A DNA stretch of 51,070 nucleotides from Chitinispirillum sp. Lineage in GTDB: Bacteria > Fibrobacterota > Chitinivibrionia > Chitinivibrionales > Chitinispirillaceae. Below the pieces are notes generated by a model. That model was not told where the DNA came from, did no database searches, and worked only from the letters and a program-made list of their open reading frames with translations. Positions 1 to 51,070 of this stretch are shown piece after piece. Each line of letters starts with the position of its first letter. Position 1 is the first letter of the stretch. The position numbers and the translations under genes are program-made. The stretch is from contig SKJJ01000050.1 in the NCBI GenBank assembly GCA_007115975.1, positions 1-51,070 on the forward strand, read 5' to 3'.

Positions 1-730
1 CATCAGATGTCTGGTAAATAGAAGTTCTTATACGATGACGCCAGGTTCTTAGGGATTCATTCCACAGATCTTCATCCTCGGTAAAAATTGCCACCGCCAT
101 TCGAACCTCAAGAATGGAAAAGAGCCAGTTTGGTGTTGGAGGAGTTCTGTTATTAGTTACCGAGATATATACCTTTTTGATGTAATCTTCAAATGCTTTA
201 ATGTCACTCTGTTTCCAACCAGAGTTTGAGTACCTGAGAAGTTCTGCTGCATTTATAAAGTGTGGTCCGGCCCACCCAACAACGAGAGGTGCATTTTTGT
301 TGGTATTTCTATCGTGAACCCTTGCCCAGTTATTAAGTATCTCTATAGCCTTATCTGCATGCGCCTGTTTGTCGGTGAGCACCCAGTGAAGAGCGTGGGT
401 ATACGCAGTGCGGGCATCATTGGTCATATCATCACAACCATGATTGGGGTTGTTATGGCCACCACACTCCACATTAGCCCGGGCTTTAGGCCTGTAAGTA
501 AGAGAGGATTGAGGTGATTTTTTCATCTCCTCATAAGCACTTTTCCATGGTTGCTCACCAGCTTCGATCTTACTTCTTACAATCGCAATCTGCTCTGCGC
601 TGTGCAGTATGCCGGGATGATTCCACTTTTTCTGTGCGCTTGCAGTAGAGTTGAGCATTAAAAAGAGCATAATGCTGGTGAAAACGAACTTTACAGTAAA
701 TGGCCGAATAAAACGGTGTATTGCTCCCAT
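1..730 (-). CDS. Alginate-lyase-like secreted protein (3' part cut off by window edge)
   Basis: The minus strand is open from an ATG at 730 to the window edge, about 243 codons with no stop, so the C-terminal part is missing. The N-terminus is a signal peptide: a basic start, a hydrophobic core and an S-A-Q cleavage region near residue 30. The mature part has the alpha-helical pattern of the alginate lyase/heparinase superfamily (PF05426-like). It contains an ILNNWA helix, a GWAGPHFINAAELLRY segment and a TPPTPNWLFSILEVR segment. Such enzymes cleave uronic-acid polysaccharides by beta-elimination in the periplasm or outside the cell. The exact substrate cannot be read from this fragment. No strong Shine-Dalgarno precedes the ATG. 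Family assignment is by eye. Confidence 0.75.
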   Translation of the reverse strand, partial: MGAIHRFIRPFTVKFVFTSIMLFLMLNSTASAQKKWNHPGILHSAEQIAIVRSKIEAGEQPWKSAYEEMKKSPQSSLTYRPKARANVECGGHNNPNHGCDDMTNDARTAYTHALHWVLTDKQAHADKAIEILNNWARVHDRNTNKNAPLVVGWAGPHFINAAELLRYSNSGWKQSDIKAFEDYIKKVYISVTNNRTPPTPNWLFSILEVRMAVAIFTEDEDLWNESLRTWRHRIRTSIYQTSD

Positions 731-744
731 ATAAAGGTAGCCCC

Positions 745-812
745 CCCTGGTTATAGTGTTTGATTTGTCATTTTGCAAAGACAGCCCGGTCTTTGGTGAT
801 ACTTAACCAGGG
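745..812 (-). promoter_or_regulatory. Nested inverted repeats in the leader of the alginate-lyase-like gene
   Basis: A perfect 9-bp inverted repeat (CCCTGGTTA at 745-753, TAACCAGGG at 804-812) encloses a second perfect 6-bp hairpin (AAAGAC at 777-782, GTCTTT at 789-794). The outer repeat ends about 15 bases upstream of the start codon at 730, where folded RNA or a bound protein could affect translation. I cannot match it to a known riboswitch class. It could also be a two-site operator. Confidence 0.3.
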
Positions 813-1416
813 AGCATCTGCAGCAGTGATTAGTTTAGCGGTTTTAGTCCATCGTTGCAAAAACGCAGTCATCACACCCATTCCCACCGGGATTAACCGA
901 TTTAGTGTTTAGTCAAACAGTTTCTGTATTTTGAACAACTACTACCTCTTAATATAAGGGAAAAAAAAACAGAGTGGTAGATTTATTTTAGTTTTATTCT
1001 ATATTTTTTTCTCATAAGCTGCTACCATTATTGTTGATTTGGCCATAATTTAGCCCTTTTACTGCTTTATAATTTTTAGTCGGGTAACAATTTTCATTCC
1101 AGTTGATAAAAAGTATCTCTAGTACCCGAACCGGATCAGCACAAAAGACATTGCACGTTACGGATTGTTTGTCCCTTTGTCCCTGACTGTTTTTGCAACC
1201 CACAGATACTACACCCAAACAGAGCAAAACCATCTATTGAAGTATCGCAATGATATGGAAGAATAATATGGAAGAATATTTTTTTGATGTATAGTCTGCA
1301 ATTGCGCCAACAATGGCTAAGTCGATTTCCAAAGGATGAGCAGCTAAACTTTTTAACCATATAATTTGTTATTTCCAACCAGTTACGCGTATTTACGCAA
1401 ACTTTTGCAAAAAGTG
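813..1416. other. AT-rich intergenic region without a convincing gene
   Basis: No well-supported gene lies between the divergent lyase-like and TIGR02147 genes. A minus-strand ORF at 1012-1233 (73 codons) starts like a lipoprotein (V-S-V-G-C lipobox). It has no ribosome site and no recognisable domain after the cysteine. It may be a decayed gene remnant or chance. Confidence 0.4.
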
Positions 1417-1445
1417 TTCACTAAAGAAGTATTTTTTCTTATATT
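1417..1445 (+). promoter_or_regulatory. Candidate sigma-70-type promoter of the TIGR02147 gene
   Basis: TTCACT (1417-1422) and TATATT (1440-1445) are separated by exactly 17 bases. They match the consensus boxes at 4/6 and 5/6 positions. Transcription would begin near 1452, about 54 bases before the ATG at 1506. Confidence 0.35.
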
Positions 1446-1505
1446 AACTATACTACCAGCTGTAATAGAGAGAAGTATCTATTGCTCCCTAAACCGAGAA
1501 CATCT

Positions 1506-2342
1506 ATGATATCAATTTTCCACTACAGCGATTTCCGAAAATTTCTCAAAGATTCATATCTTGCGAAGAAAGCGCAGACCAAAGGGTTCAATTACCAGTT
1601 TATCGCACAGCAAGCGAATTTTAAATCCCTGGGCCTGGTGACACAGCTATTTCAGGGTAAGACCAAACTTTCTGACGCTATGATTCCCCGGATTGCCGAT
1701 GTATTTGGGCTTACAACGCGCGAAAAATCCTTTTTCACCGACATGGTACATTATAACCAGGCAGTTAAGCACACGAAAAAAAAGTACCATTACGAACGAA
1801 TGCTTCGATATGAAGAGGCCGCAGTTGTATCGATCCCCAAAGATCACTACGAGATACTCGACAAGTGGTACTACACGGCAATTCGCGCGATACTCAGCTT
1901 TTATAAATTTAATGGCGACTACTCCGCGTTGGCCAAAATGGTTCAGCCGTCAATTTTTCCGTCTGAAGCCAAAAAGGCAATATCGGTTCTCGAGCGATTA
2001 GGTATGATCAAGCGTGACGAAGATGGCTTTTACAAACTCACCAGCCTTCACCTGACAACCGAAGGGCTTGATTGTACAATGGGGATAAACAACTATGTGA
2101 TCAACTCCCTTGAAATTGCACGTGACTCATTGCACCGCTTTGAAAAGACAAAGAGGAGCCTCTCAGCACTTTCATTATCGGTATCAAAAGAGGGTTTTGA
2201 TGAGATGGTTGGAGAGATCGAAGATTTCAGAAAACGTATCGTCGACATTTCAAAAAGAGATCGTCATGTTGACCGTGTCTATCAGCTCAATATGCAGTTT
2301 TTCCCAATCTCCGCGTTTGATGATAAGGAGAGCGATTCATGA
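1506..2342 (+). CDS. TIGR02147 (DUF4423) family protein, probable regulator
   Basis: This 278-residue protein begins with the family signature: an IF-Y-DFRKFL-D-Y start, then a helix-turn-helix-like section (about residues 20-65, with IAQQANFKS and LVTQLFQGK). Next come a W-Y-Y-TAIRA segment and a winged-helix-like part (about 150-190, ISVLERLGMIKRDEDGFY). The family was named from paralogs in Fibrobacter succinogenes; its role is not well established and a DNA-binding regulator is likely. I prefer the ATG at 1506 because family members start just before this signature. A TTG at 1482, preceded by AGAGAGA, would add eight residues. The next gene overlaps by four bases (ATGA), so the two are translationally coupled. 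Confidence 0.8.
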   Translation: MISIFHYSDFRKFLKDSYLAKKAQTKGFNYQFIAQQANFKSLGLVTQLFQGKTKLSDAMIPRIADVFGLTTREKSFFTDMVHYNQAVKHTKKKYHYERMLRYEEAAVVSIPKDHYEILDKWYYTAIRAILSFYKFNGDYSALAKMVQPSIFPSEAKKAISVLERLGMIKRDEDGFYKLTSLHLTTEGLDCTMGINNYVINSLEIARDSLHRFEKTKRSLSALSLSVSKEGFDEMVGEIEDFRKRIVDISKRDRHVDRVYQLNMQFFPISAFDDKESDS

Positions 2343-3742
2343 GTGCCATGCGCTATCTATTCGTTACATTCTGTTTGCTTTTGGCCATTATGGGCTGCAA
2401 CAATCAAACGATTGTAGGAAATGATGATGACCCAGGGTCTTCGTTTGAGGTTGTGGCATATGCGGGGCTCGTAACAGACCTGTATGGAAACCCACTGGAA
2501 GGGATAGATGTAACTTTCAAGTGTGTGATGGTAACCCCCGCCGGGGACAATATTCGCAGCAGTTACAGCTCACAAACCGACAGCACTGGTTTATATAAAT
2601 TCGACACGCTTCCCAATGGAACGTATGTTGGTATTTTTACCAGCCAGGCGGGATATTACCAGGCTATCGACCAGCAGATTACAAACGGAATTGACACATC
2701 CTCCGAGGTTCAAAACACCGCAACCCTTAAACCGATAGTCACTCTTGAGGGGCGGATTTTTTCAAGCAGTGGTGAGCAGTTTGAGGGTCTTACTGTTTAC
2801 ATTCCAGGAACTTCATGCTCATCAAGAGTCAACGAGCTGGGTATCTATACCCTAACCGATGCTCCACAAGGCGACTACGACATAGCATTTGTTAAAGATG
2901 GTGCAGTTAATTACCTCCCTGTAAGCGTCTCATCAACTGAGACCAAAACCGTCTATTTAAAAGATTTGACCTATCATACAGGTGCCGGTTCTGCAGTAAA
3001 AGAGTACAGCCCGTTTTCGACAACAGAAGAGCAGAGCTTTGCTATAGTACCCACAGCATACAAAGAGGGGTCGGAGCCCCAGTGGTACAGCAGAAAAGAT
3101 TTTTCCAAGGTCCGGTATTTTGTACCGGTTGATACCGGACGCAACGAATTGAATGCCGAACCTGTTCAGATTCTTTTTATCGGCCTGCCAATTCGTGATG
3201 ACCAAATCATGGTTCAACGTCTTAAAAGAGACGGATACACTGTTTTCTTTAAAGACTATACAACTGCAGCTCCAAACGATATTATAAACATGGATTTGAT
3301 CTATACCTCCTATTCTGTAACCACCCAAACTATTGACACACTTTTCAAAACCGCTCCGATCCCTCTCATTTGTAATGAGAGAAACTATGCGGGGAGACTG
3401 GGAATGGCGGCCCCGGATAATGGTTCACCCCATGCACGGCTGCGCATCATACAGCCGCAGCACCCTTTAGCAGCAGGCTTGAAGGGAACCGTTCAATTTG
3501 CAGAAAGTGATGTCAACATTGAGGGGGGCAGCCCCTCTTCGGATGCAGACATCATTGCCGTTGACCCAAGAAATGAGTCCAGGGCACTGATTTACGCTTA
3601 CGAGCCTGGTGATGAGATGCACTCAGGGGATGTTGCACCGGCAAGAAGAATCTACTTTCTGGCATCAATTCAAACCTCCAGAAACATGAGCCCTGACGGG
3701 TGGAAACTTTTCGATGCACTGATTGCCTGGGCAGTGAATTAA
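2339..3742 (+). CDS. Lipoprotein with two carboxypeptidase-regulatory-like domains and a C-terminal alpha/beta domain
   Basis: The 467-residue product has a lipoprotein signal peptide with the acylated cysteine at residue 20 (A-I-M-G-C). Two beta-sandwich repeats of the carboxypeptidase regulatory-like type follow, at about 36-130 and 133-205. Each has the pattern G-V-T-D-x-Y-G-N-P-L-E-G or its variant, then Y-x-F-D/T-x-L-P/A-x-G. From about 230 the protein changes to an alpha/beta region with a phosphate-loop-free Rossmann-like pattern (QILFIGLP, then an RIYFLASIQTS strand near the end). This is reminiscent of glutamine-amidotransferase-like or ThuA-like folds, but no catalytic triad is clear. 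It overlaps the upstream regulator by four bases. It is probably displayed on the envelope and controlled with that regulator. Function unknown. Confidence 0.7.
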   Translation: MSAMRYLFVTFCLLLAIMGCNNQTIVGNDDDPGSSFEVVAYAGLVTDLYGNPLEGIDVTFKCVMVTPAGDNIRSSYSSQTDSTGLYKFDTLPNGTYVGIFTSQAGYYQAIDQQITNGIDTSSEVQNTATLKPIVTLEGRIFSSSGEQFEGLTVYIPGTSCSSRVNELGIYTLTDAPQGDYDIAFVKDGAVNYLPVSVSSTETKTVYLKDLTYHTGAGSAVKEYSPFSTTEEQSFAIVPTAYKEGSEPQWYSRKDFSKVRYFVPVDTGRNELNAEPVQILFIGLPIRDDQIMVQRLKRDGYTVFFKDYTTAAPNDIINMDLIYTSYSVTTQTIDTLFKTAPIPLICNERNYAGRLGMAAPDNGSPHARLRIIQPQHPLAAGLKGTVQFAESDVNIEGGSPSSDADIIAVDPRNESRALIYAYEPGDEMHSGDVAPARRIYFLASIQTSRNMSPDGWKLFDALIAWAVN

Positions 3743-3961
3743 TTGATCCTGCAGAACGTGATCAAGCGAGGAGTGGGGGGTTTACTCTCTGCGCCTCTCT
3801 GCGCATTTCCATCACTGCGACTTTCCGCAACTTATTCTCACCTCCCACCAAAGAAGGAAGTGTGGAGAATGAGGAATAATAACTTATACTGCCGGGAGAT
3901 TGCCCCCTGTTGGCTTTTATTCGGCTACATTTCACGTTTTTCGTTCGGGGGACTCCCAGCG
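3743..3961. other. Intergenic region with a CTCTGCG-type repeat
   Basis: No gene is supported here. An inverted repeat TTGATC/GATCAA (3743-3748 and 3760-3765) directly follows the lipoprotein gene and could be part of a weak terminator. A short dispersed repeat of CTCTGCG words lies at 3785-3810. Confidence 0.4.
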
Positions 3962-4093
3962 CTACAACCGAGACACCGATCCCGCATCCTGCAGGAGAAC
4001 CCGGAGCAGTTGTTTCCTGTCTCCCGTCAAGATGCGTTCTACGATATCGGCAAAGCCTGAAATAGCCGGCGGTGTATTTTGAATTCCCTGCAT
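3962..4093 (-). CDS. Possible 43-residue small protein downstream of cheX
   Basis: An ATG at 4093 opens a 43-codon frame in the same direction as, and just after, cheX. The frame extends upstream to include GTG codons at 4117 and 4114, reading V-V-V-D-N-S-A-A-M-Q. The composition is protein-like: an ISGFADIVERIL helix followed by a basic GDRKQLLRVLL helix. No good ribosome site is visible and I do not recognise a family. It may be the last gene of the chemotaxis operon or a chance frame. Confidence 0.25.
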   Translation of the reverse strand: MQGIQNTPPAISGFADIVERILTGDRKQLLRVLLQDAGSVSRL

Positions 4094-4136
4094 TGCAGCA
4101 GAGTTGTCAACCACCACAAAAGTCCCAACACCATTG

Positions 4137-4598
4137 TTACTTAGCAGTTTTCAGTGCCACCTCCATAGCAAATTCACCATGCGTGCTGCTAAACGGAACG
4201 ACCATCGTTGGAACGCCCTTGGGAACGGCTATGCGATGATTTTTCCCAATAACAACATTTGGGAGACTGATGGTCAGTTTGAACTCTGTAAGGTACTGTT
4301 TTGCGTACCCCGCAACTATATTGGCCAGCTCCCCGATAGCATCTGTTAGGTCGTCCCCTACGATTTTAATCTCTGTACCGAGCATAATTGAGACGTATTT
4401 GAGCGCCAGGACCTTTGGAAAGCTCAGTGCGATAATACCCTGCGCCTGACCGGTTAGTGCGATCACCCCCGAAACGTCATATTGGTGCAGTGCTTCCATT
4501 TTCAGCACCGGTTTTTGCATTTTCAACTCGCAGTTGAGCATTGTTTTGAATGTTTCAACTGTTGCAGTTATAAACGGATTTACGAAAGAGACGTCCAT
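4137..4598 (-). CDS. cheX: CheX-type chemotaxis phosphatase
   Basis: This 153-residue protein is the usual size for CheX, which dephosphorylates CheY-P. The CheC/CheX/FliY active-site pattern is present once: D-A-I-G-E-L-A-N, with the catalytic Glu and Asn three residues apart, then a proline about 20 residues later (SLPNVVIG). I place the start at the ATG at 4598, preceded by AGGAG with an 11-base spacer. An in-frame GTG at 4610 touches that Shine-Dalgarno and is unlikely to be used. It lies 50 bases after cheY, at the 3' end of the chemotaxis cluster, as the signal-termination component. No cheC or cheD is seen here. Confidence 0.85.
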   Translation of the reverse strand: MDVSFVNPFITATVETFKTMLNCELKMQKPVLKMEALHQYDVSGVIALTGQAQGIIALSFPKVLALKYVSIMLGTEIKIVGDDLTDAIGELANIVAGYAKQYLTEFKLTISLPNVVIGKNHRIAVPKGVPTMVVPFSSTHGEFAMEVALKTAK

Positions 4599-4648
4599 TA
4601 TATAAAACACTCCTGTTAAATTAGTAATTATGTGATAGCGAGTTTCTC

Positions 4649-5020
4649 TTAGAGCCCCATTCCAAGGCTCTCCATGATCTTGCCAATAATATCCTCCTGT
4701 GTGAAAGGTTTCATCACATAGTTTTTTGCACCGTTACCTATGGCTTGAATAACCCTATGCCGTTCAATTTCAGTTGTAACCATTGTAACTGGTATATTTT
4801 TATATTGCGGGTTATCTTTTACACGTTTTAAAAATTCCATCCCATCCATTTCCGGCATATTCCAGTCCAGAAGTATTAGATCTACCACCCCCTCCTTTTT
4901 TAGAAATCCCAGTGCCTCTCTTCCATTCTTAGCTTCCACAAAATCAAAGCCCAGAACATCCACAGCACTTTTCACGAACATCCTTACAGCCCTTGAATCA
5001 TCAATTGACAATATTTTCAC
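4649..5020 (-). CDS. cheY: CheY single-domain response regulator
   Basis: This is a stand-alone receiver of 123 residues. The acidic pair is D7-D8, the phosphoacceptor is D52 (LILLDWNMP), the switch Thr is at about 82 and the conserved lysine is K104 (VMKPF). It would be phosphorylated by the CheA encoded upstream and carry the signal to the motility motor. Translation starts with GTG, preceded by AAAAGGGG. The gene lies between cheR and cheX in the operon. The N-Y-V-M-K-P-F tail motif is common in CheY proteins outside the gammaproteobacteria. Confidence 0.9.
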   Translation of the reverse strand: MKILSIDDSRAVRMFVKSAVDVLGFDFVEAKNGREALGFLKKEGVVDLILLDWNMPEMDGMEFLKRVKDNPQYKNIPVTMVTTEIERHRVIQAIGNGAKNYVMKPFTQEDIIGKIMESLGMGL

Positions 5021-5049
5021 GCTCTACCCCTTTTTTGATTAACCCGTAT

Positions 5050-5904
5050 TTATCTAACCCTGTAGTAGAGACCACGGGTGTGACTGAGCATTTCATATTC
5101 TGCAGAGTAGTTGATGAGCGACTCAGAAGCGCCCAGAAAAAGATGTCCATGGGGTCGGAGCATTGCAGCCATTCTCCTGAGAATGTCTTTTTTAAACTCA
5201 TCAGAAAAATAGATAAGTACATTTCTGCAAAAAATAATATCAGGCTTTCCGATAGGTGAAAAACTGTCCTGAAGGTTAAGTTTTTTAAACTGCACCATTC
5301 TTTTTATTTCATCCTTAACGATCCACACTTTACCATCTTGGATGAAGTAACGATTGAGCATTGTTTCGCCGAGTCCTCTGCTAATGGCAAATCCATCATA
5401 TCTTCCAGCCATGGCAATATAGAGAACGGTTGGAGAGATATCAGTTGCAATAATCTCGAAATGGTCCGCAGAGACCCCCGGATGAGTTCTTATGTGTTCA
5501 TATATAGTCATAGCAATGGAATAAGGTTCCTGACCGGTCGAACTGGCAGCACACCATATTACCATTTTTGATTTTTCACCGCTTTTAATCTGTTCACAAA
5601 ACCTCTTCACAAGTACCTCATCGAGTATTACAAAGGGGGATGTATCCCGAAACCACAGTGTTTCATTTGTAGTCATCGCATCAATAATCTTATCTCTAAG
5701 TTTTCCCGTTGTATCACTAACAGCTTTAGTGTGAAACTGGCGAAAATTGCTACACCCGCTTTCGACCATAAGGCTTGTGAGCCGTGTTTCAAGGAGATAT
5801 ATTTTCTCTTGTCTGATAGTTATACCACAGTATTTTTCAATGTAATCGCGCATGAGCTTGAATTCAGCAAAATCTATTGTAGCGTACTCTTCCATAGTAA
5901 TCAT
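5050..5904 (-). CDS. cheR: CheR chemoreceptor methyltransferase
   Basis: The 284-residue product has an N-terminal all-helical CheR domain (about 10-70) and an S-adenosylmethionine-dependent methyltransferase domain. The latter carries WCAASSTGQEPYSIAM (equivalent to the WSAACSTGEEPYS motif) and IIFCRNVLIYF. It would methylate glutamates on the three receptors encoded upstream, opposing CheB. Its ATG overlaps the stop of the preceding response regulator gene by four bases (ATGA at 5901-5904). A second Met at residue 4 is an alternative start. Confidence 0.92.
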   Translation of the reverse strand: MITMEEYATIDFAEFKLMRDYIEKYCGITIRQEKIYLLETRLTSLMVESGCSNFRQFHTKAVSDTTGKLRDKIIDAMTTNETLWFRDTSPFVILDEVLVKRFCEQIKSGEKSKMVIWCAASSTGQEPYSIAMTIYEHIRTHPGVSADHFEIIATDISPTVLYIAMAGRYDGFAISRGLGETMLNRYFIQDGKVWIVKDEIKRMVQFKKLNLQDSFSPIGKPDIIFCRNVLIYFSDEFKKDILRRMAAMLRPHGHLFLGASESLINYSAEYEMLSHTRGLYYRVR

Positions 5905-6500
5905 TTTCCGTTAGTCAAAGTTGTTAAGTTTTTGATTTTGTATTTCTTGAGAGCGTGTTGTATCTCATCAACTTTCTCGGAATCAGTCTTCATAGAGAGG
6001 ACTATTTTTTCGATGGTACGAGAAAAAGCAATGGTTGAATCAAGCTTTATCTCCATTTCACCAATGCACTTTTTGGCATTGTCCTCAATTGTTTCTTTAG
6101 CGAAGCGGTAATTTTCTGTTTCATTTTTACTTTGCAGAATCTCACGTATTAAAGAGATCTTTTCATAGAGGAGAAAAGTGTTGATCGGTTTTTCAAGATA
6201 ATCTCTTGCCCCCAACTTTATTGCTTCTACAGCAGAATCAACAGAAGCCCGACCGGTTATAACAATGACCTCAATACGCGGATGCTCCTTTTTAACCTTC
6301 TTTAGTATATCAAAACCGGAAACTTCGGGCATCAGGAGATCTGTTATAAGCAGGTCAATGCCCGATTTAGAGAGTAATTCATAAACCTTCTGGTAACTGT
6401 CAGTGACAATCAGAGTATCCCCTGGCATAATTACTTTTTTAAGTACATCTTTGTAGACATTGAGTAATAGGGGCTCATCATCAATACAGACAATATTCAT
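5901..6500 (-). CDS. Response regulator with a helical C-terminal extension, between cheB and cheR
   Basis: This 199-residue protein has an intact receiver domain at about 1-120: acidic pair D7-D8, phosphoacceptor D54 (LLITDLLMP), T82 and K104 (LEKPI). An 80-residue helical, charged tail follows, including a likely coiled coil from about 115 to 190. It lacks any DNA-binding, GGDEF, HD or PP2C output domain. Its position between cheB and cheR, overlapping cheR by four bases, ties it to the CheA pathway. It may be a second CheA target, a phosphate sink or a scaffold protein. The receiver call is firm; the role is inferred. Confidence 0.8.
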   Translation of the reverse strand: MNIVCIDDEPLLLNVYKDVLKKVIMPGDTLIVTDSYQKVYELLSKSGIDLLITDLLMPEVSGFDILKKVKKEHPRIEVIVITGRASVDSAVEAIKLGARDYLEKPINTFLLYEKISLIREILQSKNETENYRFAKETIEDNAKKCIGEMEIKLDSTIAFSRTIEKIVLSMKTDSEKVDEIQHALKKYKIKNLTTLTNGK

Positions 6501-6510
6501 ATCGTCTCCT

Positions 6511-7599
6511 TCAGAAAGTTTTTAATAGTTTGCATATTTCCAGATGCATACTCGCCAAATCAACAGACTTGTCGGACAAGCCTTCATCATCGATGGCTTT
6601 TGGCATTCCGTATACAACGCAACTCGAAGGGGACTGGGTTATGCTGTAGCCCCCCTTCTTTCTAATAGCTTTCACTCCTTTAAGCCCATCTGCCCCCATA
6701 CCTGTGAGAATAACCGACAGCACCCCTTTACCTTCATATACTGATGCAACAGACCTGAAGAGAACATCAACCGCAGGTTTACAGCTGTTTTCGGGTGGTC
6801 CATCATCCAGACCAATTACCACCGATTCATCTTTTACACGAACGGTCATATGTATTCCTCCCGGAGCAATATACACCGTCGCGGGTACGACCAGGTCTCC
6901 ATTTTGAGCTTCTCTTACAGCAAGGGCTGATTTTTTATCGAGGCTACAAGCCAGGGATTTGGTAAAACCCCTGGGCATATGTTGTACGAGAAGAATCGGT
7001 ACCCCAATCGTGGCCGGAAGTTTTGGTATCAGATAATTCAACGCTTCGGGCCCTCCGGTTGAGACCCCTATGGCGAGAACCGCAACCTTTGAGGGAATCG
7101 GGGCAGCCATTACAACAGGAGGCGGACTACTTGATCTGTTGGTTGGGAGGCCAGAACAAGAGGTGCTATTTTTTTCTGGCCGGTGCTGCCTTAAACCCAT
7201 GCGCACCCTAACTATTCTCAATACCCCTTCCAAGTCATTTTTCAGGGCTTGCCTGTTTGCTTGTATGCATGACCCCTCCGGCTTTTTTATAAAATCAAGA
7301 GCCCCCTTTTGCAGTGCTTCGATTGTGACCTCGGCATGTCTTCCGCTTATACCACTCATCATTACAAAGAGTGTTTCCGGATAGGATTCCTTAGCGACTT
7401 CAAGGATCTCAACACCGCTCATCCCCGGCATGTTAATATCACATAGAACAAGATTGATCTTATTTGCAGCCAATCTTTTCAGAGCGATGTCACCACTTGA
7501 CGCAGTACATATAACGTCTACATCGGAAAAACTACCAAGGGCTTCCGATGCAATTTTTCGATACATCACGGTATCATCTACTACCATTACCCGTATCAC
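6511..7599 (-). CDS. cheB: CheB protein-glutamate methylesterase
   Basis: The 362-residue protein has an N-terminal receiver (D8-D9, phosphoacceptor D54, K105-K106-P region), a Ser/Pro-rich linker at about 140-165 and a CheB catalytic domain. The catalytic domain has the serine in IGVSTGGPEAL (about S180), the histidine in LLVQHMPRG (about H207) and the aspartate in LTGMGADG. It removes methyl groups from receptors when phosphorylated by CheA. I choose the GTG at 7599 because AAGGAG sits seven bases upstream. A TTG at 7626 would add nine residues and overlap cheW. Confidence 0.92.
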   Translation of the reverse strand: MIRVMVVDDTVMYRKIASEALGSFSDVDVICTASSGDIALKRLAANKINLVLCDINMPGMSGVEILEVAKESYPETLFVMMSGISGRHAEVTIEALQKGALDFIKKPEGSCIQANRQALKNDLEGVLRIVRVRMGLRQHRPEKNSTSCSGLPTNRSSSPPPVVMAAPIPSKVAVLAIGVSTGGPEALNYLIPKLPATIGVPILLVQHMPRGFTKSLACSLDKKSALAVREAQNGDLVVPATVYIAPGGIHMTVRVKDESVVIGLDDGPPENSCKPAVDVLFRSVASVYEGKGVLSVILTGMGADGLKGVKAIRKKGGYSITQSPSSCVVYGMPKAIDDEGLSDKSVDLASMHLEICKLLKTF

Positions 7600-7610
7600 A
7601 AAGTTACTCC

Positions 7611-8117
7611 TTATACCTTGTAGCAATCAGCTGTTTGGTTACAATTTTCCATTGCAAGAACGGTCTGAACATTTAACACAACAAGCAGCTTGCCATCAAG
7701 CTTGACGATTCCCCTGATATAACGGCTATCGACACCATTTACATTTGCAGGAGCTGACTCCATTTCATCTTCATGCACGGTGACCATGTCGCCTATTCTG
7801 TCAACCATAAGGCCAACGATATCCTTTGCGGTTTTACTCACACCAAAGCCTTTGTCTCTTAACCGGTCAAGCTCCTCATCAGTTTTAAGTACTATACAAT
7901 TTTCACCTGAGACACCCGCTTTATCTTCAATACCAAGCTTTACTTTCAAATCAGCAACAGTTACAATTTGCCCCCGAAGATTCATTAGTCCTACGATGTA
8001 TACTGGTGAAGGGTCGACCTCTGTAACAACCATATTCTGGTTAATCTCTCTAACAAGCAAGACATCTATTCCAAAGTAATCGTTACCTAAAAAAAATGTA
8101 GCAAATTGTGCTGGCAT
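7611..8117 (-). CDS. cheW: CheW receptor-kinase coupling protein
   Basis: A single CheW domain spans the 168 residues (FFLGNDYFGIDVLLVREI at the start, then GLMNLRGQIVTVADL). CheW bridges chemoreceptors and CheA in the array. The ATG is preceded by a strong AAGGAGG. The gene lies between cheA and cheB; its stop falls in the region carrying the cheB ribosome site. CheA in this cluster appears to carry two further CheW-like domains, so this system has three such folds. Confidence 0.93.
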   Translation of the reverse strand: MPAQFATFFLGNDYFGIDVLLVREINQNMVVTEVDPSPVYIVGLMNLRGQIVTVADLKVKLGIEDKAGVSGENCIVLKTDEELDRLRDKGFGVSKTAKDIVGLMVDRIGDMVTVHEDEMESAPANVNGVDSRYIRGIVKLDGKLLVVLNVQTVLAMENCNQTADCYKV

Positions 8118-8157
8118 AGTTCCTCCTTATAGAGCTGATCTGATTGGTCTTTGTTGG

Positions 8158-10947
8158 TCATTTTATTGAAGCCTCAATAAGTGCAGGTACATCAAGTACC
8201 AAAGTAAGTCTATTATTGAGTACCTGGGAGCCCTTAACACCTATACCTTTTACATTCTCTTTATTGAGTGCAAGAACAGCCTGTACGGTATCTCGCACCT
8301 CGGCGGCAAAGAACCCCATTGGTCTTGGGGTATTTTTGGGAACGATCAAAAACAGAGAATCGCTGCTGCTGTGCTGTGGAGCAGAAAGAGACATGTAGTC
8401 ATCAAGCCGAACAATCTCCAGAGCTGAATCACCAGCCTGTATAAACTGCTTATCATTAACGAATTCAGTCTCCGATATTTTTCTTTTTTCTATTCTTGCA
8501 ATTTCATTAAGACCAATCGCCAGAGATTCCTTTCCACCGAGGTTAAAAATGAGCATTTCATGGAGGATTTTTGTTTCTTCCTGTTTATCTGAACTCTTCT
8601 TTACCGCCTTTTCCACATCATCAAAGCAAAGTCCGGCCAGTCTTGAGACCCCCCCTGCATCAATGATCATTGCAACTAATCCATCACCCATAATGGTTGA
8701 GCCAGCATAACAATAGCTATCTTTTAGAAATTCCGGGAGTGGCTTTACAACGATCTCTTCGCTTTCAAGTATATCATCGACGATAAGTCCGTAGTGACGT
8801 TTGTCCAACTTAAGAACAAGTATTTTCACTGCATTTTTCACCGATTGCCTTCTGTCCTTTGTGCCAGTCCTGTTTTCATTTACAGTGATTTGTCTCTCGT
8901 TGTCCTGCTGCTCAGGAGTACCTCTTCTGTCTGACTTTCTACTTCTTTTGTCAAATTGATGGTGCCCCGTCTTAGAGTCAATAAATGTTGGGGCAAGCCC
9001 GAGGACCTCTGATAACCGCACCAGAGGCAGAAGTTTACCACGAAGTCTCAGCACCTCAGAGTTACGGATTCTCTCAATCTTTGATGTCACATCTTTTGCT
9101 CTGATTCTTACGACCTCCTCAAGCCCAACCTGAGGCACGGCAAATCTTCTGCCCTCACAGGTAATAATCAGCGAGGGTACGATAGCCAGGGTCAGCGGTA
9201 GCTTAAGAGTAATTCTGGTACCGACTCCCACATCCGATTGAAGATCAATTGTTCCCCCAAGGCGTTCTATATTCGTTTTTACCACATCCATCCCGACACC
9301 TCTTCCGGAAACATCACTTACTTTTTCTGCAGTAGAGAAGCCTGCCGAAAAGATAAGCATCAGCACATCCTTTTGAGACATTTTTTCATACTGTTCCGGA
9401 GAGATAATACCTTTCTCCAACGCCTTTTCCCTGACTTTTTCCTGATCGATTCCCGCGCCATCATCTTTAACCTCGATAATCACCTTTCCGCCCTCATGGT
9501 AGGCCTTAAGCACTATTTGTCCTGTTTCTTTTTTGCCAGCCTTTATCCTCTGTTCAACAGATTCAATTCCATGATCAGCACAGTTTCTTATGAGATGAGT
9601 GAGCGGATCTGAAAGGAGCTCAATTATCGACTTGTCAAGCTCGACATCCTGACCGATTTGAATAAGATCGATCTTTTTACTCAGACTTTTTGCAAGATCC
9701 CGTATAATTCTGGGGAATTTGCTGAATACTACCGAAATAGGCTGCATTCTGGTCTGCATAATACTCTCCTGGAGAACAGAGGTTACCATGTCCACTTCCT
9801 GTACAATAGTATTTATACCCTGAATATCACTCAGTTTGAAATTCAGGGAAGAAAGCACCGCATCATGTAGTTCAGAGTGCAACTCATCCTGATCATTGAG
9901 AGTGTTTACAACACCTCTTGAATGCAACAACTTAGTAACCGATTTGACAACATCAGAAGCGACATTTTGGGATTCCTGCAGTCGGCAAAAAGGTCTTCCG
10001 ATAAACTGCAGCAGTTGATTTCTTGCCAAGACCAATTCTCCAGCATTGTTCATAAGAGAATTTAAGAGATTCACTTTTACTCGTAAGACATCCTCAAAAT
10101 GTGAACAGCTCTTTTTTTCGCTGCCTTCAGCCGTTGAGGACTCCTTAACAGCTTTATCACCCGCCACATCAGAATCACCCCTTTTTTGGTTGTACCGTTG
10201 TGCATCAATGCACTGTATTCTTTCGTTTTCCAGTTCAAGGCACCCACCGACAAGATCTGGTTCAAGTACCGTTGAGTAGAGAACCAGGATCTCTTGACAC
10301 TGCATTATTTCTTGATTTTTTAAAATCTTTTTTCGTTCGGGGATGGTTTGAATGATTTCACCATACTTTTCCCACCCATTAAATTTCTCACTGAGTTTGT
10401 CAGTAGTACAGTCTGTTGTCGGTACTACAGTTACCTGGTAGAGAAGCATGCCGTTTCTTTTCACCTTTTCAAGCACTTCGTCATTAAGCATGCTGAAGAC
10501 GTTCTCTTTGTCAACGGTGTAGTTTATAAGCGACGCATCTATTTGAGTCTTGACTTCTATATCCCCGCCGATAAAAGGAGTTAGTTTTTCAATTTCTCTG
10601 GAAACCGATACATTCTCACTATTGCTTACATCATTTAAAAGAGTGCTTAATTTGTCGATACCCATCAGAAGAGCATCCGTCATTTCCGGGGTAACCTTTG
10701 TCTCCTTATCCCGTACTCTTGCCATTACATTTTCCATGGCATGAGCCAGATTTACAATTGTTTCGATTCCAAAAAACCCGAATCCTCCCTTTATGCTGTG
10801 AACAGCCCTAAACACTCTGTTGACAAGTTCGGTGGAAACCTTGCAGCCTTTCTGTTCAAGTTCCAGAAGATCCGGTTCAATGGCATCAAGGTGATCTCTT
10901 GATTCTATAATCAACTCATTAAGTATTTCTCGATCTGTTTCTGACAT
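8158..10947 (-). CDS. cheA: CheA chemotaxis histidine kinase, long form with a second C-terminal CheW-like domain
   Basis: At 929 residues this is longer than the usual 650-700. In order I see: HPt domain with the phosphorylatable H50 (RAVHSIKGG); a middle region of about 130-280 that may include a divergent CheY-binding domain; a dimerization/HATPase core (N box LIRNCADHGIES, then DDGAGID and GRGVGMDVV); and a CheW-like regulatory domain. That regulatory domain is interrupted by a roughly 45-residue hydrophilic, Arg/Gln-rich insert. A second CheW-like domain occupies the last 140 residues (MLIFNLGGKESLAIGLNEI to NRLTLVLDVPALIEASIK). The ATG at 10947 has AAGGA seven bases upstream. The upstream ATG at 10956 overlaps that site and is less likely. 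Confidence 0.92.
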   Translation of the reverse strand: MSETDREILNELIIESRDHLDAIEPDLLELEQKGCKVSTELVNRVFRAVHSIKGGFGFFGIETIVNLAHAMENVMARVRDKETKVTPEMTDALLMGIDKLSTLLNDVSNSENVSVSREIEKLTPFIGGDIEVKTQIDASLINYTVDKENVFSMLNDEVLEKVKRNGMLLYQVTVVPTTDCTTDKLSEKFNGWEKYGEIIQTIPERKKILKNQEIMQCQEILVLYSTVLEPDLVGGCLELENERIQCIDAQRYNQKRGDSDVAGDKAVKESSTAEGSEKKSCSHFEDVLRVKVNLLNSLMNNAGELVLARNQLLQFIGRPFCRLQESQNVASDVVKSVTKLLHSRGVVNTLNDQDELHSELHDAVLSSLNFKLSDIQGINTIVQEVDMVTSVLQESIMQTRMQPISVVFSKFPRIIRDLAKSLSKKIDLIQIGQDVELDKSIIELLSDPLTHLIRNCADHGIESVEQRIKAGKKETGQIVLKAYHEGGKVIIEVKDDGAGIDQEKVREKALEKGIISPEQYEKMSQKDVLMLIFSAGFSTAEKVSDVSGRGVGMDVVKTNIERLGGTIDLQSDVGVGTRITLKLPLTLAIVPSLIITCEGRRFAVPQVGLEEVVRIRAKDVTSKIERIRNSEVLRLRGKLLPLVRLSEVLGLAPTFIDSKTGHHQFDKRSRKSDRRGTPEQQDNERQITVNENRTGTKDRRQSVKNAVKILVLKLDKRHYGLIVDDILESEEIVVKPLPEFLKDSYCYAGSTIMGDGLVAMIIDAGGVSRLAGLCFDDVEKAVKKSSDKQEETKILHEMLIFNLGGKESLAIGLNEIARIEKRKISETEFVNDKQFIQAGDSALEIVRLDDYMSLSAPQHSSSDSLFLIVPKNTPRPMGFFAAEVRDTVQAVLALNKENVKGIGVKGSQVLNNRLTLVLDVPALIEASIK

Positions 10948-11035
10948 CCGTTGCATCCTTTTTTTGACCCTTTTACCATGGCTGCATAATTCTTGTGCAG
11001 TCCCTTTTGATCATATTTGTATTGCTGTTATTCTA

Positions 11036-12805
11036 CTACACCACAAACTGCCCCAAAACGCCCTTAAGAGTTTTGGAGAGTTGTGCCAGTTCCTCAGCAC
11101 TTGATTTCACTTGTGCGATTCCCTTTGCTGTAGCTGCAACAGCATCATTGACACCTGAGATGGAGTAAGCCACCTCAGAGAGCCCCGTAGCTGATTGGGA
11201 TACATTTTTTGAAACTTGCTGCGCACCAGCACTCACCCCACTCACATTCTGTGCTATCTCATTTATTGTTGCACTCTGCTCCTCGACAGCACTTACAATG
11301 GTCTGAGAAATGGTATTAACTTCCTCTATTACCTTAGATACCGCTTCAATCGCTTTAACCGACGACACAGCATTTCTCTGAATTTCTTCAATCTGCGTTT
11401 CTATTTCAAGGGTGGCCTGCGCAGTCTGCTTTGCAAGCTCCTTTACTTCATTTGCTACAACGGTAAACCCTTTTCCGGCGTCACCGGCTGAGGCGGCCTC
11501 AATAGTGGCATTGAGCGCAAGGAGGTTTGTCTGATCAGCGATATCATTTATCACCTTTACTACTTTTCCTATGGATTTTGCAGAACCACCCAGTTTATTC
11601 ATTACCTCTTTGCTGCTCTTTGCATATGTATCAGCTTCTTGCGCTATCTGCAGCTCCTGCTGACAATTACGAGACACTTCATTGAGTGATGCACTCATCT
11701 CTTCTATGGCTGTAGCTACAGAGTTTGTCGAAGTGGACATCCCCTCGGCTGAGGAGGAGATTGAGTTGATGTTGGTTGTAGCGAGTTCTGTTGAGGAAGC
11801 TACAGCTGATGACTTTGTGGTCATTTCTTGAGCATTGGCAGCAATTTGCCTTGATGTTAAGGAGAGTTCTTCTGCAGATGTTGCTAAAGAAGAAGCCTCA
11901 TCCTTGAGCACTATTATTATTTTTTGTATTTTTTCAACAAATACATTAAACCACCTTGCAAGCTCTCCAATCTCATCTTTAGATTTTATGTTGATTCTCC
12001 TGGTAAGATCACCTTCTCCTTCGGCAATATTTCTGAGACTGGCTGTAACACTGTTTATCTGAGCGGTTATTGTATTTCCAATGAAATAGGATGCCACAAC
12101 AACAAGCAATATACCTAGAAGACCAACCATCATAAGGCGCGAAATGCTTCTTCTCACAACAGCACCCCTATTCTCTGCATGAGCCCTCATAATATCATCA
12201 ATATCGTCGGTGTACGCCCCGGTACCCACTACCATGTCAAATCCCTGATGGTACAGGGAGTATCCTCTTTTAGGAAGCGGCACACTTTCCCCCAGCTTAG
12301 GAAACCAATAGTCGGTAAATCCACCACCAGCCATGGCTTCACGGCGTATATCCTGTATCAAAAGGTTACCTTTTGCATCCTTTAGGTCATTTCTGTTGGT
12401 ACCTTCAACATCAGTACGTCCATAAAGAGCAAGATTAACCCCTTCTTTTGTGTCTGCCCAAAAGTAACCGTCAGTCAGATCGCTCTGCTTTAAGCCATAA
12501 CGAACATCTCTAATAAGATGTATTGCAACTTCACGTGCAGTTTCAGACTCAAGGACCCCCTGACCAGCCAGTGCTTCCAGTTTGTCCACCATAGTGTAGG
12601 CAGTTTCCACCTGAAATCGTATGTATTGGTCAAAAGATTCCCGTAGTTGATGATCTAGCTGCTCCAGTATAGTCTGACGGTCCTGCTGCATAAACTGAAT
12701 CAGATACAACAGTATTGCAGAAACGGTGATTACACCCACGGTAAGAAATGAACCCAGAATCTTTTTTCTGATACTCACTGAGTTCCATAAAAAAGTTACC
12801 AACAT
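11036..12805 (-). CDS. Methyl-accepting chemotaxis protein, single-Cache sensor
   Basis: The 589-residue receptor has an N-terminal transmembrane helix (about 14-36) and a periplasmic sCache_2-type sensor (about 40-195) with [28 protein letters not shown] and [13 protein letters not shown] second TM helix (about 210-232), a HAMP domain ending near GEGDLTRRI and a long cytoplasmic coiled coil follow. The hairpin tip reads [20 protein letters not shown]. sCache_2 domains usually bind small organic acids; the ligand here is unknown. There is no CheR-docking pentapeptide at the C-terminus. The ATG at 12805 is preceded by GGGAGG with a six-base gap; a GTG six bases earlier overlaps that site. Confidence 0.92.
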
Positions 12806-12963
12806 AATCACCCTCCCACCCTGACAAGTAATTTAGGTTTGCAAAGACCATAATAGCTTCAACGCACAAAACCGGCATTTCAGCGATAATTTAAAAATTG
12901 CATTGAGAGCCTTTGATGCAACTACATTTTTACGACTCCCTGCTTTCTTTTGATCAGTTGAAT

Positions 12964-14385
12964 TTATCCTGAAAAGTCCGACAAAAGGTCCTTAAGACTC
13001 TCCGAAAGCTTCGTCAGTTCCTCTGCACTCGCTTTAACCTGTACGATTTCCTTTGCAGTATCGGCCACTGCACTATTTACACCTGCAATAGTGGAAGACA
13101 CCTCAGAGAGCCCTGTGGCGGATTCAGCTACATTTCTCGATACCTCCTGCGCCCCGGAGCTCACACCAGCCACACTTCGAGCCAACTCATTAATCGTGGC
13201 ACTCTGCTCTTCTACAGCACTTACGATAGTCTGTGAGATGGTATTTACCTCCTCTATTACATTGGACACAGAATTGATAGCCTTTACTGCTGATTCGGTA
13301 TTAGACTGCATCTCTTCTATCTGATTCTCTATCTCATCTGTGGCCTGCGCAGTCTGCTTGGCAAGCTCCTTTACCTCGTTTGCCACAACGGCAAAACCTT
13401 TTCCAGCTTCTCCCGCAGATGCAGCTTCAATGGTAGCATTCAGTGCAAGCAGGTTGGTCTGGTCGGCAATATCATTTATTACTTCTACCACTTTACCAAT
13501 TGATTTTGCAGCTATACCAAGCTTTTGCATCACTTCGTTACTGCTTTTTGCATACATGTTCGCCTCTCCTGCAATCTGCAGCTCTTTTTGACAATTGCGG
13601 GAAACTTCATTCAGTGACGAACTCATCTCCTCTATGGCAGTGGCAACAGAATCCGCTCCTGAGGACATCTCCTCTGCAGCAGAGGAGATCGAATTGATAT
13701 TGGTGGTAGCCTGTTCCGTTGAGGACGCTACGGTGGATGTCTGTGTACTCATTTCTTCGGTATTGGTGGCAATTTGGGTACTTATTCTTAGAAGTTCACT
13801 GGCGGCGACAGCTACAGTGTCGGCAGTTTTTGAAAGCCGTTTGGTTGTCTCAACATTGGTGACCACCTCCACATGACCTATCCGCCTGCCAATGTCATCA
13901 TAGATCCAATTGGTATCCACCTGCATATACATGCTTTGAGCACCTGGTATCTCCTGATTATAGAAGGTACGAGGTTTGTTGTTTCGTAAGCATGTTATGC
14001 CACAGTTTTCTGTATGACAAATATCCGCCTTCCAGTTTGAACAGTGTTTACCAACAACATTATTTTTATTTAAGTTACGCCCGGAAAGCAATTTTTCGGT
14101 GGTCTTATTAATAAACTTCCAGTGCATCTTCATATCGGTGGTTGTAACCGGTTGCTCCAGTGCATCAAGTGAGCCTTCGAGATAGAACATTTGATATCTA
14201 AAACGATAAACTATATACAGCAGACTGGCACACATAAGAATCAATACTCCAGCAACCAACTTGGTTCTTACTAGCTGCATTTCAAGAGGTATGTCGCTAT
14301 ATAGCACTACAATCATGTATATGCCGACACACCCAAGTACAAATGTTGTTATACCAAATTTTGCCACAAATGGAATTTTACTCAT
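12964..14385 (-). CDS. Methyl-accepting chemotaxis protein with a cysteine-rich cytoplasmic PAS-like domain
   Basis: The 473-residue receptor has two closely spaced TM helices (about 8-30 and 42-62) and almost no periplasmic loop, so sensing is cytoplasmic or membrane-level. A PAS-like domain (about 75-180) contains C115, C123, C128 and C132 (C-x7-C-x4-C-x3-C). It is followed by a signalling coiled coil with the tip [20 protein letters not shown]. There is no HAMP domain. The four cysteines suggest a metal or Fe-S centre and a redox or gas signal, which is inference. The ATG at 14385 lies six bases after AAGGAG. The ATG at 14391 abuts the Shine-Dalgarno. Confidence 0.9.
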
Positions 14386-14602
14386 TGCCATCTCCTTAAT
14401 GGATTTTTTTACTTCTTTTTATGATAGTACTGTTTAATTACCTCAACTGCAAGATTCCTGTTACCCAGCTACTCTTTTATTCAATACTTTTACTATACAA
14501 AGCGATGAATTCAATCCTTTACAGCCAGCGATAGGACCAAAACCGTTAGTTTACTCTCACCCAGAACCATATTCAAAACCTTTTTTTACAGAGGCTTATT
14601 CA
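14386..14602 (-). other. Spacer between two receptor genes, with a possible internal promoter
   Basis: This 217-base gap lies between the dCache receptor stop and the next receptor start. On the minus strand it contains TTGAAT followed 11 bases later by TATAGTAAAA. A very similar TTGAAT, 12 bases, TATGATAAAA arrangement occurs upstream of the dCache receptor. The spacing is too short for a standard sigma-70 promoter. No gene is visible. Confidence 0.25.
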
Positions 14603-16573
14603 CTACACCCGAAACTGCCCTAAAAGTTTTTTCAGAGAAACCGATAGTTTGGCCAATTGATCAGCACTTGCTGTTACCTGTACAATCCCCTTTGCGGTAT
14701 CAGCCACGGACCTGTTTACACCCGCAATAGTTGCGGACACCTCGGTGAGTCCGGAGGCCGATTCCGACACATTTTTAGACACTTCCTGTGCACCGGTATT
14801 TAACCCGCTTATGTTCTGTGCTATTTCATTTATGGTTGCACTCTGCTGCTCAACTGCACTTACTATGGTCGCGGATATGGTGTTAACCTCCTCTATTACC
14901 CTGGATACCGCCTCAATTGCCTTTACCGCAGATTCTGTGTTGGACTGCATCTCCTCTATCTGATCTTCTATTTTCTGAGTGGCCGTTGCAGTCTGCTTTG
15001 CAAGCTCCTTTACTTCATTTGCCACAACGGCAAACCCTTTTCCGGCATCACCGGCCGAAGCAGCTTCGATGGTTGCATTGAGAGCCAGAAGGTTTGTCTG
15101 ATCCGCAATGTCATTTATCACACCCACTACTTTACCTATGGATTTTGCAGAGATACCCAGCTTGTGCATCACCTCTTTACTGCTTATTGCATAGTTGTTC
15201 GCCTCTGCCGCTATCTGGAGCTCCTGCTGGCAGTTACGAGACACCTCATTCAGTGATACGCTCATCTCTTCAATTGCTGTGGCAACCGAGTTTGTCGATG
15301 AGGACATCTCTTCAGCGGCTGCTGAGATCGAGTTAACATTGATGGTTGCCTGCTCCGTTGCTGAAGCTACCGTTGAAGTCTGCATCTTCATCTCTTGAGC
15401 ATTGGAGGCGATCTGTGTTGAGACTGCTGAAAGTTCAGTAGCAGAAGTTGCGACAGTTTCGGCGCTACCGGTAATTGAGGCGATCAGTCCCTGGAGCTTT
15501 TCAATAAACCCGTTGAAATAACCTGCCAATTCACCAATCTCATCTTTGGCCGGGACTTCAAGCCGTCTGGTCAGATCCCCTTCACCTTCGGAAATATCTC
15601 TGAGCATGTCGGTAGTTCTTTTTATGGGATGTATAATTGACTTTGCAAAAAGAAAAGACAACCCCGCTCCGGCACATACAAGAATCAGAGAAGCCAGAAA
15701 TATCCCTAAACGAAGTGAGTATATCCCACGAAAGGTGTCGTCGTGGTATGATCCAACCGCAAATGACCAGTCCGTACCGGGTATAGGTTCATAATAGAAT
15801 GAACGAACCGAACCCATAAACGGATACTCATCAAAACCGGCCCCACCCGCTACCATTCGTGCAAACATCCCTGAAAGGCGGGCAAATTCTGTGTTAGTTT
15901 TGCCCTCCTCAAGGAAATTGCGTTGTTCAAGCACGAAATCCCTGTTCTCATGAGCAATAAGTGCACCGCTGCCGTCAATTATGTAGGAATATCCTCTCTC
16001 CCCGTACCCTATCTGGTCGGTGATTTCACTTAGCCATGAAGCATCAGCCCTGACAAGCAGCACCGCAACAGGATCTTCATCAGAATTCTTTATTGGTGCG
16101 GCAATAATCATCACCGGCGTGTTGGTTACCCGGGAAATCAAAACATCTGAACTATTCGTAACCCCCTGCATTGCTTTAATGAAATAGCCTCTGTCACCAA
16201 GCGAAGCTGTTGTTCCATCGGGATACATTGCATGCCCATTCTTATGAATAATGCCCATACCCATATATCCCAGTCGCTCCACAGCCTCTTCCATCACCCC
16301 TTTTTGCTGATCCCAATCCATGCTTCGCACTGCACTCGACCGGGCAATCTCGTTTACAATACCCATGTGCCTGTCAATCTCACTTCGAACTATCATCACC
16401 CCGTACCTGGACATCTGGGGAATAGTCGCAAGTACCTGATTTCGAACACTGCGGTGACTTTGAGTGTAGGAGATGATCCCGACACCGATAGAGACGATGA
16501 CCAGCAAAAGAACTGTTCCCCCTATCAGTTTTTTGCCAAAGCCAATATTCTCTATTCCAGCTGTTATACTCAC
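14603..16573 (-). CDS. Methyl-accepting chemotaxis protein, double-Cache sensor
   Basis: The 656-residue receptor has TM1 at about 14-36 and a large periplasmic dCache_1-type sensor (about 40-290) with [37 protein letters not shown] and a WSFAVGSY strand. TM2 is at about 295-318. A HAMP domain (ending GEGDLTRRL) and a signalling coiled coil with the same tip as its two neighbours follow. dCache_1 domains commonly sense amino acids or organic acids. Translation begins at GTG 16573 with only a weak GGGCGGG upstream. It is the first gene of the chemotaxis cluster as transcribed, so the main promoter should lie just upstream. Confidence 0.92.
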
Positions 16574-16648
16574 TTATACCCGCCCATTTTTTAATTGTAC
16601 ACCACACCACTGTACGTCCCGGATCTCCCAAGGATATTGTACGCACCA

Positions 16649-16677
16649 ATTTTATCATACATTCAGACGAGATTCAA
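16649..16677 (-). promoter_or_regulatory. Candidate promoter for the chemotaxis cluster
   Basis: On the minus strand TTGAAT (16677-16672) and TAAAAT (16654-16649) are separated by 17 bases, matching sigma-70 boxes at 4/6 and 5/6. The expected start is near 16641, giving a leader of about 70 bases before the GTG at 16573. I found no convincing sigma-28 promoter here. Confidence 0.35.
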
Positions 16678-16741
16678 CCTTTATGTTTACTAAACAGCAC
16701 TAAAGATAAAGTTACTAGTTGTGACAAAGTACTGACATACT

Positions 16742-16824
16742 TTAACCCCCAGACCCCTTACCGGGTGGTTAAAACTGATACTATACCCATACGTGAATGT
16801 ACATAGGCCTCTGGGTCTTTTTTT
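16742..16824 (+). terminator. Terminator-like structured RNA with mutually exclusive pairings
   Basis: AGACCC (16751-16756) can pair with GGGTCT (16813-16818), which is followed by a seven-T run (16818-16824). The ACCC part can instead join a local hairpin, TTAACC(16742-16747)+ACCC(16753-16756) with GGGT(16763-16766)+GGTTAA(16767-16772). The terminator-like pair has a long loop of about 56 bases. No plus-strand gene precedes it. This could be a small RNA, an attenuator well upstream of the gene at 17113, or chance. Confidence 0.3.
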
Positions 16825-17112
16825 AGAAAACCTTCTTTTTGATACCGTATGGAAGAGTCCTATTAGAAGCATTAATTTACAATCTATGGGATAGCTGTAA
16901 CCAGGTTTCTCAGACTGTGTTGAATTCTCTCACACTCTTTTCTCCAAATTCAATGGTATCTTTACCCCTTAAAGCGTTAAGAAAAGCCATTTTACACCAT
17001 TTCTTATTCATGGCACGAATTATGCTTCAGAAACGTAGAAAAAGTATGCACCCTTTTACCTTGATACCAACCAACATACTCTTCTCGATCACATAATCAC
17101 AGGACTTGAGAA
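16825..17112. other. Intergenic region upstream of the unrecognised gene at 17113
   Basis: No gene is supported. A plus-strand frame at 16839-17096 lacks a ribosome site and protein-like composition. No clear sigma-70 promoter was found for the 17113 gene. Confidence 0.3.
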
Positions 17113-18186
17113 ATGCACCTGCTTAATCCCTTTACAATAAATATCGACCCCATGAACCGCCTGCTGCTGGTTAACTTCGAGAAAGATCCCGATACACTCT
17201 ATCTTGGATTTGAACCCCAGGTCTTTGACGACACGGTTGGGGGTAAGGGACACCTGGTAATTGGCTGGAGGCTTGATGGCAGGGTTGATGTGTACCATGA
17301 GCCGGGGTTGAAACCGCAGCCCGGCAAGTTTGACATTGCCGGCAAAGGAGTGGCCAACATGATTGAGCGGCAAATGCCCCATACACTCTTTGAAATCAGT
17401 GAGGGTGGCGTGAATGTGCATTACGAATTCAGCGATAGCAATGAGCGAACGGTGATCATAAGGATCATCGAAAAAAATCCCCGAAAGCGCAAACCGTTTG
17501 GACTGCTAGCTCCAATGGGAAGCGCTGCCCAAAACCCCTCTGCATTACCGCTTGTGCTTTTGTATGATTTCTATTTCGTACGAAAAAAACATACCGAAAT
17601 TGAGATCTCTATACAAGGCAGAAAACACAAGGTTGATCAACTCCCACTGCCTATGGATTGGACCAAAATGCTTTTCACCCGTTACAGCCCAAAACCTCTC
17701 ATTGCAACCCTTAACCCGGCTTTTAACGGAGAGCTGCCTTTGATTGCCGTGGAACCTGAAAACAGGCAGATCAAATCAGAGGAACAAAACATCTCTCTTG
17801 AGTGGAAAGACGGCTCTCCATCAATAGGCAGTATTACACGGAACAATCATATCTGTGCGGTCCAACTGAGTTTCAAAAAACCTTTTCCCGATATCCGTTC
17901 TCTGGCTGAAAACACCATTCATGCAGGAAAGTTTGAAATAACGGCACACTCATCAACCGGAAAAATCACCGGCCAGTACATAGTAGAGAACAAAGAGAGC
18001 GTTGTTACGATTGCAATGATCCCTTCGGGAGGCTGGAAACCCAGACCGACCAAGCTTTCTCTGCGTTTTCTCTATACCGTGGCAGGAATTTTCAAAAAAT
18101 GGCCAACCACTTACGAGTGGACAGCAACCATAAGCAAAAGAGATAAAGAGCCCTGGCAGATGGAATCGGGCTGGAAAAGGATCTGA
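17113..18186 (+). CDS. Conserved-looking protein of unknown function
   Basis: The frame encodes 357 residues with no signal peptide or TM helix, and I do not recognise a family. The sequence alternates beta-strand-like segments (LYLGFEPQVFDD, HLVIGWRLDGRVDVYHEPG, TVIIRIIEKN), rich in aromatic residues. It has a likely beta-sandwich or lipocalin-like character, similar in feel to AttH/CrtC-type proteins, but I see no diagnostic motif. The near-C-terminal YEWTATISKRDKEPW segment looks like a closing strand. Only a weak GA-rich stretch precedes the ATG. It is flanked by the divergent receptor gene and by the TetR/RND operon, 146 bases downstream. A link to lipid or terpenoid handling would be speculation. 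Confidence 0.6.
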   Translation: MHLLNPFTINIDPMNRLLLVNFEKDPDTLYLGFEPQVFDDTVGGKGHLVIGWRLDGRVDVYHEPGLKPQPGKFDIAGKGVANMIERQMPHTLFEISEGGVNVHYEFSDSNERTVIIRIIEKNPRKRKPFGLLAPMGSAAQNPSALPLVLLYDFYFVRKKHTEIEISIQGRKHKVDQLPLPMDWTKMLFTRYSPKPLIATLNPAFNGELPLIAVEPENRQIKSEEQNISLEWKDGSPSIGSITRNNHICAVQLSFKKPFPDIRSLAENTIHAGKFEITAHSSTGKITGQYIVENKESVVTIAMIPSGGWKPRPTKLSLRFLYTVAGIFKKWPTTYEWTATISKRDKEPWQMESGWKRI

Positions 18187-18243
18187 GATACCCCCCTGGG
18201 CAAGTCATAACAGATGTCCAAATGTGACTATCATTAACCACGC

Positions 18244-18283
18244 TTTCGATTTATTTGACTACAAAGTCGAAAAGCTGTATTTT
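18244..18283 (+). promoter_or_regulatory. Promoter with overlapping palindromic operator for the TetR-RND operon
   Basis: TTGACT (18255-18260) and TATTTT (18278-18283) are 17 bases apart, matching 5/6 and 4/6. A 29-bp imperfect palindrome with perfect TTTCGA (18244-18249) and TCGAAA (18267-18272) arms covers the -35 box. This suits an autorepressing TetR protein encoded just downstream. Start of transcription near 18290 is expected. Confidence 0.45.
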
Positions 18284-18332
18284 GAGCTTAGATTTCTGAA
18301 TCGACGCATACTTAATCCGGAGATATACACCG

Positions 18333-18989
18333 ATGGACCCCAAGTCACAACGAATTCGTGCCGTGCACAACATGAAACAGAACCTTATTCTTGATGCAGC
18401 ACTTACGATCATTGCAAAGGATGGTTATCATGCAGCCAGGCTTGAGGACATTGCCGATGAAGCCGGGTTTTCAAAGGCATCACTGTACCACTATTTCCCC
18501 GACCGCGAAGCGCTGGTTTTACAATTGGTACTGAGGGAACAGAACATCCTCATTGAGAAGTGTGGTGCGATAGTGGATCGGCATAGCGATGCAGTTACAG
18601 CGTTGCGTGAAATTATCTCTCTGTTCTTTTCTACCATGCATAAACACTCCCAGTTTCACAAGTCATTTGGAGATATCATCGAGAGCAGAATCTCCAACAT
18701 GGCGACCATCGCCACAAAGCACTCAGAGCTGTTCCAATCGGTGGTTGCGGGAAGGGAAGAGATATCCGGTTTTATTCTTCAGGTAATAGAGCTTGGCCTT
18801 GAACAGCAGCAGTTTACAACACCACTCGATTCAAAAACTATCAGCACCTATGTTCAGTCGATTATCCAGGGCATCTTTATGCAGACCTGTATGGAGGGTT
18901 ATGAGCAGTTTGACGTTGAAGAAGAAACTGACAAGCTGCTGATTTTTCTTACACCACTGTTGGCACCAAAAAGCGGAGAAACGATATGA
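18333..18989 (+). CDS. TetR/AcrR-family transcriptional regulator
   Basis: The 218-residue protein has the TetR N-terminal DNA-binding domain at about 15-62: ILDAALTIIAKDGYHAARLEDIADEAG, then SKASLYHYFPDREAL. This is followed by an all-helical ligand and dimer domain. It is the first gene of a four-gene efflux operon and overlaps the TolC-like gene by four bases (ATGA at 18986-18989). It probably represses the operon until a pump substrate binds. GGAG precedes the ATG, and the palindrome over the upstream promoter is its likely operator. Confidence 0.92.
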   Translation: MDPKSQRIRAVHNMKQNLILDAALTIIAKDGYHAARLEDIADEAGFSKASLYHYFPDREALVLQLVLREQNILIEKCGAIVDRHSDAVTALREIISLFFSTMHKHSQFHKSFGDIIESRISNMATIATKHSELFQSVVAGREEISGFILQVIELGLEQQQFTTPLDSKTISTYVQSIIQGIFMQTCMEGYEQFDVEEETDKLLIFLTPLLAPKSGETI

Positions 18990-20302
18990 GAGTACCTGTA
19001 CTATTTTCAACACTGACGTTATTCTGTTTTGTAACCATTTATGCAGGGACGAACCAAGCCGTGCTGAATCTTGACCATTGCATTGAGATGGCCCTCGAGA
19101 ACAATATCCGGCTTAAAATTTCCCGTGAGCAGGTAATCCAAAGTGATGCGGTAGTTAAAGAAACGTTTACAGGGTATCTTCCCAAAGTTTCCGGAACTGC
19201 CAGCTATGCCCGCTTATCAAAAGCGCCATCAATGGAGTTGCCATCCATGTTTCCCGGAATGGATCCCATCTCTGCAGAAATCGGCAATCAGGACAATTTC
19301 AATGCTTCTGTAAATATCAATCAGCCGCTTTTTACCGGAGGCAGAATCAGAGCAGCCCACAATATGGCTTCGGAGGGAAGAGTGGCAGCGCAAAGAGATC
19401 TGGAAGCGACCCAAAAGGATGTTGTCAGGGAGGTAACCCAGACCTATTACGGACTCCTTGCTGCAAAAAAGGGAGTTGAAGCGATGGACAATGCAATTGA
19501 GCTTTTGGAACAGTTCAAGACAGACCTTGCAAATGCAGTTGAAGTGGGGGTGAAGGGCGAACATGAACTTCTTGCGGCCGATGTTCAGCTGCTCAACCAG
19601 AAGCTTTCGCGCAGGCAGGCGTTGAGCCGATTGCAGGCTGCAGAGAATGCCCTTGCCAATCTTATTGGTTTGCCCCTGAACAGATCTCTTGTTCTGGAGG
19701 ATCAGATTCCCGAACCGGAAGATTTTGCTATTCCTTCACTTGACATACTTTCCCAAAGAGCCCGGACAGAGCTTCCTGAAATAAGAGCGATGGAGAGCAG
19801 GCTCGCAGCAATCAACAGTCAGGTTTCGATTGCCAGAGCAGAACAGATCCCCTCCCTTTTTGCGCAGGCCGGATACAGCGGGCAGTCCACCGGTGTTGAA
19901 TCACTGGAGTGGCAGGACAACTGGACCGTTTCACTTGCTCTCCAATGGAACATTTTTGACTGGGGCGCGGGCCGGCAGAAAAAAGTACAGGCCGAGTCCC
20001 GCTACAGGCAGCTCCAGTTGGGACTTGAGGAGCTACGCAATACCATGGAGTTTGTGGTTAGAAACAGTTACCAGTCACTCATTGACGCAGCAGAGGCACT
20101 GGATATCAGCCGAAGGAGCGTTGAGCAGTCCAAAAGAGCTTACGAGGTTACCAATGACCACTACCAACAGGGGATGGTACCCAACAGCGAGCTGCTCAGT
20201 GCCCAGAATTCCCGTATGCAATCGCAAATATCGTTTTATGCAGCATTAAGTGAGTATCATTCACAACGTGCTGATCTTGAATATCTTATCAGTTTAGATT
20301 AA
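18986..20302 (+). CDS. TolC-family outer membrane efflux channel
   Basis: The 438-residue product has a signal peptide (about 1-22) and the two repeated outer-membrane-efflux-protein halves of the TolC family. Long amphipathic helices include LDHCIEMALENNIRLKISREQ and LLAAKKGVEAMDNAIELLEQF. Beta segments such as NQPLFTGGRIRAAHN and LQWNIFDWGAGRQKK mark the two halves. It forms the outer-membrane exit duct for the adaptor and pump encoded downstream. Its start overlaps the TetR gene stop. Confidence 0.92.
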   Translation: MRVPVLFSTLTLFCFVTIYAGTNQAVLNLDHCIEMALENNIRLKISREQVIQSDAVVKETFTGYLPKVSGTASYARLSKAPSMELPSMFPGMDPISAEIGNQDNFNASVNINQPLFTGGRIRAAHNMASEGRVAAQRDLEATQKDVVREVTQTYYGLLAAKKGVEAMDNAIELLEQFKTDLANAVEVGVKGEHELLAADVQLLNQKLSRRQALSRLQAAENALANLIGLPLNRSLVLEDQIPEPEDFAIPSLDILSQRARTELPEIRAMESRLAAINSQVSIARAEQIPSLFAQAGYSGQSTGVESLEWQDNWTVSLALQWNIFDWGAGRQKKVQAESRYRQLQLGLEELRNTMEFVVRNSYQSLIDAAEALDISRRSVEQSKRAYEVTNDHYQQGMVPNSELLSAQNSRMQSQISFYAALSEYHSQRADLEYLISLD

Positions 20303-20322
20303 CGTGTACTGAAAGGAAAAGT

Positions 20323-21426
20323 ATGATGAACAGGAGAACAACAGCTTCCAGATTATTAAAGACGGGAGTTTCTCTTAGCCTGCTATTGTTTACCGTTGCG
20401 ATTCAGGGCTGTGTCGGTAAAGATGACGATTTATCGTCTGAACATGAGAAGATTACTCTTACCGTAAGAGCAGCAGAAGCGGCGCACCGGGATATCACCG
20501 AGAGGCTGCGTTTTTCCGGTACAACAGATGCTTTCAGGCGGGTTTCAGTTGCACCCGCATCACCTGGTCAGATCGAGCGCATTTTTGTGGATGAGGGACA
20601 GAATGTGCGCCATGGACAGCTTCTTGTTAAAATGGATGACCGTCAGCTTCAGGCTGCTGGCGCCAATCTGCGTCAGTTGCGCAGTGAGTATGAACGGGTG
20701 AAAATACTTAAGGAACGTGGCAGTGCAACCCAGCAGGCGTATGAGCAGATAGAATCGGGCTATGCGGCGGCTATGGCAAATTATTCCTTGTTGCAGGCAT
20801 CCGTTGAGATTCGGGCTCCCTATGCAGGGACCATTATTGGCAGACATTTTAATGAAGGTGAGATCTACAGCGGGATGCCCGGCGCTGCCGGTTCTGCCGC
20901 AATTGTTGAGCTTGCACAGCTTGGAAAGATGAAGATCGAGATTATGGTTCCTGAACGAGGTTTCATTCATCTTACACCCGGTCAGGTAGCATCCATAAAA
21001 ACCACCGCCTATCCGGACACCGTGTTTGAGGGCAAGGTGCACACGGTAAACCCTGCGCTCAACCGCATGAGCAGAACATCAAGGGTGATCGTTGCAATTG
21101 ACAATGCAGATCACCTGCTTAAACCGGGTATGTTTGCGCAGGTAAGTATCGACATTAACAGCAAGAAAAATGTGCTTACGGTACCTTCGGCTTCACTTGT
21201 TAGAAGAAACGGAGAAACGCTCGTCTTTACCGTTGAGAGCGGGGAAACTCCCTTTACTACCAGGCCGGTGCCTATGAGTGTAACGACAGGACTGGTGACC
21301 GAAGAGTTTGCCGAAATCGTGAGCGGACTCAATTCAGGTGCGGTTGTACTGATCGAAAACAATGTCAGTCTGGTAGAGGCCACTGATATACAGGTTGTTT
21401 CTATCGACATGATTAATAAGGAGTAA
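20323..21426 (+). CDS. RND efflux periplasmic adaptor lipoprotein
   Basis: The 367-residue protein begins with a lipoprotein signal (cysteine at residue 30, A-I-Q-G-C). It has the membrane-fusion-protein order: barrel-sandwich/lipoyl half (PGQIERIFVDEGQNVRHGQLLVKMD), a short helical hairpin, the second lipoyl half (VEIRAPYAGTIIG), a beta-barrel domain and a membrane-proximal domain. It links the inner-membrane RND pump to the TolC-like channel. AAAGGAAAAG precedes the ATG. The downstream pump gene starts six bases after its stop. Confidence 0.92.
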   Translation: MMNRRTTASRLLKTGVSLSLLLFTVAIQGCVGKDDDLSSEHEKITLTVRAAEAAHRDITERLRFSGTTDAFRRVSVAPASPGQIERIFVDEGQNVRHGQLLVKMDDRQLQAAGANLRQLRSEYERVKILKERGSATQQAYEQIESGYAAAMANYSLLQASVEIRAPYAGTIIGRHFNEGEIYSGMPGAAGSAAIVELAQLGKMKIEIMVPERGFIHLTPGQVASIKTTAYPDTVFEGKVHTVNPALNRMSRTSRVIVAIDNADHLLKPGMFAQVSIDINSKKNVLTVPSASLVRRNGETLVFTVESGETPFTTRPVPMSVTTGLVTEEFAEIVSGLNSGAVVLIENNVSLVEATDIQVVSIDMINKE

Positions 21427-21432
21427 TTTGCA

Positions 21433-24400
21433 ATGACACTACCTCAATTTTCGGTTACCAAGCGTGTGACCATAACGATGCTTATCTGCATAATAATCCT
21501 GTTTGGGGTTATTTCATTTACCCGATTGGGTCTTGATATGATGCCCGAGCTGGAGTTTCCTGTTCTTACGGTGACAACCAGTTATGAGGGAGCAGCAGCA
21601 GAGGATGTAGAACAGCTTATAACCCGTCCCATCGAACAGGCCATATCCACTATTGGTGGTCTTGAAGATATCTACTCCACATCAACTGAAGGACAGTCAG
21701 TTGTTACTGCTGCTTTTTCCTGGGGAACAAACCTCGATTTTGCCGGTCAGGATATAAGAGAAAATATCAGCAGAATGAGAAGATTTCTTCCCGATGAAAT
21801 TTCCGATCCGATGGTGATGAAGTTTGATTTATCCCAGATACCTATAGTGCTTTTTGGCGTTACCGGAATGAGCAACACTTCGCAACTGAGGCATTATCTG
21901 GAAAACACCGTCTCTCCCCGACTGGAACGTCTGGATGGTATTGCAGGTGTAATGGTCAACGGTGGACTGAAAAGAGAAATCAACGTGTTTCTCAACAAGA
22001 CCCGCATGGATCAGTATGGCATCAATCTTGACGCAGTAAGTGGGGCAATTGCTGCATCGAACATGAATATTTCAAGCGGCCATGTCTCCTCAGGTCATCA
22101 GGAATTTCTCATCAGAACAATGGGAGAATTCAAGGATATCCAGACAATTGCCAACACCATTATCACTACGGTCAACAATGCTCCTATAAGAATCGGTGAT
22201 ATAGGACGGGTTGATGATACCTTTGAGGAACAGCGCAATTTCATGCGCCTTAATGGCAATGACGGAGTAGTGATGATCATCACCAAGCAGTCTCAGGCCA
22301 ATACGCTTCAGGCAGTTCAAAGGATCAGAGCAGAACTTGATGAGATGAAATCGATAATGCCCCGGGACATCCAGTTTTTGACCATTTTTGATCAGGGACA
22401 AATTGTGGAGCAGGTGACCGGCAACACTGCATTTTCCGTTTTTATCGGTGGTATACTGGCGATTCTTATGCTCTGGTTATTTTTAAGGAACTGGCGGCCT
22501 ACTCTTGTAATCACCCTTGCAATTCCCATTTCCATTATCACCACATTTATTGGAATGTATGTCCTTGGATATACTCTTAATATTATTACGATTGGAGGTT
22601 TTGCCCTTGCGGTGGGGATGCTTGTTGACAATGCCGTAGTGGTGATTGAGAACATCTATCGTCATCTGGAAGATGGGTCCCATCGCAACAAGGCGGCAAT
22701 TGACGGGGCAGGTGAGGTGGCGATGGCAATCACCGCCTCCACCCTGACAACTGTTGCAGTGTTTGTGCCACTTGCACTTTCGGGGGGATTTGCCGGAAAA
22801 ATAGCCCAACCACTTGCTCTTACAATCTGTGTCGGGCTTGCAGCTTCGCTCTTTGTTGCAGTTACCATTATCCCGATGATGGCATCGGTGCTCTTTAAGA
22901 AAAAACAGAACAAGGGGGTTGAAACTGCAGAGGCACATGGCGGGAAACTCTTTCATAGTATCCAAAGCAAATATGAATCAGCTCTGAAGTGGGCACTTGC
23001 TAAGTGGTATCTTGTACTTGGAACTACGGCCATTCTTTTTGCGGCAAGTATCGCCGGTATGTTCATTATTGGCGGTGAATTTATGCCCGACACCGATGAT
23101 GGTATGGGCCAGGTCTCTTTGAGTCTGCCGGTTGGCACAAATCTTCAGGAAACCAACCGCCTTGTAAGTTCCATAGAACAAAAGATCATGTCCATACCTG
23201 AGATTGAGGGTGTGGCAGCGATGGTCGGAAACATGGGGGGGCCGGGAGGCGGAGGTGCATCCTCAACAGATGTCAATGAGGCACAGATTTTTTTCAGGCT
23301 GGTTCCATTCAATCAGCGTAACCGCAAGACAAAGGAAGTGGTGAATGAAATTCGTTACTCCATCCCTGAGCTTCACGATGTAATGGTGGAATTTCCGGCA
23401 ATGGGCATGATGGGGGGATCGGATAACCCAATTGAGCTCAAAATTTTCGGCCGTGATCTTGATCAGCTTAAAGTGTATGCCGATTCGGCACGATCGGTTA
23501 TATCTTCCATTGACGGATTATATGATGTAAACGTCTCAATGAGAGACGGGAAGCCGGAACTGCGCATAATTCCCGACAGAGACAAAGCGGCCTTTATGGG
23601 ACTAACAATGCTTGACATCGGACGAGGCATACAGAATGCCAATCTTGGTCAGGTTGTTACCCGTTATCGTGACTCGGGGGATGAGTTTGATGTGCGGATC
23701 CGCCTTGACGAACAGGATCGCTCAACAAGAGAGAGTATTGAAACTATTCCCATTGTTTCGAGAACGGGAGTCGTTACTCAGATTGGTAATATTGGTAAAA
23801 CTGTTCAGGAACGGGGACCGATTTCCATAACCAGGGAAAACCGAGTCAGACGTATTTCGGTTACTGCTCAGACTCAAGGACGTGACATTCAGGGCTATGC
23901 TGAAGAGATCCAAAGAAGGCTCAGACCTCTTGAACTCTCCATGCCCTCGGGATACTTCGTTGAATATGGTGGCTCATACAAGGATATGACTGAAACATTT
24001 ATTGATCTTGGTCTGGCTTTCCTTGTTGCAATTATTTTGATTTACATGGTAATGGCTGCTCAGTTTGAAAGCTTCTCGCAACCACTGATTGTTATGACTA
24101 CCGTTCCCCTGTCAATAATCGGTGTAGTATTTGGTCTGATGATCATGGGGCACCCAGCGTCAGTTCCTGCATTGATGGGGGTTATCATACTTGCAGGTGT
24201 CGTGGTTAATAACGGCATTGTGATGATCACCTATATCAACCAACTTCGCCACCGAGGCATGGCCAAGGGCGAAGCAATTGTAAAGGCAGCAGGCATTCGC
24301 TTACGCCCGATTCTTATCACTTCACTTACCACCATTACAGGAATTCTCCCTATGGCATTTTCACGGGCACAAGGTTCAGAGATGCAGGGACCGATGGGAA

Positions 24401-24540
24401 CCAGTGTTGTCTTTGGGCTTTTGTCCGCTACCTTTCTTACTCTTTTTGTAGTGCCGGTAATTTACAGTGGCGTTGACAGAGTGTCGGGAGGGCTGATACG
24501 GTTACTGAAAAGGGTGGTGTTGGGGAGTCATGATGCGTAG
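21433..24540 (+). CDS. RND-family efflux pump, HAE1/AcrB type
   Basis: The 1035-residue inner-membrane transporter has typical length and 12-TM layout, with two large periplasmic loops. The N-terminus runs as a long TM1 starting near FSVTKRVTITMLI. The TM4 motif reads GMLVDNAVVVIEN, where AcrB has two aspartates; here the second is Asn. The proton-relay Asp therefore remains at the first position, a substitution also common in non-proteobacterial RND pumps. A Met/Gly-rich loop (MGMMGGSDNP, and GNMGGPGGGGASS earlier) lies in the periplasmic part. It uses the proton gradient to export drugs, bile-like compounds or lipids. The substrate cannot be inferred. Confidence 0.93.
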   Translation: MTLPQFSVTKRVTITMLICIIILFGVISFTRLGLDMMPELEFPVLTVTTSYEGAAAEDVEQLITRPIEQAISTIGGLEDIYSTSTEGQSVVTAAFSWGTNLDFAGQDIRENISRMRRFLPDEISDPMVMKFDLSQIPIVLFGVTGMSNTSQLRHYLENTVSPRLERLDGIAGVMVNGGLKREINVFLNKTRMDQYGINLDAVSGAIAASNMNISSGHVSSGHQEFLIRTMGEFKDIQTIANTIITTVNNAPIRIGDIGRVDDTFEEQRNFMRLNGNDGVVMIITKQSQANTLQAVQRIRAELDEMKSIMPRDIQFLTIFDQGQIVEQVTGNTAFSVFIGGILAILMLWLFLRNWRPTLVITLAIPISIITTFIGMYVLGYTLNIITIGGFALAVGMLVDNAVVVIENIYRHLEDGSHRNKAAIDGAGEVAMAITASTLTTVAVFVPLALSGGFAGKIAQPLALTICVGLAASLFVAVTIIPMMASVLFKKKQNKGVETAEAHGGKLFHSIQSKYESALKWALAKWYLVLGTTAILFAASIAGMFIIGGEFMPDTDDGMGQVSLSLPVGTNLQETNRLVSSIEQKIMSIPEIEGVAAMVGNMGGPGGGGASSTDVNEAQIFFRLVPFNQRNRKTKEVVNEIRYSIPELHDVMVEFPAMGMMGGSDNPIELKIFGRDLDQLKVYADSARSVISSIDGLYDVNVSMRDGKPELRIIPDRDKAAFMGLTMLDIGRGIQNANLGQVVTRYRDSGDEFDVRIRLDEQDRSTRESIETIPIVSRTGVVTQIGNIGKTVQERGPISITRENRVRRISVTAQTQGRDIQGYAEEIQRRLRPLELSMPSGYFVEYGGSYKDMTETFIDLGLAFLVAIILIYMVMAAQFESFSQPLIVMTTVPLSIIGVVFGLMIMGHPASVPALMGVIILAGVVVNNGIVMITYINQLRHRGMAKGEAIVKAAGIRLRPILITSLTTITGILPMAFSRAQGSEMQGPMGTSVVFGLLSATFLTLFVVPVIYSGVDRVSGGLIRLLKRVVLGSHDA

Positions 24541-24650
24541 GGGCTCGGATGTCCTTCGTTGTCGTAGTCGTAATCGCCTTTCCACCGGGGATTGGGTTAA
24601 CCCCACGGCTCTCATCCCCGCGAAGGCTGTGTCCATTACTTCATACCGCT

Positions 24651-24676
24651 CAGGGGTGGGTTGAAACCCGCCCCTG
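24651..24676. terminator. Strong hairpin between convergent genes
   Basis: An 11-bp stem (CAGGGGTGGGT / ACCCGCCCCTG, one G-T pair) with loop TGAA lies between the RND gene and the convergent histidine kinase gene. No T-run follows on either strand, so it may be a bidirectional stop or a dispersed palindromic repeat. A smaller CGGCTTAAAGCCG hairpin follows at about 24704-24716. The rest of 24541-24863 holds no gene. Confidence 0.5.
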
Positions 24677-24863
24677 GAAGGAATATGATAGAATATTTTG
24701 TACCGGCTTAAAGCCGATTATGTTTTGAACCAGGCGATTATTTCGTTCTGAAACCTCTCTATACAGAGAGAAAGATACATAGGTCCCATCCTACCCCTCG
24801 ACACCCGACAATCGCCCCCTTTTAATAGAGCAGACAGACCAATTTACTCGATGAGCTTACATC

Positions 24864-26894
24864 TTACAAATACTTCTCCAAAACAGCCGACAACTTCCCT
24901 GAGTCAAGTGGTTTCTCAAGATAATCACTCATGCCACAGTCAAAACAGTTCTGTTTTTCAGTCTTTTCGTTTGAAGCGCTCAAAGCAACGATCTTTGTCG
25001 GGGCATCCGCTTGATCTGCAATTTTAAAAATCTCTTTTGCTGCTTCAAACCCATTCATTCCCGGCATCTGTATATCCATGAATACCAGGTGGGGCTTATG
25101 TTCAGTATACATTTCGACAGCCTCTTGCCCGTTTTTGGCTTCAAGCACCTTGGATTGCACAAGGATCTTTGAAATGACCGTTTTAATCAGAGTGTTATTC
25201 AGTGGCACATCATCAACGACCAGAATCGTTACTCTTTCACTGCTGATGTATTCTGCGTCCATGCCAGCGTTCAGGGGATCATCCGACCCGGCTTCGATTT
25301 GATGATTTGCAATTTTTTTGAGATACCCGATCATTTCCTCGGTCCGCACTGGCTTTACCAACTTGAGCGCTATTCCCAGATCCACACACTCCTCATGCAG
25401 CAGATTGTCATCACAGGAGCTGTAGAGCAAAATTACCGGCTGCCTTTCTGAAGGCGAGTTGCGTATTTTCCTAATCTCTGTGATTGTTTCTATGCCGTTA
25501 AGTCCGGGCATGTCATAGTCGATAATGGCGATATCAAACGCAAGGCTGTTTTTGATCACCTCCAGGGCTTCATAGCCGCTCTCTGCAGTTACCGATTCTA
25601 TTCCCCACTCTTTAAATCGGTGCTGAAGAATGGTTCTGTTACCAGCATTATCATCAACAATCAGAACCCTTGCAATATTGGGCAGCTTTTGAGAAACATT
25701 CCGCTGATTCTTGAGTGCCGGTCTCTTAATAGTAAATGAGAATACACTTCCCCTGTTTTTTTCTGAGGCAAGTATGATTTGACTGCCCATTTTACGGGCT
25801 AGATTTTTTGAAATTGTTAATCCCAAACCGGTGCCGCCATATTTTCTGGTGATGGAGATGTCTGCCTGAGAGAAAGGCTTGAAGAGTTTTTTCTGTTCCT
25901 CAGCAGAGATCCCGATACCTGTGTCTCTTACCGAAAATGTAAAGAGGACGTCATCTTGTTTTTCAGAGACCCATTGTGCACTCAAAGAGAGTTCAATTTC
26001 CCCTTTTTTTTCGGTGAATTTAATTGCATTGCTCAGAAGATTTACCAGTATCTGTTTGATTCGTACAGGATCAACAACAGTAACCCTGGGCACAGAGGTG
26101 TCGATATTCAAAAGAAGTTCGATCTTTTTTGATGCAGCACTGTATTTCACAATATCAGCGGTCTCTTCCACCAGCTGAATTATGTTTGTCTCTATCTCAT
26201 CAAGCTCAAGTCTTCCTGCCTCGATCTTTGAAAAGTCAAGGATATCATTGATTATCTCCAGAAGCGTTTTTGCTGATGTAATTGCATTTTCGATATACTG
26301 TTTCTGTATAGGGGATAATTTTGTCTTTGCAATAAGTTCTGTAAAACCGATGACACCGTTTAACGGGGTCCTTATTTCATGACTCATTGCCGAGAGAAAA
26401 TCGGATTTTGCCCTGTTGGCCTCTTCTGCCTCCTCTTTTGCCCTGTTGAGTTCCTCTGTCTTCTTTTCAAGCTGATTATAGGCATCCCTGAGCAGTGTCT
26501 CCTTCTTTATCAGTTCTCTGTGTGCCTTTGAAACCGAAGCGGACAAACCGGACATTTGCTCGTAAAGGATTGCAGTCTCAAGGACATCTGTCTCACCAAT
26601 GAAGAGTAACCCTTGGGGTGTTTTGAAAACCCGTGCATTGAATGACAAATTGCTGGAAGGATCTTTCTTAAGAGTTACAATTCCTCTAAACACATTCTGC
26701 TGATCACTCTTTTTAAGATCCTCAAAGACGGGATTAATGAAGCAGGCGCACAGGTTTTTCTCGCTGTAGTTGAGGATTCGTCCGTATCCCCTGTTAGAGG
26801 ACTGCAAGTTGCCTTCGCAGTCGGTTGAAAAAACAACGGTGTTTTCGCTTTGAGCGAGCAGTTCTTTGAAATTGATCTCTCTTTCGGGGTTCAT
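24864..26894 (-). CDS. Hybrid sensor histidine kinase with two receiver domains
   Basis: The 676-residue soluble kinase has an N-terminal PAS-like domain (about 10-105) with TVVFSTDCEGNLQSSN and a coiled coil (about 115-165). HisKA carries the phosphorylated histidine H172 (SHEIRTPLNG). HATPase_c has DTGIGI and GGTGLGL motifs. Two receivers follow: VLIVDDNAG with IIDYDMPG, and ILVVDDVP with VFMDIQMPG. There is no TM segment. I choose the ATG at 26894; an upstream TTG at 26954 would overlap the preceding gene. It lies downstream of a B12-binding protein and a 143-residue partner, which probably feed signals to it. No DNA-binding output is encoded here. Confidence 0.9.
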   Translation of the reverse strand: MNPEREINFKELLAQSENTVVFSTDCEGNLQSSNRGYGRILNYSEKNLCACFINPVFEDLKKSDQQNVFRGIVTLKKDPSSNLSFNARVFKTPQGLLFIGETDVLETAILYEQMSGLSASVSKAHRELIKKETLLRDAYNQLEKKTEELNRAKEEAEEANRAKSDFLSAMSHEIRTPLNGVIGFTELIAKTKLSPIQKQYIENAITSAKTLLEIINDILDFSKIEAGRLELDEIETNIIQLVEETADIVKYSAASKKIELLLNIDTSVPRVTVVDPVRIKQILVNLLSNAIKFTEKKGEIELSLSAQWVSEKQDDVLFTFSVRDTGIGISAEEQKKLFKPFSQADISITRKYGGTGLGLTISKNLARKMGSQIILASEKNRGSVFSFTIKRPALKNQRNVSQKLPNIARVLIVDDNAGNRTILQHRFKEWGIESVTAESGYEALEVIKNSLAFDIAIIDYDMPGLNGIETITEIRKIRNSPSERQPVILLYSSCDDNLLHEECVDLGIALKLVKPVRTEEMIGYLKKIANHQIEAGSDDPLNAGMDAEYISSERVTILVVDDVPLNNTLIKTVISKILVQSKVLEAKNGQEAVEMYTEHKPHLVFMDIQMPGMNGFEAAKEIFKIADQADAPTKIVALSASNEKTEKQNCFDCGMSDYLEKPLDSGKLSAVLEKYL

Positions 26895-26911
26895 CTTTTC
26901 GCCCGCCAATT

Positions 26912-27343
26912 TCAGGATTGTGCAGAAAAGAGAGGTATGTTGGTGATCAACCAATTATACAAATGAGATATTTCCTTATAGGAATTATCAGAAATGTTTT
27001 CATTGTAGAGCGCTATCCAGGTATTAATCTGGGCAATCCAGTAGCAGTCATTAAATCCTCTGCTTTTATATACCCTGAACACCCACAAAACAGTATCAAC
27101 AAGTACTTCCGGATCATATTGTGTGAGGATGGATACAATGAATTTGAAATGATTGGTATGATTGTCTTTCATGAGATCTGCGTTTTTACTCCCCCCGATA
27201 AGTTCAAGGCAGTCTTCCCTTGACAACATTCTTTCATTTACTTCAGCGATTATTTTGTCACCCTTCAGTTTCAACTCTTTTAAGGTTGCATCGGTGACCG
27301 GGGGTATTTTAGAAGCGCTTTCAAGAAGAACAGTTCGGTTCAT
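26912..27343 (-). CDS. Small helical protein between the B12-binding sensor and the histidine kinase
   Basis: The 143-residue protein has no signal peptide and is predicted mostly helical. A conserved-looking core runs from LMKDNHTNHFKFIVSIL to LVDTVLWVFRVYKSRGF and YWIAQINTWIALYNE, rich in His, Trp and aromatic residues. I believe similar proteins occur beside B12-binding domain proteins and kinases in other anaerobes, but I cannot name the family. It overlaps the B12-binding gene by four bases (ATGA) and ends 17 bases before the kinase start, so all three are one operon. It may link the cobalamin sensor to the kinase PAS domain. Confidence 0.7.
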   Translation of the reverse strand: MNRTVLLESASKIPPVTDATLKELKLKGDKIIAEVNERMLSREDCLELIGGSKNADLMKDNHTNHFKFIVSILTQYDPEVLVDTVLWVFRVYKSRGFNDCYWIAQINTWIALYNENISDNSYKEISHLYNWLITNIPLFSAQS

Positions 27344-27978
27344 GATAACTCCTTTAAATACTCTTCCACTTGAAATATGTCCCTTAAAAACAGGACATTA
27401 TCAAACTTAGAAGCTAACAGAGGTCCTGATTTCCCAAGCCCCTGCCCACCAATAAGTATAGGAAGATCAGTTGCTTTTCGAATCGCTTCCAGTTCATCCA
27501 TAAAAACATCAACATTGAAATAGACGCTTAACGAAAGACCTATTGCATCGGGATTCACATTTTTACAAAACTCAACAAGATCCTTTACAGGCGTATTCGC
27601 ACCCAGGAAATAACTGTTCCAGCCGGACTTTTCAAATGTATCTGCAACCATCCTGCATCCAACCTGATGCTCCTCATTCTGCACACTTGCCAAAACAACG
27701 CCCTTATTGTTTCGCCTCGGTGCAATAAAATCCGAAAAAATCTCATTCATCAAGCTTTCAATCAGTGCTGTAGCCATGTGCTCAACAGCCACACTTATTC
27801 TGTGGTACTCCCACTCCCGGCCGACTTTATAGAGAACGGGTTTGAATAGATTTTCATATACAGGAGTCAGATCCTTTTCTCTGGACAAGGTATACTGTGT
27901 AATCCTTCGGCATTCCATTGTATTGCCGCAGACAAGAGCCTTATAGAAGGGTTCTAACGCGATCTCTGCACGGTCCAT
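27340..27978 (-). CDS. Cobalamin-binding sensor protein with CarH-type motif, no DNA-binding domain
   Basis: The 212-residue protein has a four-helix B12-binding cap (about 1-85) and a Rossmann-type B12-binding domain (about 92-212). The cap carries W56-x9-E66-H67, the motif that in CarH contacts the upper face of adenosylcobalamin. The Rossmann domain carries E102-x-H104-x-x-G107, the lower-ligand histidine, then SLS near 149 and GGQG at 177-180. The protein lacks the MerR-type HTH of CarH. Operon position before a hybrid histidine kinase suggests it signals through protein contact instead. AAGGTG precedes the ATG. Corrinoid methyltransferase subunits are the main alternative, but the EH motif favours a sensor. 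Confidence 0.85.
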   Translation of the reverse strand: MDRAEIALEPFYKALVCGNTMECRRITQYTLSREKDLTPVYENLFKPVLYKVGREWEYHRISVAVEHMATALIESLMNEIFSDFIAPRRNNKGVVLASVQNEEHQVGCRMVADTFEKSGWNSYFLGANTPVKDLVEFCKNVNPDAIGLSLSVYFNVDVFMDELEAIRKATDLPILIGGQGLGKSGPLLASKFDNVLFLRDIFQVEEYLKELS

Positions 27979-28034
27979 TGCTGCACCTTAAACAAAACGT
28001 GTCTTTGGAAGTAAAATCCAGCCTATAGCTCTCT

Positions 28035-28063
28035 ATTGTACCATTACAATTTTTGTCGTGCAA
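28035..28063 (-). promoter_or_regulatory. Candidate promoter of the B12-sensor/kinase operon
   Basis: On the minus strand TTGCAC (28063-28058) and TACAAT (28040-28035) have a 17-base spacer; the -10 box matches 5/6 and the -35 box 3/6. The promoter lies between the upstream DUF2807 stop and the B12-binding gene, giving a leader of about 50 bases. Confidence 0.4.
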
Positions 28064-28079
28064 CCTGTTTCTGTAATTC

Positions 28080-28808
28080 TTAATGGCCGCACTCAACTCT
28101 TCTGAGAGAAGAACCACCCGAAGTTGATATTTGTTGTGAAGCACCACCACAGTACTCAAGATCCGATCCACCGCTTAATTTTCCACTAACCATTTCGGAT
28201 GCATTGATCCACGCTCTGCTGCCACCGCTCATCAGCACCGTTACCTCTTTGGCCCCAAGCTCTTTGAGATCAGCCCGGCTGCCACCACTTGCAGTCAGTA
28301 CGAGCAGATCGGTTGCGCCGTCCTGTATCTCTAGCCTGCTGCCACCCGAAAGCACCGCCGAAATATTTTCGTAGGTGAACTTTCCAGTCAGTCGGCTCCC
28401 TCCAGAAAGGGTTATCTGCAGATCGTCACCTGCGGCAAAATCTTCAGCAACAGAAATTTCTGACCCGCCGCTTCCGGTAACATCATTTACATAAGGGGTT
28501 TTAATTGTTGCCCGAAGAGTAACGGATCGGTATGCGTTTCCGCTTAAGAGCCCGATATGCAGTTTATCGCCTCTCTTACTGACACGCAGATATCTTTCCA
28601 GGTTGTCATCGATACTGACTTCTACCGAAAAAGAGTCAGCGCGCTCTATCGTGGCCTCACAGCCATGCCCGAAAGATAGAGCGGTAAAATTCTGGTAATC
28701 GTAGCTGGTGGTGACTGCAACGCCACTGCCCGAAACGGGTACCAGTCCGCAATGAATGTTAAACAGCACCAAAAGCAACAGCGTAACAATTGCCGATAGT
28801 TTTTTCAT
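28080..28808 (-). CDS. DUF2807 (GIN-domain) lipoprotein
   Basis: The 242-residue product has a lipoprotein-type signal (hydrophobic 5-20, then N-I-H-C). A DUF2807/head-GIN beta-helix follows. At least seven S-G-G-S or S-G-S-G-G-S turns recur about every 17-22 residues (LTGKFTYENISAVLSGGS is one rung). Each marks a corner of a right-handed beta-solenoid. Such proteins are surface or periplasmic and of unknown function; the old adhesin label is weak. The ATG at 28808 follows AGGAG by five bases. The frame is open upstream to 29009, but those residues lack signal character. Confidence 0.8.
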   Translation of the reverse strand: MKKLSAIVTLLLLVLFNIHCGLVPVSGSGVAVTTSYDYQNFTALSFGHGCEATIERADSFSVEVSIDDNLERYLRVSKRGDKLHIGLLSGNAYRSVTLRATIKTPYVNDVTGSGGSEISVAEDFAAGDDLQITLSGGSRLTGKFTYENISAVLSGGSRLEIQDGATDLLVLTASGGSRADLKELGAKEVTVLMSGGSRAWINASEMVSGKLSGGSDLEYCGGASQQISTSGGSSLRRVECGH

Positions 28809-29173
28809 AATCACTCCTGTAGTTGATTGAACCTTTTTACCGTAGCAATATTCAGGCCAAAACCGACTTTTGCGATTCCAACGCGGTAGAGTCCAGCCAT
28901 TTAAGACAAGGGGTGTGAAAAACCGCACACACTTGACTGCGTTAGTCACCCGCAGCCTGCTAGGTTTTGAGAAGTCTCCTGAGCCCCCGGTGCTGCTGTC
29001 ATCTTGCACAGAAACACCAGGCTAACCAACAGCATAAACATCCTCTCCAAGGGCCAGTTTTATAAGACATTGCCATTTGACTGAAGTATCGTCAAAAATA
29101 TAGGGAGCCACTATTGTCTGTTTCCTATTTCTGTCTTTGCGTGCCTTGCGGTGAACTCTCTTCTCCTTGGGCC
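28809..29173. other. Intergenic region with short dispersed repeats
   Basis: No gene is supported between the DUF2807 gene and the sigma-54 activator. It contains ACCAGGCTAACCAACAG (29016-29032), related to words at 34462-34476 and 48614-48631, and a CTTTGCGTGCCTTGCGG repeat (29131-29155). No clear terminator follows the sigma-54 activator gene. Confidence 0.4.
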
Positions 29174-30679
29174 TCACCCCTCACATTTCAAGCCATACTT
29201 CTCAACCAGCAATCTCAAACTCTTACGGTCAATGTCAAGAATCTTTGCTGCGTTGGTGAGATTCCCCGGAGACCGCTCCAGTGCATAACTGACCATCTCC
29301 CTGTCCACCGCCTCCCGTGCCTGGCGAAGCGTGGTGTAATTGGGGGAAGCCCCCCCGAGTCCCAGTTCGGTTTTGCCAATAACCGTGCCGGTGGCAGTTA
29401 AGACTGCACGCTGCACCTTATTCTGTATTTCACGCACATTGCCCGGCCATCCGTATACTAAAATCGCCTTTTCTGAATCCTTGCTCAAAGAGAGGCTGCG
29501 CTTTCCAAACTTCTCGCTGTACAAACAGAGAAAAAACCTGGCAAGAAGCAGTGCATCCTCTCCCCGCTGCCGAACAGAGGGAATGGTAACGGGAAACACG
29601 TTGAGCCGGTAAAAAAGATCCTTCCTGAAACGTGCCTGTTCCACCGCCTGTTCCAGATCCACATTGGTGGCTGCAACAATGCGTACATCCACCTTTATCG
29701 GTTTTGATGAGCCCACACGCATTATCTCCCCCTCCTGAAGCGCTCGGAGGAACTGTGCCTGTACGGCCAGCGGAAGTTCCCCTATCTCATCGAGAAAAAG
29801 TGTCCCGCCGCCAGCCTCCTCAAAGTAGCCCTTTCTTGCGGACACCGCTCCTGTAAAGGCCCCCTTTTCATGGCCAAAAAGCTGGCTCTCCATAAGATTC
29901 TCCGGAATGGCGCCACAGTTAACGGCCAGAAAGTTTTTTTCTGCCCGGTTACTAAGGTCGTGAATAATACGGGCCAGACGCTCCTTTCCCGTACCGGTTT
30001 CACCAAAGAGCAAGATGGGAACATCTGCCGGGGCCCCCTGCTCGATAAGGCCCAGACACTGGCGGAATGCATCACTGCCGAAAACAAGGTCATCAAAGCG
30101 TTTCTGCTCCATCCTGTTTTTCAGCTCCTCTATGGTGGCATCACGCTCCTGGAGAAGTTTGGATTTACCTATCAGAGTCGACATCAGTTTTGACAGAAGC
30201 TTAAAACGATCCAGATCATTGAGGGTCAAAGGGTGGCGGTCCGTTCTGCTGTCAAGATACAGAAACACTTCTTTGTTTAAAAACAGAGCCTCATCCGCAG
30301 CGGTGAGCAGAGTGCACAAAACTGAGCGGATATCATTTCTGCAAATCGATTCTGATACATTCAGCTGCTCATCCTCAATGGTGTCGGATATAAGAAGCGG
30401 CTCCTTTTTCTCACGTACCAGATTTATTGCCGTGGTACTGTATGAGGAGCCATCTTCATTGCCGCTCTTTTCAACAATTTCCATGTTGCCCGTTGAGCTC
30501 TGTGCAATTAAAAGCCCCCGTTCACAGTGAAGCACTTTTGTGCAAAGCTCAAGCCCCTGACGAAGGAGGGTCAGGATGTCGGCTTCCTGGGCCATATCGG
30601 CTGTAAGGCGCAGAGCAAGGCTGACCATATCCGCTTGTCGGCTCTCAAGGTCTCTTTCATGCTGCTTGTTTTGGTCCAT
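29174..30679 (-). CDS. Sigma-54-dependent transcriptional activator with a GAF domain
   Basis: The 501-residue protein has a GAF-like sensor (about 25-175) and a complete AAA+ activator core: Walker A GETGTGKE at 226-233, the sigma-54 contact GAFTGA at 273-278, Walker B LFLDEIG at 294-300, and an R-finger region. A Fis-type HTH follows (about 461-496, LTNAAKILDIDRKSLRLLV). There is no receiver domain. It directly follows a Ser/Thr kinase gene (18 bases), so phosphorylation by that kinase or ligand binding to the GAF domain may control it. Target promoters of the -24/-12 type were not identified in this window. Confidence 0.9.
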   Translation of the reverse strand: MDQNKQHERDLESRQADMVSLALRLTADMAQEADILTLLRQGLELCTKVLHCERGLLIAQSSTGNMEIVEKSGNEDGSSYSTTAINLVREKKEPLLISDTIEDEQLNVSESICRNDIRSVLCTLLTAADEALFLNKEVFLYLDSRTDRHPLTLNDLDRFKLLSKLMSTLIGKSKLLQERDATIEELKNRMEQKRFDDLVFGSDAFRQCLGLIEQGAPADVPILLFGETGTGKERLARIIHDLSNRAEKNFLAVNCGAIPENLMESQLFGHEKGAFTGAVSARKGYFEEAGGGTLFLDEIGELPLAVQAQFLRALQEGEIMRVGSSKPIKVDVRIVAATNVDLEQAVEQARFRKDLFYRLNVFPVTIPSVRQRGEDALLLARFFLCLYSEKFGKRSLSLSKDSEKAILVYGWPGNVREIQNKVQRAVLTATGTVIGKTELGLGGASPNYTTLRQAREAVDREMVSYALERSPGNLTNAAKILDIDRKSLRLLVEKYGLKCEG

Positions 30680-30697
30680 GTAGTAATCCTGCAGTCT

Positions 30698-32065
30698 CTA
30701 AAGGTTCCATTGCCATTTCTGATATGGCATAATATTTATCTCTTTGGAAAGTACGGTTCCGTCACTGCGATAGACGTTGAGATCGTGAAGCCCGGGAGTA
30801 ACGGTAAACAGGGTCTCATCCCCGTCTGCGGAGACACTCATGGTATCGCCGTTTAGCACAAACGTATCACCTTCAAGGGTGCCATTTACAATCACAACTC
30901 CGGTCTTTAGTTCAGACACCCCCTGTACAAGTGGCATCGGCTCATTATCATCTGCCTGTCCGGCATCCGATCTGCCAAGAGTTTTTGCCAGATTAGTGCT
31001 TAGCATCTGCTCCTGCAGCAGTAAGAAGGGTTCTTCGGATACCACTTGTGTGGAGGAGTAGTACGATAGTAAATAAGCTGCGGCTGTAACTGCCAAAATC
31101 GCGCCGGCAGCTCCAAGGCATATTTTCTTCACCACTTTTCTGCGGTGAAAAAAGGAGAGAGGAGAGGGCTGCTTGTTGCCCGGTTGCAAAATCACGGGCA
31201 GAACACTGTTTTTTGCATCACCGCCAAACATCTCCCGGATTTTTACCGTACCGCCACTGCCGGTGCCCCGAACAATCTCAGAAAGAGTATCGTGTACCTC
31301 TTCCATGGACGGACGACCTGAGCGCTGCTTATTGAGACATTTCATCGCAAGCGCGGCAACCGGTTCGTAGCACTTTTGCGCAACAGCCGGAGCCGGCGGG
31401 TTCTCATTGAGCACCTTATATGAAATCTCACCAATCGATTCTCCTGTAAAGGGAGGTGAGCCGCTGAGCACCTCATATAGTACACACCCAAGAGAGTAGG
31501 TATCGGCACGGTTATCGATATCAGCCGGTGAAATCATGACTTCGGGTGCCATATAGGCCAACGTTCCTATGGCGGAGCTGGTGGATTGGGTGGTCATCTC
31601 TTTTTGAAGCAGTGCAAGGCCGAAATCTGCCAGCTTTATCTGAGCACTCTTTGAGAGAAAAATATTGGCCGGTTTTATATCTCTGTGGATGATGTTGTGT
31701 TTATGGGCATAGCTTAGAGCACAGCAGACCCTTTCCATCACCAGCACCGATGACTCAAGCGGGATATTCTCCCTGAGGGCCGTATCAAAACTTACCCCAT
31801 CGATAAACTCCATCACTATGTAGTAACTTCCCGAAAAGTGGGCGTAGTCATAAATGGAGATTATATTGTCGTGACTCAGTGTTGCCATTGCCTGTGCTTC
31901 ACGCCCGAAACGGATAATCTCATTGCGGCTCTGCGCCCGGTGTGGGCAGAGGGATTTGATAGCTACGGTTCGCCCGAGAGATTTCTGGCGGGCACGGTAA
32001 ACCGAACCGAACCCGCCGGCTCCGATCATGACAAGGTCTTCGTAGTCATTGATTGAAAAAGCCAT
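30698..32065 (-). CDS. Membrane-anchored Ser/Thr protein kinase
   Basis: The 455-residue Hanks-type kinase has the Gly-rich loop GAGGFGSVY (15-23), ATP-binding K37, an HRD catalytic loop (IHRDIKPANIF), the DFG motif (ADFGLA), and an activation segment ending GTLAYMAPE. A Ser/Thr-rich linker, one TM helix at about 305-325 (AAGAILAVTAAAYLL) and an extracytoplasmic domain of about 110 residues resembling a PEGA or beta-sandwich module follow. The ATG at 32065 has GGAG five bases upstream; a GTG 15 bases earlier would overlap that site. It lies between a TPR lipoprotein and the sigma-54 activator, a layout that suggests an envelope-to-promoter pathway. Confidence 0.9.
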   Translation of the reverse strand: MAFSINDYEDLVMIGAGGFGSVYRARQKSLGRTVAIKSLCPHRAQSRNEIIRFGREAQAMATLSHDNIISIYDYAHFSGSYYIVMEFIDGVSFDTALRENIPLESSVLVMERVCCALSYAHKHNIIHRDIKPANIFLSKSAQIKLADFGLALLQKEMTTQSTSSAIGTLAYMAPEVMISPADIDNRADTYSLGCVLYEVLSGSPPFTGESIGEISYKVLNENPPAPAVAQKCYEPVAALAMKCLNKQRSGRPSMEEVHDTLSEIVRGTGSGGTVKIREMFGGDAKNSVLPVILQPGNKQPSPLSFFHRRKVVKKICLGAAGAILAVTAAAYLLSYYSSTQVVSEEPFLLLQEQMLSTNLAKTLGRSDAGQADDNEPMPLVQGVSELKTGVVIVNGTLEGDTFVLNGDTMSVSADGDETLFTVTPGLHDLNVYRSDGTVLSKEINIMPYQKWQWNL

Positions 32066-32098
32066 CGGTTCTCCAAACACTGCAGGTTAACTGTTTTT

Positions 32099-32788
32099 TT
32101 ACTGCCCGACCCGGTCTGCTGCACGGTTGAACCAGGTTTGGAAATGTACATTGCCGCTATCGAGTAAGAGTGCCTGCTGAAAATGCTTTTTTGCAGATGC
32201 GAAATCACCCATTGCCCAGGCAGCGGCACCAAGATTAAAGTGGGCGATTGCATAATCGGACTGAAGTGCAATGATGCGTTTATAGCTAAGTGTGGCATTG
32301 GTAAAGTCCCCGGCTTGGTGGTAGATCGCCCCCAACAGATTGAGCGCCTTTAGAAGAGTGTTGTCGTAGCTCAAAGCCTGCTCAAGCCTTGGGATCGCAG
32401 CGCCGTTATCGCCCCGTTTTTTGTACTGCGCCCCTAAGTTGAAATGGAGAATCGCCAGCGTCTTTTCCATCTCATTGGAATGTTTCAGCCTGGAAGCAAG
32501 TGTGGTATGATATATGGCAGGGTACCAGTCTGCAGGTGTTGCAAGGTCAAGTTCTGTTTTATAGATCGCTTCGGCACAATGGGACATTCCAAGACCGTAA
32601 TGGGCGGCAAAGCTGGTGGGGTCCTGTTTTATCGCAAGAAAGTAACGTTCTCTGGCATTGAGAAAATCGCCAAACTCCATCAGCTCCTGTGCCATTTTTA
32701 CGTGGTCCTCACCACAGCTTATCACAAAAAGCGGCAGCACAGAGATGAAGACGAGTTTTAGTATTACGTGAGCACTCTTTTTTTTCAT
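32099..32788 (-). CDS. TPR-repeat lipoprotein
   Basis: The 229-residue protein has a lipoprotein signal (V-I-S-C, cysteine about 25) and five or more tetratricopeptide repeats. The clearest are FGDFLNARERYFLAIKQDP, YKKRGDNGAAIPRLEQALSYD, YHQAGDFTNATLSYKRIIALQ and AWAMGDFASAKKHFQQALLLD. TPR proteins act as scaffolds in envelope complexes. It lies 33 bases before the kinase gene on the same strand and may be an input partner. No ribosome site is evident before the ATG, so the start is less certain than the frame. Confidence 0.85.
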   Translation of the reverse strand: MKKKSAHVILKLVFISVLPLFVISCGEDHVKMAQELMEFGDFLNARERYFLAIKQDPTSFAAHYGLGMSHCAEAIYKTELDLATPADWYPAIYHTTLASRLKHSNEMEKTLAILHFNLGAQYKKRGDNGAAIPRLEQALSYDNTLLKALNLLGAIYHQAGDFTNATLSYKRIIALQSDYAIAHFNLGAAAWAMGDFASAKKHFQQALLLDSGNVHFQTWFNRAADRVGQ

Positions 32789-32888
32789 TATCTATACAGA
32801 CGTTTAAAAGGGTGATATGCGCTACGGCTTTATTGCGGGTGAAATACCACCGTTGATCTGTGCGGTTAATTAGCCTAAAAAAATTACA

Positions 32889-33054
32889 ACGCGGAGTTCG
32901 CAGAGGACGCGGAGAAAACAAGTGTGTTATCCGCAGCCCCGCAGAGCAATTGCAGGACAAAGGACGAGGAGGGGAAATATGGTTTATAGGTAAATGTCTC
33001 CCTCCCTCATTTCCCAAACCCTATTATTTTCTCTGCGCTCTTATCTCTGCGTTT
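32889..33054. repeat. Inverted pair of CTCTGCG/CGCGGAG repeats, MITE-like
   Basis: AACGCGGAGTTCGCAGAGGACGCGGAG (about 32888-32914) and a reverse-oriented TTTTCTCTGCGCTCTTATCTCTGCGTT stretch (33029-33054) enclose about 115 bases without a gene. Related words occur in four other gaps. The pair could fold into a long hairpin and may be a non-autonomous repeat. Confidence 0.4.
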
Positions 33055-33086
33055 TATAGCTATCTCTCACGGTCAAAACAACACTA

Positions 33087-34154
33087 TCAAAGAATAAAGG
33101 AAAAAGCTGCATTTATCATTATGATCACAAAAATGCACGTTACCACACTGGCCGTTGTTTCCCGGCCCACCGCTTCGGCCCCTCCCCTCACCTTAAAGCC
33201 ATAGTAGGAACCAATCCATATAATAAGCCACGAGAACACCAGTGATTTAAAAAATCCTGCAAATACATCCCTGAAATGGAGGTGTTTAAGAAGTTCTGTC
33301 CAGTAGAGCATCGGGGTTAAGTCAAGATAGATCAGTGCAACAAAAAAGCCCCCCAGAATACCGGCTGCGGTTGCAAGACCGGAGAGCAGCGGCATGGTAA
33401 CCGAGATAGCCCAGAACTTTGGTACCACCACAAACTGGATCGGATTTATGCCCATTGTATGCAGAGCATCCAACTCCTCCCCTACCCCCATGGTGGCAAT
33501 TTCTGCTGTTGTCGCACTACCAGTACGCCCGGCCAGAATCACCGCAGTGAGCAGAGGGCCAAGTTCCCGGATAAAGGTTATGCCGATAATCGGGGCAAGA
33601 AACACCCCCGCACCATAGGTTTTAAGTTGAATAGCACTTTGGATAGCGAGTACAACTCCCACAAGAAAGGAGAGCAGGGAAACTATAAGTATGGCCCTGA
33701 ACCCCAGCTGATACATCTCTTCACTCAATGCACCCTTTTTAAAATCTCTGCGGCGAAACACCCCGATGCTTCCCCAGTAAGCCATCTCCACAAACACCGA
33801 CAGTGCCTGGAGTCCGCAATTGCAGGCATTTATCGTGTTGTCTCCAACATTTACAAAAATTCCATGGAGCGATTTGGACTCCGGCTTTTCACTTTTGAGA
33901 GGAGAATACTTGAATTCCCGGACAATATGCGGGGGTACATCCCTTAGGACCAGCTCTCCATTGCCCTCTTTGTGCAGTTTTTGGAGCAAATTGAGAAAAC
34001 AGACTCCGGCAGAATCGATCTTTTGCGTCTCTGAAAAATCCAGTATCGTTCTGGAGTTATACGTTTTTTCAATCAGACCACACGATTCGATCCACGTGCG
34101 GTCCAGAAACCGAGGGACCTTTATAAGTCGCTCTTCAGTTTCTGACTTTTGCAT
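33087..34154 (-). CDS. STAS-MlaE-type permease
   Basis: The 355-residue protein has a STAS domain at about 1-90 (TILDFSETQKIDSAGVCFLN) fused to an MlaE/YrbE-type permease (about 120-355) with five or six TM helices and the signature GITFIRELGPLLTAVILAGRTGSATTAE. In the Mla pathway this permease pairs with an MlaF ATPase and an MlaD substrate-binding protein for phospholipid transport. Neither gene is nearby, so partners are encoded elsewhere. GAGGG precedes the ATG by about six bases. N-terminal STAS fusion is known for part of this family. Confidence 0.9.
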   Translation of the reverse strand: MQKSETEERLIKVPRFLDRTWIESCGLIEKTYNSRTILDFSETQKIDSAGVCFLNLLQKLHKEGNGELVLRDVPPHIVREFKYSPLKSEKPESKSLHGIFVNVGDNTINACNCGLQALSVFVEMAYWGSIGVFRRRDFKKGALSEEMYQLGFRAILIVSLLSFLVGVVLAIQSAIQLKTYGAGVFLAPIIGITFIRELGPLLTAVILAGRTGSATTAEIATMGVGEELDALHTMGINPIQFVVVPKFWAISVTMPLLSGLATAAGILGGFFVALIYLDLTPMLYWTELLKHLHFRDVFAGFFKSLVFSWLIIWIGSYYGFKVRGGAEAVGRETTASVVTCIFVIIMINAAFSFIL

Positions 34155-34245
34155 AGTGTGCCCTCAAATCACTTTTGGGGTGTAAAACAAAAAAAAATGG
34201 TACCGGCTAAATATCAGCACCTTGAAGATCGTATTTGGTTTTGCG

Positions 34246-34269
34246 ACCGGGCTGGCACCCCGGTTTTTT
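34246..34269 (+). terminator. Rho-independent terminator without an upstream plus-strand gene
   Basis: ACCGGG (34246-34251) and CCCGGT (34259-34264) form a perfect 6-bp stem with a 7-base loop, followed by TTTTTT. It is a textbook plus-strand terminator, but the nearest upstream gene lies on the minus strand. It could end a small RNA, or transcripts running antisense to the permease. Confidence 0.5.
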
Positions 34270-34347
34270 ACTTGGAACATAAAAATACATGAGTGCTTGA
34301 GGATGGTGCCACGGAACAGGAAAATAATGTGTAAGGGGAAGTTATCA

Positions 34348-34377
34348 TTGACGTTTAGGGACTCCCTTGTGTATACT
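34348..34377 (+). promoter_or_regulatory. Candidate strong promoter before a micro-ORF
   Basis: TTGACG (34348-34353) and TATACT (34372-34377) with an 18-base spacer match the consensus boxes at 5/6 each. Transcription would start near 34384, about 30 bases before the ATG of the 8-codon ORF at 34414. Confidence 0.4.
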
Positions 34378-34413
34378 TGTTGATATTGAACACGCCCAAA
34401 AAAAGGGAGAGTC

Positions 34414-34440
34414 ATGACAAGGTGTAACTCTTTGCATTAA
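34414..34440 (+). CDS. Possible 8-residue micro-ORF (leader-peptide-like)
   Basis: ATG follows GGGAGAG by a few bases and encodes M-T-R-C-N-S-L-H then TAA. A second 8-codon frame of the same length with the same N-S-L-H-stop ending lies at 48639-48665; the shared Leu codon and stop differ only synonymously (TTG/CTG, TAA/TGA). This could be a leader peptide upstream of the zinc-finger gene at 34628, or a diverged repeat. Confidence 0.25.
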   Translation: MTRCNSLH

Positions 34441-34507
34441 AACAACATAAGCTACCTGCTGACCCAAGCTTAACCAGACGCTCATTTTACGAAACTATAC
34501 TATTTAT

Positions 34508-34536
34508 TTGCTTTTGTGTTCAATTGTCGATATATT
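34508..34536 (+). promoter_or_regulatory. Candidate promoter of the double zinc-motif gene
   Basis: TTGCTT (34508-34513) and TATATT (34531-34536) have a 17-base spacer (3/6 and 5/6 matches). An overlapping TTGTGT with TATAAC (16-base spacer) is an alternative. Start near 34543 gives an 85-base leader. Confidence 0.35.
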
Positions 34537-34627
34537 ATAACCCGGCAGACATCAAGAAACGTTAGCTTTTTTTGCAGTTTAAATTTCCACCTACTCATTC
34601 TCTTTTCAGTTTCGGAGGACTCCACTA

Positions 34628-35065
34628 ATGCAATTACCAAAATCAAGGCGACGTCAGAAACTTCGGGAAAAAAAATGTCTCTACCCCGGATGCGGCAAGA
34701 TCTTTTTTGGGATCCATATCTCAAAGTACTGCCCTGAACACCGGCAGGATCGTTATCGCATCAGAAAAAGAACAAAGCCTGAGGATGTAAATATAAAAAA
34801 CCAGACCTTTAAGCACAACTATACCGAAGTGGTAACAATGGTAATGAACTGTGCGCTTGAGGACTGTGAGCATCAATTCGAGGTTAAAATCTACCCCAGA
34901 CAGTTTATATACCCTAAATACTGCCCTGAACACCGCAATGAGTACAAGCGAATTCGTCATCTCCAGCAGATCGGGCGCGAAGATTTGATCGAGCAGATGA
35001 AACGTGAGGGTGACAGTTTTGAACTGGATCAGGAGAGTATCCAGGATGTTGAAAATGTAGCCTGA
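34628..35065 (+). CDS. Small basic protein with a duplicated C-x4-C...C-x2-H zinc-binding motif
   Basis: The 145-residue protein has two homologous zinc sites: C17-x4-C22 with C35-x2-H38, and C75-x4-C80 with C99-x2-H102. Both end in K-Y-C-P-E-H-R followed by basic Y-R/K-R-I-R residues, showing internal duplication. The N-terminus is very basic. I do not recognise a named family. Nucleic-acid binding is plausible from the charge and zinc sites, but is inference. GGAGG precedes the ATG by seven bases. A strong terminator follows, so it is probably a single-gene transcript. Confidence 0.75.
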   Translation: MQLPKSRRRQKLREKKCLYPGCGKIFFGIHISKYCPEHRQDRYRIRKRTKPEDVNIKNQTFKHNYTEVVTMVMNCALEDCEHQFEVKIYPRQFIYPKYCPEHRNEYKRIRHLQQIGREDLIEQMKREGDSFELDQESIQDVENVA

Positions 35066-35091
35066 TCTCTTTTTTAGGAGCTGGTTTTTTG

Positions 35092-35121
35092 AACGGATGT
35101 CCATGACTGGATATCCGTTTT
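35092..35121 (+). terminator. Rho-independent terminator after the zinc-motif gene
   Basis: A 12-bp stem, AACGGATGTCCA (35092-35103) with TGGATATCCGTT (35108-35119), has one G-T pair and loop TGAC, followed by T-rich sequence. It ends the gene stopping at 35065. Confidence 0.75.
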
Positions 35122-35198
35122 CTGTTTAATGGACAGTTGGGGAACCCCGCCGTTATCAGCCGGACTCCTGTGGGACTGCCAGAATACAGCTGTTTTAA

Positions 35199-35231
35199 TC
35201 TCCGCGTCCTCATTCTCCGCGTCCTCTGTGT
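35199..35231. repeat. CTCCGCGTCCTC dispersed repeat
   Basis: Two tandem CTCCGCGTCCTC words are followed by TGTG. They resemble words at 3785-3810, 29131-29155, 32889-32917 and 33029-33054. All copies are intergenic. Confidence 0.5.
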
Positions 35232-35311
35232 TTAAACTCACCCCCCACCGGGCAATTATAACCGTTACACCTTTAACCTACCGGATAAAACGCTTGGAAG
35301 GTCTGTTGTAA

Positions 35312-35342
35312 TTGTAAATGCATCGTTGAGTTTAGGTATAAT
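35312..35342 (+). promoter_or_regulatory. Candidate promoter of the acyltransferase-diadenylate cyclase-pgi operon
   Basis: A perfect TATAAT (35337-35342) is preceded by TTGTAA (35312-35317) with a long 19-base spacer. Start near 35350 leaves an 86-base leader before the ATG at 35436, which argues against the TTG at 35358 as start codon. Confidence 0.4.
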
Positions 35343-35435
35343 ACTGTAAAATTCACTTTGGATTTTCCTCTTCAGATCCTATTTTTTTACTCTATACTTA
35401 ATGAATTAACTTTCTTTTGGTGGAAATCTCTTTAT

Positions 35436-36572
35436 ATGAAAACGTATCATCAGTCTGTTATCAGGGTCAGTGAAGGCGTGGCCCGTTTCTTCAACACTGT
35501 ATTTACAAAGATTACCATAGACGGTCCGGTGCTTGACGCCCAGGAGCTGCAGCAGAATCCATTGATGATAGTGAGCACCCACAGAAGCCACATAGACTAC
35601 TTCTTTGCGGGCAAAATGATGTATTTCAAAGGGTTCCGAAACCTTCGATTTGCAGCAGGAGACAATCTTACAAAGCTTCCCTACATTGGCCCCCGGTTCA
35701 GAAATTTTGGGGCGTTTGCCGTTTCAAGGGAGAATGGATTTAAGCGCAGCTACATCCGCAATCTCTGCAATGATGTGATAAAAATGATGGATGGAGGGGA
35801 CATTGTGCTGGTCTTTCCCGAGGGAGGGCGAAGTTACACGGGAAGTATGCTTGAGATCAGGGGTGGGATTCTTAACTCCGCGATTCTTCTACAGGCCAGA
35901 AACCCGCACAAAGATGTGCGTATTCTTCCCATGTCCATTTCCTATGAGTGCGCTCCTGATGTGCCCTGGTTTTCCCTTCTTCTCAGGGGTAAAAAATTCA
36001 GGGACCGGTCGAATCCTGCTCTGAAAAGATTTTTGGGGAGTGTTTACTATTTTGGCGCCGATTTACTTGCCTTTATGCCCATTTTTTTATACCGGATATT
36101 CCGAAGCAATTATGGTGAGATTTACAGCGATTACATGGAGCCACTTTTGGTTAAGGATCTCATCGATATCGAGGGCAACAAAAACTGCAACGCCAAAGAT
36201 GAATTTTTTGCTCACCGGGAATCGCTTAAGCTGCTCAGCAACAAGGTATATGCACACTTTATCTCTCTTTACAGAATACTTCCCATGCATCTGGTGGCTG
36301 CAGCCCTGCTTTTTCAGAAAAAGGGTACGATCGACTTGACAATTCTAGAAAACAGAGTAAAAGAGGTGTATAGTGAAGCTGCTCAGAAGGGGTTAAATAT
36401 CAAGTCTGTTGCGGATCTTAGTGCAGATCAGATGGTTGCAAAAGGGTTACAACAGCTCCGCAGGTACAAGGCCGTTGGCAAAAAGGCAAATCGCTACTAT
36501 ATCAAAAAAGCAGAAATAGTACACTACTGTGCATCGGTTCTCAACGTTCCCCAAGAGGTGCAGCCACAATGA
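35436..36572 (+). CDS. PlsB-like glycerol-3-phosphate/lysophospholipid acyltransferase
   Basis: The 378-residue protein has an acyltransferase domain with the H-x4-D motif (H49-D54, STHRSHIDY), a GDNL/FAVSR motif II region, FPEGGRS (motif III, about 143-149) and a later P-x-S-I-S-Y-E motif. This fits a GPAT/DHAPAT-type enzyme (PlsB group) that acylates glycerol-3-phosphate in the inner membrane, though at half the length of E. coli PlsB. The ATG at 35436 has GGTGGA about 11 bases upstream. The frame is open back to a TTG at 35358. It overlaps the next gene by four bases (ATGA). Confidence 0.85.
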   Translation: MKTYHQSVIRVSEGVARFFNTVFTKITIDGPVLDAQELQQNPLMIVSTHRSHIDYFFAGKMMYFKGFRNLRFAAGDNLTKLPYIGPRFRNFGAFAVSRENGFKRSYIRNLCNDVIKMMDGGDIVLVFPEGGRSYTGSMLEIRGGILNSAILLQARNPHKDVRILPMSISYECAPDVPWFSLLLRGKKFRDRSNPALKRFLGSVYYFGADLLAFMPIFLYRIFRSNYGEIYSDYMEPLLVKDLIDIEGNKNCNAKDEFFAHRESLKLLSNKVYAHFISLYRILPMHLVAAALLFQKKGTIDLTILENRVKEVYSEAAQKGLNIKSVADLSADQMVAKGLQQLRRYKAVGKKANRYYIKKAEIVHYCASVLNVPQEVQPQ

Positions 36573-37975
36573 ATTTTGAGCGATATTGTGTAATTCCTAC
36601 CGTTTTGGAGCTGAACTCAGGTGAGAAAACAGATGCGCTGAGCGAACTGGCCACTGCAGCCTGTAAAGTTCTGGCTATAGAGTCGACCAAAGAGGTCATT
36701 GACGAGATGCTTAAGAGGGAGGAAAATTCATCCACCTTTGTGGGACAGGGGGTGGCACTGCCTCAGACAAAAGCACCTCTTGAGAGTGAGTTTGCAATAG
36801 TTGTTGGCCGGAGCACTTTGGGAATACCCTATGATGCGGCCCGTAACGCTCTGGCCCAGATTATCATTTTGCTTATTGCGCGCCAGGATGCAGATCCAAA
36901 CAGCCAGATAACAGTCCTCTCTGAGTTAGCAGCCGCCTTCAAGTCTGAGCAGGCCAGAGAGCAGATCCTCAATGCCCAGAGTCCTATTAGTCTCATAGAG
37001 ATTTTTGCCAATCTGAGAACAGGTACACCGGAGGAAACGGTTGTGCTCAAGGAGAAGAAAAAAAGTGCTGCACCTATTATTACTTCTGCCATGACACTGG
37101 CACGCGAAACAAAGGCTGCAGCAATAATGGTTTTTGCCGACAGTGTACGGGACAATGATTTTCTCGATCAGATAAGAAACAGAAACAAAATCATTATAGT
37201 GACAAGCAATAAAACGAGATTTGAGCACAGAAGGGACAAAAGGATCCAGGGAATTATCCAGGCTCCCCCGATCCCGACATCAAGGACCGGGCAGATAAAA
37301 ATCGGTATTCTTCTCGCTCTTTCGCGCAATCTGATCAGGAGAGATGACTGGGTGGTATGCGTTTCGGGCAATTCCAGAAGCAACGTTTTCGATACACTGG
37401 TAACCGTCGATGTAGCCCTGGAGTATGAGTTTTTCTTTGTAACGTCGCAGGACCTTCTTCCCCCTGATGTCAAACCGGAGGTACTTGAGAGGATTATCGG
37501 TCTTGCAGGTGAGATCGCCGTTGAAGGGAGAGAGGGCAGACCAACGGGAACGGTTTTTGTCCTTGGGGACACCAATTCGGTCAACAAGTTTGTGCGCCAG
37601 CTCATAATCAATCCCTTCAGGGGGTATAGCGAAGCGGAGCGTAACATAATGGACCCGGGGCTTGTTGAAACCATAAAAGAGTTTTCCAGTATTGACGGAG
37701 CCTTTATAGTAACCGGGGATGGAATAGTATTATCAGCCGGCAGCTATTTGCGCCCTCAGCTCTCCACCAAGGATCTTGAACTTTTACCCGGAGGCTTCGG
37801 GGCACGTCATGCTGCAGCATCGGCTATTACAGCCTGTACCAACGCACTGGCTATTACCATTTCGGAATCCACGGGCATGGTTACCCTTTTTAAGGGCGGT
37901 TCAACTATGATGTCCTTGTCGAGGCCTGTGGTGCGGGACAAGCAAAACGTACAGAAATTCGGCTCGTTTCAGTAA
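36569..37975 (+). CDS. Fusion of a degenerate PTS EIIA-like domain, a pyruvate-kinase-C-like domain and a diadenylate cyclase (DAC) domain
   Basis: The 468-residue protein has three parts. Residues 1-155 resemble PTS EIIA type 2, but the active-site motif reads GQGVALPQ (59-66): Gln66 replaces the phosphorylatable His. Residues 168-285 have an alternating alpha/beta pattern like the C-terminal pyruvate kinase domain (TLARETKAAAIMVFA). Residues 300-468 form a DAC domain with D376-G377-A378 and R413-H414-A415 (canonical DGA and RHR; the last Arg is Ala). The product is probably c-di-AMP. A PK-like domain before DAC recalls archaeal DacZ. The gene overlaps the acyltransferase gene by four bases. 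Catalysis must be tested because of the RHA change. Confidence 0.8.
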   Translation: MNFERYCVIPTVLELNSGEKTDALSELATAACKVLAIESTKEVIDEMLKREENSSTFVGQGVALPQTKAPLESEFAIVVGRSTLGIPYDAARNALAQIIILLIARQDADPNSQITVLSELAAAFKSEQAREQILNAQSPISLIEIFANLRTGTPEETVVLKEKKKSAAPIITSAMTLARETKAAAIMVFADSVRDNDFLDQIRNRNKIIIVTSNKTRFEHRRDKRIQGIIQAPPIPTSRTGQIKIGILLALSRNLIRRDDWVVCVSGNSRSNVFDTLVTVDVALEYEFFFVTSQDLLPPDVKPEVLERIIGLAGEIAVEGREGRPTGTVFVLGDTNSVNKFVRQLIINPFRGYSEAERNIMDPGLVETIKEFSSIDGAFIVTGDGIVLSAGSYLRPQLSTKDLELLPGGFGARHAAASAITACTNALAITISESTGMVTLFKGGSTMMSLSRPVVRDKQNVQKFGSFQ

Positions 37976-38058
37976 TGCTGTATTTTTGAGTATTGCACAG
38001 TTGCCAACGAAAAAGAGAAATACATCTAGTCCAACAACATAAAAGAGAGGTTGTAGTT

Positions 38059-39402
38059 ATGCAAAAGATCTGGTATGATGACCGTTTTCTGTCCGATTAT
38101 ATCTCCCAGGGTGAAATCGAAAATTATAATCCCGCCCTCAGTGAAGCATTAAAGATGCTTAATGAGAAGAGCGGGCCCGGAAACGACTATCTTGGCTGGC
38201 TTGATCTGCCGTTGAAAACCGATGCATCCCAGATTGCTGCAATAAAGGAGAAAGCAGAGGAGATCCGTTCAAAAGCTGACGTACTCATCTGTATCGGTAT
38301 CGGCGGCTCCTACCTTGGTGCTAAGGCGGCAATTGAGTTCCTCTCTGCGTCATTTGAAGACCTCAGAAAGCCACGCGTTGTTTTTGCAGGGCACACGATC
38401 AACTCCGACTATCTGGGTGATCTTCTTGAGCTGCTCAAGGATAAAGAGGTTGCGGTAAATGTAATCTCAAAAAGCGGCACCACTACAGAGCCGGGCATCA
38501 CCTTCAGAGTGATTCGTCAATGGATGGAGGAGCGCTACGGCAGAAAAGAAGCAGCTTCCAGAATCGTTGCCACAACCGACCCCAACGCCGGAGCGTTAAG
38601 AAAACTTGCCCATGAAGAGGGGTACGCCTCCTTTGGCATTCCTTCAGATGTTGGAGGGCGATTTTCTGTTCTCACTGCTGTAGGGCTGTTTCCGATCGCG
38701 GTTGCAGGTATAGATATAGCAGCTCTTGTTGAGGGGGCAGCACAGGGGTATGAGCTTTGTGCACCCGAAGGCGTGGATAAAAATATTGCCGGACGTTATG
38801 CCGCAGTGCGCAACATTCTTTTCAGGCGGGGCTATACCACAGAGGTAATGGCTACGTTTCAACCCCAGCTTCACTTTATAAATGAGTGGTGGAAACAGCT
38901 GGCAGGGGAGAGTGAAGGGAAGAACGGAACCGGCATATTCCCTGCAGGGCTTGACTACACAACAGATCTTCACTCCCTTGGCCAGTGGATGCAGGAGGGG
39001 GTACGGTCCGTATTTGAAACATTTATGGTCCTGAAAAACACCAACGCATCCGTTACCGTGCCGTCATTCGATGATGACAGTGACGGTTTAAATTATCTTA
39101 GCGGCAAGAGCTTTGAACAGATCAATGAAAAGGCATACCAGGGAACACTGCTTGCGCACCTTGACGGAAGCGTTCCTGCGGCAACGCTGATGCTTCAGGA
39201 CAGATCAGAACACACTCTTGGGCAACTGCTCTATTTCTTCGAGAAAGCGATCGCCATCTCGGGTTATATGCTCAGGGTTAATCCTTTTGATCAGCCGGGA
39301 GTTGAAGCTTACAAGAAAAACATGTTTGCGCTTCTTGGAAAATCCGGCTATGAGCAACAGCGAGACCAGCTGCTGCTCAGAACCAAGGATATGAGCCTAT
39401 GA
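38059..39402 (+). CDS. pgi: Glucose-6-phosphate isomerase
   Basis: The 447-residue enzyme is of the shorter bacterial type. It has the sugar-binding SIS motif [34 protein letters not shown] and [14 protein letters not shown]. The C-terminal signature [13 protein letters not shown] carries the catalytic lysine. It interconverts glucose-6-phosphate and fructose-6-phosphate in glycolysis and cell-wall sugar supply. The ATG at 38059 follows GAGAGG by eight bases; an upstream TTG at 37993 is unlikely. It follows the diadenylate cyclase gene by 83 bases and overlaps yjbQ by four, so it is probably in the same operon. Confidence 0.93.
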
Positions 39403-39815
39403 AATCATTCAGAAAAGTCATGACCTTCTCTACCCCTCACCGGCGGGATTACATTAATATCACCCACCATGTGGAGGATGCTCTTAGGGAGAGCGGGGTC
39501 AGTGAAGGGCTATGTCTTGTAAATGCAATGCATATTACCGCAAGCGTTTACATAAACGATGACGAACCGGGGCTGATAAAAGACTACGACGACTGGCTGG
39601 AGCAGCTTGCTCCCCATGAGCCGATCTCCAGGTACCGTCATAACGGTGCCGAGGATAATGGGGATGCGCACCTAAAGCGTCAGGTTATGGGCAGGGAGGT
39701 TGTTGTTGCAATTACAAACAGAAAACTCGATTTCGGTCCCTGGGAACAGATCTTTTATGGTGAATTTGACGGAAGGCGGGCGAAGAAGGTGCTGATTAAG
39801 ATTATCGGTGAGTGA
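39399..39815 (+). CDS. YjbQ family (UPF0047) protein
   Basis: The 138-residue protein matches the YjbQ/UPF0047 family, with [18 protein letters not shown] and [20 protein letters not shown] carrying conserved His, Asn and Asp residues that form the active-site cluster. Some members have weak thiamine-phosphate-synthase-like activity; the cellular role is unclear. It overlaps pgi by four bases (ATGA) and ends the acyltransferase-DAC-pgi operon. No terminator is evident after the stop. Confidence 0.85.
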
Positions 39816-39951
39816 GATACTGTTGCTTCTTTCGCCCTGAATTGTTATTTAGAGTCGAATAGATATCAACTTAAGAGTTGTTTTGGCACTGTATGCTCGA
39901 TACCCAGAGCTCCTGGTCGAAGGGTTCCTACTCCCTTTAATCATGATCAAT

Positions 39952-39991
39952 CAGGAGCACTTCGATACGGGCGTTCGCAGTCGCCCTGCTC
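39952..39991 (+). repeat. 40-bp direct repeat, copy A, upstream of trpE
   Basis: CAGGAGCACTTCGATAC, eight variable bases, GCAGTCGCCCTGCTC. Copy B at 43729-43768 is 16/17 and 14/15 identical in the two blocks, with the same eight-base gap. Both follow a GAGCTCC word (39908 and 43696 region). The copies bracket the trp genes. Confidence 0.65.
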
Positions 39992-40016
39992 AGTGTGAGC
40001 GCAACCCAGTAGTCTT

Positions 40017-40043
40017 TTGAACAAAAACTATATTACCTATATT
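40017..40043 (+). promoter_or_regulatory. Weak candidate promoter of the trp genes
   Basis: TTGAAC (40017-40022) and TATATT (40038-40043) with a 15-base spacer are the best boxes I see. Start near 40050 would give a 50-base leader with no Trp-rich leader peptide, so classical attenuation is not visible. The spacer is short. Confidence 0.25.
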
Positions 40044-40098
40044 AGTGAAATTCAGACAATTCACCTTTTGTACCACCTTACATTGACGAGAGAGCATT

Positions 40099-41571
40099 TT
40101 GACATACCCCAATTTTCAACAAATTAAAAAGGCAGCAGAGCAGTACACTGTCATACCAGTATGTAAATCACTGCTTGCCGATACAGAAACCCCGGTATCG
40201 GTATGGATGAAACTGTTTCGCAATGAACCCTGCGGCTTTCTTCTGGAGAGTGTCACCGGAGGGGATAAAACTGCACGGTACTCCTTTTCCGGTGCCAATC
40301 CCTATGCTCAGTTTTATGCAGATGGGGAAAAGTGGAGTTTTGCCGGTCCCGAGACCATCAGTGGTGAAGGTGACCCGGTTGCAGCCCTGAAAAAACTGTT
40401 CAGCATCTATAAAGCGGCACCGGTGGATGGCATCCCCAGGTTTTCAGGAGGGGCTGTCGGCTATTTCGCCTACGATTCCATACGGTTCTATGAGGAGATC
40501 CCCGATTCAAACCCAAAAGATGACCCGTTTCATGACATCTTTTTTGGTTTTTACAAGGACATCATCGCCTTTGACAACAGAGAGCACCGGATTATTCTCA
40601 TCAGCAACATCATTACCGATCCAAAGAGCGACAATCTTGAAGCGCTCTATAGCGATGCGCTGTATGCAATCGAAAGCATGGAAAAGCGTATGAACCAGAC
40701 TATCAGTTCAACAGCGGTAACTATCGGGGATGCAGGGGAGATACGATCAAATATTGCTAGTGATTTTTTTGCCGCTGCTGTAGAAAAGGGTAAGGAGTAT
40801 ATAAAGGCCGGGGACATTTTTCAGGTGGTTCTTTCGCAGCGGTTTTCTCTTGAAGTTGACGCTGATCCTTTCGACCTCTACCGTATACTTCGTGTCGTCA
40901 ATCCTTCACCCTATATGTACTATCTCAACCTTGGTGACACTTCGGTGATAGGAGCTTCGCCTGAAATGCTGGTTCGCATTGAGGATGGTGTTGTAGAATC
41001 GAGGCCTATTGCAGGCACCCGCCGAAGGGGCAACGATGAGGATGAGGATGAGGAGCTTATTTGCGAACTTAAAAACGACGCCAAAGAGGTAGCAGAACAT
41101 GTTATGCTTGTGGATCTGGGGAGAAACGATGTCGGGCGGGTCTGCGAATACGGCAGTATCGAAGTTGAGGAGATGATGCATACAGAGAAGTATTCACATG
41201 TCATTCACATGGTTTCAAATGTTAAGGGCAGACTGAAAGAGGGTTGTGATGCTTTCGATGCTTTTTTCTCCTGCTTCCCTGCAGGCACCCTTTCAGGTGC
41301 ACCCAAAATAAGGGCAATGGAGATAATTGACGAACTGGAGACTGTGCGACGTGGCATTTACGGAGGAGCCCTGGGTTATATTGATTTCAGCGGCAATATG
41401 GATACCTGCATCGTAATCAGAACGATTGTCTACCATAATGGTAAGGCGTATATACAGGCAGGGGGAGGGGTTGTTGCAGATTCTGTTGCGAAGAGGGAGT
41501 ATCAGGAGACGGTGGAAAAAGCGTCTGCACTTTTTTCATCCATCAAGAGGGCTGCACAGATAACCGGTTAA
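40099..41571 (+). CDS. trpE: Anthranilate synthase component I
   Basis: The 490-residue enzyme has the N-terminal Trp-binding LLES motif (48-51), pointing to feedback inhibition. The chorismate-binding domain has [32 protein letters not shown] and [16 protein letters not shown]. With TrpG it makes anthranilate from chorismate and glutamine. The start is TTG at 40099, with GAGAGAG five to six bases upstream. The conserved N-terminus ([15 protein letters not shown]) begins just after it. An acidic run (DEDEDEE) follows the TRRRG motif. First gene of trpE-G-C-F. Confidence 0.95.
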
Positions 41572-41599
41572 AACAACCTGTAAGGGTTGGGGAGATTTT

Positions 41600-42196
41600 A
41601 TGCTGTTAATAATAGATAACTACGACTCATTCACCTACAATCTTGTGCAGTATTTCGGTGAGTTGTACACAGGTACCATTGAGGTATTCAGAAATGATGC
41701 CATTGAGATCACTGAGATTGAGAAGCTTAACCCCTTTGCTATCGTGATCTCTCCGGGCCCCTGCACGCCCAAGGAGGCGGGTATCTCTGTTGAGCTCATT
41801 CAAAAAATGGGGGGAAAAATTCCGATTCTTGGTGTGTGTCTTGGGCACCAGTCTATCGGGGAAGCATTCGGAGCAAAGGTGGTGAGAGCACCCTATCTTA
41901 TGCACGGCAAGGTATCGCTTATCAAGCACTCTCAGAAGGGCATCTACAAGGACATACCCAATCCGTTTACTGCAACGCGGTATCACAGCCTTTTAATTGA
42001 ACAGCAAAGCATACCTGATTGTCTTGAGATTACCAGTGCAACCGAAGATGGCTGCATCATGGGCATAGAGCATAAGGTGTACAAAATATATGGCGTACAG
42101 TATCATCCCGAATCGATACTTACCGAACACGGCAAAACGCTGCTCAATAATTTTCTGCAGTTAGCTGCACAGGAACAGGGGCAAACAGATGAATGA
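41600..42196 (+). CDS. trpG: Anthranilate synthase glutamine amidotransferase subunit
   Basis: The 198-residue class I glutamine amidotransferase has the nucleophile C80 in [14 protein letters not shown] and the His-Glu pair in VQYHPESI near residues 171-173. It supplies ammonia to TrpE. GGGGAG lies before the ATG. Family members may also serve p-aminobenzoate synthesis; the neighbours favour tryptophan. It overlaps trpC by eight bases. Confidence 0.94.
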
Positions 42197-42968
42197 AATT
42201 CTCAAGACTATTATCGGCCAGAAAAAACTGGAGGTAACACTTTTAAAGAAGCGCCGGGGTGATTTCAACGGACGTCAATCCCCCAAAAGGGATTTTACCG
42301 GCTGCTTTAAAAACAGAGAACAGCTGGCTATAATTGCAGAGGTCAAAAAAGCATCTCCCTCCAAAGGGGTCATACGGGAGGACTTTGATCCGGTCGGGAT
42401 TGCCCAAAGTTATCACAAGGGAGGAGCCAGCGCTGTTTCGGTTCTTACCGATGAAAAATTCTTTCAGGGCCATGAAGATTTTCTGGTAGCAGTAAGGGAA
42501 CGGGTCTCTCTTCCGGTACTGAGAAAAGATTTCATCATAGATATACTTCAGGTGGAGCATACAGCATCTATCGGCAGTGATGCTATTTTGCTTATTGCAG
42601 CAGCTCTTGACGATGCCCAGATAAAAGACCTTTATCAGTCTGCCCTGGAGCTTGAGTTGGATCCTCTGATTGAGATCCACTCCTTAAATGAACTTGACAG
42701 AGTAATGAAGCTTAACCCCGCCCTTATAGGGATCAACAACAGAGATCTTAACACCTTTAAAACCGATATTGCAGTAACAACCGAGCTTGTTAAACGTATT
42801 CCTTCTGAGATTGCTGTTATATCGGAAAGCGGGATTCATTCCAAAGAGCAGACTCTTGAGCTGTTCGCAGCGGGAATCGCCGGTATACTTGTTGGTGAAT
42901 CACTTATGCGCAGTGACGATCCCGGTTGCCTGATTTCAGAACTACTATGCAGCAAGGAAAACCTGTAA
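42189..42968 (+). CDS. trpC: Indole-3-glycerol phosphate synthase
   Basis: The 259-residue TIM-barrel protein has the IGPS motif [11 protein letters not shown] (catalytic Lys), [32 protein letters not shown] and ISESGIHS. It converts CdRP to indole-3-glycerol phosphate. It starts eight bases inside trpG and its TAA overlaps the trpF ATG by one base, so the genes are translationally coupled. trpD, which makes its substrate precursor, is absent from this window. Confidence 0.95.
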
Positions 42969-43594
42969 TGACAATACGTATCAAGGTTTGCGGGATTACC
43001 AGGTATGAGGATGCGCGGGTAGCGGTTAATCTGGGTGTAGATGCTCTGGGGTTTATTTTCTATCCGGCAAGCCCTCGCTACATCAGTCCATCCGATGCAG
43101 CACAGATAACAAAAAAACTTCCCCCGTTTGTTTCCAAGGTTGGTGTATTTGTAAATGAAAAGATCTCGGCACTTGAGGAGATTGCCTGTGAGGCGGGGAC
43201 CGATACCATTCAGCTTCACGGTTCAGAGACTCCGGAGTACTGCAGGTCCGTTCCGTTTCCTGTAATAAAGGCCTTCTCAGTTAAACCAACTTCAGATCTT
43301 GATACCTTGTCGGAATATGATGTACAGGGCTTTCTTCTTGACACGTGGAAGGATGGTCTGCGTGGAGGTACCGGTTCTACTTTCGACTGGAACATTGCCA
43401 TTAAAGCGTGTTCAAAATACAAAAACATAATTCTTGCAGGGGGCCTTGGCCCCTCAAACATAGCAGAAGCGCTGGAGTCGGTAAGTCCCTATGCGGTAGA
43501 TGTCAACAGCGGGGTTGAGATCAGCCCGGGAGTGAAAAATCCACTTAAGCTCAGGGATGTGATTACTTTGGTAAAAAAGTGGAGATATGTGTAG
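42968..43594 (+). CDS. trpF: Phosphoribosylanthranilate isomerase
   Basis: The 208-residue TIM barrel has KVCGIT with catalytic C8, GFIFYPASPRYI, TIQLHGSE, ILAGGLGPSNI and AVDVNSGVE with the catalytic Asp. It isomerises PRA to CdRP. I choose the ATG at 42968 (TAATG overlap with trpC, AAGGA upstream); frames extending upstream to 42926 add non-family residues. Last gene of the trp cluster. trpA and trpB do not follow. Confidence 0.94.
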   Translation: MTIRIKVCGITRYEDARVAVNLGVDALGFIFYPASPRYISPSDAAQITKKLPPFVSKVGVFVNEKISALEEIACEAGTDTIQLHGSETPEYCRSVPFPVIKAFSVKPTSDLDTLSEYDVQGFLLDTWKDGLRGGTGSTFDWNIAIKACSKYKNIILAGGLGPSNIAEALESVSPYAVDVNSGVEISPGVKNPLKLRDVITLVKKWRYV

Positions 43595-43728
43595 ATCAGG
43601 CTTGGTTGAAAGAGCCAGCATATCGATCCCACCCCGGACGATTCAAAGTTTAATTGTGATCAGCGCACACCTGCTGTACTGAGCTTGCCCAAATGAGCTC
43701 CCAGTTGGCCCCCTTTTTTTAAAAAAAA

Positions 43729-43768
43729 CAGGAACACTTCGATACAACCAATAGCAGTTGCCCTGCTC
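43729..43768 (+). repeat. 40-bp direct repeat, copy B, downstream of trpF
   Basis: CAGGAACACTTCGATAC, eight bases, GCAGTTGCCCTGCTC, in the same orientation as copy A at 39952-39991. A T8-A8 palindromic run (43713-43728) directly precedes it. The hemW heptamer repeat starts 13 bases after it. Confidence 0.65.
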
Positions 43769-43780
43769 TGGCAGGCCCTG

Positions 43781-43836
43781 AACAATGAACAATGAACAAT
43801 GAACAATGAACAATGAACCCTGAACAATGAACAATG
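43781..43836 (+). repeat. Heptanucleotide tandem repeat spanning the hemW start codon
   Basis: Five AACAATG units (43781-43815), one AACCCTG variant (43816-43822) and two more AACAATG units (43823-43836) follow each other directly. Each unit contains ATG, and the 7-base period places successive ATGs in different frames. ATGs at 43785, 43792, 43799, 43806 and 43813 each open only five codons before TGA. The ATG at 43827 is the hemW start. No Shine-Dalgarno is visible, so copy number changes could alter hemW translation. Confidence 0.85.
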
Positions 43837-44969
43837 AACCCCTATCTCTCTACATACACACCCCTTTCTGTGCCAAAAAGTGCAGGTACTGCGATTTCTA
43901 TTCTGTTTCCTACGACAAGGAGACTGCCGATGCTTTTGTTGCTGCAATTATTCAGGAGTGGGGACTGCTAAAAGACAGGCACCGATTGGGCGATGAGATC
44001 TCCACCATTTATATGGGAGGCGGCACACCATCTCTTCTTACCCAAGAGCATCTGGGGTTATTAAAGACGGAGCTGTTTGACAAACTTGACCTTACAAAGC
44101 TTCAGGAGTGGACAATAGAAGCAAACCCCGAAAGCTTCTCCAGTCAAAAAGCACAGCTTTGGAAAAGTATGGGGGCCACCAGACTCTCTTTGGGTGTGCA
44201 GTCCTTGCGCCAAAAAGAGCTCTCTTTTAGCGGAAGGCTCCATTCAGCGCAAAGGGCACTTGATGTTCTGAATGACCCTGTTCTTAAGGAGTTCCGTTCG
44301 GTTGGGGCAGATATTATCTATGCTCTTCCAGGCCAGACACCTGAGTCACTTGAGAAGACATTGAGGGCCATTTTGTCAACCGGTTCAATTCATCATCTTT
44401 CAGCCTATGAGCTCACGTTAAGCAGGGCCACACCATTTGGGCGGCATCAAACCCTTCTGCCGGTCCCTTCCGAAGAGCTTGCGGTAAGAATGTATGAATT
44501 TATTGGCAACATATGCCGGGAGTACGCAATGGAGCAGTATGAGATCTCCAACTATTCTCTAAAAGGGCACCGCTCGGTTCACAATAGCGCCTACTGGAAT
44601 CACTCGCCCTATATCGGACTAGGTCCTTCGGCACACTCCTATCTGCATCCTTTTCGATGGAGCAATGGTGCGGATGTAGATGAGTACATCACCAAAATCA
44701 GCAGCGGCACTTTACCCATAACACTAACTGAAGAGATAGGCAGGCAAGAGCTCTCAGCAGAGATGATTTTTCTGGGGCTGCGAAGATCAGAGGGGATCGA
44801 TGAGACTGACTATTTTGCACGAGTAGGAGATCAGTTTGTAAATAAAACTCGATCGATGATTCTGGACAACTACCTATCCGGTGGCATGATTTTTCAAAAA
44901 GATAACCGGTGGGCGCTGACTGACAGAGGTCGTCTTTTTGCAGATAGAATCGCAAGGGATCTCATTTAG
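43827..44969 (+). CDS. hemW: HemW-type radical SAM protein (heme chaperone)
   Basis: The 380-residue protein has the radical SAM cluster C15-x3-C19-x2-C22 (HTPFCAKKCRYCDFYS), MGGGTPS, EANPES and a QYEISNY motif typical of HemN/HemW. Lack of the N-terminal HemN extension favours HemW, a heme-binding chaperone, over coproporphyrinogen dehydrogenase. The start codon lies in a heptamer repeat with no ribosome site. The next in-frame Met is far downstream, so the start is well constrained. Confidence 0.9.
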   Translation: MNNEPLSLYIHTPFCAKKCRYCDFYSVSYDKETADAFVAAIIQEWGLLKDRHRLGDEISTIYMGGGTPSLLTQEHLGLLKTELFDKLDLTKLQEWTIEANPESFSSQKAQLWKSMGATRLSLGVQSLRQKELSFSGRLHSAQRALDVLNDPVLKEFRSVGADIIYALPGQTPESLEKTLRAILSTGSIHHLSAYELTLSRATPFGRHQTLLPVPSEELAVRMYEFIGNICREYAMEQYEISNYSLKGHRSVHNSAYWNHSPYIGLGPSAHSYLHPFRWSNGADVDEYITKISSGTLPITLTEEIGRQELSAEMIFLGLRRSEGIDETDYFARVGDQFVNKTRSMILDNYLSGGMIFQKDNRWALTDRGRLFADRIARDLI

Positions 44970-45151
44970 TGACCCACATCAGGAGGTTCCAATAGTTTTC
45001 CCACTGCCAGGCACCAGCGGTTTTCCACCCTGTCACCTTTTTGCCCTCCCCCTTTGGGCACTTTGCCATCAATGCGTGTGGTGAGATCCCTTTGGACCGA
45101 CACCTCTGAGCAGTAAATGCATCATGGGACCAGCACCATTGGGGTGAGTAG

Positions 45152-45937
45152 CTACCGGTTTGCCAGCCACTCAAAGCTCTCAATCACATGCTCTTTTTTT
45201 TCCAGTTCCAGTATAGAAAGTAAGGGTTGTATACCTATAGTCTCCAGAAAAGAGAAGATCTCGGTATAGGGCATAACACCTTTTCCCACAGCGCACCAGG
45301 AGTCTCTTTTTTGATTGTAATCGGTGAAATCGATAAGATGCAAAACGGGTTGTATTCCGTGGTTTGCAAGGGTATTCAACAAAATTTTTGTCAGAAGGAG
45401 TGAGTCGTACCGTTCAATAATTTCAGCGACAAAAAGGCGCGGTATATCGATAACCGGCACAATGGTCAGATTTTGATTTTGCGCCATAGAAAAGAGAGCG
45501 TTAAACTTGGTGAAACAATCGAGGAGGAGCGTCTCCTGGTCGGGTTTGTAGCTATTTTCTAAAAGTGGGGTAATGCCTTTTTTGTTTAGTGTGCTGGATA
45601 ATTCAAACATTGCTTGAAAAGAGACATCCTGGTCAAAATGGACAACCAGGCGTCGCTCTTTCTGGTAGCACAGGAGTCGGTTAACGCCTCTGATTATTTG
45701 ATCAGCTACCGTTTTTGTATTGAAGGCCTCTGGTGAGTGACAGATCACGGTGATACCTTCATTCATGGTGACCTGGGCGATTTCATCGATTTTAGATGGT
45801 GAGCTCATCAGGTCTTGGTCAAGATAGAGCTGGATAGCTCTGATTCCGTGTTCGATGGCAAAACCGATAGTGTCAAAAGGTTCATAATTGCAGTGAGCAG
45901 ACACTGAACTGGCGACACCCGTTAAATGCTGGTTCAT
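45152..45937 (-). CDS. TIM-barrel protein of the sugar phosphate isomerase/epimerase-like type
   Basis: The 261-residue protein resembles AP-endonuclease-2/xylose-isomerase-like TIM barrels, with alternating strands and helices: AIQLYLDQDLMSSP, VICHSPEAFN, LVVHFDQDV, ITPLLENSY, PVIDIPRLF and LHLIDFTDYN. His, Glu and Asp residues at strand ends suggest a metal site. Specific activity unknown. I start at the ATG at 45937 (GGGGGA nine bases upstream); the frame is open to 46018. It is divergent from the WecA-like gene. Confidence 0.7.
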   Translation of the reverse strand: MNQHLTGVASSVSAHCNYEPFDTIGFAIEHGIRAIQLYLDQDLMSSPSKIDEIAQVTMNEGITVICHSPEAFNTKTVADQIIRGVNRLLCYQKERRLVVHFDQDVSFQAMFELSSTLNKKGITPLLENSYKPDQETLLLDCFTKFNALFSMAQNQNLTIVPVIDIPRLFVAEIIERYDSLLLTKILLNTLANHGIQPVLHLIDFTDYNQKRDSWCAVGKGVMPYTEIFSFLETIGIQPLLSILELEKKEHVIESFEWLANR

Positions 45938-46220
45938 TGGTACTGTTCCCCCTTTTTCTGGAAAAAATGGTGTAACTGACAGTATAAATAATACCTCTGA
46001 CACCAGAAACTTTTGCAAATCATTGGGACTGGAGTGTAATTTTTAGTAATGTTCACATTAAATTGCTCCTGTACGTCAGGGCTTTATACAATCCGAGTGC
46101 TCCTCAGGGTTTTATTTAATTTACAAAATCGTCTAATTAATATAGTATATTAATAAAAAAAGTCACGCAATTTTCTTTTTTCAAGTGAAACTTTTTGTAA
46201 ACAGAAAGAGTGAAACAGGG
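45938..46220. other. Divergent intergenic region
   Basis: It separates the TIM-barrel gene from the WecA-like gene and holds AT-rich sequence with no gene. A minus-strand frame at 46150-46392 runs antisense to the WecA-like start and is not supported. Confidence 0.3.
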
Positions 46221-46249
46221 TGGACAATCGGGTAGTACTATGGTATAAT
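46221..46249 (+). promoter_or_regulatory. Strong sigma-70-type promoter of the WecA-like gene
   Basis: TGGACA (46221-46226) and a perfect TATAAT (46244-46249) are exactly 17 bases apart (5/6 and 6/6). Expected start near 46256 gives a 42-base leader to the ATG at 46298. Confidence 0.7.
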
Positions 46250-46297
46250 TCACGTAATTCCGGATTATAAAATACGATAAGAATCGGCAGGCTATAA

Positions 46298-47872
46298 ATG
46301 CATATACATTTCTTCATAGAATCGGTACTGTTTCTCACCGCTTCAGCTTTTCTGTCCTTTACTCTTTTGCGTTTTTTTCTAAAACTCTCCATTATTAGTT
46401 ATTTCAGCGACAGCCCCGATAACCGCAAGGTTCACTCTAAACCCATACCACGTATTGGTGGCACTGCTATCATTGTATCATTTCTGGCAGCCCTGTCTCT
46501 ATGGTATATACTGCCTGAAGCGATCGGCTCTTTTCCGGCAATCAGTACAAAAATGGCAGGCGTTCTTTTTACAGCAGCCGGTGTAATTGGTTTTTTTGGT
46601 TTTCTTGATGACAGCGTATTTTTTGACTTGCGGGTAAGGCACAAGATAGCTGCGGAAGTTCTTCTTGCCCTTGGAACGGTATATCTTTTTAACCTTCACC
46701 CCGGGGCACTTTCTGTTTTTAATCTGTTTACAATACCGGAGTGGTTTAGCCAGATAATTGCAGTGTTTTGGATTTTGGGGCTGATAAATGCATTTAACAT
46801 AATCGATGGAATTGACGGGCTTGCAGGGGGGATATCTCTTATAGCTATTCTGTCTTTAGGTTTGATAGCAGGTATTGGCGCCAACATCTCCATTTTAATC
46901 CTCTGTCTTATACTTGCAGGTTCTGTTGCTGGTTTTCTTATCTTCAATATGCCCCCGGCAAAAGTATTTATGGGTGATACCGGTTCTCTTTTTCTGGGAG
47001 CGATGGTTGCCGTGATCTCTTTGCACCTCGCCAGAGAGGTCACTGCAGAACGCACGGTATTCATTATGCCCCTTATTGCCGGTGTACCGATAGTAGAGGT
47101 CTTTGTCTCCATGGTGCGCCGATATTACCGTGCAAAGGACAGCCACAAAACTATTTTTCAGAGAATCAGGAGCATGAGTGCAGCAGACAATTCCCATATG
47201 CACCACCGATTCATGTTTAAGGGATTTGACCATTTTCAGTCATCGCTCATACTCTCAATAACAGCGTTGACCCTCTGTAGCGGAGCTGTTTTACTTCTGT
47301 TTTTGCCACCATATGCGGTCATACCATTTTTGCTCTACCTTACCCTGCCGCTGATCCTGCTCCTTAACCGACTTGGTTTTGGGGGCAGATTCAAAAAAGC
47401 CCTTGGATTGAGTTCCTCCCGCTACTCAGGCTACAAAAGGGCTTCTGTAATTGGAATTATCGATAAGGAGGGTATTTTATCACATGTACTTGAACGGGAA
47501 CGACGGGGGGATGTGGTATTTTTCCCCATAACTGAGAATGTGCCACGACGTATCAGCGATCATCTCCATGCAGCTGTTATACGAAGCAGTGCAGAGCACC
47601 ATAAAGAGGACTTAGCCAAGGCAGAGCAGCTCGCCTATAGTGTTAAGGGGCCGGTTTTTTTGGTAACAGCAGAGAAAAATTCCAGACTGGCAATGCTTGA
47701 GATTTACAAAAACGGATCCCTGAAAGTAAAAAACCGAAACAGGTCGCTTAAAGAGCTTATCCGTGAGATGCAGCACCTCTCCCTTGAGAACAAGAGGAAA
47801 TTGTACCATCAGGACAGCCCCGCCATCGAATCAAAGAAGAGCCAACCCGACAATTCGGAAAAAGCAGTATGA
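46298..47872 (+). CDS. WecA/MraY-like polyprenyl-phosphate sugar-1-phosphate transferase with a soluble C-terminal extension
   Basis: The first 350 residues are a multi-pass GT4-type transferase: KVHSKPIPRIGG, FLDDSVFFDLRVRHK, NAFNIIDGIDGLAGG, MGDTGSLFLGAM and the MHHR motif. It transfers a HexNAc-1-phosphate from UDP-sugar to undecaprenyl phosphate, starting polysaccharide or teichoic-like polymer synthesis; WecA/TagO are closest in motif style. About 170 extra C-terminal residues (from LGLSSSRYSGYKRAS) are soluble and basic with an alpha/beta look. Their role is unknown. The next gene overlaps by four bases. Translation start lacks a strong Shine-Dalgarno. Confidence 0.88.
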   Translation: MHIHFFIESVLFLTASAFLSFTLLRFFLKLSIISYFSDSPDNRKVHSKPIPRIGGTAIIVSFLAALSLWYILPEAIGSFPAISTKMAGVLFTAAGVIGFFGFLDDSVFFDLRVRHKIAAEVLLALGTVYLFNLHPGALSVFNLFTIPEWFSQIIAVFWILGLINAFNIIDGIDGLAGGISLIAILSLGLIAGIGANISILILCLILAGSVAGFLIFNMPPAKVFMGDTGSLFLGAMVAVISLHLAREVTAERTVFIMPLIAGVPIVEVFVSMVRRYYRAKDSHKTIFQRIRSMSAADNSHMHHRFMFKGFDHFQSSLILSITALTLCSGAVLLLFLPPYAVIPFLLYLTLPLILLLNRLGFGGRFKKALGLSSSRYSGYKRASVIGIIDKEGILSHVLERERRGDVVFFPITENVPRRISDHLHAAVIRSSAEHHKEDLAKAEQLAYSVKGPVFLVTAEKNSRLAMLEIYKNGSLKVKNRNRSLKELIREMQHLSLENKRKLYHQDSPAIESKKSQPDNSEKAV

Positions 47873-48348
47873 CCTCCAGAAACGTTGCAAAGCCCCGTTG
47901 CATTATAATCACCAAAGACATCTCTTTGCGCTATGCCCTTAACACCCTTCTTCCAAAACTTGGTTATACCGTAGACTGCGCAGCAAACAGAAATGATGCG
48001 ATGCGCCTGTTCTTTGTGCACCGCCATTCCCTGTTCCTGGTCGATGCAGATATGCTCCCCCGGTACCCCCACAGACTTGTGCAGTTCTTCAAGATGGCAC
48101 ACCGCACCCCCGGAGTACTTATCTTCTCAAGGGGCAACAGGGATGTGAGCGCCTACGCCTACCTCGATGACGGGATTATTGAGATTATCAGTGTTCCCTA
48201 CAAGCTTGAGGATCTGATCATAATCATAAAACGTGTCACTGATTTTATGAATTTAAGATCAAAAAACCTTTTCCTCAGAGATCTTCTTGTACATGCCGGA
48301 CTAGCGGCCCCTGTACTTTTTCTGCTTATACATTATCTTCTCAAATAG
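47869..48348 (+). CDS. Membrane-anchored degenerate receiver-domain protein
   Basis: The 159-residue protein has a receiver-like fold (about 10-128). A possible phosphoacceptor is D59 (LFLVDADM), but only one acid (D17) replaces the usual pair, and the conserved Lys before Pro is Val109. It is thus probably a pseudo-receiver or weakly phosphorylated. A C-terminal TM helix at about 141-158 (AGLAAPVLFLLIHYLL) anchors it. Its ATGA overlap with the transferase gene suggests a stable partnership with that membrane enzyme. I do not know this architecture from other systems. Confidence 0.7.
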   Translation: MTSRNVAKPRCIIITKDISLRYALNTLLPKLGYTVDCAANRNDAMRLFFVHRHSLFLVDADMLPRYPHRLVQFFKMAHRTPGVLIFSRGNRDVSAYAYLDDGIIEIISVPYKLEDLIIIIKRVTDFMNLRSKNLFLRDLLVHAGLAAPVLFLLIHYLLK

Positions 48349-48661
48349 AGTAGACTGCACCACCTGGACACACCCCATTACAACCGATACTCTATCGCTA
48401 GGGGGGGGACCACCACTTTTTACGCTTTGTGCATGCCAAACGACCGCAGGAGAACCATATAAGGTTCAAGGTTAGATTTTCAGCAAACCGTAAATTGATT
48501 GGCACACACTACCAAAAATCACGTAACGTTCTTGCTACCAAACCCAAAGGAACTATGTAGTGTCTATCGAAAACAAGTGTTTAAAATCAATGACTTAGAT
48601 CATACACCGCCAAACCCAAGCTAACCATCAGTGTATCAATGGCAGAAAGTAACTCTCTGCA
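48349..48661. other. Intergenic region with a micro-ORF and short repeat
   Basis: No gene is supported. ACCCAAGCTAACCATCAG (48614-48631) recalls sequences at 29016 and 34462. An 8-codon frame at 48639-48665 (M-A-E-S-N-S-L-H-stop) matches the length and ending of the one at 34414, but has no ribosome site. Confidence 0.35.
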
Positions 48662-48690
48662 TTGAAATTTTTTCATCTCTATTGTATACT
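48662..48690 (+). promoter_or_regulatory. Strong promoter giving a nearly leaderless adenylate cyclase mRNA
   Basis: TTGAAA (48662-48667) and TATACT (48685-48690) have a 17-base spacer, each 5/6. The expected start near 48697 is only about seven bases before the ATG at 48704, and no Shine-Dalgarno is present. Confidence 0.55.
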
Positions 48691-48703
48691 TATTTCATAG
48701 CTT

Positions 48704-50818
48704 ATGAAAAAACTAACATATATATCTTTTCTTATCCTCGTCCCCTTACAGGTGTGGTCAGCCAAACTTCCAGGCATAGACAACGGCATCCTTGATCTTA
48801 GGGGCGTTGATTTATCTGCACACAACAAACCACTTGCGCTTAGCGGTGAGTGGAAATTTTACTGGATGAGATACATCGATCCGGTTGAAAGACCTGATTC
48901 TTCCTACATCATGGTTCAGGTTCCCGATGACTGGATGAATTACTCAATAGATAATGAAAATCTCTCCAGTTTCGGCTACGCTTCGTATCATTTGAGAATA
49001 GTGGTCGACAAGCAAGACAACACTGTTTTCGGCATGAAAATCCCCGCCGTAAACAGCGCTTATACACTTTTTGTAAATGGAAAAGCGATAAGCAGTGCAG
49101 GAATATTGGGGCAAAGTGCAGAAGAAACAAGTTCTCACTTCAAGCCAAAAACAGTCTACTTCAACCACCAGCGCGGCATTATCGATCTTGTTTTTCATGT
49201 TGCCAATTTCGATCTGATACGAAGTGGTCTGCGTGAGCCCCCCTATTTCGGCACATCACAAGCAATTACCGGCACCAGAGAACGTCTGCTCACTCTTGAG
49301 TTCTTCATCTTTGGGGCCATTATGATTATTGCTTTTCAGTACCTTATTATCTACCTCAACAAAAAAAGAGAACTGGTACATCTGTTTTTTTTCCTTACCT
49401 GTCTTTCTGTCGGTTTACGAACACTGTTTATGGGTGAGCGGTATTTTATGTACATCTTTGATGACCTTCCCATTAAGGTGATGATCTTTTTTACCACTGG
49501 CAGTATCTATCTGATATGCGCCTTTTTTATTCTTTTTGTCAAAGAACTTTTTGTTATCAAAGCTGCTGTTTCCCTTACATTGATCAAGTTTCTGATCCCT
49601 TTATTGTTGTTTCAATTTGTTGTAGTACTGTTTGGCTCCCCTGCTACCGGTGAAAAAATGATTGGTTTCATGCAGCTTTCGGCTTTAGCTTCTCTACTAT
49701 TTACGCTCTTTTTAATTTTCAAAGCTGTAAGAGAGAAGTTTGAGGGAGTTAGCCTTATTTTGATAGGATTTACCGTGATATTTGCAGCAGGTATCAATGA
49801 CATTTTGTTCGACAGAAGGCTTTTGTCATTACCGCTTAATGTTTTACCGCTATCAATATTCTTCTTTCTTTTCACTCAATCCGTTCTGCTTTCAAAGCGA
49901 AGTGCTGCAGCCCAAAAAAATATCGAAAAGCTCTCTGAAGATATCAAGAATACCAATACAGCCCTTGCCCGTTTTGTTCCCGAGGAGTTTCTCTTCCACC
50001 TCAGGAAATCCGCCATAACCGAAATAGATTTGGGTGATTATACGGAGAAGAACATGAGTGTTCTGTTTGCGGATATCCGCCGGTTCACCACCATGTCTGA
50101 GCATGCTCCTTCGCGGGAGATCTTTCTTTTCCTTAATAACTATCTGCAGTTCACCGCTCCTGCAATTATCAACAACCACGGCTTTATTGACAAATACATC
50201 GGCGATGCAGTCATGGCCCTCTTTGCAGAAGCGCCGGATTATGCAATTAAGGCGGCCATCGAAATGCAGCAGCACCTTACAGACTTTAACAACACCATGC
50301 TAAAGGGAGCTGAACAACCGGTAGCTATTGGTATAGGAGTTCAGTACGGCAATCTCATGCTTGGAACAATAGGCAGTATAGAGCGAATGGATACCACGGT
50401 AATATCGGACAGCGTTAACATGGCTTCCAGAATGGAAAATCTTACCAAACTGTACGGAGCATCAATCATTACATCTATAGACACTATTACTAAATGCACC
50501 GATCCGTCCAAGTTCAACTTCAGAGCACTTGACACTGTTCAGATAAGAGGGAAAACTAGGCCTACGGAGCTTGTGGAAGTCCTAAACGGACTTGACAATA
50601 AGGACTTTCAGATGAAATGCAGCACCAAAGGTACGTTCGAACAGGGTGTATACGCTTACAAACAGGGAGCACTGAGTGATGCGAGAGAGCACTTCTTCCA
50701 GGTACTGCAGATAAGCCCCGACGATAAAGCTGCAGTATACCTGCTGGCACGGTGCGAAAAATACCTGGCGAAAGGTGTCGATAAGGATTTCACCGGGATT
50801 CAGGTTTTTCACAGCTGA
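48704..50818 (+). CDS. 7TM-DISM receptor adenylate cyclase
   Basis: The 704-residue protein has a signal peptide (about 1-19), an extracytoplasmic 7TMR-DISM-type sensor (about 25-185), seven TM helices (about 195-395), a short coiled coil (about 400-425) and a class III cyclase domain (about 440-605). The cyclase has the metal-binding Asps in LFADIRRFT and GDAVMALF, K in DKYIGDAV (adenine-type), and the NMASR motif with catalytic Asn and Arg. A TPR-like C-terminus (about 640-690, VYAYKQGALSDAREHFFQVLQ) follows. It probably makes cAMP in response to an outside ligand. The start is set by the nearby promoter. Confidence 0.9.
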   Translation: MKKLTYISFLILVPLQVWSAKLPGIDNGILDLRGVDLSAHNKPLALSGEWKFYWMRYIDPVERPDSSYIMVQVPDDWMNYSIDNENLSSFGYASYHLRIVVDKQDNTVFGMKIPAVNSAYTLFVNGKAISSAGILGQSAEETSSHFKPKTVYFNHQRGIIDLVFHVANFDLIRSGLREPPYFGTSQAITGTRERLLTLEFFIFGAIMIIAFQYLIIYLNKKRELVHLFFFLTCLSVGLRTLFMGERYFMYIFDDLPIKVMIFFTTGSIYLICAFFILFVKELFVIKAAVSLTLIKFLIPLLLFQFVVVLFGSPATGEKMIGFMQLSALASLLFTLFLIFKAVREKFEGVSLILIGFTVIFAAGINDILFDRRLLSLPLNVLPLSIFFFLFTQSVLLSKRSAAAQKNIEKLSEDIKNTNTALARFVPEEFLFHLRKSAITEIDLGDYTEKNMSVLFADIRRFTTMSEHAPSREIFLFLNNYLQFTAPAIINNHGFIDKYIGDAVMALFAEAPDYAIKAAIEMQQHLTDFNNTMLKGAEQPVAIGIGVQYGNLMLGTIGSIERMDTTVISDSVNMASRMENLTKLYGASIITSIDTITKCTDPSKFNFRALDTVQIRGKTRPTELVEVLNGLDNKDFQMKCSTKGTFEQGVYAYKQGALSDAREHFFQVLQISPDDKAAVYLLARCEKYLAKGVDKDFTGIQVFHS

Positions 50819-51070
50819 ACGGGTTTTGAGAATTGAGAATTGAGAATTTGTACTGCCGGGTAGGGAAGGGATTCGAGATTTGGCTTTGTGCCGTTCCTCT
50901 TTTTCACAGTTTTTCAGATGAATGAAAAAACCAGTACCCACAACAACTACTGCTGAGCAAAACGCGCCAGGGGGGACGGAATGTGGACAATTCCGATTGT
51001 CCAGTGCCCTCAAAAAGCGAAGTCCGCGCAGCGTTATAAACGTGGCACCGAGTGAAGCGAGCATGGAGGA
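50819..51070. other. Terminal intergenic region with a heptamer repeat and hairpin
   Basis: (GAGAATT)x3 lies at 50828-50848, a second 7-bp tandem repeat in this window. A perfect 8-bp hairpin, TGGACAAT/ATTGTCCA with loop TCCG (50984-51003), lies downstream without a T-run. No gene is supported to the window end. Confidence 0.45.

Follow-up and report, generated by a model that had tools for sequence, protein, structure and literature searches.

A cobalamin-binding protein, a globin-fold partner and a hybrid histidine kinase that probably form one signalling module related to photocobilin photoreceptors

How does a cobalamin-binding protein that keeps the residues of a known light sensor, and carries no DNA-binding domain, pass on what it senses? 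Experimental knowledge of B12-based photoreception comes mainly from transcription factors, together with a few fused photocobilins. We address this question for a locus of Chitinispirillum sp. (contig SKJJ01000050.1, assembly GCA_007115975.1), which we analysed within a window of 51,070 nt, i.e. the whole stretch of DNA under study, and in which such a protein is encoded next to a small partner and a hybrid histidine kinase. Because many anaerobic bacteria have the same set of genes, in another order or as fusions, the three proteins probably form one signalling machine, related to photocobilin photoreceptors and apparently lacking their bile-pigment chromophore. Photoglobin-B12 pairs were predicted in 2022 to be light-sensing bundles (as cited in PMC10979010 and PMC11796333), and the characterisation of photocobilins followed in 2024 (PMC10979010). 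In the literature that we found, coupling of B12 photoreceptors to two-component kinases is predicted, with no demonstration, and there is no description of a split, inverted-order and bilin-free branch with a PAS-like adaptor, or of its conserved kinase operon, although the 2022 photoglobin survey may already include this subfamily.

The trio occupies the minus strand within positions 24864-27978 of the window and runs from a 212-aa cobalamin-binding sensor protein (27340-27978) through a 143-aa globin-fold partner (26912-27343) to the hybrid histidine kinase (24864-26894). The stop codon of the B12 gene and the ATG of the 143-aa gene overlap by 4 nt. The kinase frame opens at a TTG at 26954, which would give 696 aa, and contains an in-frame ATG at 26894, which gives 676 aa. 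The latter, 17 nt past the small gene, is the likelier start, so that the small gene and the kinase gene nearly touch and do not overlap. This agrees with the close packing described in an earlier note on this DNA, and so does the remark that the output is encoded elsewhere, since the kinase gene is not followed by one for a response regulator with a DNA-binding output and the next operon is a convergent one for RND efflux. A promoter and terminator scan gave nothing above chance level. Other signalling genes are found in the window. Just upstream of the trio and on the same strand (29174-32080) there are genes for a Sigma54 activator, which matches GAF weakly, and for a Ser/Thr protein kinase, with a DUF2807 gene intervening; a chemotaxis cluster (CheR, CheA and an MCP with dCache) lies on the minus strand at 5050-16573, and an adenylate/guanylate cyclase fused to a 7TMR-DISM receptor at 48704-50815.

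The B12 protein consists of a B12-binding_2 helical cap (PF02607, 41.7 bits for a cut-off of 23) and a B12-binding Rossmann domain (PF02310, 53.7 bits for a cut-off of 32.1), which are all that Pfam recognises in its 212 residues, and the absence of an HTH that had been claimed for it therefore stands. It displays the motifs G53xxW56, W56-x9-E66-H67, E102xH104 and G126xxxP130. The earlier note had placed W56, E66, H67 and H104 correctly, and an alignment with TtCarH equates these CarH-site residues with W131, E141, H142 and H177. In the 77 B12 proteins of the family, G53, W56, E66, H67 and E102 are invariant and H104 is missing once (76/77). Since W56, E66 and H67 remain fixed in homologues as low as 27% identical, sequence comparison confirms that the motif is more than chance. 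The W/E-H/ExH residues bind AdoCbl in CarH (PMC11796333) and in photocobilins (PMC10979010). The position of CarH His132 is taken by Glu57, with 73 Glu, four Gln and never a His among the 77 homologues, and thus bis-His ligation of the CarH type, which photocobilins also lack, is not to be expected. Of the signature proposed for light-responsive cobalamin-binding domains (Yu et al. 2024, PMC11796333), GxxW, EH and GxxxP are present, and GxxH is replaced by NEEH (NxxH), so the protein falls outside the strict signature.

Structural comparison points to photocobilins as the closest relatives. We used the AlphaFold model (pLDDT 94, pTM 0.88) of a fused globin-B12 relative (locus L005), which comes from the window's own order. 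Its B12 half matches photocobilin 8j2w best (Z 26.8, rmsd 1.8 A over 206 residues), followed by 8j2y and 8jbs and then, at a Z of about 21, by CarH (5c8a, Z 20.9) and AerR (7te2, Z 20.7, rmsd 3.4). The previous description of the B12 protein as CarH-like thus holds for the residues of the AdoCbl site, but the nearest structure, as judged from the fused relative, is a photocobilin and not CarH. A tree of B12 domains left most of the branching without resolution, and a single-sequence scan of genome contigs with the B12 protein returned no match.

The identity of the 143-aa partner is less apparent from its sequence, which belongs to no Pfam family; a profile of the small domain searched against PDB sequences found nothing up to an E of 10. 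A match to ThiS in NCBIfam (21.4 of the 80 bits required) is spurious because no other member of the family has it. The AF2 model, with a pLDDT of 97.6, adopts a globin fold, and its best fold matches in Foldseek/VIA are smURFP (Z 13.6), globin-coupled sensors (about 13; Z 13.2 for DosC, 4zvb) and phycobiliproteins (about 13), values that may be background for helical proteins, in a match list that here consists almost entirely of globins. The globin domain of photocobilin 8j2w is matched with a Z of 11.2. Lacking sequence matches in either Pfam or the PDB, we base the globin assignment on the fold, and it is from the predicted structure that we call the partner a globin-fold protein. A link to the globins of photocobilins and photoglobins is suggested by an hhalign comparison of the profiles, which gave a weak match (score 25.3, E 0.0015, probability 17%), with a score reached by 1 of 400 column shuffles.

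The strongest argument that these genes work together is their recurrence. A profile and alignment search of genome contigs with the small protein identified 113 places, 80 of which were kept, and together with loci from the window's phylum and from Ilyobacter these made 83 non-redundant loci. In 77 of the 83, the small gene either adjoins a same-family B12 gene, usually at a few nt, or is fused to one, and a kinase lies within the same gene run in at least 64. In eight loci the order is permuted to B12-kinase-small gene, and six, L005 among them, encode fusions with the small domain N-terminal to the B12 domain. The trio, whose conservation across genomes the earlier note had proposed to check, is therefore conserved across phyla, with changes of gene order and with fusions. 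Taken together, the adjacency, the altered order and the fusions provide strong evidence, at the level of gene context, that the B12 gene, the small gene and the kinase are one functional unit. A motif-free search of 345 Desulfobacterota genomes identified 14 further carriers, several of them with fusions. The distribution is sporadic: the B12 gene is found in only 4 of 167 genomes of the window's phylum. In one of these four, a genome of the same family as the window (G004), a B12 gene and a hybrid kinase occur and the small gene was not detected, which implies that the globin is not always needed.

The kinase has the architecture previously ascribed to it. Pfam finds HisKA (26214-26411, minus strand like all that follow), with the H-box SHEIRTP, HATPase_c (25722-26072) and two Response_reg domains. 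The first receiver (25323-25670, boundaries set by motif) contains IIDYDMPG and KLVKPV, and the second (24879-25226), which is the best Response_reg stretch in Pfam, contains FMDIQMPG and LEKPLD, so that both acceptor Asp and both Lys are present. More informative is the N-terminal input domain (26442-26879), which is PAS-like (PAS_9 at 7e-5 in one member) and continues into a conserved coiled-coil-like stretch. A profile made from the N-terminal ~155 residues of 37 other trio kinases, with that of the window held out, recognises the latter at 2e-22 and the kinase of the globin-less G004 locus at 2e-23. In fused loci it also detects PAS-only effectors (1.5e-8 to 2.7e-5) as well as, with weak scores, diguanylate cyclases (6e-4 and 3e-3), and it has no match among about 63 other kinases in the same flanks. 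By these profile matches, the PAS-like/coil domain stays constant as outputs vary, and it is likely to be the docking site for the B12-globin complex. In many Bacteroidota loci the trio is followed by a fourth gene for a ~398-aa REC-HisKA-HATPase protein (L022:6738-7931; also L060, L077, L049, L035 and L061) with a conserved N-terminal receiver, IDDEVEITKSLxRQFRRKYxV, which is possibly the next relay step.

From the gene layout, the conservation of the set, its residues and predicted folds and the shared effector domain, all of which were computed, we infer a ligand, contacts, a stimulus and a direction of signalling for the trio. The best match of the fused relative's B12 part, together with the globin fold of the partner, makes the module look like a split, inverted-order relative of photoglobins and photocobilins, and we consider it reasonably probable that these genes specify a photocobilin-type sensory unit, split into a cobalamin and a globin protein and coupled to a dedicated kinase. 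The 212-aa protein, judging by motif and fold, would bind AdoCbl base-off/His-on via H104 and hold its adenosyl group under W56 and E66-H67, and the globin-fold subunit would pack on it like the globin domain of photocobilins. The complex would engage the PAS-like/coiled-coil N terminus of the kinase and set its autophosphorylation state. AdoCbl would be bound in the dark. Once the adenosyl group is lost, either photolysed by visible light or because AdoCbl is in low supply, the E66-H67 helix would move. This movement may alter the oligomer or dimer, a change that the globin and the PAS-like domain would relay so that the kinase flips, and phosphate would leave via the two receivers to an unlinked Hpt or response regulator. 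Photocobilins offer a precedent: in their light state they are monomers with a shifted E71-H72 helix, and in one that has His in place of the bilin Asp, illumination makes a coupled diguanylate cyclase more than 10-fold more active (PMC10979010). The route from a B12 signal to a two-receiver kinase that the earlier note had envisaged is supported on genomic grounds, and is refined in that photocobilins are nearer than CarH and the partner has a globin fold. We are evenly balanced on a wider proposal, namely that this is a bilin-free split photocobilin relative, widespread in anaerobes, that acts as an AdoCbl photoreceptor or AdoCbl sensor and whose globin has lost its bilin and relays to a PAS-like adaptor attachable to histidine kinases, diguanylate cyclases and other outputs.

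Whether the globin carries a chromophore of its own decides between several readings. In SasPcob, Trp296 touches the corrin and the bilin D ring, and Asp270 holds biliverdin. In the register of the weak hhalign match, these positions correspond to W87 and N61, whose 26-residue spacing is the same in SasPcob, AbPcob (which has His at the Asp270 position) and Streptomyces photocobilins. Trp occupies position 87 in 98% of the small-protein family, so the corrin contact appears to be retained and the bilin contact lost. N61, H62 and H65 belonged to the fixed motif of the first homologue search, but position 61 is also Asn in all well-matched homologues from the motif-free search that span it; a single weak, divergent match (L114) differs. 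In addition, heme oxygenase (PF01126, the one heme-degrading family looked for) is missing from this genome, and of 28 other genomes with the module only one has it. On these two grounds the globin is predicted to be without bilin, and it probably works as a structural or relay subunit. That it instead carries a bilin, or some product of anaerobic heme breakdown, making the module a two-chromophore photocobilin with a red-light response, is in our estimation quite unlikely, even though smURFP and phycobiliproteins are closest in fold and the Trp296 equivalent is kept. The globin-coupled oxygen sensors among the best fold matches would fit a heme-binding subunit for the sensing of gas or redox, with the gain set by the B12 protein, a reading that we regard as very unlikely. 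Heme globin-coupled sensors have a conserved proximal (F8) histidine. The only family-wide His residues are H62 and H65, both of them requirements of the search motif; heme in the small globin is unlikely because neither survives in the motif-free homologues L103 and L104, and no conserved His occurs in the next helix (residues 78-94). The divergent match mentioned above (L114, genome G265) is a globin-B12 fusion whose B12 half has no lower His ligand and whose globin has no N61-H62 core; it is perhaps a cobalamin-free derivative.

The stimulus is a separate matter. The genome can make AdoCbl, since CobA/BtuR is present; a PduO-type adenosyltransferase is absent. A light-exposed life is not evident, because photolyase is missing here and over the cut-off in only 12 of 31 module-bearing genomes. 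This absence, the anaerobic or sediment origin of many carriers (by record names) and the finding that the AbDPcob cyclase is less active with AdoCbl than as apoprotein (PMC10979010) would suit a sensor of cobalamin status, in which the B12 protein reports AdoCbl availability, the kinase adjusts metabolism and light has no natural role. We think this doubtful, although worth keeping in mind, and light the more likely cue: the W/E-H/ExH set is common to CarH and photocobilins, where the EH is tied to adenosyl-dependent oligomerisation, an Rfam search of the window revealed no cobalamin riboswitch or any other family, and no corrinoid gene is among the window neighbours of the trio. The same two Pfam domains are found in corrinoid methyltransferase subunits, the role named in the earlier note as a possible refutation, and the B12 protein does score weakly with such families, but far under the curated NCBIfam cut-offs (MtgC, 29 of 370 bits; MtbC, 28 of 350; pyl_corrinoid, 24.7 of 215.3). 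There is no methyltransferase gene beside the trio, the neighbourhood is conserved, and W56 is a Trp, as in SAerR and CarH, where MetH has Phe (PMC9144470). It is thus extremely unlikely that the B12 protein is such a subunit in an accidental neighbourhood.

Comparison with the closest known systems highlights similarities and differences. Photocobilins (SasPcob, 8j2w/8j2x; AbDPcob, 8j2y; Zhang et al. 2024, PMC10979010) share the CarH-type B12 domain with W-EH and E/DxH motifs, as well as a globin-fold domain, and their outputs include a diguanylate cyclase. However, their globin is C-terminal in one chain, whereas here it is a separate gene and in relatives is fused at the other end; the biliverdin contact of SasPcob is Asn here, in genomes mostly without heme oxygenase; and the usual output is a histidine kinase that has its own PAS-like adaptor. 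The photoglobin family (Schneider et al. 2022), as far as it is described in the papers that cite it, likewise consists of non-heme globins tied to B12-binding and signalling domains, and it shares in the weak profile link reported above. CarH/LitR (Thermus thermophilus, 5c8a and 5c8d) have the GxxW-x9-EH, ExH and GxxxP residues of the AdoCbl site in common with the module, but act by DNA binding through an N-terminal MerR-type HTH, in place of which the module has a partner globin and a kinase. AerR from Rhodobacter capsulatus is also an HTH-less B12 protein that works through a partner, but this partner is the repressor CrtJ, the ligand is hydroxocobalamin (PMC9144470) and the fold similarity is lower than with photocobilin. 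In BBAG-2 and pre-2 clusters (Rockwell et al. 2023, PMC10151467), a globin gene adjoins a gene for a predicted B12-binding protein, as here, but these globins bind biliverdin and the clusters include a bilin reductase, for which there is no gene beside the trio.

The module consists of three small proteins open to testing and shows that the globin can exist as a subunit of its own; its PAS-like/coil domain, a natural plug used with different outputs, would be useful for optogenetics. It also raises the question of why sediment-dwelling anaerobes that lack heme oxygenase retain a globin of the phycobilin type next to a B12 domain of the light-sensor type. Our survey also uncovered pairings with the photocobilin-type Asp or in other gene contexts. 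Azospirillum thermophilum encodes a globin-B12 fusion (L093:2066-4360) with an N-terminal globin and the photocobilin-type Asp near a HAMP sensor kinase, a second pairing of that kind. Of the Streptomyces plasmid photocobilins, two are flanked by the genes of a PP2C phosphatase on one side and a STAS protein on the other (L094 and L098), and one lies beside gas-vesicle genes (L095).

Follow-up and report, generated by a model that had tools for sequence, protein, structure and literature searches.

A DacZ-like diadenylate cyclase fused to an EIIA domain in an uncultured branch of the Fibrobacterota

The control of diadenylate cyclases is largely an open question, and the locus described here raises it in a particular form: what could an EIIA domain of the phosphotransferase system (PTS) do at the N-terminus of such a cyclase when both of its active-site histidines are replaced by glutamine? 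The component domains are known already; in the literature searched (a 2023 survey of diadenylate cyclase (DAC) architectures lay outside that search), no description of an EIIA-DAC fusion was found. If the EIIA part works, phosphate derived from phosphoenolpyruvate (PEP) would control cyclic di-AMP (c-di-AMP), and two global regulators of ion balance would be joined in one polypeptide; the fusion may link PEP signalling to salt balance. In the following, "the window" denotes the whole stretch of DNA that was analysed (51,070 nucleotides).

The fusion gene, its domains and its distribution

The dacZ-like gene (36569-37975, forward strand) is an intact, real open reading frame of 468 amino acids, at the coordinates that the sequence-only reading had given. 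All features of the gene given below are on the same strand. The encoded protein consists of an EIIA type 2 domain with the EIIA-Ntr fold (residues 14-148; 36608-37012; Pfam PF00359, E = 1e-19), a PK_C-like sensor domain of the DacZ_P type (residues 171-290; 37079-37438; PF21755, E = 5.9e-10, 39.3 bits with a cut-off of 27.4; PF02887, E = 1e-6, residues 170-271, 29.3 bits with a cut-off of 28), and a DAC catalytic domain with the DAC fold (residues 316-445; 37514-37903; PF02457, E = 1.1e-19, 70.6 bits with a gathering cut-off of 27). All four Pfam matches (PTS_EIIA_2, DacZ_P, PK_C and DAC) exceed the curated cut-offs, which bears out the three-part architecture proposed earlier. The EIIA and DAC folds, for which a profile and structure search had been suggested, were both recovered by the AlphaFold model (mean pLDDT, 81.6; the 152-166 linker and the tail from residue 453 scored lowest), which matched EIIA-Ntr structures in the PDB with a target TM-score of up to 0.82 and also matched DAC structures of CdaA/DisA. 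A sequence-only comparison of the PK_C-like domain with the PDB produced no meaningful match. The N-terminal membrane domain CdaA_N gave no Pfam match in the protein, and no DisA-type C-terminal linker/DNA-binding region was found with Pfam; the DAC domain sits at the C-terminus.

The resemblance to DacZ that had been noticed in the core of the protein was also confirmed, both by the position of DacZ_P/PK_C directly before DAC and by the DAC tree. In the latter (two DacZ rows, DisA not included), the DAC domains of the window form (type A) and of its paralogue (type B) grouped with DacZ against CdaA on a branch with 100/100 support, the branches being long. The best NCBIfam match was DacZ (NF041371, E = 3e-35), with 121.8 bits against a cut-off of 430, i.e., below the equivalog score; judging from the model name (Diadnylcyc_Halo), this is a haloarchaeal-type equivalog.

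The same architecture had been expected elsewhere in the Fibrobacterota, and it was found within one order. Of the 168 genomes of the phylum searched with the A1 profile (E <= 1e-40), 40 belong to the window's order, and 34 of these matched the EIIA-PK_C-DAC protein; the remaining 128 gave no match. The fusion is therefore order-wide in an uncultured branch of the phylum; a phylum-wide trait was rejected on the same count, the Fibrobacteraceae having CdaA-sized DACs. PTS_EIIA_2 and DAC were both matched in all 35 aligned relatives (DacZ_P in 32 of the 35), so that the fusion is not an accident of assembly; an origin by chance or artefact was rejected also because the identical fusion recurs in those 34 genomes. 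A contig scan restricted to close relatives gave three loci, and the relatives carrying names were Fibrobacter sp. and Chitinivibrionales MAGs. Only haloarchaeal DacZ and an unrelated EIIA were matched in plasmid records; haloarchaeal dacZ genes are annotated there on large plasmids (L090, L091).

Type A was found in 33 genomes (two copies being incomplete at contig ends) and type B, which is about 31% identical to type A, in eight, one of them split into two frames. This split gene (L054, 5226-6553, reverse strand, genome G018) yields 205 and 274 amino acids, perhaps through a frameshift or an assembly error. Both EIIA histidines are kept in the four type-B loci aligned, and a standalone EIIA gene lies beside type B in three of these four. 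The window genome itself also encodes a type-B EIIA-DacZ-DAC protein (L002/L103) with both histidines intact. Some genomes of the order additionally carry a CdaA-YbbR-like DAC. In four genomes of one genus (G009-G012, 68-91% complete), no DAC was found, and the 7TM-HD protein (see below) was kept.

As for the neighbourhood, a PlsB-like acyltransferase frame (35358-36572, forward strand; PF01553, E = 2.6e-21; its true start may be further downstream) ends in a TGA that overlaps the ATG of dac as ATGA. Downstream, pgi for glucose-6-phosphate isomerase (38059-39402, forward strand; start set at the ATG after GAGAGG) follows after a gap of 83 bp, in which no terminator-like site was found. The acyltransferase gene is directly 5' of dac in 29 of the 30 loci with upstream sequence, and pgi is 3' of it in 19 of 31; pgi does not adjoin dac in one clade (g4 with L060), in L037 and in f3. 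The genes next to dac are for lipid and sugar-phosphate metabolism, and no ion-transport gene adjoins it. Elsewhere in the window, a membrane protein (48704-50818) has a C-terminal region that resembles, by eye, a class III nucleotidyl cyclase.

Catalytic residues of the cyclase

The sequence-only reading had pointed to a DGA motif combined with RHA in place of RHR. Both are present (DGA, residues 376-378, 37694-37702; RHA, residues 413-415, 37805-37813), and the departure from RHR proved to be normal for the lineage, with no hint of impaired catalysis. DGA, Arg413, His414, Ser432 and Glu433 are invariant across the 35 sequences. None of the 34 other aligned relatives has Arg as the third RHR-equivalent residue, which is Ala415 in the window protein: types A and B have A, V, I, L or T there, the CdaA-YbbR proteins of the same order mostly Thr, and two annotated haloarchaeal DacZ proteins His (RHH). 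Thus, Arg at this position is unusable as a criterion, and inactivity owing to RHA was rejected. DAC is also the most conserved part of the protein (mean pairwise identity of 0.78 vs 0.51 for EIIA).

These data bear on the idea that the window protein has degenerated into an inactive cyclase (RHA, and an EIIA without His) which serves only as a partner of a second DAC. The non-Arg residue and the presence of a second DAC gene (L002) in the genome would fit it; however, the former is shared by all relatives and by annotated archaeal DacZ, the DGA, R and H residues are invariant, and a Gln-type protein is the sole DAC found in several near-complete genomes (G002, G021 and G027; 98%, 90% and 96% complete, respectively), which makes an inactive enzyme unlikely. 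We regard this idea as very improbable. The window protein is probably active as a c-di-AMP synthase, as judged from its sequence; DacZ of Haloferax volcanii, of the same class, forms c-di-AMP in vitro (PMC6741144).

The EIIA domain and a putative regulatory PTS

The absence of the canonical phosphorylatable histidine, as first read in the window copy, was borne out by the alignment: its position is taken by Gln66 (codon CAG, 36764-36766), and the second active-site histidine is likewise replaced, by Gln113 (CAG, 36905-36907). Gln66 lies in an ALPQTK motif, the EIIA counterpart of which is AIPH. The loss does not define the family, since residue 66 is variable: 18 of 31 type-A orthologues have Gln there, ten have His, two Lys and one Tyr. 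The second histidine is kept in four of the 31 and lost in 27, including six of the ten sequences with His66; both are kept in L066, L067, L069 and L070 (AIPH/AISH context, as in type B). On a tree built with those columns left out, the fewest changes were six for residue 66 and four for His vs non-His, an unrooted count in which gains and losses of His are inseparable. When it was asked whether His66 goes together with the second His, there were only four independent pairs, two of them concordant (p = 0.5). The loss of the histidine is a recurrent state.

For the EIIA domain, three Gln/Gln pairs gave NG86 dN/dS ratios of about 0.03, 0.11 and 0.10, and two His/His pairs gave 0.19 and 0.29, dS being close to saturation. 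Residues R50, E51, S55, A63, G85 and Y88 hardly vary, nor does a YDAAR motif (88-92) that is specific to the family. The domain is under purifying selection, and not decaying, in the Gln lineages too. Within the order, HPr kinase exceeded the cut-off in G030, G031 and G032 (family f4) only; the cyclases of f4, which form a single clade, keep both EIIA histidines.

With positive controls that matched, 38 of the order's 40 genomes had HPr, 39 had EI, and none had EIIC of the PF02378 type, the one EIIC family covered; a PTS sugar transporter of another type (mannose, galactitol, ascorbate or glucitol) may still be encoded. Six EIIA_2 domains were found in the window genome: those of the window protein, of the type-B paralogue and of the neighbour of that paralogue, those of two Na+/H+ exchanger fusions, and that of a gene immediately preceding a set of Mrp-type antiporter genes. 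The two exchangers (L092, 6661-8877 and 9295-11469, reverse strand, contig C159) have a C-terminal EIIA with an intact histidine (PHGK and PHAK), and an EIIA gene with an intact histidine (L093, 5016-5477, forward strand) is followed immediately by MnhE and Mrp-type antiporter genes. In the sampled relatives, we found more exchanger fusions, a P-type cation ATPase carrying EIIA at its N-terminus (L105, 4316-7531, forward strand), an EI fusion, and HTH_17-EIIA proteins beside antiporters, one immediately preceding a CBS-domain Na+/H+ exchanger (L110, 2828-3523) and another divergent from an EIIA-exchanger gene pair (L108, 2979-3689); one EIIA lies beside NADH-dehydrogenase-type genes, and some have no clear partner. 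Note that these contexts come from a chosen sample and are not a tally over all matches. Most of the other EIIA domains examined are fused to, or encoded next to, Na+/H+ antiporters, a P-type ATPase or Mrp genes, and the links between EIIA, cyclase and ion transporters are associations of this kind.

A PgpH-type protein (7TM-HD; 7TM-7TMR_HD) was found in 37 of the 40 genomes; the copy in the window genome has the 7TM-HD layout by sequence. A c-di-AMP riboswitch (RF00379) was found in none of the 40 genomes and was rejected as an output. The window genome encodes RCK_C (TrkA_C), known from other bacteria as a c-di-AMP-binding domain, at three sites; this says little, since RCK_C was near-universal in the controls.

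Taken together, our preferred reading, which we hold with rather more confidence than doubt, is that a regulatory PTS has both ion pumps and a DacZ-type c-di-AMP synthase wired into it, and that EIIA has turned, in the window copy, into a phosphorylation-independent interaction module. A soluble DacZ/CdaZ-type cyclase would convert two ATP into c-di-AMP, and the EIIA-Ntr-like domain would be the input module of a phosphotransferase network with EI and HPr and without a PF02378-type EIIC. In the His66 orthologues and the paralogue with both histidines, HPr may phosphorylate EIIA and so report the PEP/energy state to the cyclase output. In the window copy, where both acceptor positions are Gln, this step would be gone; EIIA most likely stays fixed in a state resembling the unphosphorylated one and serves in protein interaction or allostery, and signals would act through the PK_C-like part and the second cyclase. 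The c-di-AMP formed would tune ion and osmotic balance. Such an output is plausible, since unphosphorylated PtsN governs K+ uptake elsewhere by binding KdpD (PMC9239096) and a connection between c-di-AMP and osmotic balance has been described (PMC6741144). Counted against the preferred reading are the missing riboswitch, the lack of an ion-transport gene beside dac, and the lack of correspondence between the His/Gln state and the occurrence of another DAC in the genome.

Alternatively, EIIA might be a metabolite or ligand sensor, or be independent of the PTS throughout the family, His66 being incidental in some members. The loss of the second histidine in most type-A sequences, even in those with His66, the tolerance of Lys and Tyr at residue 66, and the family-specific YDAAR motif are in favour of this; however, both histidines persist in L066, L067, L069 and L070 and in all type-B sequences aligned, HPr kinase is also present in the genomes of L066, L067 and L069, and HPr and EI are encoded almost everywhere in the order, and we consider this alternative unlikely, though worth some weight. 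Somewhat less probable still, in our estimate, is that the fusion reports how much sugar phosphate is available for making lipids and envelope, rather than serving ion balance; the acyltransferase and pgi would then be its functional partners. Such partners had been suggested by the sequence-only reading, and the neighbours themselves are conserved as described, which lends a lipid or sugar-phosphate role some weight; PK_C domains of pyruvate kinases, moreover, bind fructose 1,6-bisphosphate (PMC6741144). On the other hand, pgi lies away from dac in the g4-L060 clade, L037 and f3, and shared regulation is not proven by a conserved operon. A PTS without a PF02378-type EIIC, together with the EIIA-antiporter contexts, makes ion balance a likelier theme than sugar uptake.

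A wider view, which we put forward tentatively and think somewhat less probable than its opposite, is that an EIIC-less relay is a general salt-and-energy controller of the order, whose outputs would be the EIIA domains within cation transporters and c-di-AMP cyclases, and that the cyclase EIIA has repeatedly been switched between His and a fixed Gln, Lys or Tyr. If it were true, the family would be a natural series showing how a phospho-switch gets locked. The His/Gln series of orthologues is in any case a ready-made comparison of two forms of one enzyme.

Comparison with known systems

The window protein is closest to the DacZ/DacY-CdaZ class of archaea and some bacteria. In this class, the N-terminus has the PK_C fold (PMC6741144), and, as in the window protein, the PK_C-fold domain is combined with DAC in a protein predicted to be soluble; the DGA, RHx and SES motifs are common to DacZ and the window protein. 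The latter differs by its extra N-terminal EIIA, by a sensor of the DacZ_P instead of the DACZ_N type, and by an operon with an acyltransferase gene instead of MscS. CdaA and CdaA-YbbR of the same phylum share the DAC domain and presumably the product, but have an N-terminal membrane domain and lack the EIIA and PK_C-like parts. The type-B paralogue has the same three-part order, whereas its sequence has diverged, its EIIA histidines are both present, a standalone EIIA gene adjoins it, and its neighbourhood is another one. With EIIA-Ntr (PtsN), finally, the window protein shares the EIIA type 2 fold, a regulatory PTS setting with EI and HPr, and a genomic link to ion transport; it differs in that its EIIA is fused to a cyclase and has Gln at both active-site histidine positions.
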